From contig NZ_QUNO01000029.1 of assembly GCF_003387475.1 (NCBI RefSeq), forward strand, positions 1 to 64,000: a stretch of DNA of 64,000 nucleotides. The letters run 5' to 3'. Shown piece by piece: positions 1 through 64,000 of the stretch. This stretch comes from Kutzneria buriramensis. GTDB lineage: Bacteria > Actinomycetota > Actinomycetes > Mycobacteriales > Pseudonocardiaceae. Positions within the stretch are counted from its first letter, which is position 1, and every line of letters starts with the position of its first letter. The notes beneath the pieces are model-generated. The model was not told the DNA's origin. It did no database searches and saw only the letters and a list, made by a program, of their open reading frames with translations. A program made the position numbers and the translations under genes.

Positions 1-11513
<11,513 letters not shown>

Positions 11514-11548
11514 CGCGGGGTTGTGCCTCCTCGTGCGAAGCGGACGAC

Positions 11549-12577
11549 TCAGGAACCTGCGGCGGCACGCAGCTCGACCAGCGACTGGACCATCCAGTTC
11601 CGGGTCGCCGCGGCGTGCGCCGGCGCGCCGTGCACGTCGTCGTGCTCCAGCACCCGCAGATCGCGGATGTGCTTGCGCAGCAGGGAAAGATCGGTGGCCG
11701 GGACGATCTCGTCGCGGCTGGACGCGACGTAGCGCACCGGTACGTCCACTTGGGACAGGTGGGCGTCGGACAGGGCGAGGGCGGGCAACACCGCGCCGAG
11801 ACGCTCGCGCGGCACGCCGGTCAGCTGGGCCAGCGTGTCCACGGTGACCGCAGGCAGATCGCGCTGCCAGGACTGGTCGGTGAACAGGTCACGGACCGGC
11901 GCACCGGCCGTCACGATGCCGCGTATCCGGTCGTCATCGACGGCGGCGCGCAGCGCCAGGTGGCCGCTGAAGCTGATCGCCATCAGGTACGTCCGCTCGA
12001 CGTCGGCCCGGTCGGCGACCGCGTCCAGGATGGCCGGCAGCATCCGCCAGCTGTGTTCGGTGTAGCGCAACGTGTTCTCGCCGACGCCGGGCATCTCGGT
12101 CACGACACCGGCCAGGCCGAGGTCGCGGGCGGCCAGCAGCACCGGCGCCCACTGCTCCTTGAGGCTGACGATGCCGCCCAGGATCAGCAGCAGCGGCCTC
12201 GGGTCCGTTGTGGACAGTCCGGCGGTCCAGGCGCCGACTCGGCCGCCGAGGATCTTCCAGTCGGCCCGTTCGATGCCGGGCACCGAACGCCGCCACTCGT
12301 CGAGCGCGTCGACGCAGTCGGTGAGCGCGGCGGCTCGATCCTGGCCGTCCACGAACGGGAAGCGGGCGAAGCCGTAGTACTGGCTGGCCGCCAGCGGCTC
12401 GCCGGCCTCGAGCAGCGCGTCGGCCGCCCGGCTCCACTCGAGCGTCCACGAGCCGGGGCCGACGCCGTCGTGCTCGATCGCGGCGAACAACGCGCGGTAC
12501 CGCTCGGCCGGGATGCCGAGGGACTCCGCGTGCGTGGCGACGTAGCGCTTCAGTTCCTCGACGTCGTTCACCGCCAC
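11549..12577 (-). CDS. FrsA-like alpha/beta hydrolase, probable tetronate acetate-eliminating enzyme
   Basis: This 342-aa protein has an alpha/beta hydrolase core in its second half. The candidate nucleophile is Ser in AISFSGH, the acid Asp in SRDEIVP and the base His in DDVHGAPAH. The long N-terminal helical cap resembles FrsA/DUF1100-type esterases. In agglomerin-type tetronate pathways a hydrolase-fold enzyme of this kind (Agg5 class) removes acetate from the acetylated hydroxymethyl tetronate to give the exocyclic methylene. That role is inferred from the neighbours: its GTG start overlaps the end of the E2-type acyltransferase gene by 10 nt and the PKS start follows 35 nt downstream. A chain-release or editing role is the alternative. 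Confidence 0.85.
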
Positions 12578-13353
12578 GCCCCGTTCGCCGTGGCGGCGAC
12601 CTCGGCCGCCGCGAACTCCTCGAGCCCCTGCTTGATCTCGGCCAGCACGTCCGCGGCTTCCGCGCCGTCGATCACGCGGTGGTCGAAGGCCAGGCTGAGC
12701 CGCAGCACCGGCGCGATCACGATCGCGCCGTCGCGCACCACCGGCCGCTCGGCGACCCGGCCGAGGCCCAGGGTGATCGTGGTGCCGCCGACCGAGTGGA
12801 ACGAGTCGACCGGGCGGTGGCCGAGCGAGGTCACCGAGAAAGTTCCCCAGATCGACGAACGGCGCGCCAGCGGCCGAACCACCTTGCGGAACGCGCGGAA
12901 CGCCCCGCGCCAGCGCAGACCGTGCAGCGTGCGCACGCCGGCGAACTCCGGCGCGGTGTCCGGGTCGACGTCGCGCAGCCGGGTCACCAGGGCCTGGATC
13001 TCGTCCAGCCCGGTGGTGTGCAGGTCACGCAGCACGACGGAGAGCACGACACGCTGGCCGGACATGGTCTTGTCCAGGGTCAGCTTGCCGTGCGCGCCGG
13101 GATACCGGGCGATCTTGGGCCGGACGCCGTCCAGGATGGCGGCGTTCGCCTCGGGATGCCGTACCAGCACCCGGGCCGCGGTGTGCAGCACGAACGTGAC
13201 CGGCGAGATCCGGCGGGCGGCGCGGATCTCGTTGATCCGGCTGAAATCCACCTCGGTGTCCAGGAACACCGGCGCGAACTCGCGAGTCTGCCGCAGGAAG
13301 TAGAGGGTGTGCCGGCGCTGCGGCGCGACGGTGCTGATGATCGGGTCGCCCAT
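12568..13353 (-). CDS. Stand-alone E2-type (2-oxoacid dehydrogenase) acyltransferase, probable tetronate O-acetyltransferase
   Basis: This 261-aa protein matches the catalytic domain of dihydrolipoamide acyltransferases. It has the C-terminal active-site signature AFDHRVIDGAEAA, with the catalytic His and Asp, but no lipoyl or E1/E3-binding domain. Enzymes of this type (Agg4 class) acetylate the primary hydroxyl of the tetronate ring using acetyl-CoA, priming it for elimination. Context is the main evidence for that role: it lies between the KASIII-like gene (7 bp upstream) and the hydrolase gene (10 nt overlap). No E1 or E3 genes are nearby, so a true 2-oxoacid dehydrogenase role is unlikely. 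Confidence 0.88.
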   Translation of the reverse strand: MGDPIISTVAPQRRHTLYFLRQTREFAPVFLDTEVDFSRINEIRAARRISPVTFVLHTAARVLVRHPEANAAILDGVRPKIARYPGAHGKLTLDKTMSGQRVVLSVVLRDLHTTGLDEIQALVTRLRDVDPDTAPEFAGVRTLHGLRWRGAFRAFRKVVRPLARRSSIWGTFSVTSLGHRPVDSFHSVGGTTITLGLGRVAERPVVRDGAIVIAPVLRLSLAFDHRVIDGAEAADVLAEIKQGLEEFAAAEVAATANGAWR

Positions 13354-13360
13354 CGGCGCC

Positions 13361-14410
13361 TCACACCCTTTCCAAGGCGAACCCCGCCTTGATCCACTTG
13401 CTCGACTCCACCGCGATGCCGAGCACCCGGTCGCCGTCGACCAGTCGCGGCAGCACCCGCGCCAACTGCTGGAAGGGCAGCGCGTTGGCGTTGTTGCCGG
13501 TCTCGGCGACGACGCTGATCTCCTGCGCGCCCGGCACGTCGAGCCGGGTCGTGATCCGGTCGGTCATCCGGCCGGACAGCTGCGGCGGCAGCAGGTAGTC
13601 CACGTCCGTCGCGGTCCAGCCCAGTTCGTCCAGCAGCTCCTTGAGGATCTCCTCGGCCATCGCCGGCACGGACTCCTCGATCGCCTTGTAGTCCTCGCGC
13701 GACCCGGTGCGACCCGGCTCGTGGTCGGCCGGGCCGAACCACTCCAGGACCTGGCCGGGCGCCCGGTCCTTGCCGGTCAACCGGGTCAGCACCGTGCGCA
13801 GCACGGTGGTCTCCGCGCCGTCATCGACCGGTGCGCAGGACAGCACCGCCGCACCGGCCCCGTCGCCGAACAGGGCGACGTTCACCAGCTCCGCCGGCGG
13901 CAGCGAACGCAGGTCCATGTCGAGGTCGTAGTGTTTGGCGATCACGTCGCCGCCCAGCACCAGCGCGGTGCGATAGCCGCCGGCCGCCATCAGCCGCCGG
14001 GCTACGTCCAACGCCTGGAACGCGCCGGCGCAACCGGACTGGAGCTGGAAGGTGGGCACGCCGTCGATGCCGAGCCGGTCGGCGATCACGTTGACCGTGG
14101 CCGGCATCAGGTTGTCCGGGGTGGCCGTGCCCAGCACCACGAGGTCGACGTCCGCGCCGGTCAGCCCGGCCTCGGCCAGGGCCCCGCGACCGGCGGTCGT
14201 GCCGAGGTCGGCGAGGGAGTAGCGCACCTCGCCGCTGTCCAGGTCGACCGCGAGATGGCGGGTGCGGGTGCCGACGAACGCGTCCACCCACTGCACCCAC
14301 AGCTGATCCATACCGAACCGGCGGGCCAGTTCGGCGTTGCCGACCGGCGGTCCGGGCAGGGCGGTGCCGACCGAAAGCAGGCGGATTGACGAATCCATGT
14401 CGTCCAGCAT
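13361..14410 (-). CDS. KASIII/FabH-like enzyme, probable tetronate ring-forming condensing enzyme
   Basis: This thiolase-fold protein is about 349 aa. The active-site Cys is in LQSGCAGAF and the Asn region in GNNANAL, but the position of the catalytic His (PHQAN in FabH) reads LPPQLSG, so the His appears to be replaced by Pro. In tetronate pathways a KASIII homologue (RkD/Agg3 class) joins glyceryl-S-ACP to the polyketide beta-ketoacyl thioester and closes the ring. It is the first gene of the leftward operon leading into the PKS. The start is uncertain: ATG at 14410 (MLDDMDSS), ATG at 14398 or GTG at 14458 are all possible and none has a well-placed Shine-Dalgarno site. The homologous part begins about IRLLSVG. 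Confidence 0.9.
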   Translation of the reverse strand: MLDDMDSSIRLLSVGTALPGPPVGNAELARRFGMDQLWVQWVDAFVGTRTRHLAVDLDSGEVRYSLADLGTTAGRGALAEAGLTGADVDLVVLGTATPDNLMPATVNVIADRLGIDGVPTFQLQSGCAGAFQALDVARRLMAAGGYRTALVLGGDVIAKHYDLDMDLRSLPPAELVNVALFGDGAGAAVLSCAPVDDGAETTVLRTVLTRLTGKDRAPGQVLEWFGPADHEPGRTGSREDYKAIEESVPAMAEEILKELLDELGWTATDVDYLLPPQLSGRMTDRITTRLDVPGAQEISVVAETGNNANALPFQQLARVLPRLVDGDRVLGIAVESSKWIKAGFALERV

Positions 14411-14420
14411 CGACACACCG

Positions 14421-14475
14421 GCTAAAGCGGCCCTTGCGCCCGACTTCGCCAGTCCCACTCCTTGCGCACTAAGCG
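14421..14475 (-). promoter_or_regulatory. Divergent promoter region with two SARP-like half sites
   Basis: The 141 bp between the leftward tetronate/PKS operon and the rightward transporter operon carries GCTAAAGC (14421-14428) and CACTAAGCG (14467-14475). The same AAGC-cored elements occur in the same orientation at 19105, 28914 and 31815. Here the two cores are 46 bp apart rather than 10-11, so this is the weakest of the four. A SARP gene lies at 31965. Confidence 0.4.
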
Positions 14476-14551
14476 ATTTCGCTGATGTGGCCCCGGCGTG
14501 CCGTCGGTACGGTGCCCGGTGAATTCAACCGGTCCGGAATGGGGTGCGGAT

Positions 14552-16204
14552 ATGCACACTCGCAGGCGATTCCTGTCGCTGTCGGCCGGCACGATCGCGG
14601 CCGTCGCGAGCGGCGCCGGGCTGACCGCGTGCAGCGCGGCGCAGGGCAGCCCGGGCGACATCGACGCCGGGCCACCGCAGTCCGGCGGCACGATCACGTT
14701 GGCCGAGCCGACCTCGCCGATCGGCTGGGATCCGCACGTCGGCACCGAGGACCTGCTCGGCCTGATCCTGCGCCCGGTGTTCGACTCGCTGGTGGCGGCG
14801 AGGACCGACGGCACGTTCGCGCCCTGGCTGGCCACGTCGTGGACGATCTCGCCGGACGGCCTGAACTACACCTTCACGCTGCGCAAGGACGTCACGTTCA
14901 CCGACGGGACACCGTTCGACGCCGCCGCCGTGCGGGCGAACTTCGACCACGTGGTCGCGCCGGGCACGGCCTCCCGGTACGCGAAGTCGCTGCTCGGTCC
15001 GTACGTCGGCACCACCGTGCTGGACCAGAGCACGGTGCGGATCACGCTGAGCCGGCCCTATTCGCAGTTCCTGCAGGCCGTCAGCTCGACCTATCTCGGT
15101 TTCCACTCGCCGAAGGCGTTGCGCGAGCATCCCCACGACCTCGGCTCCGGCGGCCGGTACACGGTGACCACCGGCGCGTTCACCTTCGCCTCGGTCACCC
15201 AGGGGCAGCAGGCGGTGTTCAAGCGCCGGCCGGACTACAAGTGGGGGCCGGGCTCGGCCAAGCACACCGGACCGGCCTATTTGGACGGTTTCACCGTGAT
15301 GTTCGTGCTGGACGACCAGACCAGGGTCGGCGCGGCGACGGCCGGCCAGGTCGACATCGCCGACCAGGTGCCGGCCAGCCAGCTGCCGGTGGTGCGCAAC
15401 ATGGGCAGCGTGCGCCTGATCAGCCGGGACAGCCCCGGCGCGCCGTACTCCTACTACATGAACACCGGCAAGCCGCTGTTCTCGGACGTCAACGCGCGCA
15501 AGGTGATGCTGCACGGCGTGGACGTCGATGGCATCACCAAGGGGCTGTTCCAGGGCCAGTACCAGCCGGCGTCGTCCGTGCTCAGCCCGTCCACCCGGGA
15601 TTTCGCCGACCTGGCCGACCAACTCGGCTACCACCCCGACCGGGCGGAATCCCTGCTGGCCGCGCTCGGCTACACCGACACCGACGGCGCCGGCTACCGG
15701 ACCAGGAACGGGCAGCGCTTCGCCGTGCGGATGCCCTTCGCCACCGCGAACACCACCGACGAGCGGCGCGCGTTCAACACGGCCGTCCAGGACGGGCTCA
15801 AGCAGATCGGCGTGGACCTGGTGCTCACCGAGCTCGACGCGCCGACCTACATCAACCGGGCCCGGGCCGGCGACTACGACCTCTCGGCGCTCGCCTGGGG
15901 CGGCTCGGACGGCGCCGTGCTCTGGAACCTGTTCTATTCCAAGAACCTGGTGCCGGTCGGCGGGGCCAACGTGGCCTGGGTGGCCGACCAGACCCTGGAC
16001 GCGCTGCTCACCGGCGCCGAGAACACCACCGATCAGGACAAGCAGCGACAGTTCTACCGACAGGCGCAGGCGCGGGTGATCGACCAGGCCTATGTGCGGC
16101 CGGCCTACGTGGCCAAGCGCGGTCTCGCCGTGCGGCCCGAGGTGCACGGGTTCAGTTTCGACGCGGCCGGCTGGCCGTTCATCTACGACATCTGGCGCGG
16201 CTGA
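14552..16204 (+). CDS. Extracellular substrate-binding lipoprotein, oligopeptide/nickel ABC family (SBP family 5)
   Basis: This protein is about 550 aa. The N-terminus has a twin-arginine signal (RRRFLSL), a hydrophobic stretch and a lipobox LTAC, so it should be exported folded by Tat and lipid-anchored outside the membrane. The body has the SBP family 5 pattern, with WDPH near the N-terminus and FTLRKDVTFTDGTPFDA, typical of DppA/OppA proteins. The ATG at 14552 is chosen because the signal peptide begins there; an upstream in-frame start at 14498 would bury it. It begins a transporter operon (1-nt overlap with the next gene). Abyssomicin clusters carry a comparable oligopeptide-type ABC system. 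Export or uptake of the product is inferred. Confidence 0.93.
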   Translation: MHTRRRFLSLSAGTIAAVASGAGLTACSAAQGSPGDIDAGPPQSGGTITLAEPTSPIGWDPHVGTEDLLGLILRPVFDSLVAARTDGTFAPWLATSWTISPDGLNYTFTLRKDVTFTDGTPFDAAAVRANFDHVVAPGTASRYAKSLLGPYVGTTVLDQSTVRITLSRPYSQFLQAVSSTYLGFHSPKALREHPHDLGSGGRYTVTTGAFTFASVTQGQQAVFKRRPDYKWGPGSAKHTGPAYLDGFTVMFVLDDQTRVGAATAGQVDIADQVPASQLPVVRNMGSVRLISRDSPGAPYSYYMNTGKPLFSDVNARKVMLHGVDVDGITKGLFQGQYQPASSVLSPSTRDFADLADQLGYHPDRAESLLAALGYTDTDGAGYRTRNGQRFAVRMPFATANTTDERRAFNTAVQDGLKQIGVDLVLTELDAPTYINRARAGDYDLSALAWGGSDGAVLWNLFYSKNLVPVGGANVAWVADQTLDALLTGAENTTDQDKQRQFYRQAQARVIDQAYVRPAYVAKRGLAVRPEVHGFSFDAAGWPFIYDIWRG

Positions 16205-17130
16205 TGCGGGCCGGCCGCCGGCTGCTGGCCGGACTGCTGGTGCTGTGGGGCGCGGCCACACTCACCTTCCTGGCCCTGCACCTGATTCCGGGCGATCAGG
16301 TGGACGCCATCCTCGGCCCCAGCCTGAGCGTGACCCCGCAACTGCGCGCGCAGATCACCGCCGAGTACGGCCTGGACCATCCGTTGGTCGTGCAGTACCT
16401 CGACTATCTCGGCCGGCTGCTGCGTGGCGACCTCGGTCAGTCCTACCAACGCGACATGCCGGTGGGCAGGCTGTTGGCCGAACAGATCGGGCCGACCGTG
16501 CAGCTGGCCCTGTCGGCCGCGCTCGCCGCCTTCGTGGTGGCGATCCTCGCCGTGCTGGTCACGGCCGGCAGCGGCCGGTTCGGTCGGTGGCTGGCGTCGG
16601 TGATCGAGCTGCTCGCCGTGTCGGTGCCGAACTTCTGGCTCGGCCTGATCCTGCTCACCGTCTTCTCGTTCCGGTTCCCGATCTTCCCGGCGGTCGGCGC
16701 GGCCGGGCCGCTCGGCCTCGTCCTGCCGACCGCCACCCTGGCCCTGCCGTTGGGCGGGGTGCTGGCGCAGGTGATCCGGCAGGAGCTCGAACTGGCCGAC
16801 GGCCGGCCGTTCGCGATCAGCGTGCGGGCCAGGGGCGCGAGCGAGGTCCATCTCACGCTGCGGCACACCCTGCGGCACGCCGTCACGCCGGTGGTCACGT
16901 TGTCCGCGTGGGTGATCGGTTCGCTGATCGGCGGCACCGTGTTGGTGGAGAACATCTTCGTACGCCCCGGCATCGGCCGAACGCTGGTCGGCGCGGTGGT
17001 GTCCCGGGACACTCCGGTGGTGACCGCGATCGTGCTGCTGTCCGCGGTCGCCTTCGTGGTCGTCAACACCGTGGTGGACCTGCTCTACCCGATCATCGAT
17101 CCCCGACTGCGCGCGGAGAGCCGAACATGA
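16204..17130 (+). CDS. ABC transporter permease, DppB/OppB type
   Basis: This 308-aa membrane protein has an N-terminal transmembrane helix, a periplasmic segment with the DppB-like GDLGQSYQRDMPV, and about five further helices. The inner-membrane permease C-terminus shows ENIFVRPGIGRTLVGAVVSRD. The start ATG overlaps the TGA of the binding-protein gene by one base and its own stop overlaps the second permease gene by 4 nt, so the three are translated together. It should pair with the 17127 permease. The cognate ATPase is probably the fused protein at 27309, about 10 kb away. Confidence 0.94.
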   Translation: MRAGRRLLAGLLVLWGAATLTFLALHLIPGDQVDAILGPSLSVTPQLRAQITAEYGLDHPLVVQYLDYLGRLLRGDLGQSYQRDMPVGRLLAEQIGPTVQLALSAALAAFVVAILAVLVTAGSGRFGRWLASVIELLAVSVPNFWLGLILLTVFSFRFPIFPAVGAAGPLGLVLPTATLALPLGGVLAQVIRQELELADGRPFAISVRARGASEVHLTLRHTLRHAVTPVVTLSAWVIGSLIGGTVLVENIFVRPGIGRTLVGAVVSRDTPVVTAIVLLSAVAFVVVNTVVDLLYPIIDPRLRAESRT

Positions 17131-17987
17131 GCGTCGAACTGGCCCTGTCGGATGCGGTGTCGGACGAGGCGCCGGCCCGGGTCGACGGACGGTCCCGACG
17201 GATCGGCGCGTGGCTCGGCGCCACGCTGTTGGTCCTGGTGCTGGCCGTTCTCGTGTTCCCCGAATGGTTCTCGAGCGGACGGCCGAACGCCACCGACGTG
17301 CGGCACGCCTTCACCCCACCGTCGCTCGGACATCTGTTCGGCACCGACGAACTCGGCCGGGACGTGTACACCAGGGTGGTCTACGGCGCCGGCATCTCGC
17401 TGGGCATCGGCGTGCTCGCGGTGGGCATCGGGGTGGTCGGCGGCGTGCTGCTCGGCTTGCTTTCCGGGTTGGGGCGAGGGTGGGTCGACACGGTGGCGAT
17501 GCGCGTGGTCGACGTCCTGCTGGCCGTTCCCGAGTTGCTGCTCGCGCTGCTGGTGGTGGCGATCATCGGACGCGGCTCGCTGAACGTCGCGCTGGCCATC
17601 GGCGTGGCGGCCGTTCCGCACTTCGCCCGGCTGGTGCGTGGCCAGGCGCTGTCCGTGCTGCGATCGGAGTACGTGGAGGCCGCCAAGATCCTGGGCGTGC
17701 CGCCGGTGCGCTACCTGGGGCGGCACGTGCTGCCGAACGTGGGCGGGCCGCTGGTGGTGATGGCGTCCATCGGCACCGGCTCGGCGATCACGGCCGCGGC
17801 CGGGTTGAGCGTGCTCGGGCTCGGGCCGCCCGCGCCGTCCCCGGAATGGGGCGCGATGCTGTCCGAGGGACAGGCCTATCTGGGCACCGCGTGGTGGATT
17901 GCGGTGTTTCCCGGGCTGGCCGTGGTCGTCGTCGTGCTGTCGGTGACCCTGCTCGGTCGCGGCGTGCAGGCGCGGCGGCTGCGCTGA
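17127..17987 (+). CDS. ABC transporter permease, DppC/OppC type
   Basis: This 286-aa permease has one N-terminal helix after a short polar tail, then the DppC hallmark HLFGTDELGRDVYTRVVYG and a block of about five helices. The EAA loop reads EAAKILGVPPVRYLGRHVLP and contacts the ATPase. The ATG lies in an ATGA overlap with the preceding permease. It is the last gene of the transporter operon; a GC-rich hairpin (17988-18005) follows. Confidence 0.94.
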   Translation: MSVELALSDAVSDEAPARVDGRSRRIGAWLGATLLVLVLAVLVFPEWFSSGRPNATDVRHAFTPPSLGHLFGTDELGRDVYTRVVYGAGISLGIGVLAVGIGVVGGVLLGLLSGLGRGWVDTVAMRVVDVLLAVPELLLALLVVAIIGRGSLNVALAIGVAAVPHFARLVRGQALSVLRSEYVEAAKILGVPPVRYLGRHVLPNVGGPLVVMASIGTGSAITAAAGLSVLGLGPPAPSPEWGAMLSEGQAYLGTAWWIAVFPGLAVVVVVLSVTLLGRGVQARRLR

Positions 17988-18005
17988 GCGCGCGCCGCCG
18001 CGCGC
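17988..18005. terminator. GC hairpin between convergent genes
   Basis: A 7-bp perfect stem (17988-17994 with 17999-18005) and a 4-nt loop lie between the stops of two convergent genes. There is no T-run, as is common in actinomycetes. Confidence 0.4.
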
Positions 18006-18009
18006 CGGG

Positions 18010-19020
18010 CTACGCGGCGACCGGTGCGGTCAGCCCGACGACGGCCGCCAGCCGGCGGCAGGACGCGATGCGGTCGTTCGGGTCGTAGGTATTGCTGACC
18101 ACCATCACCTCGTCCGCGCCGGCCGCGTCCGCGAGTTCGGCGAGTCGGGTGCGGACCAGCTCCGGGCCGCCGGCGAGGTCAGAGCGCAGGTCCAGCGGAT
18201 CCGCGATCCGCCGCTCCGCCGCGCTGTACCGGTGCGCCAGCGCCTGCTCGGCCGGCCGCAGCGGCTGCGGGTCGCCGGCCAGCTGCTGCACGTTGGCCAG
18301 GCGTTCCGAGGCCGCGATCGCCTCGCCGTGCGCGTCGTCCTCGCCGACCCAGACCCGCAGCACCAGGATGGCGTGCGGCCGGTCGCCCTCGAACGCGGCG
18401 CGGTAACGGCGCAGCGCGGCCACCGCGAGCGCGGGATCGCGGAAGCCGGCCGACAGCGCGTAGGGCAGGCCGAGCCGGGCCGCGGCCTCGGCCGACGACG
18501 TGCTCGCACCCAACAGCACCACCGGGGGCAGGGCCACGTCGTCCGGCATCACCCGGATCTCGGCGGGCGCGCCGGCCGGAAACGGGCCCAGGCCGGCGAA
18601 GGCCAGCACCAGCGCCAGTTGCCGGTCGAACGAGTCCCTGGTCTCCGGCTCCCGCCGCAGCGCGGCCGCGGTCACGTCGTTGTTGGCGCCGGTCGCCCGG
18701 CCGATGCCGAGGTCGATCCGGCCCGGGAACAGCGCCTCCAGCGTGCGGAACTGCTCGACCACGTGCAGCGGCGCGTGATTGGGCAGCATGATGCCGCCCG
18801 CGCCGACGCGGAGCCGTTCGGTGACCGACGCCAGCCGGCCGATCAGGATCTCCGGCGCGGCGATGGCCCGGCTGGCCGTGCCGTGGTGTTCGGCCACCCA
18901 CATTCGGGCGTACCCGAGCCGGTCCAACGCCTTGGCCAACGTGAGCGAATCGCACAGCGCCTGCCGGGGGCCGATGTCGTGGCGCACCGGCCCCTGATCA
19001 AGAACGGAGAAAATCGGCAA
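18010..19020 (-). CDS. Luciferase-like flavin-dependent monooxygenase (group 1 LLM)
   Basis: This 336-aa TIM-barrel oxidoreductase belongs to the bacterial luciferase superfamily. It has an N-terminal SVLDQ strand, WVAEHHG, the GGIMLPNHAPL segment and FPGRIDLGIGRATG, close to the 'LLM oxidoreductase group 1' pattern. These enzymes use reduced FMN supplied in trans, or sometimes F420. The start is TTG at 19020, supported by GAGGAG five bases upstream. It is divergent from the P450 gene and shares the SARP-like repeat region at 19105. It probably tailors the tetronate product, but the reaction cannot be read from sequence. Confidence 0.9.
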   Translation of the reverse strand: MPIFSVLDQGPVRHDIGPRQALCDSLTLAKALDRLGYARMWVAEHHGTASRAIAAPEILIGRLASVTERLRVGAGGIMLPNHAPLHVVEQFRTLEALFPGRIDLGIGRATGANNDVTAAALRREPETRDSFDRQLALVLAFAGLGPFPAGAPAEIRVMPDDVALPPVVLLGASTSSAEAAARLGLPYALSAGFRDPALAVAALRRYRAAFEGDRPHAILVLRVWVGEDDAHGEAIAASERLANVQQLAGDPQPLRPAEQALAHRYSAAERRIADPLDLRSDLAGGPELVRTRLAELADAAGADEVMVVSNTYDPNDRIASCRRLAAVVGLTAPVAA

Positions 19021-19102
19021 CGGGACTCCTCGGTCGTTTCTCTGCTGGTGGTTTCTCTGCTGGGGACCGACCGCAGATTAGCGGCGGCGGCTGTCAATCC
19101 CG

Positions 19103-19120
19103 CTGAAGCCGAACTAAAGC
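19103..19120 (-). promoter_or_regulatory. SARP-like direct repeat (11-bp period)
   Basis: CTGAAGC (19103-19109) and CTAAAGC (19114-19120) have cores exactly 11 bp apart, the spacing expected for SARP binding to one DNA face. They lie about 85-100 bp upstream of the leftward LLM gene and 130 bp upstream of the P450 gene. Orientation matches the other candidate sites. Confidence 0.5.
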
Positions 19121-19249
19121 TGGGACAACGAAACGATTGGTTCCGGCCCGATCGCGCTTGCCCGGCCCGCAATCCGCTGGCTAGCGTCCTGTGGGCGCAG
19201 GTCATGGCGACTGGTCGCAACACATTCCCGAAGGCGCGCGGAGGTCGCA

Positions 19250-20470
19250 TTGTCACCCCAGTCAGCGGCGTCGTCGGCCGAGTTCGCGGACGCGCCGCCG
19301 TTTCCGCGGCGGCGGGTCTGTCCGTACGAGCCGCCGGCCGCCTACACCGAACTCAGCGAACGCGGACCGATCAATCCGGTCACGTTGTGGAACGGCCGCC
19401 AGGTCTGGGTGGTGACCAGCTACGCACTCGGCCGCGCCCTCCTTTCCGATCCGCGGATGTCGTCGGACCGCAGCCGTGACGAGTACCCCTCGATGGCGCC
19501 CAATCTCTCCGCCGAGGCGGCCCGCAAGCTGGTGCTGGTCGGCATGGATCCGCCCGAGCACGACGTGCACCGCCGGCTGCTCTCGCCCTACTTCGGCCTG
19601 AAGCAGGCCAGGGCGATGCGCCCGGCCGTGCAGGCGATCGTCGACGAGCTCGTCGACGACATGCTCGCCAAGGGCCCGGTCGCCGATCTGGTCGCCGATT
19701 TCGCGCTGTCCATTCCCAGCCGCACGATGTTCGCGTTGATGGGCATTCCCGATGACGAGGCCGAGTTCTTCGAATCGGTCACCTCGGGCATCATGCAGGG
19801 CGCCGACGCCGAAGGCGCGCAGCAGGCGGGCGCCCGGTTCGTCGCCTACCTGGACCAGCTGGTCGCGGCGCAGGAACAGGCGCCGGGCAGCGGTCTCATC
19901 GGCGAACTGGCCCGCCTGGTGGTTTCCGGCGAGCTCGACCACGCCGAGCTGGTGCAGATCACGATGGTGCTGCTGATCGCCGGGCTGGAGACGACCGCGT
20001 CGATGATCCCGGTGGGCGCGTTGGTATTGCTGGACCATCCCGCGCAGCTGCGCGGGCTCCAGGCCGGGACGGTGTCGTTGCCGGTGGCCGTGGAGGAACT
20101 GCTGCGGCTGGCCGCGGTGACCGACTTCGCCGCGATCCGCTGGGCCAAGGAGGACATCGAGGTCGACGGGCACCGGATCGCCGCCGGCGAGGGCGTCGTC
20201 GTGTCCTCGCCGATGGTGAACCGGGATTCCGCCGTACACGACGACCCGTACGCCTTCCGGATCGACCGGGGCAGCCGCAAGCACATGACCTTCGGCTACG
20301 GCATCCACCAGTGCCTTGGCCAGAATCTCGCCCGGCTGCAACTGGAAGTGGCCTACGAGACCCTGTTCCGCCGCATTCCCGGGCTGCGGCTGGCCGTGCC
20401 GGCCGAGCGGGTCACGGTCCGGCCGGTCGGCACCATGCAGGGCGTGCGCGAACTGCCCGTCACCTGGTGA
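19250..20470 (+). CDS. Cytochrome P450
   Basis: This 406-aa class I bacterial P450 has the I-helix oxygen-activation motif AGLETT, K-helix EELLR and the heme-binding loop FGYGIHQCLG with the Cys ligand. There is no membrane anchor, so it is soluble and needs a ferredoxin; the 3Fe-4S ferredoxin at 25299 is the obvious partner. The start is TTG at 19250, placed by GGAGG six bases upstream. In abyssomicin pathways a P450 of this class epoxidises the spirotetronate before ether-bridge formation. An equivalent job here is an inference from context. It is followed by two flavin monooxygenase genes on the same strand. Confidence 0.96.
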   Translation: MSPQSAASSAEFADAPPFPRRRVCPYEPPAAYTELSERGPINPVTLWNGRQVWVVTSYALGRALLSDPRMSSDRSRDEYPSMAPNLSAEAARKLVLVGMDPPEHDVHRRLLSPYFGLKQARAMRPAVQAIVDELVDDMLAKGPVADLVADFALSIPSRTMFALMGIPDDEAEFFESVTSGIMQGADAEGAQQAGARFVAYLDQLVAAQEQAPGSGLIGELARLVVSGELDHAELVQITMVLLIAGLETTASMIPVGALVLLDHPAQLRGLQAGTVSLPVAVEELLRLAAVTDFAAIRWAKEDIEVDGHRIAAGEGVVVSSPMVNRDSAVHDDPYAFRIDRGSRKHMTFGYGIHQCLGQNLARLQLEVAYETLFRRIPGLRLAVPAERVTVRPVGTMQGVRELPVTW

Positions 20471-20515
20471 CGGCCACCCGAATCCCAGCGACAACACAAG
20501 GATGTGTGGTGAATC

Positions 20516-21709
20516 GTGGCTATCCCGGTTCCGCTTCACCTGGCGATCGCGCTCGACGGCGCCGGCTGGCACCCGGCCGCCTGGCGAACCGCGGCGGTGC
20601 CGGCCCACGCGTACTTCGGCCTGCGCTACTGGGCCGACCTCGCGGCGGAGGCGGAGGCGGCGCGCATCGACTACGTCAGTTTCGAGGACGAGTTGGCCGT
20701 GCAGTCCCCGTTGCCGACCGGCCGGGATGACCGCGTGGATCTGTTCCGGGGCCGGTTCGACGCGGTGCAGCTGGCCGCCGGCCTGACCGCGCGCACCCGG
20801 CATCTCGGGTTCGTGCCGGTGGCGACCACCACGCACACCGAGCCGTTCCACGCGTCCACCGCGATCGCGACGCTGGACCACGTGAGCACGGGCCGAGCCG
20901 GCTGGCAGGTCCGGGTGTCGCGCAACCCCAGCGAGGCGCGCAACGTCGGCCGCCGCACCATCCCGGAGATCGAGCCGTCCGGCGTCGCCAGCGCGACCAA
21001 GACGAGGTTGCGCGCCGAGCTGTACCGGGAGGCCGAGGACTTCGTCGAGGTCTCGCGCCGGCTCTGGGACTCCTGGGAGGACGACGCGGTCATCCGTGAC
21101 CTGCCGACCGGCCGCTACCTCGACCGGGACCGCCTGCACCACGTCGACTTCACCGGAGCCACGTTCTCGGTGAAGGGACCGTCGGTCGTGCCGAGGCCGC
21201 CGCAGGGGCAGCCGCCGGTGGCCGTGCTCGCGCACGAGCACAACGCCTTCGTGCTGGCCGCCCGCTGCGCCGACATCGCCTACGTGACCCCCACCGACGA
21301 ACACGACGCGGCCCGGCTCGTCGAGGCGATCCGGGCGGTCGAGGCCGAGGTGGGCCGGCGCGAGCCCGGCCTGAAGATCCTCGCCGACCTGGTCGTGTTC
21401 GTGGGCGCGGACGCGGCCGACCGCAAGGCGCGGTGGGACGAACTGGCCGGTGCGCCGATGACCAGCGATGCCGCCGTCTTCGTCGGGTCGCCGGTGGAAC
21501 TGGCCGAGACGGTGCTGCGCTGGCAGGCCGGCGGGATCGACGGCTTCCGGCTGCGACCGGGATCGCACGCGGACGACCTGATCGCGGTCACCCGGGGCCT
21601 GGTGCCCGAACTCCAGGCCCGCGGGGCGTTCCGGACCGACTACCGGTCGGCGACCCTGCGCGCGCGGTTCGGCCTGACCCGACCGGAAAACCGTTACGCG
21701 GCAGCGTGA
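20516..21709 (+). CDS. Luciferase-like monooxygenase, NtaA/SnaA/SoxA-related
   Basis: This 397-aa LLM-family TIM barrel resembles the FMNH2-dependent NtaA/DszA branch. Recognisable parts are YVSFEDEL near the N-terminus, TLDHVSTGRAGWQVRVS in the middle, and a C-terminal LVPELQARGAFRTDY like that of the next gene. The start is GTG at 20516 with GGTGA upstream. It lies 45 bp after the P450 and 30 bp before a longer paralogue, so the three are probably cotranscribed. Reduced FMN would come from a separate reductase such as that at 26727. The substrate is unknown. Confidence 0.9.
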   Translation: MAIPVPLHLAIALDGAGWHPAAWRTAAVPAHAYFGLRYWADLAAEAEAARIDYVSFEDELAVQSPLPTGRDDRVDLFRGRFDAVQLAAGLTARTRHLGFVPVATTTHTEPFHASTAIATLDHVSTGRAGWQVRVSRNPSEARNVGRRTIPEIEPSGVASATKTRLRAELYREAEDFVEVSRRLWDSWEDDAVIRDLPTGRYLDRDRLHHVDFTGATFSVKGPSVVPRPPQGQPPVAVLAHEHNAFVLAARCADIAYVTPTDEHDAARLVEAIRAVEAEVGRREPGLKILADLVVFVGADAADRKARWDELAGAPMTSDAAVFVGSPVELAETVLRWQAGGIDGFRLRPGSHADDLIAVTRGLVPELQARGAFRTDYRSATLRARFGLTRPENRYAAA

Positions 21710-21739
21710 TCCGAGTTCGAACGTCCGGGGAGTAGCGTT

Positions 21740-23098
21740 ATGTCCACAGTGCAGAAGAAGCCGGGCGACCGGCAGGTGATCCTGGCCGCGGGCTTTCCGC
21801 ACGGCAGTCCGTGGATCATCTGGAGCGATCCGGCATCCGGTCCGCAGGTCGACATCGCGTCGTTCCAGCACGCGGTGCGCACCGCCGAGGACGGCAAGCT
21901 GGATTTCTTCATGCTGGCCGAGGCGCTGCGCCAGCGTGAGCACAAGGGGAAGCTGTTCGACCTGGACATCACCGGCCGGACCCACGGGCTGACCCTGCTC
22001 AACGCGCTGGCCGCGGTCACCGAGCACATCGGTCTGGTGGCGACCGTCAGCTCGACCTACAACGAGCCGTACGAACTGGCCAAGCAACTGTCCACTTTGG
22101 ACCATCTGTCCGACGGTCGAGCCGGTTGGAACATCGTGACCACGTCCGATCCCGCGTCCGGGGTGAACTTCCGCCGTGGCGGCTTCCTGCCGCACGCCGA
22201 GCGCTACCGGCGGGCCGGGGAGTTCCTGGCCACCGCGCGCAAGCTCTGGGACAGCTGGCCGATCGAGACCGTGGTGGGGGACGGGCCCGCCGGCCGGTTC
22301 GTCGACGATCCCGAGGTGGGCGGCTACCGGCAGGTCGGCGCCCAGTTCGACATCGCGGGCCGGTTCTGCCTGCCGGCCAGTCCGCAGCGGCACCCGGTGC
22401 TGGTGCAGGCCGGCGACTCCGCCGACGGCCGGCAGTTCGCCGTCGACAACGTGGACATCATCTTCAGCATGCACGCCGAGCCGAACGCGGGACGCGCCTT
22501 CTACGCGGACGTGAAGGCCCGGGCCAGGGCGGCGGGCCGGGACCCGGACTCGATCAAGATCATGCCCGGCACCCAGTTCGTCATCGGCGACTCCCGGCCC
22601 GACGCCGAGGAACGCTCGCGCGAGCTGGCGTACCGGCAGATCACGCCGCAGAACGCGATCGCCCGGCTGGAGCAGGTGTGGGGCCGCGACCTGTCCGACC
22701 ACGACGCCGACGGGCCGGTGCCGCCGGTGCGTGACAACCGAGACGTACCGCACTCGGGCGGCTACGCCCCCGGCGGCCGGCCGCCGTCCGCGCAGGCGCT
22801 GGCCTGGTACGAGCGGGCCCAGGCGGAGAAGCTGACCATCAGGGAACTGATCATCGCGGTGACCCTGCGGCACACGTTTCTCGGCACGCCCGGCCAGATC
22901 GCCGACCAGATCACCGACGCGGTCCGGACGGAGGCGGCCGACGGCTATGTGCTGGCCGGTCTCACCCAGCCGACCGGCCTGGACGAGTTCGTCAAGTCGG
23001 TGGTGCCCGAACTCCAGGACCGCGGGGTGTTCCGCACCGAGTACACGGGGGCGACCTTCCGGGAGAACCTCGGCCTGCCACCGGTCGCGGGCCGCTGA
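21740..23098 (+). CDS. FMNH2-dependent monooxygenase, NtaA/SnaA/DszA family
   Basis: This 452-aa protein has the full pattern of this family: DFFMLAEALR, STLDHLSDGRAGWNIVT, PVLVQAGDS and a C-terminal VVPELQDRGVFRTEY. Relatives include nitrilotriacetate, dibenzothiophene-sulfone and pristinamycin IIA monooxygenases, all two-component enzymes fed by an FMN reductase. The ATG at 21740 has GGGGAG upstream. A perfect 13-bp hairpin follows the stop. A Baeyer-Villiger or C-H oxidation of the polyketide is plausible, because two-component Baeyer-Villiger enzymes are reported from neoabyssomicin biosynthesis, but this is not shown by the sequence. Confidence 0.92.
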   Translation: MSTVQKKPGDRQVILAAGFPHGSPWIIWSDPASGPQVDIASFQHAVRTAEDGKLDFFMLAEALRQREHKGKLFDLDITGRTHGLTLLNALAAVTEHIGLVATVSSTYNEPYELAKQLSTLDHLSDGRAGWNIVTTSDPASGVNFRRGGFLPHAERYRRAGEFLATARKLWDSWPIETVVGDGPAGRFVDDPEVGGYRQVGAQFDIAGRFCLPASPQRHPVLVQAGDSADGRQFAVDNVDIIFSMHAEPNAGRAFYADVKARARAAGRDPDSIKIMPGTQFVIGDSRPDAEERSRELAYRQITPQNAIARLEQVWGRDLSDHDADGPVPPVRDNRDVPHSGGYAPGGRPPSAQALAWYERAQAEKLTIRELIIAVTLRHTFLGTPGQIADQITDAVRTEAADGYVLAGLTQPTGLDEFVKSVVPELQDRGVFRTEYTGATFRENLGLPPVAGR

Positions 23099-23103
23099 GC
23101 GAC

Positions 23104-23136
23104 CGTCGGCGGCCGGACTGCGGCCGGCCGCCGACG
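23104..23136. terminator. Bidirectional hairpin terminator
   Basis: A perfect 13-bp stem (23104-23116 with 23124-23136) and a 7-nt loop lie between convergent stops at 23098 and 23149. There is no T-run. Confidence 0.6.
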
Positions 23137-23148
23137 ACGGCGCCGAAC

Positions 23149-24588
23149 TCACCGGCCGGACTGCTGCCGGGGCGGTGTCTTGATGCCGAACAGCGCCAGC
23201 GCGAGGCCGAACAGGGTGTAGACGATGCCCACCTCGAACGCGATGTGGTAGCCGTGCAGGGCGGCCGCCGTGCTCGGATGGGTCGCGCCGCCGATAACCG
23301 CGCCGAACACCGCGACCAGCACGGCGAGCCCGAGCGATCCGCCCAGCCGCTGCGAGACGTTGAGCAGACCGGACGCGGCGCCGGCGAAGCGGGGCTCCAC
23401 GTCGGTCAGGCCGACCCGGGTGACCAGGGTGAACAGCAGGCCGGCGCCGGTGCCGAACAGGATCATCGGGCCGAACAGCGAGGCGAAGTAGTCGCTGTCC
23501 GGGGTGACGAAGGTCAGCCAGAAGGTGGCGGCCACCGTCGAGAGGCTGCCGATGATCAGCACCGGCTTGATGCCCAGCCGCGCGGTCAGCGGCGAGACGA
23601 GCTGCGCCGAGGTGAAGATCATGACGCCCCAGGGCACGAAGGCGAACCCGGCCCGGAGCGGGTCGAGGCCCTGGATGCTCTGCAGGAACTGGGTGACGAA
23701 GAAGAAGACGCCGAACATGGTGCCGCCGAGGAACAACAGGATCAGGTTGGCGCTGACCCGGTTGCGGTGCCGGAACAGCAGCAGCGGCATCAGCGGTGCG
23801 GTGATGCGGGCCTCGACGGCGACGAACACCGCGAGCAGCACCACGGCGACGGCGAGCGAGGTCAGGGTCTGGGGATCGGTCCAGCCGTCGCTGGTGGAGC
23901 GGATCAGGCCGTAGGTGAGCGCGGACACGCCGAGGGTCGACAACAGCGCGCCAGCGATGTCGAACCGACCCTTGGCCCGCGCTGCGCCGGCGATGAAGAG
24001 CACGGCGAGGACTCCGACGAACACGCCGATCGGGACGTTGACGAACATGGTCCAGCGCCAGGACGCCCACTGGGTGAGCACCCCGCCGAGGATCATGCCG
24101 ACGACGCCGCCGGCCCCGGAGACCGCGCCGTACACCCCGATGGCCTTGGCCCTGGCCGGGCCGTCGAACGACGTGGTGATCAGGGCCAGCGCGGTCGGCG
24201 AGCCGATGGCCGCGCCGATGCCCTGCAGGGCGCGCGCGGCCACCAGCACGCCCGCGTTCGGCGCGAGCCCGGCGAGCAGCGAGGCCACCGTGAAGACGGT
24301 CAGGCCGGCGAGGAAGACGTTCTTGCGGCCGAGGATGTCGCCGGAGCGGCCGCCGAGCAGCAGCAGGCCGCCGAAGGTCAGAGTGTAGGCGTTGAGCACC
24401 CAGGACAGGCCGGTCGCCGAGAAGGCCAGGTCGGTCCGGATGCTGGGCAGGGCGACATTGACCACGCTGGCGTCCAGCACCACCATCAGCTGGAACGCGG
24501 ACAGCGCGGTGAGGATCAGCCCAGGTCGGCGCCGGCGTGGCGGCGGCGTGGCGGCGACCGCGGCGGCAGGTGAGGTGGACATCGGCAC
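23149..24588 (-). CDS. DHA2-family MFS exporter (14 TM drug:H+ antiporter)
   Basis: This 479-aa integral membrane protein of the EmrB/QacA family has the early motif LDASVVNVALPSI (motif D1), the loop GGRSGDILGRKNVFLAGL (motif A) and ALQGIGAAIGSPTAL (motif B), with about 14 predicted helices. Its divergent neighbour is a TetR regulator and the 121-bp gap holds an inverted repeat, the classic layout of a repressor-controlled efflux pump. It probably exports the tetronate product or gives self-resistance. Abyssomicin clusters hold a comparable TetR/MFS pair. Confidence 0.94.
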   Translation of the reverse strand: MPMSTSPAAAVAATPPPRRRRPGLILTALSAFQLMVVLDASVVNVALPSIRTDLAFSATGLSWVLNAYTLTFGGLLLLGGRSGDILGRKNVFLAGLTVFTVASLLAGLAPNAGVLVAARALQGIGAAIGSPTALALITTSFDGPARAKAIGVYGAVSGAGGVVGMILGGVLTQWASWRWTMFVNVPIGVFVGVLAVLFIAGAARAKGRFDIAGALLSTLGVSALTYGLIRSTSDGWTDPQTLTSLAVAVVLLAVFVAVEARITAPLMPLLLFRHRNRVSANLILLFLGGTMFGVFFFVTQFLQSIQGLDPLRAGFAFVPWGVMIFTSAQLVSPLTARLGIKPVLIIGSLSTVAATFWLTFVTPDSDYFASLFGPMILFGTGAGLLFTLVTRVGLTDVEPRFAGAASGLLNVSQRLGGSLGLAVLVAVFGAVIGGATHPSTAAALHGYHIAFEVGIVYTLFGLALALFGIKTPPRQQSGR

Positions 24589-24620
24589 TCCGGTGCTGGG
24601 TCGGTGGGAGACGCGAACTT

Positions 24621-24690
24621 AGGGTACGGATCCGTTCGCTGTGCAGACGGTAACATGGCCGGCGCCGTTTAAGAAACGAAACGGTACCCT
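24621..24690. promoter_or_regulatory. Candidate TetR operator in the MFS/TetR divergent promoter
   Basis: AGGGTACGGATCCGTTCG (24621-24638) is mirrored by CGAAACGGTACCCT (24677-24690). The outer AGGGTAC/GTACCCT arms form a long inverted repeat, and each arm also has internal dyad symmetry (CGGATCCG, GGTACC). TetR dimers typically bind such elements. Confidence 0.5.
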
Positions 24691-24709
24691 CAAGTGAGGA
24701 GGCGTCCGC

Positions 24710-25315
24710 ATGTCCGTGACCGACTCGGAGCGACTGCCTGTCGCCGATGGCGCGAAGCGCCGGCGCGGTACGGCGCTGCAGCACGCCATCTTCGACGCGG
24801 TGTTCGACCTGATCAACGAGATCGGCTACGCCCGGCTGACCATGGAACGGGTCGCGCTGGCCGCCGGCACCAGCAAGGCCGTGCTCTACCGCCGCTGGCC
24901 CGACAAGGAAGCCCTGGTCCTCGACGCCCTGCGGGAGAGCCTGCCGACCATTCCGGAGGTGTCGGTCCACGGCAACCTGCGCGACGACCTGCTCGCCGTG
25001 CTGGAGGTGGTGCGATCGGCGTTCGCGATGACCAAGGGCACCGCGTTCCACCTGGTGGCCGCCGAGGCCGGCGGCGACTGCCGGGCGCTGGCCAATGAAC
25101 GCGTGTTCGCGCCGGCGCACGACGCCATCCTGGCGACGATGCGGCGCGCCGCCGAGCGCGGCGAGACCCGGCCGGAACTCGTCACCGACCTGGTCGCCGA
25201 CATCGGCACCGCGCTGTTGCGCAGCCGAGCCATCGACGGCGAGATCCCGCCCGAGACGCTGGTCACCGCGATCGTGGACGACGTGCTGCTGCCGCTGCTC
25301 AGTTCGGCTCGCTGA
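24710..25315 (+). CDS. TetR-family transcriptional repressor
   Basis: This 201-aa protein has an N-terminal helix-turn-helix (about residues 25-70): IFDAVFDLINEIGYARLTM, then AAGTSKAVLYRRWPDKEAL. The C-terminal ligand-binding half has the TetR_C pattern found in many actinomycete efflux regulators. AGGAGG lies eight bases upstream of the ATG. It is divergent from the DHA2 exporter and likely represses both itself and the exporter until a product or intermediate binds. Its last 17 bp overlap the convergent ferredoxin gene. Confidence 0.95.
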   Translation: MSVTDSERLPVADGAKRRRGTALQHAIFDAVFDLINEIGYARLTMERVALAAGTSKAVLYRRWPDKEALVLDALRESLPTIPEVSVHGNLRDDLLAVLEVVRSAFAMTKGTAFHLVAAEAGGDCRALANERVFAPAHDAILATMRRAAERGETRPELVTDLVADIGTALLRSRAIDGEIPPETLVTAIVDDVLLPLLSSAR

Positions 25316-25496
25316 GCCGGATCGCGTTCGACGGGCACAGCTGCTGACCGAGTCGGACGGCCTCGCGTAACTCCGCCGCAGGCTCGTCCTGGAGCACGAC
25401 CACAAGGCCCTCGTCGTCGTGGTCGAAGACGGTCGGCGCGCTCAGCACGCACTGGGCCGCGCCGATACACCGGTCCCGGTCGGTTTCGATTCGCAT
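25299..25496 (-). CDS. 3Fe-4S ferredoxin (P450 redox partner)
   Basis: This 65-aa ferredoxin has the pattern CIGAAQC near the N-terminus and a distal CP (LCPSNAI), with the intervening AP..FDHDDEGLVVVL typical of actinomycete P450 ferredoxins. The Cys spacing (three ligands, one canonical Cys missing) fits a [3Fe-4S] cluster. The ATG at 25496 (MRIETDRDRC) is chosen because family members begin just before the first strand; an in-frame ATG at 25529 would add 11 residues. It probably passes electrons to the P450 at 19250. No ferredoxin reductase gene is nearby. Confidence 0.93.
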   Translation of the reverse strand: MRIETDRDRCIGAAQCVLSAPTVFDHDDEGLVVVLQDEPAAELREAVRLGQQLCPSNAIRLSEPN

Positions 25497-25501
25497 TTCC
25501 G

Positions 25502-25542
25502 CACCTACTTCCTGGGTCGACGATTCCACCCTAGGGTAGGTG
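25502..25542. promoter_or_regulatory. Inverted repeats upstream of the ferredoxin gene
   Basis: CACCTAC (25502-25508) and GTAGGTG (25536-25542) form a dyad, and the self-complementary ACCCTAGGGT lies at 25528-25537. They sit just upstream of the ferredoxin start and could be an operator. The element overlaps the longer alternative ferredoxin start. Confidence 0.35.
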
Positions 25543-25658
25543 TTCCGTGGGCGACAACCGCGCTTTAGAGCTCGCCAAGGTAGTCATTAGTCGCGCCGTC
25601 GATACTGTGTGGCGTCGATGAGTTCTCGGTGTGCTCACCTGTGACGGAGGCTGCTGAA

Positions 25659-26717
25659 GTGCGCATAGGGATTACTTATTTGAGCGCGTCACGGGACATT
25701 GACCGGGCCACGACGGACGAGAAGTACGGCGATTTCTTCCGCGAAGTCGAGTGGGCCAACGACAAGGGCTTCGCCGGCGTCTGGATCACCGAACACCATT
25801 TCTCCACCTACAGCCTCAGCTCGTCGCCGCTGCTGCTGCTGACCAAGGCCGCGACCGTCGCGCCGAACCTGCGGGTCGGCACCGGGATCCTGGTGCTGCC
25901 GCTGTGGGATCCGGTCCGGCTGGTGGCCGACGTGTGCACCCTGGACGCGGTCTCCGGCGGCCGGGTCGACCTCGGCATCGGGCGCGGCTACCAGTCGCAC
26001 GAGTTCCACGGCTACGGCCGGGACCTGGCCGACAGCCGGGCGATGTTCGAGGAAGCTGTCGACCTGATCACGCAGCTGCTCACCAGCGAGGACACCACGT
26101 TCGACGGCCGGCACTACCACGTCGACGCACCGGTCACCGTGCTGCCCAGGCCCACCCAGAACCCGCATCCGCCGGTCTGGCTGGCCGCCGTCAGTCCCGA
26201 GTCGACCCGGTTCGCGGTGACCAGGGGCTTCAACTTCATGGGCCTGGCCCTGGCCACGCCGGCCGAACTGGCCAAGCACTGGCGGGCGATCGAGGACATC
26301 GCCCGGGAGACCGGGCAGTCGGTGGCCGGCCGGGAGTACTCGGCCAACCGCTACGTCTACTGCACCACCGACCCGGACGGCCGGCGGCTGGCTGCCCGCG
26401 AGGCCGCCCGGCAGATGGCCATGTCCCGGGCGCTGGCCACCGGCGCGGTGCCGGTGCACGGCGTGGCGCCGGCCCCGGCCGAGATCGACCCGGCCGACGA
26501 GGAACTGGCCTACCAGCGGCTGCTGGCCGGCACGCCGGACGAGATCGTCGCCCAGATCGAGGAGATCGCCGACTCCGGCGTGACCTACATCAGCGCCGGC
26601 TTCCAGTACGGGGCGATGCCGACCGAGGCCTCCTTCCGCTCGATGAAGCTGTTCGCGGAGGGGGTGCTGCCCGCGTTCGCCGGCACCACCGGAGCCGCGA
26701 CACCCGCCTTCTCCTAG
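25659..26717 (+). CDS. Luciferase-like monooxygenase (AbyE-like in context)
   Basis: This protein is about 352 aa, an LLM-superfamily TIM barrel with FAGVWITEHHFSTY, VGTGILVLPLWDPVRLV and GGRVDLGIGRGYQSHEF. The GTG at 25659 is chosen because GGAGG lies eight bases upstream and VRIGITYLSA is the expected first strand; a GTG at 25629 would add ten residues. The next gene, 9 bp downstream behind AGGAGG, encodes an SsuE-like FMN reductase, giving a self-contained two-component monooxygenase. Abyssomicin clusters have a comparable luciferase-type oxidase and FMN reductase (AbyE/AbyZ). Function by analogy only. Confidence 0.92.
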   Translation: MRIGITYLSASRDIDRATTDEKYGDFFREVEWANDKGFAGVWITEHHFSTYSLSSSPLLLLTKAATVAPNLRVGTGILVLPLWDPVRLVADVCTLDAVSGGRVDLGIGRGYQSHEFHGYGRDLADSRAMFEEAVDLITQLLTSEDTTFDGRHYHVDAPVTVLPRPTQNPHPPVWLAAVSPESTRFAVTRGFNFMGLALATPAELAKHWRAIEDIARETGQSVAGREYSANRYVYCTTDPDGRRLAAREAARQMAMSRALATGAVPVHGVAPAPAEIDPADEELAYQRLLAGTPDEIVAQIEEIADSGVTYISAGFQYGAMPTEASFRSMKLFAEGVLPAFAGTTGAATPAFS

Positions 26718-26726
26718 GAGGAAACC

Positions 26727-27287
26727 GTGCCCACCGTAGTGGCGATTTCCGGCAGCCCTTCCGAGCTGTCCAAGACCAACCGGGTGGCCGAGCACGTGTT
26801 GGCCGCGTTGGCCGGCGACGGCGCCGAGGTGGCCCACATCCGGCTGCGCGACCTGCCGGCCGTGCCGCTGCTGCACGGGGACAGCGGCCATCCGGCCATT
26901 GCCTCGGCGCTGGCCACGCTCGAGAAGGCGGACGGCGTCGTGCTGGCGACGCCGACCTACAAGGCCGCGTATTCCGGACTGCTCAAGGCTTTTCTCGATC
27001 TGCTGCCGCAGTTCGCGCTGTCCGGCAAGGCGGTGCTGCCGCTGGCCACCGGCGGCAGTGTCGCGCACGTGCTGGCGCTGGACTACGGCCTGCGGCCGGT
27101 GTTGCAGTCACTCGCGCCCCGGCACGTCGTGCAGAGCTATTTCCTGCTGGACAGCCAGCTCACGCTGACCGAGGACGCGGTTGTGCTCGAACCCGATGCC
27201 GCACGGACGCTGAAGGACATCCTGGACGACTTCGCGGACGCCTTCCGCGTCGCGCGCCGGGCCACCGCGGTCGCCCGGTCCAGCTGA
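26727..27287 (+). CDS. NAD(P)H-dependent FMN reductase, SsuE-like
   Basis: This 186-aa flavodoxin-fold reductase has the phosphate-binding loop SGSPSELSKTNR near the N-terminus, the flavin-contacting TPTYKAAYSGLLKAFLD and LATGGSVAHVLALDY, all hallmarks of SsuE. It makes free FMNH2 for two-component monooxygenases. It is the only such reductase in the window and sits directly after one LLM gene, so it may serve several of the four LLM enzymes of this region. The GTG start has a consensus AGGAGG. A perfect 15-bp hairpin follows. Confidence 0.95.
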   Translation: MPTVVAISGSPSELSKTNRVAEHVLAALAGDGAEVAHIRLRDLPAVPLLHGDSGHPAIASALATLEKADGVVLATPTYKAAYSGLLKAFLDLLPQFALSGKAVLPLATGGSVAHVLALDYGLRPVLQSLAPRHVVQSYFLLDSQLTLTEDAVVLEPDAARTLKDILDDFADAFRVARRATAVARSS

Positions 27288-27297
27288 GCGGGTCGGC

Positions 27298-27336
27298 GAG
27301 CCTGGAGCTCAGTCCACCGGGCTGAGCTCCAGGCTC
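27298..27336. terminator. Bidirectional hairpin terminator overlapping a coding end
   Basis: A perfect 15-bp stem (27298-27312 with 27322-27336) and a 9-nt loop separate convergent genes. The left arm crosses the stop of the ABC ATPase gene and the right arm encodes its last residues (LELS). Confidence 0.65.
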
Positions 27337-28868
27337 GGGATCGCGGCGAGCAGCGCCCGGGTGTACGGGTGGCGCGGCCGGTCGAACACGTCGGCGGCGG
27401 CGCCCTGTTCGACCACCCGGCCGTCCTTCATCACCAGCACCCGGTCGCCGATCTGCCGGACCACGGCCAGGTCGTGGGTGATGAACAGCAGCGCGATCCC
27501 GGTTTCCCGTTGCAGCGCGGCCAGCAGTTCGAGCACCTGGGCCTGCACCGAGACATCCAGCGCGGAGACCGGTTCGTCGCAGATCAGCACCGACGGATCC
27601 GGGCCGAGCGCCCGCGCGATGGCCACCCGTTGCCGCTGGCCGCCGGAGAGTTCATGGGGCCGGCGGCCGGCGAACTCAGCGCCCAGCCCGACCTTGGCCA
27701 GCAGCTCGGTCACCCGTTCGCCGCGCTGGCGCCGGCCGAGCCGGGGGAGTGCCTCGCCGATGATGGTCGCCACGGTGAACCGAGGATCGAACGCGGCGTA
27801 CGGGTTCTGGTGCACGAGCTGCATGAAGCCGCGACGCGGGCGCCGGGTCCGCTCCGGCAACGCCGACCACGCCTGGCCGGCCACGCGCACCGTGCCGGTG
27901 TCGGGAGCGAGCAGGCCGGTGGCGATGCGGGCCAGGGTGCTCTTGCCCGAGCCCGATTCGCCAACCACGGCAACGGTTTCCCCCGCGTGCAGGGTCACGG
28001 ACACGTCCGACAGGGCCGGCCGCTCGGCACGGGAGTAGGTCTTGCCGACCAGGTCGATCTCCACCACCGGTCGGCCCGGCGTTGTCGTCGGCCGGTCGCG
28101 ACGGGCGGGTACCGCGGCGATCAGCTGTCGGGTGTAGGGATGGTCCGGTCGGGTCAGGATTCGGGCCGTGGGGCCGGATTCCACGATCTCACCGGCACGC
28201 AGTACCACGATCCGGTCGGCCAGCCGAGCCACCACGGCCAGGTCGTGGCTGATCAGCAGCAGCCCGCGGTCCTGGCGGGTGATCCGGCCGAGCAGGTCCA
28301 GGATCTGTTCCTGGACGATGACGTCCAAGGCGGTCGTCGGCTCGTCGGCGATGACCAGCCGCGGCCGAGCGGCCAGCGCGGTGGCGATCAGCGCGCGTTG
28401 CCGCAAGCCGCCGGACAGCTGGTGCGGATACTGCGCGGCCCGGGCCTCGGGTTCCGGTACGCCCACCTCGCGCAGCAACTCGACGGCGCGTGCCGCCCGT
28501 GCCCGCCGGGACACGGTCTCGTGCAACCGGATCGGCTCGGCCACCTCGGCGCCGACGGTGCGCAACGGATCCAGCGACACCAGGGCATCCTGCAGGACCA
28601 TGCCCACCGTGCGACCCCGGAGCCGTTGCCAGTCCCTCGCCCGGAACTGCCTGGTGTCCGTGCCGTACACCGACAGCCGATCCGCGTCGACCCGCGCTCG
28701 CCGGCCGGCCAGGCCGAGCAGCGCGCGGGCGGTCACGCTCTTTCCGGAGCCCGACTCGCCCACGATCGCCAGGCACTGACCCGGTTCGACGGTGAAGGAC
28801 AGGTCCCGCACGACGGGTGCACCGCGACCGAACGCGATGGTCAGCCCCGCAACGTCAACCAAACTCAC
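27309..28868 (-). CDS. Fused DppD-DppF-type ABC transporter ATPase
   Basis: This 519-aa protein has two complete nucleotide-binding domains. Domain 1 (about 5-240): GESGSGKSV, LSGGLRQRAL, ADEPTTALD. Domain 2 (about 265-510): GESGSGKST, LSGGQRQRVAIARAL, CDEPVSALD. Each is followed by the oligopeptide-type HPYTR..(I/L)AA.P tail. This arrangement energises Dpp/Opp permease pairs, so it most likely powers the permeases at 16204-17987, which have no ATPase of their own. The GTG start has AAGGGA upstream, and a SARP-like repeat lies about 50 bp upstream, suggesting co-regulation with the other cluster genes. Confidence 0.95.
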   Translation of the reverse strand: MSLVDVAGLTIAFGRGAPVVRDLSFTVEPGQCLAIVGESGSGKSVTARALLGLAGRRARVDADRLSVYGTDTRQFRARDWQRLRGRTVGMVLQDALVSLDPLRTVGAEVAEPIRLHETVSRRARAARAVELLREVGVPEPEARAAQYPHQLSGGLRQRALIATALAARPRLVIADEPTTALDVIVQEQILDLLGRITRQDRGLLLISHDLAVVARLADRIVVLRAGEIVESGPTARILTRPDHPYTRQLIAAVPARRDRPTTTPGRPVVEIDLVGKTYSRAERPALSDVSVTLHAGETVAVVGESGSGKSTLARIATGLLAPDTGTVRVAGQAWSALPERTRRPRRGFMQLVHQNPYAAFDPRFTVATIIGEALPRLGRRQRGERVTELLAKVGLGAEFAGRRPHELSGGQRQRVAIARALGPDPSVLICDEPVSALDVSVQAQVLELLAALQRETGIALLFITHDLAVVRQIGDRVLVMKDGRVVEQGAAADVFDRPRHPYTRALLAAIPSLELSPVD

Positions 28869-28913
28869 TGGGTATCCCTTCGTGTCGCGCCGCGCCCACC
28901 CTGCCCCGAGCCG

Positions 28914-28932
28914 CTAAAGCCGCCACTAAGCG
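28914..28932 (-). promoter_or_regulatory. SARP-like direct repeat (11-bp period)
   Basis: CTAAAGC (28914-28920) and CTAAGCG (28926-28932) have AAGC cores 11 bp apart in the 86-bp gap upstream of the leftward ABC ATPase gene. Sequence and orientation match the repeats at 19103 and 31815. Confidence 0.5.
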
Positions 28933-28954
28933 CGTGCCACATCGTGGGACCGGT

Positions 28955-29698
28955 TCAGCGGACCGGGACCGTGGCCAGCGCGGAGCGGATCAGGTCGAGC
29001 AACTCGCTCGCCGCGTCGTGCACGAAGAAGTGGCCACCGGGCAACACGTGCGTGCGAACCTCGGCCGTGCTGTGGGCCGCCCACGCGTCGACGTCCGCCC
29101 GGGACACCAGTGGATCGGCGGCCCCGGTGTACACGTCGATCGGCACCGGCAACGCCGGCGCGGCCGGTGGCCGTGGACCGTGGCAGATGCCCAGATCGGC
29201 ACGCAGCAGCGCGATCGCGGCCGCCCGCCAGTCCGGGTAGCGCCGCACGGTTTCGGACATGCCGCCGATGCGCAGCAGCAGTTCGACGAGCTGTTCGTCG
29301 GACATGTCCGACACCTCGGCCAGCGGCGCGCGCAGCAGCGGCCCGGGGAACGCCCCCACCAGCAGCCGCGCCGGCAGCGGTTTGCCGGTGGCGAGCAGCC
29401 GGCTGGTCAGGGTATGTGCGATCAGCGCCCCCATGCTGTGCCCGTAGAAGGCGTACGGCCGGTTCAGCCACGGATCGAGCGCGTCGGCGATCGCGGTGAC
29501 CGCGGTGGCGAGGTCGCTGATGCGCGGTTCGCGCACGCGGGCCTCTCGCCCGGGCAACTGCACCGGATACACCGCGACGTCCGGCGCCAGCGCGGCCCGC
29601 CAGCCTCGGAACGCCGACGCGCCGCCACCGGCGTGGTGGAAGCAGAACAGCCGCAGCCGGTCGGCCTGGTCCGGCGGGGCGTCCAGCCAGTCAGGCAC
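28955..29698 (-). CDS. Type II thioesterase
   Basis: This protein is about 247 aa. It is an alpha/beta hydrolase with the type II thioesterase signatures LFCFHHAGGGASAFR, the nucleophile elbow GHSMGA and the C-terminal PGGHFF carrying the catalytic His. It acts in trans to remove misprimed or stalled acyl groups from carrier proteins of the PKS, and possibly the stand-alone ACP encoded just upstream. A GTG at 29698 overlaps the ACP gene by 8 nt; a TTG at 29710 is the alternative. It is last in the FkbH-ACP-TE operon. Confidence 0.94.
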   Translation of the reverse strand: MPDWLDAPPDQADRLRLFCFHHAGGGASAFRGWRAALAPDVAVYPVQLPGREARVREPRISDLATAVTAIADALDPWLNRPYAFYGHSMGALIAHTLTSRLLATGKPLPARLLVGAFPGPLLRAPLAEVSDMSDEQLVELLLRIGGMSETVRRYPDWRAAAIALLRADLGICHGPRPPAAPALPVPIDVYTGAADPLVSRADVDAWAAHSTAEVRTHVLPGGHFFVHDAASELLDLIRSALATVPVR

Positions 29699-29918
29699 CG
29701 CCGGCCACAACCGCGTAGATCCGGCCGAGGCTCGGCGCCGACAGCACGTCCGGCAGGGAGATGCTCCGGCCCGTCGCCTGTTCCAGCGCGGTCAGCAGGG
29801 TGAGCAGGTGCACCGAGTCCCACCCGGTCACCTGGTCCAGTTCCCGGTCCAGTTCGTCGGTGGCCACCGCCAGCCCGATCTCGTCGTGGATAAGGGCGGT
29901 GAACTCGTCGCGGGTCAT
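29691..29918 (-). CDS. Stand-alone acyl carrier protein for glyceryl loading
   Basis: This 75-aa carrier protein has its phosphopantetheine Ser in TGWDSVHLL. It overlaps the FkbH-like gene in an ATGA junction. In tetronate pathways such an ACP (RkF/Agg2 class) receives the glyceryl group made by the FkbH-like enzyme from 1,3-bisphosphoglycerate and presents it to the KASIII-like enzyme. The direct coupling to the FkbH gene makes this assignment strong. It is too acidic and short to be a PKS domain fragment. Confidence 0.93.
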   Translation of the reverse strand: MTRDEFTALIHDEIGLAVATDELDRELDQVTGWDSVHLLTLLTALEQATGRSISLPDVLSAPSLGRIYAVVAGGA

Positions 29919-31792
29919 CCCAACTCCTCGGTCAACGTGACGTGCTCGGGCGGGGCGGCGATGTCGACGAGGTCGTGTCGGAACACCGCTTCGGCGCCGT
30001 CGTCGGTCACCGTGCTGAAGCCGTTGCGCGGGTAGAACTCCCGCACCTTGCTGTTCTTTGCGGACGACCGGTAGGCGCCGACCACGCTGCCCGCGCCGGT
30101 GTCCCTGGCGTGTCGGAGCAGCACGGACAACGCGGTCTGCTCCACGCCCCGGGCGAACACCCGGCAGCTGAGCAGGAAGTTGTCGATGTGCAGGACGTCG
30201 GCTTCCCGGTGGGCCAGGATCGCGCCGACCAGTCCGTTGTCGCCGAAGCGGTCGGCGGTGCGCAGCGCCAGCACCAGCGCGTCCGGGTCGCGGATGAGGG
30301 CCTGCACGTCGGCCGGCTGCAAGCGGCGGGTGGTGAGGTTGAACTGGTTGGTGCGCAGGGACAGCTGCGCCACTCGGTTCACGTCCTGCTCGCCGGCGGC
30401 GAAAACCCGCACCGCGACGCCGAGTTCGGACAGGTAGTCCTGGATGGAGTCGAAGGAGTTCAGGAAGTCCTTGCGCACCAGCTCGTCCCGGTACTTGGTT
30501 GGCCGGTCGCGGTCCTCGGCGGTCAGCTCGACCGTGTCGAACCAGCCGTCGGCCAGCAGCCGGTCGACGTGCCAGGCCGGCTCGTCGTCCAGGGTGATCA
30601 CCGCGACCGCGGGCAGCTCCCGGCGTACCAGACCGCGCTCGTAGGGACTGTCGTCCGCGAACACCACGCTGTCCACGCCGACGTTGAGATCCTCGGCGAG
30701 CTCGACCAGGTTCTCGTGCTTGGGCCGCCAGTTGGCCACCACACGCACGAAGTCGTCCTCGCGCAGTGTCATCCCCGGATGCTCGCGCAGCACGGTGCGC
30801 ACCGGCTCGATGTCGTTCTTGCTCACCGCGGCCACCAGCACTCCCTGGGCGGCGAGTTGCCGCACGGTGCGCTGGAACGCGCGGAACGCCTCGCCCCGAT
30901 AGCCGTCGGCGACCTCGATACCCTCCGGCCCGTCGTCGCCGAGCACGCCGCCCCACACCGTGCCGTCCAGGTCGACGGCCAGCACCTTCTTCGCCCGGCC
31001 GGTCAGGTTCCGGGCCAGATGTCCGATCTCGCGGGCGTATCCGGCCAACAACTCGGTGGACAGGTGCGCCTTCGCGTAGACGCTCAGTCGGGCATCACCG
31101 GCCGGGATGCCGTCGGCCAGCAACGAATCGGTGTCGACCACGACCACATTCCGGTGGGCCGCGGTCAGCCGCAGCAGACGCGCGTTGGCCTCGCGCCAGG
31201 CGGCACCGAGTTCGGCCCTGGACCGGTGATCGACCAGCGCGGCGGTGCGCGTGCGGGGGAGCGGGATGGTGTTCAACACCAGCGTGCCCGCACCTCGCTC
31301 GGCGAACCGCGCGGCCAGCCCGGCCACGAGCGCCACCTTGGCCTCGAACACCGCGCGCACGTCCTCGGGCCGCCACGGCGTCGGCACCTCGTCGAAGATC
31401 AGCGCCGGATCGAGCAGGCACAGCACGATCTCGGGCCGGGCCGAGTACAAGTCGCTGTCCGAATCGGACAGATCGACGACGTAACTGTCGAAGTCGGACA
31501 GCACCGGCCTGAGCAGCAGGCCGTGCCGGGCGAACTCGACGGTCAGCGGGGCGATCAGCGCGGCCAGCGTGCCGTGACCGGTGATGGCGACGGTCAGCGC
31601 GGACGTGTCCGGGTGCGCCCGCAGCACCTCGTCCGGGTTGAGCCGGGACAGCCACGCGCCGGCCCGCCGCAGCAGGTCGCGGCTCTCCGGCGGCACGTCG
31701 GCGAGCAGATCCCGGACCAGCGGATAGTCCGACGCCAGGCGGCCGGTCCGGTGCAGCCGCAGCAGTTGCTCCGCAGCGGTCGTGGTGGTCAT
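29915..31792 (-). CDS. FkbH-like glyceryl-ACP synthase (HAD superfamily)
   Basis: This 625-aa protein has an N-terminal SGNH/hydrolase-like region (about 1-260), a HAD core with AVDLDGTVWGGVLGDDG (about residue 268 onward), VSKND and FADDSPYERG, and a C-terminal GNAT-like part containing RTNQFNLTTRR. This is the FkbH family that dephosphorylates 1,3-bisphosphoglycerate and transfers the glyceryl unit to an ACP. With the ACP, KASIII, E2 and hydrolase it completes the five-protein tetronate set. FkbH also starts methoxymalonyl-ACP synthesis, but the partner dehydrogenases for that are absent. A SARP-like repeat lies just upstream. Confidence 0.96.
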   Translation of the reverse strand: MTTTTAAEQLLRLHRTGRLASDYPLVRDLLADVPPESRDLLRRAGAWLSRLNPDEVLRAHPDTSALTVAITGHGTLAALIAPLTVEFARHGLLLRPVLSDFDSYVVDLSDSDSDLYSARPEIVLCLLDPALIFDEVPTPWRPEDVRAVFEAKVALVAGLAARFAERGAGTLVLNTIPLPRTRTAALVDHRSRAELGAAWREANARLLRLTAAHRNVVVVDTDSLLADGIPAGDARLSVYAKAHLSTELLAGYAREIGHLARNLTGRAKKVLAVDLDGTVWGGVLGDDGPEGIEVADGYRGEAFRAFQRTVRQLAAQGVLVAAVSKNDIEPVRTVLREHPGMTLREDDFVRVVANWRPKHENLVELAEDLNVGVDSVVFADDSPYERGLVRRELPAVAVITLDDEPAWHVDRLLADGWFDTVELTAEDRDRPTKYRDELVRKDFLNSFDSIQDYLSELGVAVRVFAAGEQDVNRVAQLSLRTNQFNLTTRRLQPADVQALIRDPDALVLALRTADRFGDNGLVGAILAHREADVLHIDNFLLSCRVFARGVEQTALSVLLRHARDTGAGSVVGAYRSSAKNSKVREFYPRNGFSTVTDDGAEAVFRHDLVDIAAPPEHVTLTEELG

Positions 31793-31814
31793 GCCGCCAT
31801 CGTGGCCGCCGGCT

Positions 31815-31832
31815 CTGAAGCCGACCTAAGCG
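31815..31832 (-). promoter_or_regulatory. SARP-like direct repeat
   Basis: CTGAAGC (31815-31821) and CCTAAGC (31825-31831) have AAGC cores 10 bp apart, 23-40 bp upstream of the leftward FkbH gene and about 135 bp upstream of the SARP gene. Orientation is the same as at 19103 and 28914. Confidence 0.45.
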
Positions 31833-31964
31833 CGAACTTCGGCGCCACCTACGCCTTTAAGTACTTTCTACGATGTGGAGCGCCCCCTGACTTGGGCAAA
31901 CTGATCCGGTCCGGGTTCTCGACAGTGCCGTCGAGCGTGCGAGCGCAGGGGTGAGGGGCACACG

Positions 31965-32726
31965 GTGGCATACCAGGTTCTCGGTGCACTGCGGGTGGCC
32001 GATGAGAACGGATCGGCGTCGATCGGCGCGCACAAGGTAAAGACGCTGCTCGGCGTGCTGCTGGTCCGCGCCAACCAGGTGGTGCCGGCCGACCAACTGC
32101 TCAACGAGCTGTGGGGGAGCAACCCGCCGCGGCGCGCCACGGCCGGCCTGCACGTCTACGTCTCGCAGCTGCGGCGGTTCCTCGCGAACACGGTCGATCG
32201 GCCGGACCCGCTGGTCACCAGGGCTCCGGGGTATCTGTTGCAGGTCGGTTCGGACGAACTGGACCTGTTGGTGTTCCGCCGGTTGGTGCAGCGCGGACGG
32301 TCCAGCATGCGAGCCGGCAACCATGAGGAGGCGTCGGCGGCGTTCTCCTCGGCGCTGGATCTGTGGCGCGGCCCGGCCCTTGACGACCTGCGCGACGGCG
32401 AGGTCATCGGCAGGTTCGTCAGCTGGCTCGAGGAACTCCGGCTGGAATGCGTCGAGATGCTGGTCGAATGCGACTTCGAACTCGGCCGGCACCGCGAACT
32501 GGTCGGCTTCCTCTACGACCTGGTCTCCGAGCACCCGCTGCACGAGGCGTTCTACCGGCAGCTGATGCTCGCGCTGTACCGGTGCGAGCGGCGGGCGGAC
32601 GCGCTGCGGGTGTACAAGACCGCGCGCGAGACGCTCACCGCCGAGCTCGGGCTCGAGCCCTGCCGGTCCCTGCGTGACCTGCACCACGCGATCCTGCTCG
32701 GTGACGGCGATCGGCTGGCCGGCTGA
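31965..32726 (+). CDS. SARP-family pathway activator
   Basis: This 253-aa protein has an N-terminal winged-helix DNA-binding domain of the OmpR/PhoB type (about 1-95, with HKVKTLLGVLLVRANQVV and GLHVYVSQLRRFL), then a bacterial transcriptional activator domain (about 100-245) with YRQLMLALYRCERRADALRVY and the ending ELGLEPCRSLRDLH. Length and layout match small SARPs such as ActII-ORF4 and RedD. GTG start. It is divergent from the FkbH operon and convergent with a LAL regulator. It probably activates the tetronate genes through the AAGC-type repeats listed here. Confidence 0.95.
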   Translation: MAYQVLGALRVADENGSASIGAHKVKTLLGVLLVRANQVVPADQLLNELWGSNPPRRATAGLHVYVSQLRRFLANTVDRPDPLVTRAPGYLLQVGSDELDLLVFRRLVQRGRSSMRAGNHEEASAAFSSALDLWRGPALDDLRDGEVIGRFVSWLEELRLECVEMLVECDFELGRHRELVGFLYDLVSEHPLHEAFYRQLMLALYRCERRADALRVYKTARETLTAELGLEPCRSLRDLHHAILLGDGDRLAG

Positions 32727-32742
32727 GCCGCCGATCGCCGTC
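32703..32742. terminator. Bidirectional hairpin terminator overlapping SARP stop
   Basis: A perfect 13-bp stem (32703-32715 with 32730-32742) and a 14-nt loop contain the SARP stop codon. It separates the convergent SARP and LAL genes. Confidence 0.55.
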
Positions 32743-32747
32743 GTCCG

Positions 32748-35645
32748 TCAGTCCACTTTGGCCATCAGATTGGCCAGTGCGGCGCGGGAGCCCACGTTGA
32801 GCTTGCGGTAGACGTGGCTGAGGTGCACGTCCACCGTGCGTGGGCTCAGCGACAGCTGTTCGGCGATCTTCTTGGTGCGGATGCCGGTGCCGGCGATCCG
32901 GGCGATCTCCCGTTCTCGCTTGGTCAGCACCGAGAGATCCACGTCCGGGACAGTCGTTTCGTCCCCGTCGACCGAGGCGGTGCCATCCTTCGGGACGATC
33001 CGCCTGCGCAGCGTCTCGGCGTCCTCATACAACACCACGGCGCCGCACTGGAGTGCGAGATCCTTGGCCAGCAACAGATGCGCGTCCGCCTCGGCGATGC
33101 GGTTGTCCAGCTCGGCGCTGTGCGCCGCGAAGGTCAGCGAGCGGATCTGGGCGCCCGCCATGCCCAGCGAACCGTACAGATCGGCGGCCTGTTGGTACAG
33201 GGCGGTCGCGGCCGCGTAGTCCTGGCCTGCGCGCACCAGGTGGCCCCGGGCGACCATGGCCGAAGCGAAGTGGTTCGGCTGGCCCACCGCGGCCGCGGCC
33301 TCGTCGCAGCGACGAACCCAGTCGGCGGTGCGGGAGTCACCGCTGTTCGCCGCAGCGTTGGCCAACATCTCGTAACACCGCGGCCGGATCAGCGGTGGAA
33401 TGCCCGGTAGGTCGGTGCCCCCGCCCGCGTGCAGCACCAGGCTGGTGCACCGGCGGTCGTCGCCCTCGATCTCCAGCACCCGCGCCAACAACAGGATTGC
33501 CTGCACGCCGAACCACCAGCCACGGGGCAGCCGCATGGCCACCGCCTGCTCGGCGTGCGCCACCGCGATCCGGCTCCCGTCCGACCGATCGATCCACGCC
33601 AGGTACGCGGATTCGAACATGATCGCCAGGTCCCGCACGTGCCGCGCGCCGATGCGGCCGGCCACCTCGGCGGCTTCGGCCGCCGCCCGCCGCGCCTCCG
33701 CGAGCCGGGCCACGGCCTGGTAGTTCTGACTCAGCCCGAGCAACGCGATGACCCGTTCGCCGTGTCGGCCCTGCTGACGGGTCAGGGAGACCTGCCGGGA
33801 CAGATGCCGTTCGGCATCGGCGAAGCGGGTCAGGATGCGTTCCACCCAGCCGAGCAGGGTGAGGCAGTCGGGGTGATCGGCCAGCTCCGCGTCCGTGAGC
33901 GTGTCCACGATCGCGGCGCAGTCCACGGCCATGCCGGTGGCCAACTGGACGTCGCCCCGGTAGCTGGCGAGCAGGCCGCGCAGCGCGAGCAGGCTGGCCG
34001 TGTCGACCCGATCGCCTTGCCGGCGGGCCAGTTCGAACACCGATGCCAGCAGTTCCTCGTCGGGCAGCTCGCTGCCGAACAGGCCGGTGACGGCCTGTCG
34101 GCGAAGCAGTCGGACGAGGGCGCCCAGATGGGCTTGCGGCTGTTCCCGCAATCCGGCCAGCTCGACCGCGAGCACGGTGCTCGCCTCGGTGTAGTTGCCG
34201 AGCAGGCACTCGACCAGGGCGCATTCGGCCACCGCGCGGACGCGCTGGCCGGCGCTGACCGCCGGGCAGTGCCGGATCAGCACCTGCAGGAGCTCACGGG
34301 CGTCAGACAGCTCTCCCGCGGCCACGAGCGCACTGGCCAGGACCAGCCGCAACTCGGTTCGTTCGGTGTCCACGGCGGTCAGCCGCAGCGCCAGCCGCAG
34401 CAGCCGAATCGCCTCCTCGGGGCGGTCGGGCAGCACATCCGCGGCGGCGCGGGCAAGGACGGTCAGGTCGTCGGGTTCGAACAACGCGATCGAGCCGGAC
34501 ACGTGCCACGCTCGGTCCTCGGCCGACGCGCCGTGCTGGGTCAGCAGTCCCAGCGCGCGGCGATGCGCGGCGTTCCGCCAGCACAGGTCCGTGCCGGCGT
34601 ACACCAGCTGGCGTAACAACGGATGCCGGAACGTGAGTACGCCGACATCGGCCGCCGAGCGCAGCACGTCCCGGTACTCCAGCCCGGCGGTCGCGGCACA
34701 CACCCGATTGCGGTCCAGCTCGGACACCGTGATCAGTGCGTTGATGTCGCAGTCGACCCCGAGCACGGCAGCGGCCTCGGCGACGAGCATTTCATCGGGG
34801 GAGAGCGTGGCGAGTTCGCTCGCGAGTAGCGCGGCGGCCAGGCCCGCCGATTCGGGTTCGCGCTGCCGCGGCAGCCGGAGCTCGGTCGGCTGATCCTGCT
34901 CGGACAGTGCCAGTAGGTACAACGGGTTGCCCTTGCTCACCTCGTGCAGATCGCGCAGGCGGTTCTCGTCCACTTTCCGCCCGTCGACGGCGAGCAGGCT
35001 CGCGGACTGGTCGACGCTCAACGCGCCGAGCTCGATCCGCTCCACCGTGCCGGCGGCCATGCCGTGCGCGAGAGCACCCGCCAGCCGAGCACACGCCTGG
35101 CGAGGGCGGTAGGCCACGACCAGCAGCAGCGGCGCGGGCACCGGATACCGCGCCAGGAAGCTGATGAATTCGGTCGATCGCCGGTCGGCCCAGTGGCAGT
35201 CGTCCAGCAGCAGGACCATCCCGTCCCTGGCCAGGTGGGTGAGCAGCGCGCGGAGAGTGGGCAGCACATCGGCGTCGGGTCCGTCGCCGGCGCGGTCCCG
35301 GGGTGCGCGCAGCAGGTGCTTGGTGATCACATCGGCCTGGCTCGCCGGCAACTCGGCGCACGCCTTCGCGATCACGTTCTCGCCGAGCGCGTTGGCCAGC
35401 GACCGGAACATGTCCTTGCGTTCGAACTCGCTGCTGCGCCCGTGACACACGGCCAGGCCGCGGCGCCGGGCCTCGGCGGCCAGTTCCGTCAGCAGCATGC
35501 TTTTGCCGATGCCGGGCTCGCCGGTCACCTGGATCGTGTGCCCGGAGCCCGGCGCCAACCGGTCGAGACCGGCCCGGAGCCGGTCGAACTCGTCGCTGCG
35601 GACGTCCGCCGCATCGTTGGTATGGCCGATCTCTGTCCCACCCAC
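32748..35645 (-). CDS. LAL-family regulator (large ATP-binding LuxR)
   Basis: This protein is about 965 aa. It has an N-terminal AAA/STAND ATPase (Walker A GEPGIGKSML, Walker B VLLLDDCHWAD), a long helical TPR-like middle, and a C-terminal LuxR helix-turn-helix (LTKREREIARIAG, then LSLSPRTVDVHLSHVYRKL). LAL proteins of this size control many polyketide clusters (PikD type). The start is GTG at 35645 (VGGTEIGHT) because a G-rich Shine-Dalgarno tract lies five bases upstream; an upstream in-frame start would add unrelated sequence. It is the last gene before the IS remnant and likely marks the right end of the tetronate cluster. Confidence 0.94.
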   Translation of the reverse strand: MGGTEIGHTNDAADVRSDEFDRLRAGLDRLAPGSGHTIQVTGEPGIGKSMLLTELAAEARRRGLAVCHGRSSEFERKDMFRSLANALGENVIAKACAELPASQADVITKHLLRAPRDRAGDGPDADVLPTLRALLTHLARDGMVLLLDDCHWADRRSTEFISFLARYPVPAPLLLVVAYRPRQACARLAGALAHGMAAGTVERIELGALSVDQSASLLAVDGRKVDENRLRDLHEVSKGNPLYLLALSEQDQPTELRLPRQREPESAGLAAALLASELATLSPDEMLVAEAAAVLGVDCDINALITVSELDRNRVCAATAGLEYRDVLRSAADVGVLTFRHPLLRQLVYAGTDLCWRNAAHRRALGLLTQHGASAEDRAWHVSGSIALFEPDDLTVLARAAADVLPDRPEEAIRLLRLALRLTAVDTERTELRLVLASALVAAGELSDARELLQVLIRHCPAVSAGQRVRAVAECALVECLLGNYTEASTVLAVELAGLREQPQAHLGALVRLLRRQAVTGLFGSELPDEELLASVFELARRQGDRVDTASLLALRGLLASYRGDVQLATGMAVDCAAIVDTLTDAELADHPDCLTLLGWVERILTRFADAERHLSRQVSLTRQQGRHGERVIALLGLSQNYQAVARLAEARRAAAEAAEVAGRIGARHVRDLAIMFESAYLAWIDRSDGSRIAVAHAEQAVAMRLPRGWWFGVQAILLLARVLEIEGDDRRCTSLVLHAGGGTDLPGIPPLIRPRCYEMLANAAANSGDSRTADWVRRCDEAAAAVGQPNHFASAMVARGHLVRAGQDYAAATALYQQAADLYGSLGMAGAQIRSLTFAAHSAELDNRIAEADAHLLLAKDLALQCGAVVLYEDAETLRRRIVPKDGTASVDGDETTVPDVDLSVLTKREREIARIAGTGIRTKKIAEQLSLSPRTVDVHLSHVYRKLNVGSRAALANLMAKVD

Positions 35646-35841
35646 TATTGCCCCCCAGCTCAGTGCGTCATCCGAATCACTGACGTGCGGCCGGCCGGCC
35701 GTGCGCGGCGTCAAGCACGGGGCGACTCCGTTGAACCACCGTGCTCTGGCCAATTTACCGAAACTCCGGGTGTTCGGAAGCCCCGCCGGCTTCATGTCAA
35801 ATAATAGAAACCTGGATCGGGCCCTTGACATTGTGCCGGAG

Positions 35842-36067
35842 CGAGGTCTGGGCTGAGCTGAACTGGCAGGGCATCCTCGTGGCCCGGTGCACGGTCGAGC
35901 GGCTCATGCGCAAGGCGGGGCTGCGTGGGCTGCCGCGCGACAAGTCCCCGCGCACGACGTGGCCGGCGCCGGAGACCGGACGGCCGACTGACCTGGTGGA
36001 ACGTGACTTCGCGGCGACGCGGGTGAACCAGTTGCGGGTCGCGGACATCACTTGCGTGCGCACCGCC
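35842..36067 (+). pseudogene. IS3-family transposase (OrfB) remnant
   Basis: About 75 codons match the N-terminal half of IS3-family OrfB transposases: VWAELN, VARCTVERLMRKAGLRGLP, RPTDLVERDF, then the start of the rve integrase core at NQLRVADITCVRT (usually NQLWVADITYVRT). The match begins without a start codon and stops abruptly, where it runs into a tRNA-like element. The DDE catalytic core is missing, so it cannot transpose. Confidence 0.8.
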
Positions 36068-36098
36068 GCGGGCAGGATTCGAACCTGCGCACCGCGGC
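36065..36098 (-). other. tRNA-like acceptor/T-arm minihelix (possible tRNA relic)
   Basis: Read on the minus strand, GCCGCGG (36098-36092) pairs perfectly with CCGCGGC (36071-36065). Between them lie a 3-nt linker and a canonical T-arm: stem GCAGG/CCTGC with loop TTCGAAT (36088-36072). No D-arm or properly paired anticodon arm is seen upstream, so it is not an intact tRNA. It may be a rearranged tRNA 3' end from a past integration, or a chance structure. Confidence 0.4.
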
Positions 36099-36819
36099 AC
36101 ATCCGGGTCCGTGACAACCGGAAGGTCGAACGGGCTGCCGATAGGCCGGACACGGCAGCGTGTGGCCGAACGCGACATCGGGCGGTCTGTGGACAGCGGG
36201 GGCCGTTCACGGTGCCACCGACGGCTGGTCACGCCGTTGACCGGCAGCTGAACGCGCTGGGGTGGCGCGAACTCCTCGCCGGAGGTGGCGGCAGAGGACC
36301 GGATCATGACGTTCTCTCCTGAAACCGGGCTGTGCCTTTGGCAGTCACGGCCGGCGCGGCGGGTGTTCCACACCAACCGGGAGCAGGCGGAGCACGGGGA
36401 AGGTGTGTGGCAGGCAGAGGTCGTCGAGTGCGGTCCGATAGGGGGGCCACTGATCTGGCCACTCCATGAACAGGGGCCAGGTCGTCCATAATGATCATGT
36501 TGATCGCAAACTGCGTCCCCCATCAGCCACACCGACAAGCTAACGGCCGCCAATGACCGAATGAGATCACGCCGCGCTGGGTTCCAATCCAGAGCTTCGA
36601 GAACGTCTGCGCCCCGCGGTAATTTCGGGGGCGAGGAGTATTGGAGTGTCATTGACTGTGTCGAACGCCGGACGCGCTGTCACCGTGTATGTGACCGTTT
36701 TTGTCTGAGCGTCGCGCCGGCGGACAGCTCTGCGTGGTGTGCGCGCAAGAGAAAAGTGTCGAATTTTGCCCTGTTGAACGCGCCGCTGCCCGGTTGTGGC
36801 GAATTGAATTCAAAAAGGA
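36099..36819. other. Intergenic boundary without recognisable gene
   Basis: About 720 bp lie between the IS/tRNA-like remnant and the second operon. Several short open frames occur on both strands but none resembles a known family or has both a good start and codon bias. The last 150 bp are noticeably richer in A+T than the flanks and probably hold the promoter and leader of the operon that starts at 36820. This gap separates two functionally distinct gene sets. Confidence 0.6.
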
Positions 36820-37695
36820 ATGATTTATTTGGCTGTCGCTGTGGGGTTGCCGTTTGTGGCGGCGCTGGACGACGTGTTGTTCGATGTTCCGTACTGTAGT
36901 GCCGCGCAATTCCATGAGTACTATGGCGATGGCCTGCCGCCCCGTCGGTTGGGCATGGGCTGCGCGTGGCAGTCGTTCGAAGTCGCGCGGCTGGTGCGGG
37001 AGCGCAGTGGGGTCAAGGCGACCTTCCTGTACTCCGGGCGGCATGTCGCCGCCGTATATCCGCAGGCCGGCGGCATGGTTGTGCTCGATCCGTATCTGCT
37101 GCACCGTAGGCCGGTGGTGCTGCGGAAGGCCGAGGCGCGAGACGGTGTCGTGACGGTCGTCGAGGATGCCTTTCCATTCCGTACAACCGTGAACGGTGAG
37201 ACGAAGCCGTCGAAACTCAGGTTGAGCTGGACTCCCGCGGACGGCCGCCTGCACAGCGAATATCTCCGATATAGTCCGAGGCTGGGCAGGTATGTTACTT
37301 TCCGTGCTTTCGCATTCCGGCCTGGCTTGACGCTGCCGGTGTTCCCGCCGCCGCGTGCGCTTGTTCGCCGGCTGTTGTTGGACGCCGAGCAGAACAATCT
37401 GTCGATCAGGAGTGTCGATCGGGACAGTGGTCGCATGCGTGAGCTGGTGTTGCCGTTCAGTGGAAGGCCGCGCGAGCAACTGGTCGACGCGCGTTGTCTG
37501 ATCACCAGAGACAACCAGGGGGCGGTGAGTCGCGCCGGGACGGACGAATTTCGGCGCGACCTGGCCGGCATCTGCGCGTCCGTCTCCAGCAGCCCGGACG
37601 AGCTGACCGGCTACCTGCTCAGCGCCGCCGAGATCTATGTCGCGAGGGTGTCGGACGACGTTGTGGTTCCCGAGTACTCCATGGAGGACGAATGA
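36820..37695 (+). CDS. NAT/transglutaminase-like Cys-His-Asp protein, function unknown
   Basis: This protein is about 291 aa. I do not recognise a close family, but the first half has a Cys-His-Asp order like papain-fold arylamine N-acetyltransferases and transglutaminases: Cys in GMGCAWQSFE (about residue 48), His in SGRHVAAVYP and Asp in MVVLDPYLL, about 15 residues later. The C-terminal half has no recognised motif. NAT-like amide synthases release macrolactam chains in some polyketide pathways, so an acyl-transfer or release role in this operon is possible. The start is unclear: AAGGA is only one base from the ATG at 36820 but well spaced for a TTG at 36829. It is the first gene of the seven-gene operon and overlaps the next by 4 nt. 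Confidence 0.7.
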   Translation: MIYLAVAVGLPFVAALDDVLFDVPYCSAAQFHEYYGDGLPPRRLGMGCAWQSFEVARLVRERSGVKATFLYSGRHVAAVYPQAGGMVVLDPYLLHRRPVVLRKAEARDGVVTVVEDAFPFRTTVNGETKPSKLRLSWTPADGRLHSEYLRYSPRLGRYVTFRAFAFRPGLTLPVFPPPRALVRRLLLDAEQNNLSIRSVDRDSGRMRELVLPFSGRPREQLVDARCLITRDNQGAVSRAGTDEFRRDLAGICASVSSSPDELTGYLLSAAEIYVARVSDDVVVPEYSMEDE

Positions 37696-38195
37696 ATACC
37701 CGATCGTTCTTCCTGGCCGGGCTCATGCAAGGAGCCAGGTCGGGGGCCGACGTGGCCGACCAGGACTACCGGCGGCGGCTCCGCGACGTGATCGAACGGC
37801 ACGAGCCGGACGCCGTCGTGCACGACCCCGTCGAGATTCTCATCGGGTGGTTCGCCGCGGACGAGGGCCGGATCCGCGCGGCGCACGCGGCACTGGCCAA
37901 GCGGCCGGTGATCCGGCGGGACGAGCTCGATCCCGAGGTGCTGGACCTGATCGGCGGTTTCCACAAACTCACCGATCTCGCCGCCGCCTCGGACGTCTGC
38001 GTCGCGTGGTTGCCCGGCCGGGAACCGAGCATGGGCACGGCGGCCGAGATGCAGCGCGCCTACCTGGCCGGACGCACGGTCGTGGCGATCACCAAGATGC
38101 GCCAGACGCTCGCGATCCTGGCATGCTCGACGGTGATCCTGCCGGATCTCGACGCGTTCGAGCAGTGGCTGGTGTCGGCCGGGGTATCGGCGTGA
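37692..38195 (+). CDS. Nucleoside 2-deoxyribosyltransferase-like protein
   Basis: This 167-aa protein has a Rossmann-like fold of the NDT/DNPH1 type. It begins with the strand SFFLAGLMQGA, has VHDPVE in the middle and the most diagnostic block AWLPGREPSMGTAAEM, whose Glu aligns with the catalytic Glu of NDT-family enzymes, followed by GRTVVAITKM. NDT enzymes exchange bases on deoxynucleosides, and relatives hydrolyse nucleotide N-glycosidic bonds. The ATG is in an ATGA overlap with the preceding gene and the end overlaps the AMP-ligase gene, so it is an integral operon member. A nucleotide-derived building block or a repair/sensing role are both open. Confidence 0.72.
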   Translation: MNTRSFFLAGLMQGARSGADVADQDYRRRLRDVIERHEPDAVVHDPVEILIGWFAADEGRIRAAHAALAKRPVIRRDELDPEVLDLIGGFHKLTDLAAASDVCVAWLPGREPSMGTAAEMQRAYLAGRTVVAITKMRQTLAILACSTVILPDLDAFEQWLVSAGVSA

Positions 38196-39916
38196 AGCCG
38201 GGGGACACGCGGGATGTGGCGGATACGGCGCTGGGTCCTGCTCTGGCGGTGACCCGTGCCGCGGTGGTGCGACCGGACGGGATCGCCATGACGTTCGTCG
38301 ACTACTCCACCGACCGCGGCGGGCTGGAAACCAGCCTGACCTACCGGGACTTGGCGGAGCGAAGCGCCGCGGTGGCGGCCGGCCTGCTGGAGAACACCGA
38401 CCCGGGCGGGCGGGCCGCGATCCTGTGTGGACACGGCGTCGACTACGTCGCCGCGTTTCTCGGTTGCTTGCGCGCCGGCGTGATCGGCGTGCCACTGTTC
38501 GCGCCGGAGCCGTTCCGGTCGGCCGACCGGCTGCTCGACGTGATCGCCGACTGCACGCCCGAGATCGTCCTGACCAGCGGCAAACACGCTGACGCTGTGC
38601 AGGAGTTGCTCGCCTCGCCCCGGCTTTCGACACTGCCGAAGGAGGTCATGCTGGTCGATGAGACCACGCCCGACGCCCGGACGGCATTGCCCGGTCCACC
38701 TGGCGGCGACGCCGTGGCGTACCTGCAATACACCTCGGGCTCGACCAGAGCGCCGGCCGGCGTGCAGGTCACCCACCGCAACCTGGTGGCCGGCGCTGCG
38801 CAACTGGCCGGCTGGGTGCCTGCGGACGAATCGTCGAGCCTGGTCAGCTGGCTGCCGTTCTTCCATGACATGGGCCTGATGTTCTCGGTCGTGCTGCCGT
38901 TGGCGAGCATGATCCCGGTGACGTGCTTGGCTCCGCTGGCGTTCATCCAGCAACCTCGACGCTGGCTGGAGTTGCTCACCACCCACCGCGCCACCGGCAC
39001 GATGTCGCCGAACTTCGGGCTCGACCTGTGTGTCGACCGTGTCGGACCACACCAGCGCGCCGGAATCGACCTGTCCGCGCTGCGAACGCTGGGCAACGGC
39101 TCGGAACAAGTTCGTCCCAAGACGCTGTCCCGGTTCACCGAAGCCTTCCAGGACTACGGATTCCGGCACGAAGCCCACTGCCCGGGGTACGGCTTGGCCG
39201 AGGCGACCCTGGTGGTGACCGGGCACGACCCGGGGCAGCCGCCGCACATCGGCGCCTTCGACAGGCAGGAGCTCTCCGCCGGCCGGATCCGGCCGGTGAA
39301 CGTGACCGATCCGCGAGCCCAGCTGATCGTCAGCTCGGGCCGGCCGATCCGGCAGGAAGTCCGGATCGTGCACCCCCAAACAGGCGCCGAGACGGACGCC
39401 GTCGGCGAGATCCGGGTGCGCGGCAACAACGTCTGCGCCGGATACTGGAGGCAACCCGAGCGATCTGCCGAGACGTTCGGCGCAGGCAACGCCGAGGAGG
39501 CAGGATGGCTGCGCACCGGCGACCTCGGGTTCCTCAGGGACGGCAGGCTGTACGTCACGGGCAGGCTCCGTGACCTGATCATCATTGACGGCCGCAACCA
39601 TCAGCCGGCGGACATCGAGGCCACGGTCGAGGAGGCGTGCCCGCAGTTGCGTCAAGGGCGGGTGGTCGCCTTCGCCTCCGAGATCGACGACGCGGAGCAC
39701 CTTGTCGTGGTCGCCGAACTGCTGTCGCCGACTTCCACCGTCGACGTCGGCGCTATCCGGGCGGCAGTGCGCGCAAGCGTGTCCGAACGTCACGGCGTGC
39801 GCGTCCACATCGTCGCCCTGGTGCGAAAAGGCATGGTGCCGATCACCTCGAGCGGCAAACTCCGCCGGCAGGAGGCCCGGACCCGGTTCGAGGGCGGCGG
39901 GTTCGAGCGTGGCTGA
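38192..39916 (+). CDS. Fatty acyl-AMP ligase (FAAL-like)
   Basis: This protein is about 574 aa, an ANL-superfamily adenylating enzyme. The P-loop-like motif is YTSGSTRAPAGV. The segments VPLFAPEPFRS, SWLPFFHDMGLMF and MSPNFGLDLCV are typical of FAAL enzymes rather than acyl-CoA ligases. The C-terminal domain has GRNHQPADIE and SSGKLRRQEAR with the catalytic Lys. FAALs make acyl-AMP from free fatty acids and load it onto an ACP; the next gene begins with an ACP domain, an ideal acceptor. The start is GTG at 38192 within a GTGA overlap. It probably sets the lipid starter of this pathway. Confidence 0.92.
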   Translation: MKPGDTRDVADTALGPALAVTRAAVVRPDGIAMTFVDYSTDRGGLETSLTYRDLAERSAAVAAGLLENTDPGGRAAILCGHGVDYVAAFLGCLRAGVIGVPLFAPEPFRSADRLLDVIADCTPEIVLTSGKHADAVQELLASPRLSTLPKEVMLVDETTPDARTALPGPPGGDAVAYLQYTSGSTRAPAGVQVTHRNLVAGAAQLAGWVPADESSSLVSWLPFFHDMGLMFSVVLPLASMIPVTCLAPLAFIQQPRRWLELLTTHRATGTMSPNFGLDLCVDRVGPHQRAGIDLSALRTLGNGSEQVRPKTLSRFTEAFQDYGFRHEAHCPGYGLAEATLVVTGHDPGQPPHIGAFDRQELSAGRIRPVNVTDPRAQLIVSSGRPIRQEVRIVHPQTGAETDAVGEIRVRGNNVCAGYWRQPERSAETFGAGNAEEAGWLRTGDLGFLRDGRLYVTGRLRDLIIIDGRNHQPADIEATVEEACPQLRQGRVVAFASEIDDAEHLVVVAELLSPTSTVDVGAIRAAVRASVSERHGVRVHIVALVRKGMVPITSSGKLRRQEARTRFEGGGFERG

Positions 39917-41399
39917 CGTGCAACGGTGGCTGATCGAACGGCTCGCGGCGCACGTCGGTGTGCCGCCCGACCGGATCGACACCGACCGGCCGTTCGCTGA
40001 CTACGGCATCAGCTCGCGGGACGCCGTGGGGATCGCCGGTGAGCTGGAAGACCTCCTGGACCGGCCGATCGAGCCGATCGCCCTGTGGCGACAGCCGACG
40101 ATTCGCAAGCTCGCGGACTCCCTGTCCTCGGCCCACGCACCGCCGAAGACGGGGACGGCAAGGGCTGAGTCGGCGGTCGCCGTCATCGGTATCGGCTGCC
40201 GGTTGCCCGGTGGCGTCGACTCACCGGCCGAGCTCTGGCGATTGCTGATGGCCGGTGATGACGTCGTCACCGCAGTGCCAACCGATCGGTGGGAGGCCTA
40301 TCCCGTCCCGGACGGGACATCGACCGCTGGTGGTTTCCTCACCCGGGTCTACGACTTCGACGCGGAGTTCTTCGGGATCTCGCCCCGGGAAGCCGTCGAG
40401 ATGGATCCGCAGCAGCGCATCCTGCTCGAAGTCGTGTGGGAGGCACTGGAGCACGCGGGAATCCCGCCGGACAGCCTGGCTGGCAGCCGGACCGGTGTGT
40501 TCGTCGGGGCGGCCACCAACGACCACGGCCGGGAACGACTGGCCGACCTGGCCGACATCAGCGGGTGGACCGGAACCGGGGCGGCGGCGAGCGTGCTGGC
40601 CAACCGGGTGTCTTACGTGCTCGACCTGCGGGGCCCGAGTCTGACCGTGGACACGGCTTGTTCGTCGTCACTGGTGGCGCTGCATCTGGCGAAGCGCAGC
40701 CTGGATTCGCGGGAATGCGACCTGGCGATCGTCGCCGGGGTGAACCTGATCCTCTCCCCGGCTGTCACGGTGAACTTCGACCGGTCGGGTGCGTTGGCGC
40801 CGGGCGGGCGTTGCCGTCCGTTCGACGCGGCTGCGGACGGGTACGTCCGAAGCGAGGGCTGCGCCGCGGTCGTGCTGACAAGGCCTGAGGGCTCCGACGG
40901 TCCACACGCGACAGTGGTAGCCAGCGCCGTCAACCAGGACGGCCGGTCGAACGGCCTGATGGCGCCCAATCCGTCGGCGCAGCAGGAGCTACTCGCCGAG
41001 GTGTACTGGGGTATTCCACGCGAAAAGGTCTGCTATGTCGAGGCGCATGGCACCGGGACGCCTCTCGGCGATCCCATCGAGGCGACGGCGCTGGGGTCCG
41101 TGCTGGGTGAGGATCGGGCGCGTCCGCTGCTGATCGGCTCGATCAAGTCGAACCTCGGCCATCTGGAGGCGGCAGCGGGCATCGCCGGTCTGATCAAGGC
41201 GGTGCTGTCGCTCGACCACGGACACATCCCGCCGACACTGCATTACCACAGCCCGAACCCGCACATCGACCTCGATCGGCTGGGGCTAGCCGTGGCGGCC
41301 AAGCCCTCGCCGCTGCCGGCGGGCGGCGGCGCGCTGATCGGGGTCAGCTCCTTCGGATTCGGCGGCGCGAACGCGCACGCTGTGCTCCGCCAACCGTGA
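39909..41399 (+). CDS. ACP-KS didomain polyketide synthase
   Basis: This protein is 496 aa. N-terminal ACP (about 1-80) with the phosphopantetheine site in [11 protein letters not shown], then a complete ketosynthase (about 90-495): active Cys in [10 protein letters not shown], His in EAHGTGT and KSNLGH. It has no AT. FAAL-dependent synthases often start with such an ACP, which takes the acyl-adenylate and feeds the adjacent KS. The extender must come from the AT-DH-KR-ACP protein at 42255, so the two proteins together make one split module with an oxidoreductase gene between them. The GTG start overlaps the FAAL gene by 8 nt. Confidence 0.94.
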
Positions 41400-41415
41400 G
41401 ACACGAGGTTCCACC

Positions 41416-42258
41416 ATGCATTTCGGTGTGATGATGCTCGTCACAGACTTCTCTTTGGACGCGGCGTCGGTGGCCAGGGCGGCCGAGGACCGTGGTTTCG
41501 AGTCGTTCTTCGTCCCCGAACACACCCATGTGCCGGTGAGCATGGCCAGTCCACACCCCGGCGGTGTGGCGGTCCCGCCGGAGACCCTGCAAGGCGTCGA
41601 CCCCTTCATCACGTTGGCCCTCGCCGCCGGGGCCACCACCCGGTTGCGGCTCGGCACAGGCATCTGCCAGGTGCCCATCCGCGATCCGATCCAGTTGGCC
41701 AAGCAGGTGGCCAGCCTGGACGTCGTGTCCGATGGCCGGTTCCTGTTCGGCGTGGGCGCCGGTTGGAACCACGAGGAGATGCTGAACCACGGTGTCGACC
41801 CGCGGACCCGGACCGCTCGGTTGCTGGAACACGTGGTGGTGATGAAGCGTGTCTGGGCCGAGCACGAGGCGTCGTTCGCCGGCCGGTTCGTCAAGTTCGA
41901 TCCGCTGTGGTCGGTGCCGAAACCGGTGCAGCGCCCGCACCCGCCCATTCTCTACGGCGGCAACGGTCCCCGCGCGATCGACCGGGTGCTGGCGCTGGGC
42001 GCCGAGTGGATGCCCTGGCATGCGTTGCTCGGGGATGACTTCGCCGACCGCGTCGCCGAGCTACGGCACCGGGCCGCGGTGGCTGGGCGTATGTCCGTGC
42101 CGGTCACGGTGTTCGGGGTGCCGGCCGACGAGGAGATCATCGACATGTACCGCGAAATCGGCGTCACCCGGTGCGTGTTTCCGCTGCCGCCCGCGTCGGC
42201 CGGGGAAGTCATGTCCATGATGGACTGGTACGCGGAATTGGCCTGGGAGGTTGAATGA
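41416..42258 (+). CDS. F420-type luciferase-like oxidoreductase
   Basis: This 280-aa LLM-family TIM barrel has FESFFVPEHTHVPVS, LRLGTGICQVPIRDPIQLA and GVGAGWNHEEMLNHG, followed by PILYGGNGPRAIDR. This pattern is closest to the 'probable F420-dependent oxidoreductase' group, which lacks a dedicated flavin reductase; none is encoded in this operon. It sits inside a split PKS module and its stop overlaps the next gene in an ATGA junction, so it is likely tied to the chemistry on the growing chain. The cofactor assignment is by similarity only. Confidence 0.88.
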   Translation: MHFGVMMLVTDFSLDAASVARAAEDRGFESFFVPEHTHVPVSMASPHPGGVAVPPETLQGVDPFITLALAAGATTRLRLGTGICQVPIRDPIQLAKQVASLDVVSDGRFLFGVGAGWNHEEMLNHGVDPRTRTARLLEHVVVMKRVWAEHEASFAGRFVKFDPLWSVPKPVQRPHPPILYGGNGPRAIDRVLALGAEWMPWHALLGDDFADRVAELRHRAAVAGRMSVPVTVFGVPADEEIIDMYREIGVTRCVFPLPPASAGEVMSMMDWYAELAWEVE

Positions 42259-45200
42259 TCGGCCTCTTCCCGATATCCGCCCGATCGCCCCAGTCGCTGC
42301 GATCCAACGCGGAACGCCTGGCGCACTGGCTGGAGAACGAGGGCGCCGAGGTCTCGTTGCCGGATGTCGGCTACACCTTGGCCCGGCGGCGAGCCCATCT
42401 CACCGAACGGTTGACCGTCGTCGCCGACGATCGCGAGCAGTTGATCGACCGGCTGCGCCGCGGCGACTACGACCGCGCGACGTCGGCCGCACCGCAGGCC
42501 GGTGCTGTCTTCGTGTTCTCCGGCCACGGCTCGCAGTGGACGGGCATGGGCCGGGAACTGATGACCTGCGAACCCGTGTTCGCCGGCCTGGTCGAGGAGC
42601 TCGAAGACGTCTTCGCCCACGAGTGCGGCCGGGCGCTGTCGGAGCTGATGACCGGTGAGGATCTCGGTTCCGCCAGCATGGCATTGGTTCAGCCGACGCT
42701 GTTCGCCACGCAGGTGGGGTTGGCGAGGACGTGGCAGCACTACGGGATCGAACCGGCGGCGGTCATCGGGCACTCGATGGGTGAGGTTGCCGCGGCAGTG
42801 GTGGCAGGTGCGTTGTCGGCTGCCGATGGAGCGCGGGTGATCTGCCGGCGTTCGGCGCTGATCGAACGGCGGCTGACCGATCACGGTGCTGCCGCCCTTG
42901 TGGAGTTGCCCGCCGCGAAGGTGATGCGGATGATCGGCCCCGACGGCGTGCTCGACCTCGCCGTGTACAGCTCGACCAGGGCGTCCGTGGTGACGGGACG
43001 TCCCGAGGATGTGGAACGGTTCATCGACGGCTGCGAGGCCGTCGGGATCATCGCGCGTCGGGTGCCGGGGGTGCGGTTCGCCGCGCACAGCCGGCACGTC
43101 GACTCCATCATCGACGAGTTGACCACGAGCCTCGGCGATATCGAACCAAGTGGCCTGGTGACCCCCTGTTATGGCACGGCGTTGCCGGGCGCGCCGCCGT
43201 CGTTCGATGCGGGTTACTGGGCGGACAACTTGCGCAATCCGGTTCGGTTCACGCAGGCGTTGCAGGCCGCGGCGGCGGACGGCTACCGGTGTTTCATCGA
43301 GATCTCACCTCATCCGGTCGTGGTGCCCGCCATTGTGGACACATTGGGCGACTCCGGGATCACCGGCGCCTCCGCGCTCTGCTCACTCAGGCGGGAGCAG
43401 CCCGCGCGGCCGACTCTGCTGGCCAACATCGGCCGGGCGCATTGCCGTGGGCTGACCGTCGACTGGGCAACCGTGCACCCCGTCGGCCGGCTAGCCGAGT
43501 TGCCCACGATGGCGTGGAACCGGAAGCGGTACAGGGCGGTCATCCGGCGTTCTGACGACCTGCATCCGCTGCTCGGAGTGCATGTCAAGCTGACCGACCG
43601 GCACATCTGGCAGGCAACTGTGGACCTCGACCACCTGCCTTGGCTTGCCGACCATCGAGTGAACACTCGAGCTGTGCTCCCAGGTTCGGCCTTTGTCGAG
43701 ATGGTCTCCGCCGCTGCCTGCGCGGCATGGGAAGTGCCGATTGGCGCGGTCGAGATGTCCGATCTGGAGTTCCGGCGCCTGCTGCCGTTGTCACGGCCGG
43801 TGACACTGACGACCACCATGTCCCTGTCGGGCGACACCGCGAATGTGGAGATCAGCACGGACTCCGCCGTGCACGCGACCGCAACCGTCCGGCGGGCAGA
43901 CCACCAGGCCGGTAGCGACATCGAAGGTGACATCGCGGCTGTGACCGAGTGGAGGGGCGCCGGCCCTCTCTATGAGCGGCTGCGTTCGACCGGGCAGGAA
44001 CACGGCCCCGCGTTCGCGGGGGTGAACGCCGTGTCCGACGGCTGGTCCACAGTGTCGTGGCCGGACGAGTTGCCTCAGGACGGCCGGTTCACGCTGCATC
44101 CGGCGATGCTCGATGCCTGCATGCACGGGCTTGCCGCGCTGATCGCCGGGGAGAGGACCGGGACAGTTCTGCCGGTCGGGATAGGGAGCGTGCGTGCTCG
44201 GCGCTCACTTGGCCGTGACCTGGTCTGCCGGGCGAGTGTCAAGTCCGCGCAGGACAGCGACACGCTCGCGACCGTTGACGTGTACGAGAAGTCGGGGGCA
44301 TGGATCGCGACACTTGACGGAGTGCGGTTGCGTGAACTTCACGGCTCCCCGTCTTGGGAAGAACTGCTGTACGCCGTTGAGTGGGTCGATTCGCCGCGGA
44401 CCAGTGGACAGACCGGACGGGTCCTCCGAATGCCGGACGGAGTCGACGGCCGGCAACTGGTGCTCGACCTCGCGACGACTCTGCGGGAGATCCTCACAGC
44501 CGGGCCGCCCTACGACCGTGTGATCGTCGCGATCGACGCGGCGAATCCGGAGCACGCCGCCCTGGCCGGTCTGGTTCGAACGCTCCGGCACGAGCATCCG
44601 GAGCTCCCGCTGTCCCTGGTGGACGACCCGGACGGCACCGCGGACATCGCGATGACCACGGAAGACGAGGTCACATACCGAGACGGCAACCGTCGGGCGG
44701 CGCGGCTCATGCCCGTGGCGCTTCCCGCGCGAACGGACTCCGTGCTGGTCCGGCCGGATGGCGCTTACATCGTGACGGGAGGCACCCGCGGCCTCGGACT
44801 GCGGACCGCGGAATGGCTCGCGGAACAGGGCGCCGGCACGATCCTCCTGTGTGGCCGGTCAAGCCCTACGGTCGATGTCGCCAACGCTCTGGTGCTGACC
44901 GGCGACATCACAGAAACCGCCGAACGGGCCGTCGCGCTCGCTGAGAGCAGAGGGCACCGTCTGCGAGGTGTGGTGCACGCCGCCGGCGTGCTGGACGACG
45001 CTCTGCTGGAGGATCTCGACGATGACCGAATCCAGCGCGTGTGGCATCCCAAGGTCCTCGGCGCCCAGCGTCTGCGGGCCGCTCTGGGCGAGGGTTCGCT
45101 CGACTGGTGGGTCAGCTATTCGTCGCTGGCGTCGGTGATCGGTGCCCCCGGACAGGCCGCGCACGCGGCGGCAAACGCGTGGCTCGACGCGTTCGGAACC

Positions 45201-45842
45201 CAGTTGCGCGGCGAGGGCATCCGGGCGATCACCGTCAACTGGGGCCGTTGGTCGGAGATCGGCTCGGTGACCGGCAAGCAGGTCGCCGGGCTTGCCGGGA
45301 TACCGACCAGCACGGGCATGGCGGTCCTCGGGGAGATCCTGGCGAGGGATATCGCCCAGGTCAGTGTGGCAAGGTTCGACAGCGCCGGGCTCGCCGCGGC
45401 GTACCCGCACATCGCCCGGTCGGACTTCTTCGCTCATTTCCACCCCACAGCACGGTTCTCCGTCGACTCGCTTGCCGGGCACAACGACCAGGACCGCCGC
45501 CGGATGGTCGGCACACGGGTGATCGCCCGTGCCGGGGCGGTGCTCGGGTTCGAACCGGGCGAACTGCCCGAAGACCGGCCGCTGGTGCACGCCGGGCTGG
45601 ATTCGCTGGGCGCGGTGAAGATCAAGAACGCGATCCGGGAGGACTTCGCCGTGGAGATCCCGGTCGCCCGCCTGCTTGGCGGCCACACGGTCGCGGAGTT
45701 GACGGACGACGTGATGAACGAGCTCGGGAACGCGACCGGGGACCCGACCGCTGACTCGGCCGTGGCCTCGGCAGCGGCCGACCGTGCGCGCACCCGTGCG
45801 ACGCTGACGGCGAAACGCCGCGCGGTGAGGAGGCGGTCGTGA
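42255..45842 (+). CDS. PKS AT-DH-KR-ACP protein (split-module partner)
   Basis: This protein is 1,195 aa. It starts in the KS-AT linker and carries AT (GHSMGE; specificity motif reads RFAAHSRHVD, nearer the methylmalonyl YASH type than HAFH), DH (HRVNTRAVLP, where the usual Gly is Thr; DACMH intact), KR (GGTRGLG, LDD motif) and ACP (GLDSLGAV). The KR catalytic Tyr position reads GQAAHAAAN, so His stands where Tyr is expected; Ser (SYSS) and Asn remain. There is no KS. KR and DH may be impaired or adapted. It pairs with the KS of the 39909 gene. Coupled by ATGA and GTGA overlaps on both sides. Confidence 0.93.
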   Translation: MIGLFPISARSPQSLRSNAERLAHWLENEGAEVSLPDVGYTLARRRAHLTERLTVVADDREQLIDRLRRGDYDRATSAAPQAGAVFVFSGHGSQWTGMGRELMTCEPVFAGLVEELEDVFAHECGRALSELMTGEDLGSASMALVQPTLFATQVGLARTWQHYGIEPAAVIGHSMGEVAAAVVAGALSAADGARVICRRSALIERRLTDHGAAALVELPAAKVMRMIGPDGVLDLAVYSSTRASVVTGRPEDVERFIDGCEAVGIIARRVPGVRFAAHSRHVDSIIDELTTSLGDIEPSGLVTPCYGTALPGAPPSFDAGYWADNLRNPVRFTQALQAAAADGYRCFIEISPHPVVVPAIVDTLGDSGITGASALCSLRREQPARPTLLANIGRAHCRGLTVDWATVHPVGRLAELPTMAWNRKRYRAVIRRSDDLHPLLGVHVKLTDRHIWQATVDLDHLPWLADHRVNTRAVLPGSAFVEMVSAAACAAWEVPIGAVEMSDLEFRRLLPLSRPVTLTTTMSLSGDTANVEISTDSAVHATATVRRADHQAGSDIEGDIAAVTEWRGAGPLYERLRSTGQEHGPAFAGVNAVSDGWSTVSWPDELPQDGRFTLHPAMLDACMHGLAALIAGERTGTVLPVGIGSVRARRSLGRDLVCRASVKSAQDSDTLATVDVYEKSGAWIATLDGVRLRELHGSPSWEELLYAVEWVDSPRTSGQTGRVLRMPDGVDGRQLVLDLATTLREILTAGPPYDRVIVAIDAANPEHAALAGLVRTLRHEHPELPLSLVDDPDGTADIAMTTEDEVTYRDGNRRAARLMPVALPARTDSVLVRPDGAYIVTGGTRGLGLRTAEWLAEQGAGTILLCGRSSPTVDVANALVLTGDITETAERAVALAESRGHRLRGVVHAAGVLDDALLEDLDDDRIQRVWHPKVLGAQRLRAALGEGSLDWWVSYSSLASVIGAPGQAAHAAANAWLDAFGTQLRGEGIRAITVNWGRWSEIGSVTGKQVAGLAGIPTSTGMAVLGEILARDIAQVSVARFDSAGLAAAYPHIARSDFFAHFHPTARFSVDSLAGHNDQDRRRMVGTRVIARAGAVLGFEPGELPEDRPLVHAGLDSLGAVKIKNAIREDFAVEIPVARLLGGHTVAELTDDVMNELGNATGDPTADSAVASAAADRARTRATLTAKRRAVRRRS

Positions 45843-48800
45843 ACGCCGGGGAATCCATCGCTGTCATCGGGATGGCAGGTCGATTTCCGAAGGCCGGTGA
45901 CCTCGACGAATACTGGGCGAACCTCGTGGCCGGCCGGGACTGTCTCGACGACCTAGGCGAAGGTGAGTTGCGGGCCAACGGTGTTCCCGAGGGTGTGCTG
46001 CGCAACCCCGACTACGTCCGCAGGGCGGCCAGTCTCGCCGGGTTTGCCGAGTTCGACGCGGAGTTCTTCGGTTTCGCACCGGGAATGGCCGCGGCGCTTG
46101 ACCCACAGCAACGGTTGTTCCTCGAAAGCTGTTGGCACGCTTTGGAGGACGCGGCCTACCTGCCGAGTGTTGTCGACGGCGCGATCGGTGTGTTCGGCGC
46201 CGGTTCGTTCACCGGTTACCTACAGCACACCTTGCTGTCGCAGCGCGACCCGCGGCAGTTCCTCGACACGGGTACCTCCACCGCAGTCGTCGAGGCATTG
46301 ACCATGGGGGACAACAACTTCTTTGCCACCAGGGTGGCGCACACGCTGAACCTCCACGGTCCCGCGCTCACCGTGCAGACCGCGTGCTCCAGTTCGCTGG
46401 TCGCGGTACATCTGGCGTGCCAGAGCTTGCTCTTGGGGGAGTGCGACATGGCGTTGGCCGGCGGAATGACGGTGAAGGTGCCGCACCGGGTCGGTTATGT
46501 CCACGACATCGACTCGATGATGTCCGCGGACGGTCGGTGCAGGCCCTTCGACGCGGCGGCGAACGGCACGGTCTTCGGCAGCGGCGGTGGCGCCGTTGTG
46601 CTCAAGAGGCTGTCGGACGCGGTGGCGGACAAGGACAATGTCCGTGCGGTCATCCGTGGCAGTGCCACGAACAACGACGGTTCGCTGAAGATGGGGTTTG
46701 CGGCGCCCAGCGTGCGGATGCAGTCCGCGGTGGTCGCCGAAGCTCTCGCCGTGGCCGGGTTCGAACCACAGGACATCGGATACGTCGAAGCGCACGGAAC
46801 GGGCACCACGCTTGGTGATCCGGTGGAAATGGCCGCTCTGCGGACCGCGCTGCCGACTGCCGAGGACTGCGTGGTGAGCTCGGTCAAGGGCAACATCGGC
46901 CACCTGGAAGCGGCCTCGGGGATCGCCGGGCTCATCAAGGCCGTGCTCGCGCTGGAGAACGGCTGGATCCCCGGTACCGCACACTTCACCGAACCGAATC
47001 GGGAACTGAGGCTCGATGACTCGCCGTTCGTCGTCCGAGCAGACGGCACCGGTTGGGGAGAGCGGCCGAAGATCGCCGGAGTGACCTCGTTGGGCATGGG
47101 CGGCACCAACGCGCATGTGGTCGTCGCGGAAACGCCACGCCGTCCGGAACGGCCCGCGGACCAACGTCCCAGTGTGCTCGTGCTCAGCGCGCGGAACCAG
47201 AACGCGCTCACGGATATGCGGCAAGCCCTGGCTGCCCACCTTCGACGTAAGCCGGAGATCCCGCTGGCAGACGTGGCGCACAGTCTGTCTGTCGGCAGGC
47301 ACCAGTTCGAGCACCGCTTCGCGGTCATGGCGTCGACAGCGGCGGAAGCGGTTGACCTGCTGGAGTCGGGGCAAGGCCTGGCGGACCCGCAACCCGTGCC
47401 GGCAAACCCGGACGCGATGCGCGTTTCCCTACCCGGCTATGCTTTCCAGCGAGAACACCATTGGATAGAGCCCCGTGCGACCGCTGTCGTTCAGGCCAGT
47501 CCGGCAATTCCGGGCGACCACCGCGACGTGCTCGCCGATCTATGGCGGGAGACACTCGGTGTCGACGACGTCGCGCCGAACGACAGCTTCTTCGAGCAGG
47601 GCGGCGACTCCGTCATGGCCACGGCATTTGTGTCACGGGCGCGGACACAGGGAATCGACATGCGCCCCAAGGATCTGTTCGACAACTCGACGTTCGATTC
47701 GCTTGTCGCCCACGTCGAAGCCAGGACCGCGCCGGTCGCGCAACCGGTGGAGGACCGCCGCATCCCCTTGACACCGACGCAGTTGTGGTATCTGAGTGCT
47801 TCCGGGCATCGACAGACACCGTTGCTGTTCCGGCTCGCGCCCGACTTGGATCGAGCGATCGTGCAACGGGCTGTCGCGGCGGTCACCGCACGGCACGATG
47901 CGTTGGGCCTGGTCCCGACAATGTCGCATGGCGTGTGGTACCAGGAGAGGCGCGAGCTGCGGAGAGAACTGCCATTGGTCACCGCTGACGTCGACAGCCT
48001 GAAGACAGCCGATGCGGTGCTGGACCTCGTCGGCGAAACAGCCTTCGTGGACACGGTTGACGCCGTCTTCCTTGCCGTGGTGGTAAATCAGGTGGATCGA
48101 GCGTCCGCGCGGATCCTCACCGAAGAGCTCATCACGGCGTGCGATCATCTCCTCGCCGGAAACGCGGTGACGCTGCCCGAGACGACGGCCTGGGCGCGAT
48201 GGGCCCGGTACACGCAGGACCTGGTGAACGACCAGAGCCTGTTCGCCGAGCTGGACCATTGGACGGCGACTCTCGACGTTCCACCCGACGGTCTGTCCGT
48301 GTCGAATCCTGCTGGACCATGGCAGGTGCTCAGGTACGCCGCCAAGGCTGAACCGCTGACCGCCGTTCGGCGCCGCGCACAGGCCAAATGGGCAGAACTC
48401 CTGCTCACCGCCATGACCTCGGCCTGGCATCGGCTCACCGGACGAACCACGATGACTGTGGACGTGCTGGGCAGCGTCCGGCAGGCAAACCCGGCGATGA
48501 GCCTCGACAGGTCAGTGGGACTGTACTCGGCGATCTACCCGGTCACCTTCACCGCGGCGGAGAACAGGCTCGACGCCGTCCGGCAGTCCTGGCGAGATGT
48601 TCCCCGGCACGGCCTGGGTTATGGCGTGCTTCGCCACCTCTACGGCCCGACGGCAGAGCGCTTCCGCGACCTACCCGAGCCCAGCGTGTTGTTCGCTGCA
48701 CAAGGGGCAGTAGGCAGGCCCGTCCGCGCGTCCCGTCAACCGCTTTCCCGGATGGCTCTGGACGTTGCCCCGACCGGTCGCCACCCTGTCGAGGTGCGTT

Positions 48801-48925
48801 GCCACACCGCCGACGGCGCATTCGTCGTCGAGTGGTGGCACGATCCGGACCGGTGCGACACTGCTCTGCTCGCCGCCTGGAATGACCAGACCGCGGTCGT
48901 GCTTGACGCGCTGGCATCGCCATGA
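45839..48925 (+). CDS. AT-less KS-carrier-condensation-like megasynthase
   Basis: This protein is 1,028 aa. KS (about 1-435) with TVQTACSSSL, EAHGTGT and VKGNIGH; a short KS-AT linker and the post-AT strand PGYAFQREHHW but no AT between; carrier domain with FEQGGDSVMA (about 565-635); then a condensation/epimerisation-like domain (about 640-1028) beginning LTPTQLWYL and containing the late motif VGLYSAIYPV and HGLGYGVLRHLYG. The HHxxxDG motif is degraded: DRASARIL aligns with DG.S..IL, but the two His positions are Val. The terminal domain may be non-catalytic, a recruiting platform, or a changed catalyst. The AT of the 42255 protein may act in trans. GTG start in a GTGA overlap. Confidence 0.9.
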   Translation: MNAGESIAVIGMAGRFPKAGDLDEYWANLVAGRDCLDDLGEGELRANGVPEGVLRNPDYVRRAASLAGFAEFDAEFFGFAPGMAAALDPQQRLFLESCWHALEDAAYLPSVVDGAIGVFGAGSFTGYLQHTLLSQRDPRQFLDTGTSTAVVEALTMGDNNFFATRVAHTLNLHGPALTVQTACSSSLVAVHLACQSLLLGECDMALAGGMTVKVPHRVGYVHDIDSMMSADGRCRPFDAAANGTVFGSGGGAVVLKRLSDAVADKDNVRAVIRGSATNNDGSLKMGFAAPSVRMQSAVVAEALAVAGFEPQDIGYVEAHGTGTTLGDPVEMAALRTALPTAEDCVVSSVKGNIGHLEAASGIAGLIKAVLALENGWIPGTAHFTEPNRELRLDDSPFVVRADGTGWGERPKIAGVTSLGMGGTNAHVVVAETPRRPERPADQRPSVLVLSARNQNALTDMRQALAAHLRRKPEIPLADVAHSLSVGRHQFEHRFAVMASTAAEAVDLLESGQGLADPQPVPANPDAMRVSLPGYAFQREHHWIEPRATAVVQASPAIPGDHRDVLADLWRETLGVDDVAPNDSFFEQGGDSVMATAFVSRARTQGIDMRPKDLFDNSTFDSLVAHVEARTAPVAQPVEDRRIPLTPTQLWYLSASGHRQTPLLFRLAPDLDRAIVQRAVAAVTARHDALGLVPTMSHGVWYQERRELRRELPLVTADVDSLKTADAVLDLVGETAFVDTVDAVFLAVVVNQVDRASARILTEELITACDHLLAGNAVTLPETTAWARWARYTQDLVNDQSLFAELDHWTATLDVPPDGLSVSNPAGPWQVLRYAAKAEPLTAVRRRAQAKWAELLLTAMTSAWHRLTGRTTMTVDVLGSVRQANPAMSLDRSVGLYSAIYPVTFTAAENRLDAVRQSWRDVPRHGLGYGVLRHLYGPTAERFRDLPEPSVLFAAQGAVGRPVRASRQPLSRMALDVAPTGRHPVEVRCHTADGAFVVEWWHDPDRCDTALLAAWNDQTAVVLDALASP

Positions 48926-48926
48926 C

Positions 48927-48955
48927 GGATCCACCCGTACCCGTCTGGTGGGTCC
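48927..48955. terminator. Hairpin between convergent units
   Basis: A 9-bp stem with one G-T pair (48927-48935 with 48947-48955) follows the stop of the megasynthase gene and precedes the end of the convergent methyltransferase gene. Confidence 0.45.
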
Positions 48956-48976
48956 ACAGCTGACGAGTTCCCGCGG

Positions 48977-49624
48977 TCACTGCCGGTCGCCAGCCGGCGT
49001 GACGGCGGGGCAGGTGGCCGTGCCGACCACGACGGGGCGCACCATCGGCGGCGCCTTGGGCATCGTGTGGTGGCCGAGTTCCCCGACTGTGAAGCCGGCG
49101 TCCCGGATCGACGTCACGGTCGGGCGGTTGCACTCGCAGCCCACGACCAACCGGTTCAGCCAGTTCAGGCGGTCCTGCGTCCGGGCCAGCCCGGGCTCCG
49201 CGGACCGGACGTGTTCCATGAACAGCAGCCGGCCGTCGGAGCGCAGCACGCGCCGGATCTCGCGCAGCGCCCGCTGCTGGTCGGTGACCCCGCACAGCAC
49301 CAGCGAGGAGACGACGGTGTCGAAGGTGTTGTCCTCGAACGGCAAATCCTCGGCTGGGGCCTGCAACACGGTCACCGGACGGTCGGCCGTCTCGGCGCGG
49401 CGCTTGAGGCGGCGCAGCATCGACACGTCCGGCTCGGTGACGGTCACGGACCGCACGTTCGGAGTGTAGGCGGCGAGGCTCGCGCCGGTCCCGCCGCCGA
49501 TCTCCAGCACGTCGCCGCTCGCGTCGGCGAGCAGCCTGTCACGCAGCCCGGTCAGCAGCAGCTGCTCGGCGTCGGCCATGAGCCGGTCGTAGCCGGCGGC
49601 GAACAACACACTACGGATTCCCAT
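48977..49624 (-). CDS. Class I SAM-dependent methyltransferase (UbiE/type 11-like)
   Basis: This protein is about 215 aa. It has motif I DVLEIGGGTGASLAAYTP, the acidic VTVTEPD, then PAEDLPFEDNTFDTVVSSLVLC and the VLRSDGRLLFMEHV segment, typical of type 11 methyltransferases related to phospholipid and ubiquinone methylases. The ATG at 49624 is preferred because GAGG lies just upstream; an upstream ATG at 49687 would add 21 residues. The substrate is unknown. It has its own leader and may not belong to the operon that converges on it. Confidence 0.9.
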   Translation of the reverse strand: MGIRSVLFAAGYDRLMADAEQLLLTGLRDRLLADASGDVLEIGGGTGASLAAYTPNVRSVTVTEPDVSMLRRLKRRAETADRPVTVLQAPAEDLPFEDNTFDTVVSSLVLCGVTDQQRALREIRRVLRSDGRLLFMEHVRSAEPGLARTQDRLNWLNRLVVGCECNRPTVTSIRDAGFTVGELGHHTMPKAPPMVRPVVVGTATCPAVTPAGDRQ

Positions 49625-49705
49625 GTCTGCCTCGCTTTCCTCGATCTCCAGGAAGTCGAAGCTAGGCGGATTCGCCGCCGTGGACATGAGGCAGTTGCCC
49701 CATAG

Positions 49706-51235
49706 CTAGTCGTCGAGCAGACCGTTGCGCATCGCGAAGAGGCTGGCGGTGGCCCGGTTGGTTGCGTCGATCTTCGCGTAGATGTGCTCGACGTGGTTGC
49801 GGGCGGTCTTGGGCGAGATGGCCAGCCGCGTCGCGATCTGACGGGTCGGCAGCCCCCGGGCGAGCAGCCGCAGCACGTCGATCTCGCGCCGGGTCAGCCG
49901 CGCCGGCCCGGTCACGGTGCGCGGCACCCGATGCCCGGCGGACTCCAACACGGCATCCACCGCACCCACGTCCAGCCGGCCGCTCGTGGCCTCTGCCCGC
50001 AGGAATGCCGCCGCCTCGGCCGGCCGCAGCGCCGGCCGGTGCGGCCGCTCCTCGATCTTGGTCCGGTACGCCTGCGCCGCCGCGATGATCCGGCCGGGCA
50101 GCGAGATCGCCGCGCCGGGCAGTTGCCGCGGATACCCCGAGCCGTCGAGCCGTTCGTGGCACTGCGCCGCGACCGCGCCGATCGGGGCGAGCACCGCCGA
50201 CTGCCGCAGCATCCGCTCCGTAAGGTGCGGATACAGCTGCACGCGCTCCAGCTCACCCAGCCCGAGGGGCCCGGGCTTGTCCCAGATCGAATTCGACACG
50301 CCCAGCCGCCCCCACCCGTGCACCAGCGCCGCCCGGCGCAGCAGGCTCACGTCCGCCACCGGCAGGGCCAGCCGCTGCGCGGCTCCCACGGCCAGCTCGG
50401 CGACGGCCCGGGCGTGGCCGAGCATGTACGGCGACTTCAGGTCGACGAAGTCCGCGATCGCCAGCAGCGCCCGGTCGAACTCCGCTTGGCTCATCCGCAT
50501 GCCCAGCGCCGGTTCGGCGTCGATGACCGCGTCCCATGTCCGCAGCCCGTCCAGGCCGTCGAAGACGTCCTCGCCGACCAGGTCCGCCAGCGTCGGGTCG
50601 AACTGGCGGCCCGCCCGTGCCCGCGCCAGCCGCACCGCGCCGGCCACGCCGCCGACCCGGTGCGCGACCTCCGTGAACTCGGCCAGTTGCGTCAGCCGGG
50701 CGGCGATCGGCACGTCACGGCCGCTGAGCCGGCCCGGCCAGCCCTTGCCGTCCCACTGCTCGTACGAGGCCCCGACCGCCTCCTGCACCACGTCCGGCAA
50801 CCCCAGCTGCTCGGCGAGCATGCGGGCCAGGCGGGCGTGGCTGTTGATCATTTCGCCGAAGTCGCGACGACCGGAGACGGCGAACTCCAGCCCGAGCCGG
50901 AAGCGGTGCAGCATGGACTGGCCGGCGCCGAACAGCCGCAGCGTCGCCTGCGCGTTCGACAGGCTGCCCAGCTCGTGCTCGTACTTGCCGCTCTTGAAGG
51001 CGATGTCGTCGCTGAACCACTTCGCCTGCTCGTGCGCGTCCGAATGACAGCCCACGTTGACCAGCAGCGCCGTGTAGTAGACGGACAGCCGGTCCTCGTC
51101 GGGCAGCCCCACCCGGTCGGCCAGCCGCAGCGCGATCAGGCACTCCCGCAGCACGTGCTCCATCGGCTGGCCGAACCCGAGGTCGACGCCCAGCGACAGG
51201 GCCGCGACCACCTCGGCCAGCCGCAGGTCGCTCAC
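49706..51235 (-). CDS. HD-GYP-like protein with C-terminal LuxR DNA-binding domain
   Basis: This protein is about 509 aa. Two HD-GYP-like repeats: the second has HERLDGSGYPRQLPG (the GYP signature) and VHGWGRLGVSNSIWDKPG, where the usual HD pair reads HG, and an earlier copy has YEQWDGKGWPGRLSG. The C-terminal LuxR helix-turn-helix is LTRREIDVLRLLARGLPTRQ, then LAISPKTARNHVEHIYAKI. The domain probably senses rather than hydrolyses a nucleotide, given the altered metal ligands. The GTG at 51235 forms a GTGA overlap with the ATPase gene upstream, so the two regulators are made together. Confidence 0.85.
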   Translation of the reverse strand: MSDLRLAEVVAALSLGVDLGFGQPMEHVLRECLIALRLADRVGLPDEDRLSVYYTALLVNVGCHSDAHEQAKWFSDDIAFKSGKYEHELGSLSNAQATLRLFGAGQSMLHRFRLGLEFAVSGRRDFGEMINSHARLARMLAEQLGLPDVVQEAVGASYEQWDGKGWPGRLSGRDVPIAARLTQLAEFTEVAHRVGGVAGAVRLARARAGRQFDPTLADLVGEDVFDGLDGLRTWDAVIDAEPALGMRMSQAEFDRALLAIADFVDLKSPYMLGHARAVAELAVGAAQRLALPVADVSLLRRAALVHGWGRLGVSNSIWDKPGPLGLGELERVQLYPHLTERMLRQSAVLAPIGAVAAQCHERLDGSGYPRQLPGAAISLPGRIIAAAQAYRTKIEERPHRPALRPAEAAAFLRAEATSGRLDVGAVDAVLESAGHRVPRTVTGPARLTRREIDVLRLLARGLPTRQIATRLAISPKTARNHVEHIYAKIDATNRATASLFAMRNGLLDD

Positions 51236-54200
51236 GGCGCGCACTCGTAGCGGCAGTGGGTGCCGGTGCGTACGGCGGCGTCGAGGGTGGCGCCGAGTTC
51301 GGGCGCCTGGTCCGCGATGCGGCGGATCGCCGTGCGGATGGCCCGGGTGACGTTGACCCGGGCACGCTCGGCGTCCGACCCCAGCCGGCGCGGGCGACCG
51401 CCGAGCCCCACCGCCGCCGCCAGCTCGCGGACCAGGAAATCCCGCTCGACCTCGAGGCCGGCCTTGCGTTCCGGATCGTGCCAGGACGCCGCCTCGTCGA
51501 TCTCCTCGTCCAGGTCGCGCAGCCGGCGGCGATAGGCGGCCCGCGCGGTGGCGTCGAGCACGACGTCCGAGGTGCTGCCGGCGTGCACGTCCAGATCGGG
51601 CACGGTGCCACCCGGTCCGGCGAGCAGGCCCACCAGCTGCTCCGCGGCGATGTCCTGGCCGGGATTGCGGATCAGCTCCGCCAGGTGCGCGAGTCCACGG
51701 CTGCGCGGCAGCCGCACCACGACCGTTCCCTGCCGCACGGTCCAGACGTCGCCCTCACGCGCCATGGTGATCGCGTCGGCTTCGGTCCGACCGGTCAGCA
51801 GCGCGGGAAGACGGTGCACGCGGGCCAGCCGCTCGCCCTCGTCGGCCATCGACCGAGCTTGCTGGCCTCGATTGCCCAGGAATGTGGCGTACTCCAGGCA
51901 GGACAGGGCGAGCCAGGCCGGGACGTCGGCCTCGCGATGCGCGGTCACGGCGGCCTGGAAGTGCTGCCGCGCGGCCTCGTCGTCGCCGGTGAGCGCGGCC
52001 AGCTGTGCCAGGCTGAGCTCGACGGAACCCAGGCAGCTGACGGCGCCGGCCGGGACGGCGAACCGTCCGGCGAACGGCGTGAGCGCCGGGTAGAGCACGG
52101 CCGCGGCGTCCCGGTCGCCGAGCGCCGCTGCGCCCGAGGCCAGCAGGGAGAGCGTCCACACGTAGACCATGTCGTGCCGCAGGTCGGGCAGCTCGGCGAT
52201 CATCCGGGCGAAGCGCGTGCGGGCGTCGTCGTGCTCGCCCCGGTCGATCAGGATGAGCACCAGGGCCGCCTCGTGCGCGGCACGCAGCCGCGAGTGCTCA
52301 ACCAGTTCGACCAGCATTCGTTCCATGTGCGCGGCGTCGTCCTCGTCCAGGCCGCCGAAGCGCCACACGGAGAACAGCTGGCCCCAGTACACCGCGTCGG
52401 CGTCCGGCAGCCCGCAACGTCGGCCGAGCTCCCACGCCTCCCGGGCGAGGTCACGGGCGTCGGACAGCCGGCCACGCAGCGCCCGCAGCGTCGACCGTCG
52501 GGACAGCGCGAGGTGCAGGACCGTCGGCCGGCGCAGGTCGGCGGCGATCCGGTCCAGTTCGACGAGCACGGCGCCGGCCTGGTCGAGGTCGCCGCATTCG
52601 AGGGCGAACACCAGCCGCCACATCTCGCCGTCGAGCGTCAGGGCCGAGTCGTCGGCGTTCCGGCCCAAATCGCCGATCCGGGCCGCGGCGGCCAGCGCCT
52701 CGTGCGGTTCGTGCTCGCCCCAGGCGACGTAGAGCTGGGCGGACAGGGCGACCGCCAGGGTCGACGGATCGCCGCAGGCCTCGGCCACCGACACCGCCGC
52801 CAGGGCGTGGTCGGCGGCGGCCTTGCGGTCGGCGAGCGTCGAGGCGACCGCGAGCCGCGCCAGCACCCGGCCCCTGGTCGGCGTCGCGGCGCCGGCCCAG
52901 GCGCGGTCCGCCCGGTGGAGCAGGTCGATGGCCGTCTCGTCGACTGCGTTGAAGTCGAGGTGTTCGGCGCGCAGCAACGCGGCGGCCCCGTACCGCTCCG
53001 GATCGTCCAGGCGCGCAGCCAGTTCCGCGGCGAGGTCGGCTTCGTGGCCGGCCTCGGCCAGCCGCCCGGACCGCTGCAACGCCGAAACCAGTGCGAGCAG
53101 GAGGTCGACCCGTTCCTCCGCGGTGTCCTCGGTGGACCGTCCCAATGCGACGATCGCCTGCCGGTAGTGCGCGACCGCGTCCTCGTACGCCAGCGCCGCG
53201 ACGGCCCCGTCGCCGGCCGCGGTGGCGTAGCGCACGGCCTCCGTGGCTCCGCCGACCGGCCAGCCCGCAAGGAAATGGCGGGCCAACGTCGGCGCGGCCA
53301 CGTGCGGATCGGCGGCGAGCGCGCGCCCGACGGCCAGGTGCAGCGCCGCCCGGTGGGTGGTTCGTTGGCCGTCGTACAGGACGTCGCGGACGAGGGAGTG
53401 CGTGAACGTGTACCGGTCCTCCTCGGCCCTGCCGAGCAGATCGGCCCTGACCGCCTCCTCGAAGGTCTGGGCGACGGCGTCGGGAGAGGCTTCCAGCACG
53501 TCGGCCACCAACCCGACGCGGATCTCCCCGCCGAGCACGGCCGCGACGTCGAGCGCCGCTGGTACGCCGGCGACCCGCTCCGCGCGCCCGCGGACCGCCT
53601 GCCGCAGCCCGGCGGGGATGTCGGAATCGAGCTGACGCAGCACGTGCGTGACGAACAGCGGATTGCCCTGGGTCCGGGTCAGCACCTGGTCGACCAGGTC
53701 GGCCGGCGCCCCGGACATCAGGGCCTCGACCTCGGCCCGGGTGAACGGCCGCGGGGCCAGCACGACCGCGAGGGCCGCCAGCCGTTCCACCACTGTGGAC
53801 AGCTCGGGATCGAGGCGGGCCTCCGCGTCACGGTAGGTGGCGACCAGCAGCAGCCGGGTGTGCCGGCAGTGCCGGGCGACGAACTCCAGCATCAGGGCGC
53901 TCGCGCAGCCGGCCGCGTGCAGGTCCTCCAGCACGACGACCACGGGCGCGGTGTCGGCGACCGAGTCCAGGACCAGCGTGACCGCCTCGTACAGCGAGAA
54001 CCGGTCCGAGGCCTCGCCCGCGCCCGGCCACAGCGGCGACAGCGCCGCGCCGAACCCGTCGATCACCGGAGCCGCACCGACCGCCGCCGCGCGGCGCATG
54101 ACCTGGACCCACGGCCAGTACGTCGGCGCGCCGCCCTCGTCCCAGCCGGCGCCGACCAGCACCGCCAGGTCTTGGCTGCGGGCCTCGTCGCAGAACGCCT

Positions 54201-54351
54201 CGACCAGGGTGCTCTTGCCGATGCCGGCCTCGCCACGGACCAGCACCAGCTCGCCGGCCCCGCCGCGGACCCGGTCGAGCGCGGACCGCAGCGTCGCGAG
54301 TTCCTCCTCGCGGCCGACCACAACCCTGGGGACAGTCGATCCGTGGTCCAT
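51232..54351 (-). CDS. Large AAA/STAND ATPase regulator with TPR-like region
   Basis: This 1,039-aa protein has an N-terminal ATPase: VVVGREEELATLRSAL, Walker A RGEAGIGKSTL, Walker B VVVVLEDLHAAG. The long helical middle resembles TPR regions of LAL regulators. The C-terminus lacks a helix-turn-helix; instead it has the segment SDAERARVNVTRAIRTAI found at the end of many actinobacterial STAND regulators. The DNA-binding part may be supplied by the LuxR protein encoded in the overlapping downstream gene. It is divergent from a methyltransferase gene with a dyad element between. The ligand is unknown. Confidence 0.88.
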   Translation of the reverse strand: MDHGSTVPRVVVGREEELATLRSALDRVRGGAGELVLVRGEAGIGKSTLVEAFCDEARSQDLAVLVGAGWDEGGAPTYWPWVQVMRRAAAVGAAPVIDGFGAALSPLWPGAGEASDRFSLYEAVTLVLDSVADTAPVVVVLEDLHAAGCASALMLEFVARHCRHTRLLLVATYRDAEARLDPELSTVVERLAALAVVLAPRPFTRAEVEALMSGAPADLVDQVLTRTQGNPLFVTHVLRQLDSDIPAGLRQAVRGRAERVAGVPAALDVAAVLGGEIRVGLVADVLEASPDAVAQTFEEAVRADLLGRAEEDRYTFTHSLVRDVLYDGQRTTHRAALHLAVGRALAADPHVAAPTLARHFLAGWPVGGATEAVRYATAAGDGAVAALAYEDAVAHYRQAIVALGRSTEDTAEERVDLLLALVSALQRSGRLAEAGHEADLAAELAARLDDPERYGAAALLRAEHLDFNAVDETAIDLLHRADRAWAGAATPTRGRVLARLAVASTLADRKAAADHALAAVSVAEACGDPSTLAVALSAQLYVAWGEHEPHEALAAAARIGDLGRNADDSALTLDGEMWRLVFALECGDLDQAGAVLVELDRIAADLRRPTVLHLALSRRSTLRALRGRLSDARDLAREAWELGRRCGLPDADAVYWGQLFSVWRFGGLDEDDAAHMERMLVELVEHSRLRAAHEAALVLILIDRGEHDDARTRFARMIAELPDLRHDMVYVWTLSLLASGAAALGDRDAAAVLYPALTPFAGRFAVPAGAVSCLGSVELSLAQLAALTGDDEAARQHFQAAVTAHREADVPAWLALSCLEYATFLGNRGQQARSMADEGERLARVHRLPALLTGRTEADAITMAREGDVWTVRQGTVVVRLPRSRGLAHLAELIRNPGQDIAAEQLVGLLAGPGGTVPDLDVHAGSTSDVVLDATARAAYRRRLRDLDEEIDEAASWHDPERKAGLEVERDFLVRELAAAVGLGGRPRRLGSDAERARVNVTRAIRTAIRRIADQAPELGATLDAAVRTGTHCRYECAP

Positions 54352-54370
54352 CCGGAGCCGCCGTTCCGGT

Positions 54371-54399
54371 GTTCATTCGCGATGAACACCGAGTTCATT
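54371..54399. promoter_or_regulatory. Dyad operator between ATPase regulator and methyltransferase
   Basis: GTTCAT-TCGCG-ATGAAC (54371-54387) is a 6-bp inverted repeat with a 5-nt spacer, followed by a further GTTCATT (54393-54399). It lies in the 97-bp divergent promoter and is a plausible binding site for the LuxR protein at 49706. Confidence 0.5.
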
Positions 54400-54448
54400 C
54401 TAGGCGCACGCCTTCCCGTCGAGAGTCCACAATCGACGGGAGAAGACG

Positions 54449-55504
54449 ATGGACGAGCAGCAGGCAGCCGAGTTCACCGGACGGGTGCTGACCGACACCG
54501 CGGCCGCCGCGACCACCGTGCTGGCCGCGTTCGGCGACCGCCTCGGCCTGTTCAAGGACCTGGCCGCGCACGGCCCGGCCACCAGCGCTCAGCTGGCCGG
54601 CCGCACCGGGCTGAGCGAGCGGTACGTCCGCGAATGGCTGGGCGGCATGTACGCCGCCGGCTACGTCACCTACGAGGAGTCCGACCGGCGTTACACCCTG
54701 CCGGCCGAGCACGTGCCGACGCTGGCCACCGAACCCGGTCCGGCGTTCTTCGGCGGCTTGCACCAGGAGCTGCTCGGCGCCGTGCAGCGCTACGACGAGG
54801 TCCTGGGCGCGTTCCGGGTCGGCGGCGGCGTGCACGCCGAGCACCTGCACCCCGACGTCGCGGCCGGCACCAGCCGGTTCACCGCCCAGTGGCACCGGAA
54901 CCTGCTCGTGCAGGACTGGCTGCCGCGCGTGCCCGAGACGGAGGCGAAGCTCCGCGCCGGTGGTCACGTCGCGGACGTCGGGTGCGGCGCCGGCCTCGCG
55001 GTGATCGCGCTGGCCGGCGAGTACCCCGACGCCACCTTCGTCGGCTACGACGTGTCGGCGGCCGCCATCGAGACGGCCCGGCGCAACGCCAAGCAGGACG
55101 GCGTCGAGGACCGGGTCCGCTTCGAGACGTGCGATGCGGCCGCTGGGCTGCCCGAGCAGTTCGACGTGATCACCACGTTCGACGTCGTGCACGACGCCGT
55201 CGACCCGCTCGGCCTGCTGCACTCGATCCGCGAGGGCCTGCGGCCGGGCGGCCGCTACCTCTGCCTGGATATCAACTGCTCCGCCGACCCCGCCGAGAAC
55301 GTCGGCCCGATCGCCGCGCTGCTCTACGGGTTCAGCCTGCTCTACTGCATGACGACCTCGTTGGCCGAGGACGGCGCCGGCCTCGGCACGCTGGGACTGC
55401 CCGAGCCCGCGCTGCGCGACTTGGCCACCCGCGCCGGCTTCTCGGCGGTCGGCCGGGTCGCCATGGACAACCCGTTCAACTCCCTGTACGAGCTGACCCG
55501 GTGA
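54449..55504 (+). CDS. SAM-dependent methyltransferase with N-terminal winged helix (Rv2258c-like)
   Basis: This 351-aa protein has an N-terminal winged-helix dimerisation domain with the ARTGLSERYVREWLGGM-like segment (GRTGLSERYVREWLGG), then a Rossmann methyltransferase: motif I HVADVGCGAGLAVIAL, VGYDVSAAAIETAR, FDVITTFDVVHDAVDPLG. This layout matches actinobacterial proteins such as Rv2258c, whose substrates are largely unknown. It is divergent from the ATPase regulator, which likely controls it. The ATG at 54449 begins the conserved N-terminus. Confidence 0.9.
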   Translation: MDEQQAAEFTGRVLTDTAAAATTVLAAFGDRLGLFKDLAAHGPATSAQLAGRTGLSERYVREWLGGMYAAGYVTYEESDRRYTLPAEHVPTLATEPGPAFFGGLHQELLGAVQRYDEVLGAFRVGGGVHAEHLHPDVAAGTSRFTAQWHRNLLVQDWLPRVPETEAKLRAGGHVADVGCGAGLAVIALAGEYPDATFVGYDVSAAAIETARRNAKQDGVEDRVRFETCDAAAGLPEQFDVITTFDVVHDAVDPLGLLHSIREGLRPGGRYLCLDINCSADPAENVGPIAALLYGFSLLYCMTTSLAEDGAGLGTLGLPEPALRDLATRAGFSAVGRVAMDNPFNSLYELTR

Positions 55505-55530
55505 GGCCGGCGTCCCGGAGGAACCAGATG

Positions 55531-56241
55531 TCACAGCGGCGTTGGGTGGACCGTGGTGAGTGCGGCGGCGAGGGCGGGCAGTGATGCGACGACCACCGCC
55601 CCGAATTTGGCGAGGTGTTTGCGGTTCACGAGCTTGTTGACCACGCCGATGCCATGGGCGCCGGCCTCCTGCGCGGCCCACGTCGCTGCGACGGACAGGC
55701 CGACTACGGCGCAGTCGGCCGGTTGCTCGCCCATCTCCAGCATCGTCACGCGGAGCAGATCGCTGATGGTGTGGAAGTTCCACGTGGTGGTGATGGGACC
55801 GCGCCCGATTACCGGACCCACCAACGGTCGAAGGCCGGACAGGGTGAGAACTGTTTCCACCGCCTCAGGGCAATGGGCACTCACCAGCGCGACCCTCCTG
55901 CCGCTGGACCGGCAAGCGTTGATCACTTGGAGTGCTTCCGGGGCGATCGTCGCGGTCGCTGCGGCTGACAGTTCGGCGGCGCGCAGGATCTGTTCCGCGC
56001 CGGCGCCGTCGGCAGGGCCGAGGCCGTGTGCGTAGACCACCATCGACAGGGGATTGTTGTTGAGGTGCCCGAAGACTGACATCTTGTGGCCACGCGCGAG
56101 AATCTGGCCGCGGATGGCCTCGGCGACACTCGGTGCCTGGTCGGGGCTGAGCAGCTCGCAGAGCGCGTCGGAGTCGAGCACCACGGCTCGGGTCTGTTCC
56201 AGGACCCGGGCCACGTGAGGTCGGACGCGTGCGGTGTTCAC
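55531..56241 (-). CDS. HAD-superfamily-like protein, probably non-catalytic
   Basis: This 236-aa protein has a HAD-like Rossmann layout: a first strand AVVLDSDALCEL, where DSD replaces the usual DxDGT; a cap helix region; VALVSAHCPEAVETVL as the Ser/Thr motif; and CAVVGLSVAATWAAQEAGAHGIGVVNK as the C-terminal acidic region, which lacks the usual GDs. The missing Asp residues argue against normal phosphatase action. GTG start with AGGGGA upstream. It resembles degenerate HAD proteins beside helix-turn-helix regulators in Streptomyces. Role unknown. Confidence 0.72.
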   Translation of the reverse strand: MNTARVRPHVARVLEQTRAVVLDSDALCELLSPDQAPSVAEAIRGQILARGHKMSVFGHLNNNPLSMVVYAHGLGPADGAGAEQILRAAELSAAATATIAPEALQVINACRSSGRRVALVSAHCPEAVETVLTLSGLRPLVGPVIGRGPITTTWNFHTISDLLRVTMLEMGEQPADCAVVGLSVAATWAAQEAGAHGIGVVNKLVNRKHLAKFGAVVVASLPALAAALTTVHPTPL

Positions 56242-56401
56242 TTGCGTTCCCCTGGTTGTGACAGCCGGCGTGACTGTGCTGTGTCGGCAGCATAGGTAGC
56301 ACAGTCGCCAGGCGGTTGCCGTCCTCGGTGGAGGTTGTGCCTGCGGCTGAAGTTGAGCTCCGCGACGAACGAGCCGAAGACACCGTCGGCATCGGCAGTG
56401 C

Positions 56402-56417
56402 TGTGACCTGTATCACA
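56402..56417. promoter_or_regulatory. Perfect CRP/FNR-type palindrome
   Basis: TGTGA-CCTGTA-TCACA matches the CRP consensus TGTGA-N6-TCACA with no mismatch. It lies about 85-100 bp upstream of the RibD/DHFR-like gene and in the divergent promoter with the HAD-like gene. Actinobacterial Crp proteins use the same consensus. Confidence 0.55.
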
Positions 56418-56501
56418 TGTAGCACTGATCCGGTCTCGACGTCGAAAACCGCGTTCCTCATCCGACGTGTCTGTGAAACCGCAGGTAGGGAAGGGGCAGG
56501 C

Positions 56502-57170
56502 ATGACGACGTCACGGGACCAGCTGGTCCGGGTGCACAACTTCTGCATCTCGCTGGACGGCTTCGCCACCGGCGAGGGCCAGTCGATGGACGCGCCGTTC
56601 GGGCACGCGGGGCACCGGCTGCACGAGTGGTTCTTCGAGACCGCGATGACCCGCGAGCAGCTGGGCCTCGGCACGGGCGGCGGCCGGGGCGTGGACAACG
56701 CGATGGCCGAGGCCTGGTCCCCGGGGATCGGCGTCGAGATCATGGGCCGGAACAAGTTCGGGCCGCAGCGCGGGCCGTGGGAGGACGAGTCGTGGCGCGG
56801 CTGGTGGGGCGAGAACCCGCCCTTCCACACCCCGGTCTTCGTGCTCACCCACCACGTCCGGCCGTCGGTGGAGATGGAGGGCGGCACGGTGTTCCACTTC
56901 CGGGACGCCTCGCCGCAGGACGTGCTCGCCGAGGCCAAGAAGGCCGCCAACGGCCTGGACGTGCGGATCGGCGGCGGCCCGACCGTGGTCCGTGACTTCC
57001 TGGCGGCCGATCTGGTCGACCTGCTGCACGTGGTGGTCGTGCCGATCGTGCTCGGCCGCGGCGTCAGGCTGTGGGACGGGCTGGAGGGCCTGGACGAGCG
57101 GTTCGACATCGAGACGGTGTCCTCGCCCAGCGGGGTCGTGCACCAGACGTTCACCAGGAAGACGTCATGA
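56502..57170 (+). CDS. RibD C-terminal/dihydrofolate reductase-like protein
   Basis: This 222-aa protein is of the DHFR-like RibD_C family: SLDGFATGEGQSMDAP near the N-terminus, EIMGRNKFGP, FVLTHH and the NADPH-binding region VRIGGGPTVVRDFLAADLVD, ending LGRGVRLWDGL. Family members reduce pyrimidine or pterin-like substrates with NADPH; many actinobacterial copies are of unknown role. The ATG at 56502 has an AAGGGG Shine-Dalgarno. Its stop overlaps the MFS gene in an ATGA junction, so the two work together or share control from the CRP-type site upstream. Confidence 0.9.
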   Translation: MTTSRDQLVRVHNFCISLDGFATGEGQSMDAPFGHAGHRLHEWFFETAMTREQLGLGTGGGRGVDNAMAEAWSPGIGVEIMGRNKFGPQRGPWEDESWRGWWGENPPFHTPVFVLTHHVRPSVEMEGGTVFHFRDASPQDVLAEAKKAANGLDVRIGGGPTVVRDFLAADLVDLLHVVVVPIVLGRGVRLWDGLEGLDERFDIETVSSPSGVVHQTFTRKTS

Positions 57171-58615
57171 TCCTCGCGCCCGCTCGGAATCCGCGCGTCG
57201 CGCTGGCGCTGCTCGCGCTGCCGTCGCTGCTGATCGCCATCGACATCAGCGTGCTGGCCGTCGCGCTGCCGCGGATGGCGGCGGACCTGAACCCGTCGCC
57301 CACGGAACTGTTGTGGATGAACGACATCTACGGCTTCATGGTCGGCGGCACCATGATCACCATGGGCACGGTCGGCGACCGGATCGGCCGCCGCAAGCTG
57401 ATCATCATCTGCGCGGCGGTGTTCGCGCTGGCCTCGGCGGTCGCGGCGTTCGCCGTCGCGCCGTGGATGATCATCGCGACCCGGGCCGTGATGGGCGTCG
57501 CCGGTGCCGCGATCATGCCCGCGTCGATGGCGCTGCTCGGTCGGATCTACCCCGACCCCAAGGCGTCGGTGTCCGCGATGGGCGCGTACATGACCTGCTT
57601 CCTGACCGGCATGGCGGTGGCCCCGCTGGTCGGCGGCGTGCTGATCGAGCGGTGGGGCTGGGGCTCGGTGTTCCTGATGGGCGTTCCGGTGATGCTGCTG
57701 ACCGTGGTCGCGGCGCCCCGCGTGCTGCCGGAGTTCAAGGCGCCCGATCCCGGCCGTCTGGACCTCCGCAGCGCGGCGCTGTGCCTGGCGTCGATCCTGC
57801 TCGTCGTCTACGCGCTGAAGTCGCTGGTCAACAGCGGTTTCAACGTGACGGCCGTGGTCGCCGCGGGCGTCGGTGTCGTGCTCGGGGTGATCTTCGTGCG
57901 GCGGCAGAACGGGCTCGACCAGCCGCTGGTCGACCTCGGCCTGCTCCGCCGGCCGGGCGTGGCCCGGACGATGTGGGTGCTGCTGCTGACCGCGCTGGTG
58001 ATGAGCGGGACGTCCCTGTTCGTGTCGTTCTACCTGCAATCGGTGCTGGGTCTGGCCCCGCTGACCTCGGCGTTGTGGCTGCTGCCGCAGATGCTGAGCA
58101 TGATCGCCGCGTCCAACCTCGGTCCGTGGCTCGGCCGGCGGCTGCCGCCGGCCCGGATCGTCGCGGTGTGCATGGGCGTCATGGCGGCGGGCTTCGCCCT
58201 GTTCGCGCTGGTCCCGGCCGCTCCCGCGGGTCTCGCCCCGCTCGTCGGCGGCACCGTGCTCACCACCGGCGGCATCGGCGCGGCGTTCCCGTTCCTGATG
58301 AACGACGTCATCGGACACGCGCCGCCCGAGCGGGCCGGCTCCGCCGCGTCGTTCGCCCAGACCGCGAACGAGATCGGCATCGCGCTGGGCCTGGTCGTGC
58401 TGGGTGCCGTCGGAACCGTGGTCTACCGGCACGAAGTCGGCGCCTCCACCGGTTCATGGGTCGACGGCTTCAAGCAGGCCACCGACCTCGGCCAGGTCCG
58501 CGACGCCTTCGTCACCGGGTTCCACGTGGCGAGCCTGACCGCCTTCGCGGTGATGCTCGTGGTCCTGCTGCTGACCGTCCCGGCGGTCCTAGGACGCCCG
58601 CGAGGCGCGGTCTAA
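57167..58615 (+). CDS. DHA2-family MFS transporter
   Basis: This 482-aa membrane protein of about 14 helices has LIAIDISVLAVALPRMA (motif D1), TVGDRIGRRKL (motif A) and ATRAVMGVAGAAIMPAS (motif B), typical of EmrB/QacA-type drug exporters. It is translationally coupled to the RibD/DHFR-like gene, which is a common pairing in actinobacteria. Its last 27 bp overlap the end of the convergent RCK gene. The substrate is unknown. Confidence 0.94.
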   Translation: MILAPARNPRVALALLALPSLLIAIDISVLAVALPRMAADLNPSPTELLWMNDIYGFMVGGTMITMGTVGDRIGRRKLIIICAAVFALASAVAAFAVAPWMIIATRAVMGVAGAAIMPASMALLGRIYPDPKASVSAMGAYMTCFLTGMAVAPLVGGVLIERWGWGSVFLMGVPVMLLTVVAAPRVLPEFKAPDPGRLDLRSAALCLASILLVVYALKSLVNSGFNVTAVVAAGVGVVLGVIFVRRQNGLDQPLVDLGLLRRPGVARTMWVLLLTALVMSGTSLFVSFYLQSVLGLAPLTSALWLLPQMLSMIAASNLGPWLGRRLPPARIVAVCMGVMAAGFALFALVPAAPAGLAPLVGGTVLTTGGIGAAFPFLMNDVIGHAPPERAGSAASFAQTANEIGIALGLVVLGAVGTVVYRHEVGASTGSWVDGFKQATDLGQVRDAFVTGFHVASLTAFAVMLVVLLLTVPAVLGRPRGAV

Positions 58616-59947
58616 CCAGTGCACCGAGCCTGCGTCGCCTGGGAGGTGCGGGCAGTGCTCGGCATCCGGCGGCGCCCAGGCCTGGAAACCCTGCCCCGGC
58701 AGGTCCACCAGGTCATGGGCGTCGTCGGCGGCGACGGAGCGGGGCTGCCGGCCCAGCAGCCAGGTGGTGACGAAGGTGGCGGACAGCCGGGTGACGTCGC
58801 AGGTGCGGCCGAGCGGCAGCAGGGAGCGGGTCTCCGCGATCGCCTCGTTGTCGCCGGCCCGCAGCACCACCCGTACGGACGGGGCGACGGCGTGCGCGGT
58901 CACCGCCACGGCGATGTTCTCGGTGTCACGGGAGGCGACCGCGGCCAGGGCGATCGCCCTCGGCAGCTGGAGGCGTTCGAGCACGGCCCGGTCGTCGGCG
59001 TGGGCCAGCACCACCGGGATCCGCAGCGCCCGGGCCAGCCGCAGGTTCGGGGCGTTCGGGTTCCGTTCGACGCCGACCACCGGAATCCCCAGCGCCCGCA
59101 ACTCCTGGCACAGCCGCAGGCCGACCTGCCCCAGCCCGACCACGATCACGTGACCACGGCGCGGCACGGTGCGAAAGCCGACCATGTTGGTCAGGCGCGG
59201 GCCGAGCACCCGGTCCACCAGGCCGGCGGTCAGCAGCGCGGTGAACCCGATCGTCGCCAGCATCGCCAGCCCGGCCAGCACCTGGTAGCTGGCGTCCGGC
59301 GGGTCGGCGATGGCCGGCCCGACGCCGGCGATCACCCTGGTGGCGTTGAACACCGCCGACGCCGCGTCCTCGCCGTCGACCGCGGTCTGCCACGTCCAGT
59401 CGGCGGTCAACACCACCGACAGCCCGATCAGGCCGACGAACAGCATCCGGGTCGCCCGGTCCTGCGGCCGCAACTGGCCGGCGATCACGCCCCAGGCCGA
59501 TTCCCAGCGCCGGCCGCGTTCCCATGGCTGCCAGGTCGCCCCGGACTCGTGCCGTCGGAGCACCACCGCGCCGGAGTCGTTGTGGTGCACGGCCAACGCG
59601 TCCGGTTCGAGGCACAGCCCGGCCAGCGTGCCGGCCGCGAGATCGCCGGGCGAGGCCACGGTCGACGCCGGCAGCAGCGCGGTCAGCTCCTGGGCGATGG
59701 CCCGGTCGAACACCGAGGCCAGCAACCTCACCGACGGCCTGATGTGCGCCACCGCCATGGCATAGCGCAGGACCACCAGGTCGTCGTGCGAGAGGACGGC
59801 GACGCCGTCGACCTGGCCGACCAGCGCCGCCCGCAGCGTCCGGTCGTCGGGTTTGTGCAGGTGGATGACGTCGTGTTCGTGCTCCCGGAGGCCGGCGCAC
59901 ACGCGGCGCGCCGATCCGGTCGACCCGATCACGACGAACGTTCCCAT
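58589..59947 (-). CDS. Membrane protein with two RCK/TrkA-N-like Rossmann domains
   Basis: This protein is 452 aa. An N-terminal Rossmann region (FVVIGSTGSARRV, about 1-110) is followed by two hydrophobic helices (about 168-190 and 222-246) and a second NAD-binding domain starting GHVIVVGLGQVGLRLCQEL (about 265 on). This resembles RCK-gated potassium channel subunits, yet no TxGYG selectivity filter is seen between the helices; the region reads VIAGVGPAIAD. It may be a regulator of ion flux or a CASTOR/POLLUX-like channel rather than a classic potassium channel. Confidence 0.8.
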   Translation of the reverse strand: MGTFVVIGSTGSARRVCAGLREHEHDVIHLHKPDDRTLRAALVGQVDGVAVLSHDDLVVLRYAMAVAHIRPSVRLLASVFDRAIAQELTALLPASTVASPGDLAAGTLAGLCLEPDALAVHHNDSGAVVLRRHESGATWQPWERGRRWESAWGVIAGQLRPQDRATRMLFVGLIGLSVVLTADWTWQTAVDGEDAASAVFNATRVIAGVGPAIADPPDASYQVLAGLAMLATIGFTALLTAGLVDRVLGPRLTNMVGFRTVPRRGHVIVVGLGQVGLRLCQELRALGIPVVGVERNPNAPNLRLARALRIPVVLAHADDRAVLERLQLPRAIALAAVASRDTENIAVAVTAHAVAPSVRVVLRAGDNEAIAETRSLLPLGRTCDVTRLSATFVTTWLLGRQPRSVAADDAHDLVDLPGQGFQAWAPPDAEHCPHLPGDAGSVHWLDRASRAS

Positions 59948-60008
59948 GGCGGTGATCCCTCCAGGCCAGCAACCTAACCGCTGCCGGCCTGGCGAAACGC
60001 GCGATCAC

Positions 60009-61238
60009 TCAGGCCGGCGCCTCGACCCTGGGGCGCAGACCGACGGCCGCCAGCGGCGCGAGCGCGATGGTCAACACCGCGCTGACGACGAGCCCGCCCA
60101 GCGTGCCGACGCCCTGCACGAGCGGCCCCGCCAGCGCGAGGCCGACCGGTGCGGCCAGCGCGGAGCCAGCGCCCCACAACGTGATCACCGGCTGCTGCTC
60201 CTCCGGCTTCAGGACCGCCTGCACGACCGTGTAGACGACCGGCGTGAACGGCGCGTAGATCACGCCGCCGAGGAAGAACACCCCCACCGCGTACGGCACC
60301 GACGGCGCGATGATCAGCAACAGCACCACCGCCGCCCAGCCGGCGATGATCGACACCAGCACCTTCTGCTCGGCGAACCGCCGCAGCGCGGTGGTCAGCA
60401 CCGCGCCGATCAGCGCCCCGACGCCGAAACCCGTCCAGATCAGGCCCAGCGACACGCCGTCGCCGTGCAGTGGCCCGCGCACCAGCAGCGGCAGCACGAC
60501 CTCCACCGGCATGTAGAACAGGTTGAAACCGAAGACCACCACGAGCAGCCGCGCCGTGACCGGGACCTGCCGCAGGATCCGCAGGCCCGATGCGGGAATG
60601 GTCTCGCCCTCGACCGAGCCGTCGCTCGACGGGATGACGAACACCGCCGCGGCCAGCAGCACGACGAGGCTGGCGCCGGCCCCGAGCAGCGCGATTCCCG
60701 GATTCCTCACGGCGGTCAGGATTCCGCCGACCAGCGGGCCGACCGTGTACAGGGCGAGGCTGGTGCTGGTGCCGAGCAGTCCGTTGGCGGCCAGGCGGCC
60801 TTCCGGCGGCACCATCGCGGTCAGCGCGAGGCGGCGGGCGCTCATGCCGGCCATCCGGAACACCGAGCCGACCAGCAGCGCCCCGATCAGCACGGGCAGC
60901 GTGATCGCGTCGGCCATCGCGAGCAGCCCGAGCGTGACGAGAACACCGCCGCGCAGCAGGCAATCCAGGATGATCAGCGCCCGGGGCGGGATCCGCAGCC
61001 TGGTCAGCCCCATCGCAAACGCCAGCGCCGTGGCCAGCACGTACGGCGACGCCTCGACCGCGGAGATCGCCAGCGGCGCCGGCACCGCGCCGTGGATCCG
61101 CAACGTCAGCAGCGGCAGCGCGATGATGACCGCCCCGTCGCCCACATTGGACACGGCGTCGCCCGCCAGCAGCGCGCCGACCCTTCCGTCGCGCAGCGCC
61201 CGCCGGTACGACCAGCTCTCGTTCCCCATGGCGATCAT
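60009..61238 (-). CDS. MFS transporter (12 TM, macrolide-efflux-like)
   Basis: This 409-aa membrane protein has about 12 helices. The N-terminal segment VGALLAGDAVSNVGDGAVIIAL and the MGLTRLRIPPR loop are typical of the MFS_3/macrolide-efflux (MefA-like) group. The ATG at 61238 has GAGG seven bases upstream; the reading frame stays open much further upstream but that part is antisense to other genes. An AraC gene lies 26 bp upstream on the same strand, so the two are probably cotranscribed. Confidence 0.9.
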   Translation of the reverse strand: MIAMGNESWSYRRALRDGRVGALLAGDAVSNVGDGAVIIALPLLTLRIHGAVPAPLAISAVEASPYVLATALAFAMGLTRLRIPPRALIILDCLLRGGVLVTLGLLAMADAITLPVLIGALLVGSVFRMAGMSARRLALTAMVPPEGRLAANGLLGTSTSLALYTVGPLVGGILTAVRNPGIALLGAGASLVVLLAAAVFVIPSSDGSVEGETIPASGLRILRQVPVTARLLVVVFGFNLFYMPVEVVLPLLVRGPLHGDGVSLGLIWTGFGVGALIGAVLTTALRRFAEQKVLVSIIAGWAAVVLLLIIAPSVPYAVGVFFLGGVIYAPFTPVVYTVVQAVLKPEEQQPVITLWGAGSALAAPVGLALAGPLVQGVGTLGGLVVSAVLTIALAPLAAVGLRPRVEAPA

Positions 61239-61264
61239 TCTGGAACCTCGAGAGCGCTGGAGGT

Positions 61265-62131
61265 CTACCGCTTCCGGAAACGGTGTTCGCGGCGGAAGGT
61301 CGCCGGCGGCACACCGCATCCCGCGCTGAAGGCCGTGTAGAACCGGCTGACCGAGCCGAAGCCGGACTCCGCCGCCACGGAGGCGGTCGGCAGGTCGGTG
61401 GTGATCAGCAGGCGGCGGGCCTCGGCCAGCCGGCGCTGGGTCAGGTAGTCCACGACGGTGGTGCCCATGACGCGTCGGAACTGGGTCATGGCGTAGTTGG
61501 GGTGCAGGCCTGCGGCGTCGGCGATGTCCGACACGGCAAGGGAATCGCGGAAGTGCTCGGCGATGTGCCGGACCATGGCGATGACCTGGCGCAGGGTCGG
61601 GTCCGAGCCGGAGTACTGGCGCACCGGCTCGCCGACGGTGGCCAGCGCGAGCCGGCGCACCCGCGCCTCGACCTCCAGCATCGCGATGTGCTGGCGTTCG
61701 GGCTGGTCGCTGTCGAGATCGGCGGCCCACTGCGCGAAGTTGGCGGCGTCGGTGGCCAGTGCGGTCGGGGCGATGAGCGGGATGCCGGCCAGCAGGCGGC
61801 TGACCAGCGAGTCGGGCAGGCCCCAGGCCAGGAACCGTTCGAACGGGACGAACACCCAGTGCGCCTCGGTGACCGAGTTGGCCACCAGCTGGTGCGGCAC
61901 CGCCGCCCAGAACGCGGCGACGCTGCCCGGCCCGACCTCGACCGGCTCGCCGCCGAACAGGTAGAGCATCGACCCGCCCTCGGCGACCAGGTTGATCTCC
62001 AGGTCGTCGTGCTGGTGGGCGGCGCCCATCACCGCCGGGCGGCCCGACCAGCCGGCGCGCAGCGTCGTGCGGACCTGAGGATCCAAGAAGTTCCCGCTCC
62101 CATTCGTGAAGACCTCGCGGATCGTAGGCAC
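61265..62131 (-). CDS. AraC-family transcriptional regulator
   Basis: This 288-aa protein has an N-terminal cupin-type sensor (HQHDDLEINLVAEG, PGSVAAFWAAVPHQ) and two C-terminal helix-turn-helix motifs (SDIADAAGLHPNYAMTQFRRV and ASVAAESGFGSVSRFYTAF). This is the layout of sugar-responsive AraC proteins with a HxHxxxE-like cupin pocket. It is divergent from a Gfo/Idh/MocA dehydrogenase with only 37 bp between, suggesting it controls that gene and the MFS gene behind it, perhaps in response to a sugar or cyclitol. Confidence 0.93.
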   Translation of the reverse strand: MPTIREVFTNGSGNFLDPQVRTTLRAGWSGRPAVMGAAHQHDDLEINLVAEGGSMLYLFGGEPVEVGPGSVAAFWAAVPHQLVANSVTEAHWVFVPFERFLAWGLPDSLVSRLLAGIPLIAPTALATDAANFAQWAADLDSDQPERQHIAMLEVEARVRRLALATVGEPVRQYSGSDPTLRQVIAMVRHIAEHFRDSLAVSDIADAAGLHPNYAMTQFRRVMGTTVVDYLTQRRLAEARRLLITTDLPTASVAAESGFGSVSRFYTAFSAGCGVPPATFRREHRFRKR

Positions 62132-62168
62132 CTAGCGTCGACGGTGTCCACCACGTCAGGAGGCATCC

Positions 62169-63365
62169 ATGTTCTCGCTGGGCATCGTCGGCGCCGGCCA
62201 GTTCGCCGGGCGGTTCGCCGAACTGTGGCGGCTGCACCCCGGCGTCGGCGACATCGTCGTCACCGACCTGCTGCCGGAGCGCGCCGCGCGGCTGGTCGCG
62301 GAGTGCGACCTGGCCGGCCCCGTGCCGTCCTTCGAGGCGATGCTCGATTCGGACGTCGACGCGGTGGCGATCTTCACCCAGCGCTGGACGCACGGGCCGC
62401 TCGCGGTCGAGGCGCTGCGGGCCGGCAAGCACGTCTACTCGTCGGTGCCGATGGCGGTGACGGAGGCGGAGATCGCCGCGATCGTCGAGACCGTCGCGGC
62501 GACCGGCCTGACCTACATGATGGGGGAGACCAGCTACTACCACCCGGCCACCGTGTACGCGCGTGACCAGTTGGCGAAGGGCGCTTTCGGTCGCCTCTTC
62601 TACGCCGAGGGCGACTACGTGCACGACATGGATCAGGGCTTCTACGACGCGTACCGGTACAGCGGCGGCGAGAACTGGAAGTCCACGGCCAGCTTCCCGC
62701 CTTTGTTGTATCCCACGCACTCCATCGGCGGTGTGCTCGGCGCGTGGCCGACGCGTGCCGTCAGCGTGTCGGCGATCGGCGTGGTCGACGACCGCGGCGA
62801 CGGTGTTTTCGACAAGGCGGTGAGCCAGTTCGGCAACGACTTCTCCAACTGCTCGGCGCTGTTCGAGGTCGCCGGCGGGGGATCGTTCCGTACCAACGAG
62901 TTCCGGCGCGTCGGCTACCCCGGGAAGGTTCGCGAGTCGCGGTTCCGGTTCTTCGGCACGGACGGCAGCTTCGAGCAGTTGGCGACGGTGAGCCTGTGGC
63001 AGGACCGCGATGGCGTCTCGGACATCACCGACCTGTTGAGATCGGAGTCCACCATGGACGTCGGCGATCCCGTGCTGGCCACCGTCTCCCCGGCCCTGCG
63101 GGAGGCCTTCGTGTCGGGATCCGCGCCCGTGCACGACCGGTCGCGGCTGCCTTCGGTGTTCACCGGCGCCGCCAACGGGCACGAGGGCAGCCATCACTTC
63201 CTGGCCGACGACTTCGTGCTCGCGGTGACCGCCGGATCGCTGCCGCCGGTGCATGCCTGGGCCGCGGCCCGGTACACGCTGCCGGGCATCGTGGCGCACC
63301 AGTCCGCGCTGAGCGACGGAATCCGGCTGGCCATCCCGGACTACGGCGATGCCCCTCAGTTGTAA
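62169..63365 (+). CDS. Gfo/Idh/MocA-family oxidoreductase
   Basis: This 398-aa protein has an N-terminal Rossmann fold with LGIVGAGQFAGRFAELW, FTQRWTHGPLAVEALRAGKHVYSSVPMAV (the EKP-like catalytic segment reads SVPMA, so the usual Lys is absent) and MGETSYYHPATVYARDQL. The C-terminal sheet domain follows the family pattern. These NAD(P)-dependent enzymes oxidise sugars or cyclitols. Loss of the Lys suggests altered chemistry or a different class. It is divergent from an AraC regulator. The ATG at 62169 follows AGGAGG. Confidence 0.93.
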   Translation: MFSLGIVGAGQFAGRFAELWRLHPGVGDIVVTDLLPERAARLVAECDLAGPVPSFEAMLDSDVDAVAIFTQRWTHGPLAVEALRAGKHVYSSVPMAVTEAEIAAIVETVAATGLTYMMGETSYYHPATVYARDQLAKGAFGRLFYAEGDYVHDMDQGFYDAYRYSGGENWKSTASFPPLLYPTHSIGGVLGAWPTRAVSVSAIGVVDDRGDGVFDKAVSQFGNDFSNCSALFEVAGGGSFRTNEFRRVGYPGKVRESRFRFFGTDGSFEQLATVSLWQDRDGVSDITDLLRSESTMDVGDPVLATVSPALREAFVSGSAPVHDRSRLPSVFTGAANGHEGSHHFLADDFVLAVTAGSLPPVHAWAAARYTLPGIVAHQSALSDGIRLAIPDYGDAPQL

Positions 63366-63433
63366 TTCACTATCACTTCAGTGACAAGTGAAATTGAATC
63401 GCCTGACAGACAACCGCCCGAAAACGACCAAGG

Positions 63434-63463
63434 TGGTGCGCCCACCTCCCGGCGGCCGCACCA
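63434..63463. terminator. Hairpin terminator
   Basis: A 7-bp stem TGGTGCG/CGCACCA (63434-63440 with 63457-63463) and a 16-nt loop lie between the oxidoreductase gene and the possible small gene on the other strand, suiting both. Confidence 0.4.
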
Positions 63464-63471
63464 TCTCGCTG

Positions 63472-63555
63472 TCAGGCGTTCTGGTTGAGCTGGGTGGCCT
63501 TCGCCGCCTTGGCCACCTGGGACGCCGCCAGGGCGGCTGTTCCGCCTGAGAACAT
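63472..63555 (-). CDS. Possible small peptide gene (27 aa)
   Basis: A 27-codon frame from ATG at 63555 encodes a peptide rich in Ala, Lys and Gln (ends KATQLNQNA). About 85% of third codon positions are G or C, as in real genes here. GGAAGG lies ten bases upstream and a hairpin follows the stop. An in-frame TTG at 63585 would give 37 aa. No Cys and no clear signal peptide. I do not recognise it, and chance is possible. Confidence 0.3.
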   Translation of the reverse strand: MFSGGTAALAASQVAKAAKATQLNQNA

Positions 63556-63765
63556 GTCGGTGGAACCTTCCGGCAGGGAGGTCAACTGGTGTGACCGATG
63601 CGACAGATCCTCAGGCGTGTGGTCGGTGCCGTTTTAGGGCGGAAAGTAGGCTTCGCACCATCCGAACGGCGGGTTGCGAATGTCCGGTTTGTGGTGAATG
63701 TGGACCGCCTGCCCCTTGCGTGTTTGGGCGCCGTGTGGCGGCGCTGAGAGGTTCCTGTCGATGTA

Positions 63766-63779
63766 CTACAGCCCTGTAG
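63766..63779. promoter_or_regulatory. TACA/TGTA palindrome upstream of the COG4705-like gene
   Basis: CTACAG-CC-CTGTAG lies 33 bp upstream of the GTG start at 63813, within the promoter zone. The TACA-N4-TGTA pattern recalls BlaI/MecI/CopY operators. No such regulator is in the window. The rest of the gap from 63556 to 63812 holds nothing else I can recognise. Confidence 0.35.
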
Positions 63780-63812
63780 AAGTCGACTGCCGGTGTGTGG
63801 CACCCTCTCCGC

Positions 63813-64000
63813 GTGACAAGTCTGCTTTCGCGGCACGGCGCCCTGCGAGTTCCCGAGATCACCGCCTACTTCTGGATCGCCAAGGGCTTGTCCACGGCGC
63901 TGGGGGAGTCCGCATCGGACTACCTGGTGAGCGCGCTGTCGCCGATTCCCGCGGTGCTGCTGGGATTCGTCGGCTTCGTCGTGTCGCTGGTCGTGCAGTT
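63813..64000 (+). CDS. COG4705-like integral membrane protein (N-terminus only)
   Basis: This is a partial gene, cut by the right edge after 62 codons. It begins VTSLLSRHGALRVPEITAYF and continues WIAKGLSTALGESASDYLV into a hydrophobic helix (AVLLGFVGFVVSLVV). The PEITAYFWI..L.TA.GE..SDYL pattern matches the repeated unit of COG4705/DUF347 membrane-anchored proteins. GTG start; no strong Shine-Dalgarno. Function in this family is poorly known. Confidence 0.75.
   Translation, partial: MTSLLSRHGALRVPEITAYFWIAKGLSTALGESASDYLVSALSPIPAVLLGFVGFVVSLVVQ

What the first reader, a model, noticed from the sequence alone, without database searches (positions are those of the whole stretch)
36820..48925. 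Unrecognised seven-gene FAAL/PKS/condensation operon with NAT-like and NDT-like enzymes
Seven genes are linked almost entirely by 4-8 nt overlaps: NAT/transglutaminase-like, NDT-like, FAAL, ACP-KS, F420-type LLM, AT-DH-KR-ACP, KS-ACP-C-like. The set suggests a fatty acid activated by FAAL, extended once or twice, oxidised or reduced by the LLM, and joined or released by the odd C-like or NAT-like protein. The NDT-like member has no obvious place in lipid or polyketide assembly and may bring in a nucleoside- or ribosyl-derived part. I know no described pathway with this combination.
Basis: partly seen in the sequence, partly recalled or inferred. Interest (0 to 1): 0.85.

Follow-up and report, generated by a model that had tools for sequence, protein, structure and literature searches.

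The report
Acyl-to-ribosylamine cassette with PKS genes
A rare actinobacterial gene cluster joins a fatty-acid/polyketide assembly line to a tightly coupled enzyme pair that looks built to put acyl chains onto a ribose-bound nitrogen, a chemistry I could not find described for such pathways.

Summary
In detail: seven same-strand genes at 36820-48925, five of six junctions overlapping by 4-8 nt. All seven recur in the same order in three other actinobacteria (one with two extra genes inside), and as a relic in a fourth. But it is not one indivisible seven-gene invention. Its core is W1 (a new family with arylamine N-acetyltransferase fold and Cys-His-Asp triad), W2 (nucleoside-deoxyribosyltransferase/MilB/DNPH1 fold) and a FAAL plus carrier. 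W1 and W2 are neighbours in 14 of 14 loci kept, each with a possible 4-nt overlap, in four settings: this PKS, an AMP-ligase/acyl-dehydrogenase set, NRPS clusters and a minimal set. W2 has, by motif and spacing, the residues of enzymes acting on ribose 5'-phosphate N-glycosides. Two of the 14 genomes have a second PurF (phosphoribosylamine maker), both times between W2 and FAAL. Best reading: FAAL/carrier (here PKS-extended) delivers an acyl thioester, W1 passes it to a ribose-linked amine, W2 makes or breaks the C1'-N bond. The chemistry is inferred, not shown. W7's C-like domain lacks its catalytic histidines, so release by it is unlikely. My paper searches listed no described equivalent.

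The parts
36820..37695 (+). W1: divergent NAT-fold protein (Cys48-His75-Asp90), proposed acyltransferase/amide synthase; TTG 36829 is an alternative start better spaced from the AAAAAGGA before it
   Evidence: No Pfam/NCBIfam match; AlphaFold2 pLDDT 83.5, only high-probability PDB matches are three arylamine N-acetyltransferases; triad invariant in 13 of 13 intact homologues, window included
37692..38195 (+). W2: NDT/MilB/DNPH1-fold N-glycosidase or ribosyltransferase-like protein (Phe7, Ser113, Glu119)
   Evidence: PF05014 matched by 14 of 14 at E<=0.1, best E 0.00041, the window copy below cut-off; AlphaFold2 pLDDT 84.6, the 19 PDB matches at E<=0.001 are NDT or DNPH1 chains (7m5h so named); residues invariant 14 of 14
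38192..39916 (+). W3: fatty acyl-AMP ligase (FAAL)
39909..41399 (+). W4: ACP-KS, Pks13-like N-terminal layout; upstream half of a split PKS module
   Evidence: GTG start 39909; KS Cys/His/His motifs present
41416..42258 (+). W5: F420-type LLM oxidoreductase (TIGR03619), inserted between the KS and AT halves
   Evidence: 252.6 bits, cut-off 166.9
42255..45842 (+). W6: KS-AT linker, AT, DH, KR (Tyr replaced by His), ACP; downstream half of the split module
45839..48925 (+). W7: KS - (AT deleted) - PCP - C-like domain without HHxxxDG
   Evidence: the Saccharothrix copy keeps an AT remnant with GAGVGE
48980..49687 (-). Convergent class I methyltransferase, possibly associated (uncertain)
   Evidence: 43% identical over 174 aa to the methyltransferase inside the Saccharothrix cassette, where another methyltransferase directly follows W7; none seen at this place in A. 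siamensis or G1346

Best explanation
The operon makes an acyl chain and attaches it to, or uses, a ribose-bound nitrogen. Steps: (1) W3 adenylates a carboxylic acid and loads the ACP of W4. (2) The split module W4-KS/W6 extends it once; W7-KS may extend again using W6's AT in trans, because W7's own AT is gone. W5 does an F420-dependent redox step. (3) W1 takes the acyl group onto Cys48 and passes it to an amine, as the NAT-fold amide synthases RifF and GdmF do. (4) The amine is a 5-phosphoribosylamine-type nitrogen, made by a dedicated PurF in two relatives and by the household PurF or by W2 elsewhere. W2 forms, exchanges or cleaves the C1'-N bond through Glu119. End product: an N-acyl (phospho)ribosylamine, or the primary amide left after W2 removes the ribose. 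Shown: gene content, gene order, predicted folds, motif conservation, W1-W2 pairing, PurF placement. Inferred: every reaction, the substrates and the product.
For: W1 and W2 adjacent in 14 of 14 kept loci, each with an in-frame ATG/GTG at -4 relative to the W1 stop. In two searches of 345 genomes of the Actinacidiphila family, full-length W1 and full-length W2 occur in the same 7; the telling part is that no full-length W2 turned up without W1, since the W2 profile was itself built with those 7. W1 and W2 trees show the same main groups, with weak support at several W2 nodes. A FAAL gene in the same gene run in 14 of 14 (truncated in the Kibdelosporangium relic; at the far end of the run in the 5 dehydrogenase-type loci). 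NAT fold and triad for W1; PMC11213898 and PMC11903869 (passages read) describe NAT-fold amide synthases releasing polyketides. W2: Phe7 stands at the start of an F-L-A-G motif, as F17 in MilB's F-L-(G/A)-(G/A) motif, the residue that sets ribo over deoxyribo preference (also AvNRT Phe7: PMC4081090, PMC7308715, PMC10603095, passages); Ser113 lies six residues before Glu119, as S98/E104 in DNPH1 and S97/E103 in MilB, S98 binding the phosphate; the aligned NDT chain 7m5h has Asp there. A second PurF over the NCBIfam cut-off in exactly 2 of 14 cassette genomes, both between W2 and FAAL.
Against: No enzyme has been assayed. PurF is absent from 12 of 14 cassettes, including the window; the G1264 copy is barely over its cut-off (354.9 vs 350 bits). 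The two cassette PurFs are only 43.3% identical to each other, no closer than to household PurFs (42.5-45.0%), so one shared origin is not shown. W2 has no invariant Asp where DNPH1 D80 would fall (positions 93-95), so ordinary base hydrolysis is doubtful. PMC11903869 (passages) suggests CoA or pantetheine thioesters rather than ACP-bound ones for amide synthases. Fold matches are moderate (query TM 0.42-0.45 for W1's three NAT hits, 0.46-0.59 for W2's 19). The W6 KR has His for Tyr in 3 of 4 PKS-type copies, so the reduction state is unclear.
Confidence: 0.4

Rival explanations
1. W2 is a CMP/AMP N-glycosidase (MilB-like) that frees a nucleobase, and W1 acylates an amine of that base or of a derived aminosugar; the product is an acylated nucleoside or base.
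For: W2 carries MilB-type Phe7, Ser113 and Glu119 (PMC4081090 and PMC10603095 passages); NATs are known for acylating aromatic amines (PMC11213898 passages).
Against: No nucleobase-modifying gene among the seven; does not explain PurF between W2 and FAAL; no conserved Asp for base protonation at the counted position.
Confidence: 0.2
2. The PurF paralogue is a self-resistance copy of the target: the product is an acyl-ribosylamide antimetabolite of purine synthesis; W1/W2 make it, PurF only protects.
For: Second copies of a target inside biosynthetic clusters are a known sign of self-resistance (recalled); PurF paralogue in 2 of 14 only.
Against: Placed mid-operon between W2 and FAAL in both; CGV start and PRPP-loop motifs kept (their roles recalled).
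Confidence: 0.15
3. W1 and W2 are accessory: W1 a proof-reading thioesterase, W2 an AMP hydrolase that pulls FAAL's adenylation forward by removing AMP.
For: Both accompany a FAAL gene in all 14 loci; W2 resembles NMP glycosidases.
Against: The main text of the FAAL review PMC11837247, searched for six terms, holds no nucleoside, deoxyribosyl or arylamine term, so such partners are not a known part of FAAL systems there; does not explain PurF.
Confidence: 0.12
4. W7's C-like domain releases the chain by condensation; W1/W2 only tailor.
For: W7 ends in PCP-C.
Against: HHxxxDG absent in 4 of 4 copies; 9 of 14 W1-W2 loci show no W7.
Confidence: 0.05

Closest known systems
RifF/GdmF-type amide synthases (NAT fold) of ansamycin pathways
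   Same: NAT fold, Cys-His-Asp triad, PKS gene neighbourhood, proposed amide-forming release
   Different: W1 is not detected by the NAT Pfam or NCBIfam models and is paired with W2; the described cases form macrolactams through an aryl amine (PMC11213898, PMC11903869 passages)
MilB/BlsM/BcmB NMP N-glycosidases and DNPH1/RCL
   Same: Fold, Glu nucleophile, Phe for ribose, Ser for 5'-phosphate by position
   Different: No conserved Asp at the counted DNPH1 D80 position; no MilA-type partner among the seven genes; partnered with FAAL/ACP
FAAL-PKS loading systems (FadD32/Pks13 type)
   Same: FAAL plus ACP-KS, Pks13-like N-terminal order
   Different: Module split by an F420 LLM gene; no thioesterase among the seven; W1-W2 pair added
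First two steps of purine synthesis (PurF, PurD; recalled)
   Same: PurF paralogue in two cassettes; acylation of phosphoribosylamine as the proposed analogue of glycinamide ribotide formation
   Different: Acyl group would come from a carrier thioester through W1, not from an ATP-grasp acyl phosphate

Membership tests
Arylamine N-acetyltransferase / amide synthase (W1) | Match to the family profile | tested here: not met
   0 of 13 homologues match a NAT or transglutaminase Pfam family at E<=0.1
Arylamine N-acetyltransferase / amide synthase (W1) | NAT fold | tested here: met
   1w6f, 4nv8, 4bgf at probability 0.99-1.00, E 7.5e-4 to 3.3e-3; the other 47 listed are below 0.5
Arylamine N-acetyltransferase / amide synthase (W1) | Cys-His-Asp triad | tested here: met
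   C48, H75, D90 invariant 13 of 13; role by motif, not superposed
Arylamine N-acetyltransferase / amide synthase (W1) | Acyl transfer to an amine | not testable with these tools
   needs enzyme assay
NDT / NMP N-glycosidase (W2) | Family fold | tested here: met
NDT / NMP N-glycosidase (W2) | Pfam PF05014 over the gathering score | tested here: not met
   14 of 14 hit it at E<=0.1, best E 0.00041; the window copy scores 19.3 vs 28.8 bits at E 0.0013
NDT / NMP N-glycosidase (W2) | Catalytic Glu | tested here: met
   E119 14 of 14
NDT / NMP N-glycosidase (W2) | Second catalytic carboxylate (DNPH1 D80) | tested here: inconclusive
   No invariant Asp at 93-95; position counted, not superposed
FAAL (W3) | FAAL-type sequence | tested here: met
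   (best models are FAAL, below their cut-offs); rejection of CoA not tested
Type I PKS modules (W4, W6, W7) | KS active residues | tested here: met
   EAHGTGT and GHLEAA motifs in both KS; TACSSSL read in W4 and W7
Type I PKS modules (W4, W6, W7) | AT GHSxGE in W6 | tested here: met
   GHSMGE in window, A. siamensis, Saccharothrix; GQSMGE in G1346
Type I PKS modules (W4, W6, W7) | Active KR in W6 (Tyr) | tested here: not met
   His for Tyr in window, A. siamensis, G1346; Tyr kept in Saccharothrix
NRPS condensation domain (W7 C-terminus) | HHxxxDG | tested here: not met
   absent 4 of 4
F420-dependent LLM (W5) | TIGR03619 over cut-off | tested here: met
   252.6 vs 166.9 bits
PurF (relatives G828 and G1264 only) | TIGR01134 over cut-off | tested here: met
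   370.6 and 354.9 vs 350 bits

The most novel reading that the evidence does not exclude
The W1-W2-FAAL-carrier cassette is a thioester-based counterpart of the first steps of purine synthesis: an ACP-bound acyl chain is coupled to 5-phosphoribosylamine by a new NAT-fold family, giving acyl-ribotides or, after W2 removes the ribose, primary amides; the cassette has been plugged into PKS, dehydrogenase and NRPS pathways.
Probability: 0.3. Interest if true: 0.85.

Novelty: new variant of a known kind. Interest (0 to 1): 0.62.

Why it matters
It names a small, rare, portable enzyme pair with a clear test, and would add a route from carrier-bound acyl chains to ribosyl amides or primary amides. 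It also gives a marker (overlapping W1-W2) for mining a set of clusters that family models miss, because W1 matches no Pfam or NCBIfam model here and W2 scores below its own.

Tried and rejected
W1 by sequence against PDB, Pfam and NCBIfam: nothing relevant. Viral contigs: 8 stretches matched a pattern, none confirmed. Plasmids: no match. A weak W1 hit in G442 (E 6.7e-4, 56 aa) lies opposite a gene on the other strand and was dropped. G940 (W1 fragment with a stop) and G889, G1031, G1130 (W2 pieces only) were treated as relics and left out of the 14. The idea that W5 replaces a lost KR was dropped: Saccharothrix has W5 and a KR with its Tyr. PMC3397433, the one paper holding nucleoside 2-deoxyribosyltransferase, polyketide synthase and gene cluster, concerns a sponge cosmid where that gene is an ORF at the end of the listed table (passages). 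The PurF tree is unrooted and cannot show that the cassette PurFs share one origin. Paper searches for a described equivalent: 0 papers; 2; 168, 25 listed; 5; 9; 48, 20 listed; 1; 36, 20 listed; by title and abstract start none described one. The YopM match of the W2 profile is a chance sum over repeats (best single stretch 5.5 bits). In one search the output was cut inside W6 and the window's W4 row was read in the wrong frame; both were re-read.

Full report
What is there. Seven + strand genes fill 36820-48925 with overlaps of 4, 4, 8, then a 16 nt gap, then 4 and 4 nt. Domains: W3 FAAL, W4 ACP-KS, W5 F420-type LLM, W6 AT-DH-KR-ACP, W7 KS-PCP-C. W6 starts with a KS-AT linker, so W4's KS and W6 read as one PKS module cut in two with the LLM gene in the cut. 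GC3 of the operon frames scored is 0.77-0.87 (W2 not scored apart), lower than most flanking genes (about 0.87-0.96, one at 0.81), in line with a horizontally acquired unit.

The two small genes. W1 has no Pfam or NCBIfam match at E<=0.01. Its AlphaFold2 model (pLDDT 83.5, pTM 0.81) finds three arylamine N-acetyltransferases at probability 0.99-1.00 and nothing else above 0.5 among the 50 hits listed. C48, H75 and D90 are invariant in 13 of 13 intact homologues. W2 hits PF05014 below threshold; its model (pLDDT 84.6) finds NDT and DNPH1 chains as the 19 matches at E<=0.001 (the top entry's own title only says conserved protein, its molecule name is nucleoside 2-deoxyribosyltransferase). Glu119 is invariant 14 of 14. 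Phe7 (14 of 14) starts an F-L-A-G type motif, as F17 does in MilB, where NDTs have Tyr; that Phe goes with ribose rather than deoxyribose (passages of PMC4081090, PMC7308715, PMC10603095). Ser113 lies six residues before the Glu, as S98/E104 in DNPH1 and S97/E103 in MilB, S98 binding the phosphate, where the aligned NDT chain 7m5h has Asp. No invariant Asp lies near the DNPH1 D80 position. These positions come from motif and spacing, not from superposed coordinates.

Relatives. Homologues of W1 are rare. Counting the genome searched around, W1 is found in 2 of 150 relatives, 3 of 397 of the order (one spurious), 1 of 396 of the phylum; 4 loci from the one scan of GTDB genome contigs; 8 of 345 in the Actinacidiphila family, one a fragment; 3 of 300 in the Actinoplanes family. 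Only a few best candidates per genome are scored in these searches, so misses are possible. Fourteen loci were kept. Type A (all seven genes in order): window, Actinoplanes siamensis, Saccharothrix NRRL B-16348 (two genes inserted), G1346; a relic in Kibdelosporangium philippinense (W1 with an internal deletion, W2, FAAL start). Type B (FAAL, two acyl-CoA dehydrogenase-like, ACP, DoxX-like, second AMP ligase, W1, W2): Actinacidiphila paucisporea, and by tblastn G962, G945, G877, G957; a variant without the dehydrogenases in G066. Type C (W1-W2-FAAL near NRPS genes, with a halogenase-like gene, SbnA/SbnB-like diaminopropionate genes, P450; these names by eye): G934, G1164. Minimal type: G1264 with W1-W2-PurF-FAAL-ACP, and an FMO-like gene just upstream (by eye). 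A possible W2 start at -4 from the W1 stop is present in 14 of 14. In the 345-genome searches full-length W1 and W2 occur in the same 7 genomes; since the W2 profile included those 7, the informative part is that the other W2 matches, in G889, G1031 and G1130, are pieces; in G1031 W1 was not found and W2 is damaged in an otherwise type C cluster. W1 and W2 trees share the main groups, with weak support at several W2 nodes.

PurF. Saccharothrix carries, between W2 and FAAL, a full-length PurF and a methyltransferase. G1264 carries a PurF between W2 and FAAL. All 14 cassette genomes have a PurF at 514.8-532.7 bits, taken as the household copy; a second one over the cut-off of 350 occurs only in these two genomes and only in the cassette (370.6 and 354.9 bits). 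Both keep the CGV motif with the presumed glutaminase Cys and the PRPP loop (roles recalled). This is the strongest hint that the cassette handles a phosphoribosyl nitrogen. It is not shown that the two copies share one origin (43.3% identity).

Assembly line details. W7 lacks an AT in window and A. siamensis and, from the spacing of its motifs and the length of the match, in G1346; Saccharothrix keeps a remnant with GAGVGE in place of GHSxGE. The W7 C domain lacks HHxxxDG in 4 of 4. The W6 KR has His for Tyr in 3 of 4. So W7's C domain is more likely a docking platform, as inactive X domains are (recalled), and W1 the releasing enzyme.

Mechanism. FAAL and carrier, here extended by the PKS, give an acyl thioester; W1 passes it to nitrogen; W2 works on the ribose C1'-N bond; PurF, where present, supplies phosphoribosylamine. 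Precedent for W1: RifF and GdmF amide synthases (passages of PMC11213898 and PMC11903869), though the GdmF paper suggests CoA or pantetheine thioesters rather than ACP-bound ones. The reactions themselves are inference.

Known or new. The main text of the FAAL review PMC11837247, searched for six terms, holds no nucleoside, deoxyribosyl, arylamine, acyl-CoA dehydrogenase or Actinoplanes term and two of luciferase in another sense. Searches listed no paper that by title and abstract start describes this combination; three of the lists were capped, only open-licence papers are held and no BGC database could be searched. I rate it a new variant of a known kind (FAAL-PKS pathway) built on an enzyme pair that I did not find described.

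Noticed in passing
window 3-14458 and 27312-35831: A second biosynthetic region: a large type I PKS cut by the window edge (3 KS, 3 AT stretches), KAS III-like gene, acyltransferase, hydrolase, ABC transporter part, thioesterase, SARP-type (BTAD) and LuxR-type regulators.
   Followed up: partly
L091 (G1031) 2-8505: A natural broken cassette: halogenase-like and diaminopropionate-like genes (by eye) and a FAAL-like gene, W1 not found and W2 in pieces.
   Followed up: partly
L050/L053 (G934) and L051 (G1164): Undetermined NRPS clusters with halogenase-like, SbnA/SbnB-like, P450 and (G934) KS/CLF-like genes near W1-W2-FAAL, named by eye; product unknown.
   Followed up: no
L005 (G066) 1203-1697: A reading frame of a repeated peptide resembling a translated CRISPR array, near a protein at 2-1075 that looks like an HD-domain (Cas3-like) one; by eye only.
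   Followed up: no
L012 and L028 (A. paucisporea): Hydrogenase maturation (HypD/HypE-like) genes, named by eye, directly precede the type B cassette.
   Followed up: no
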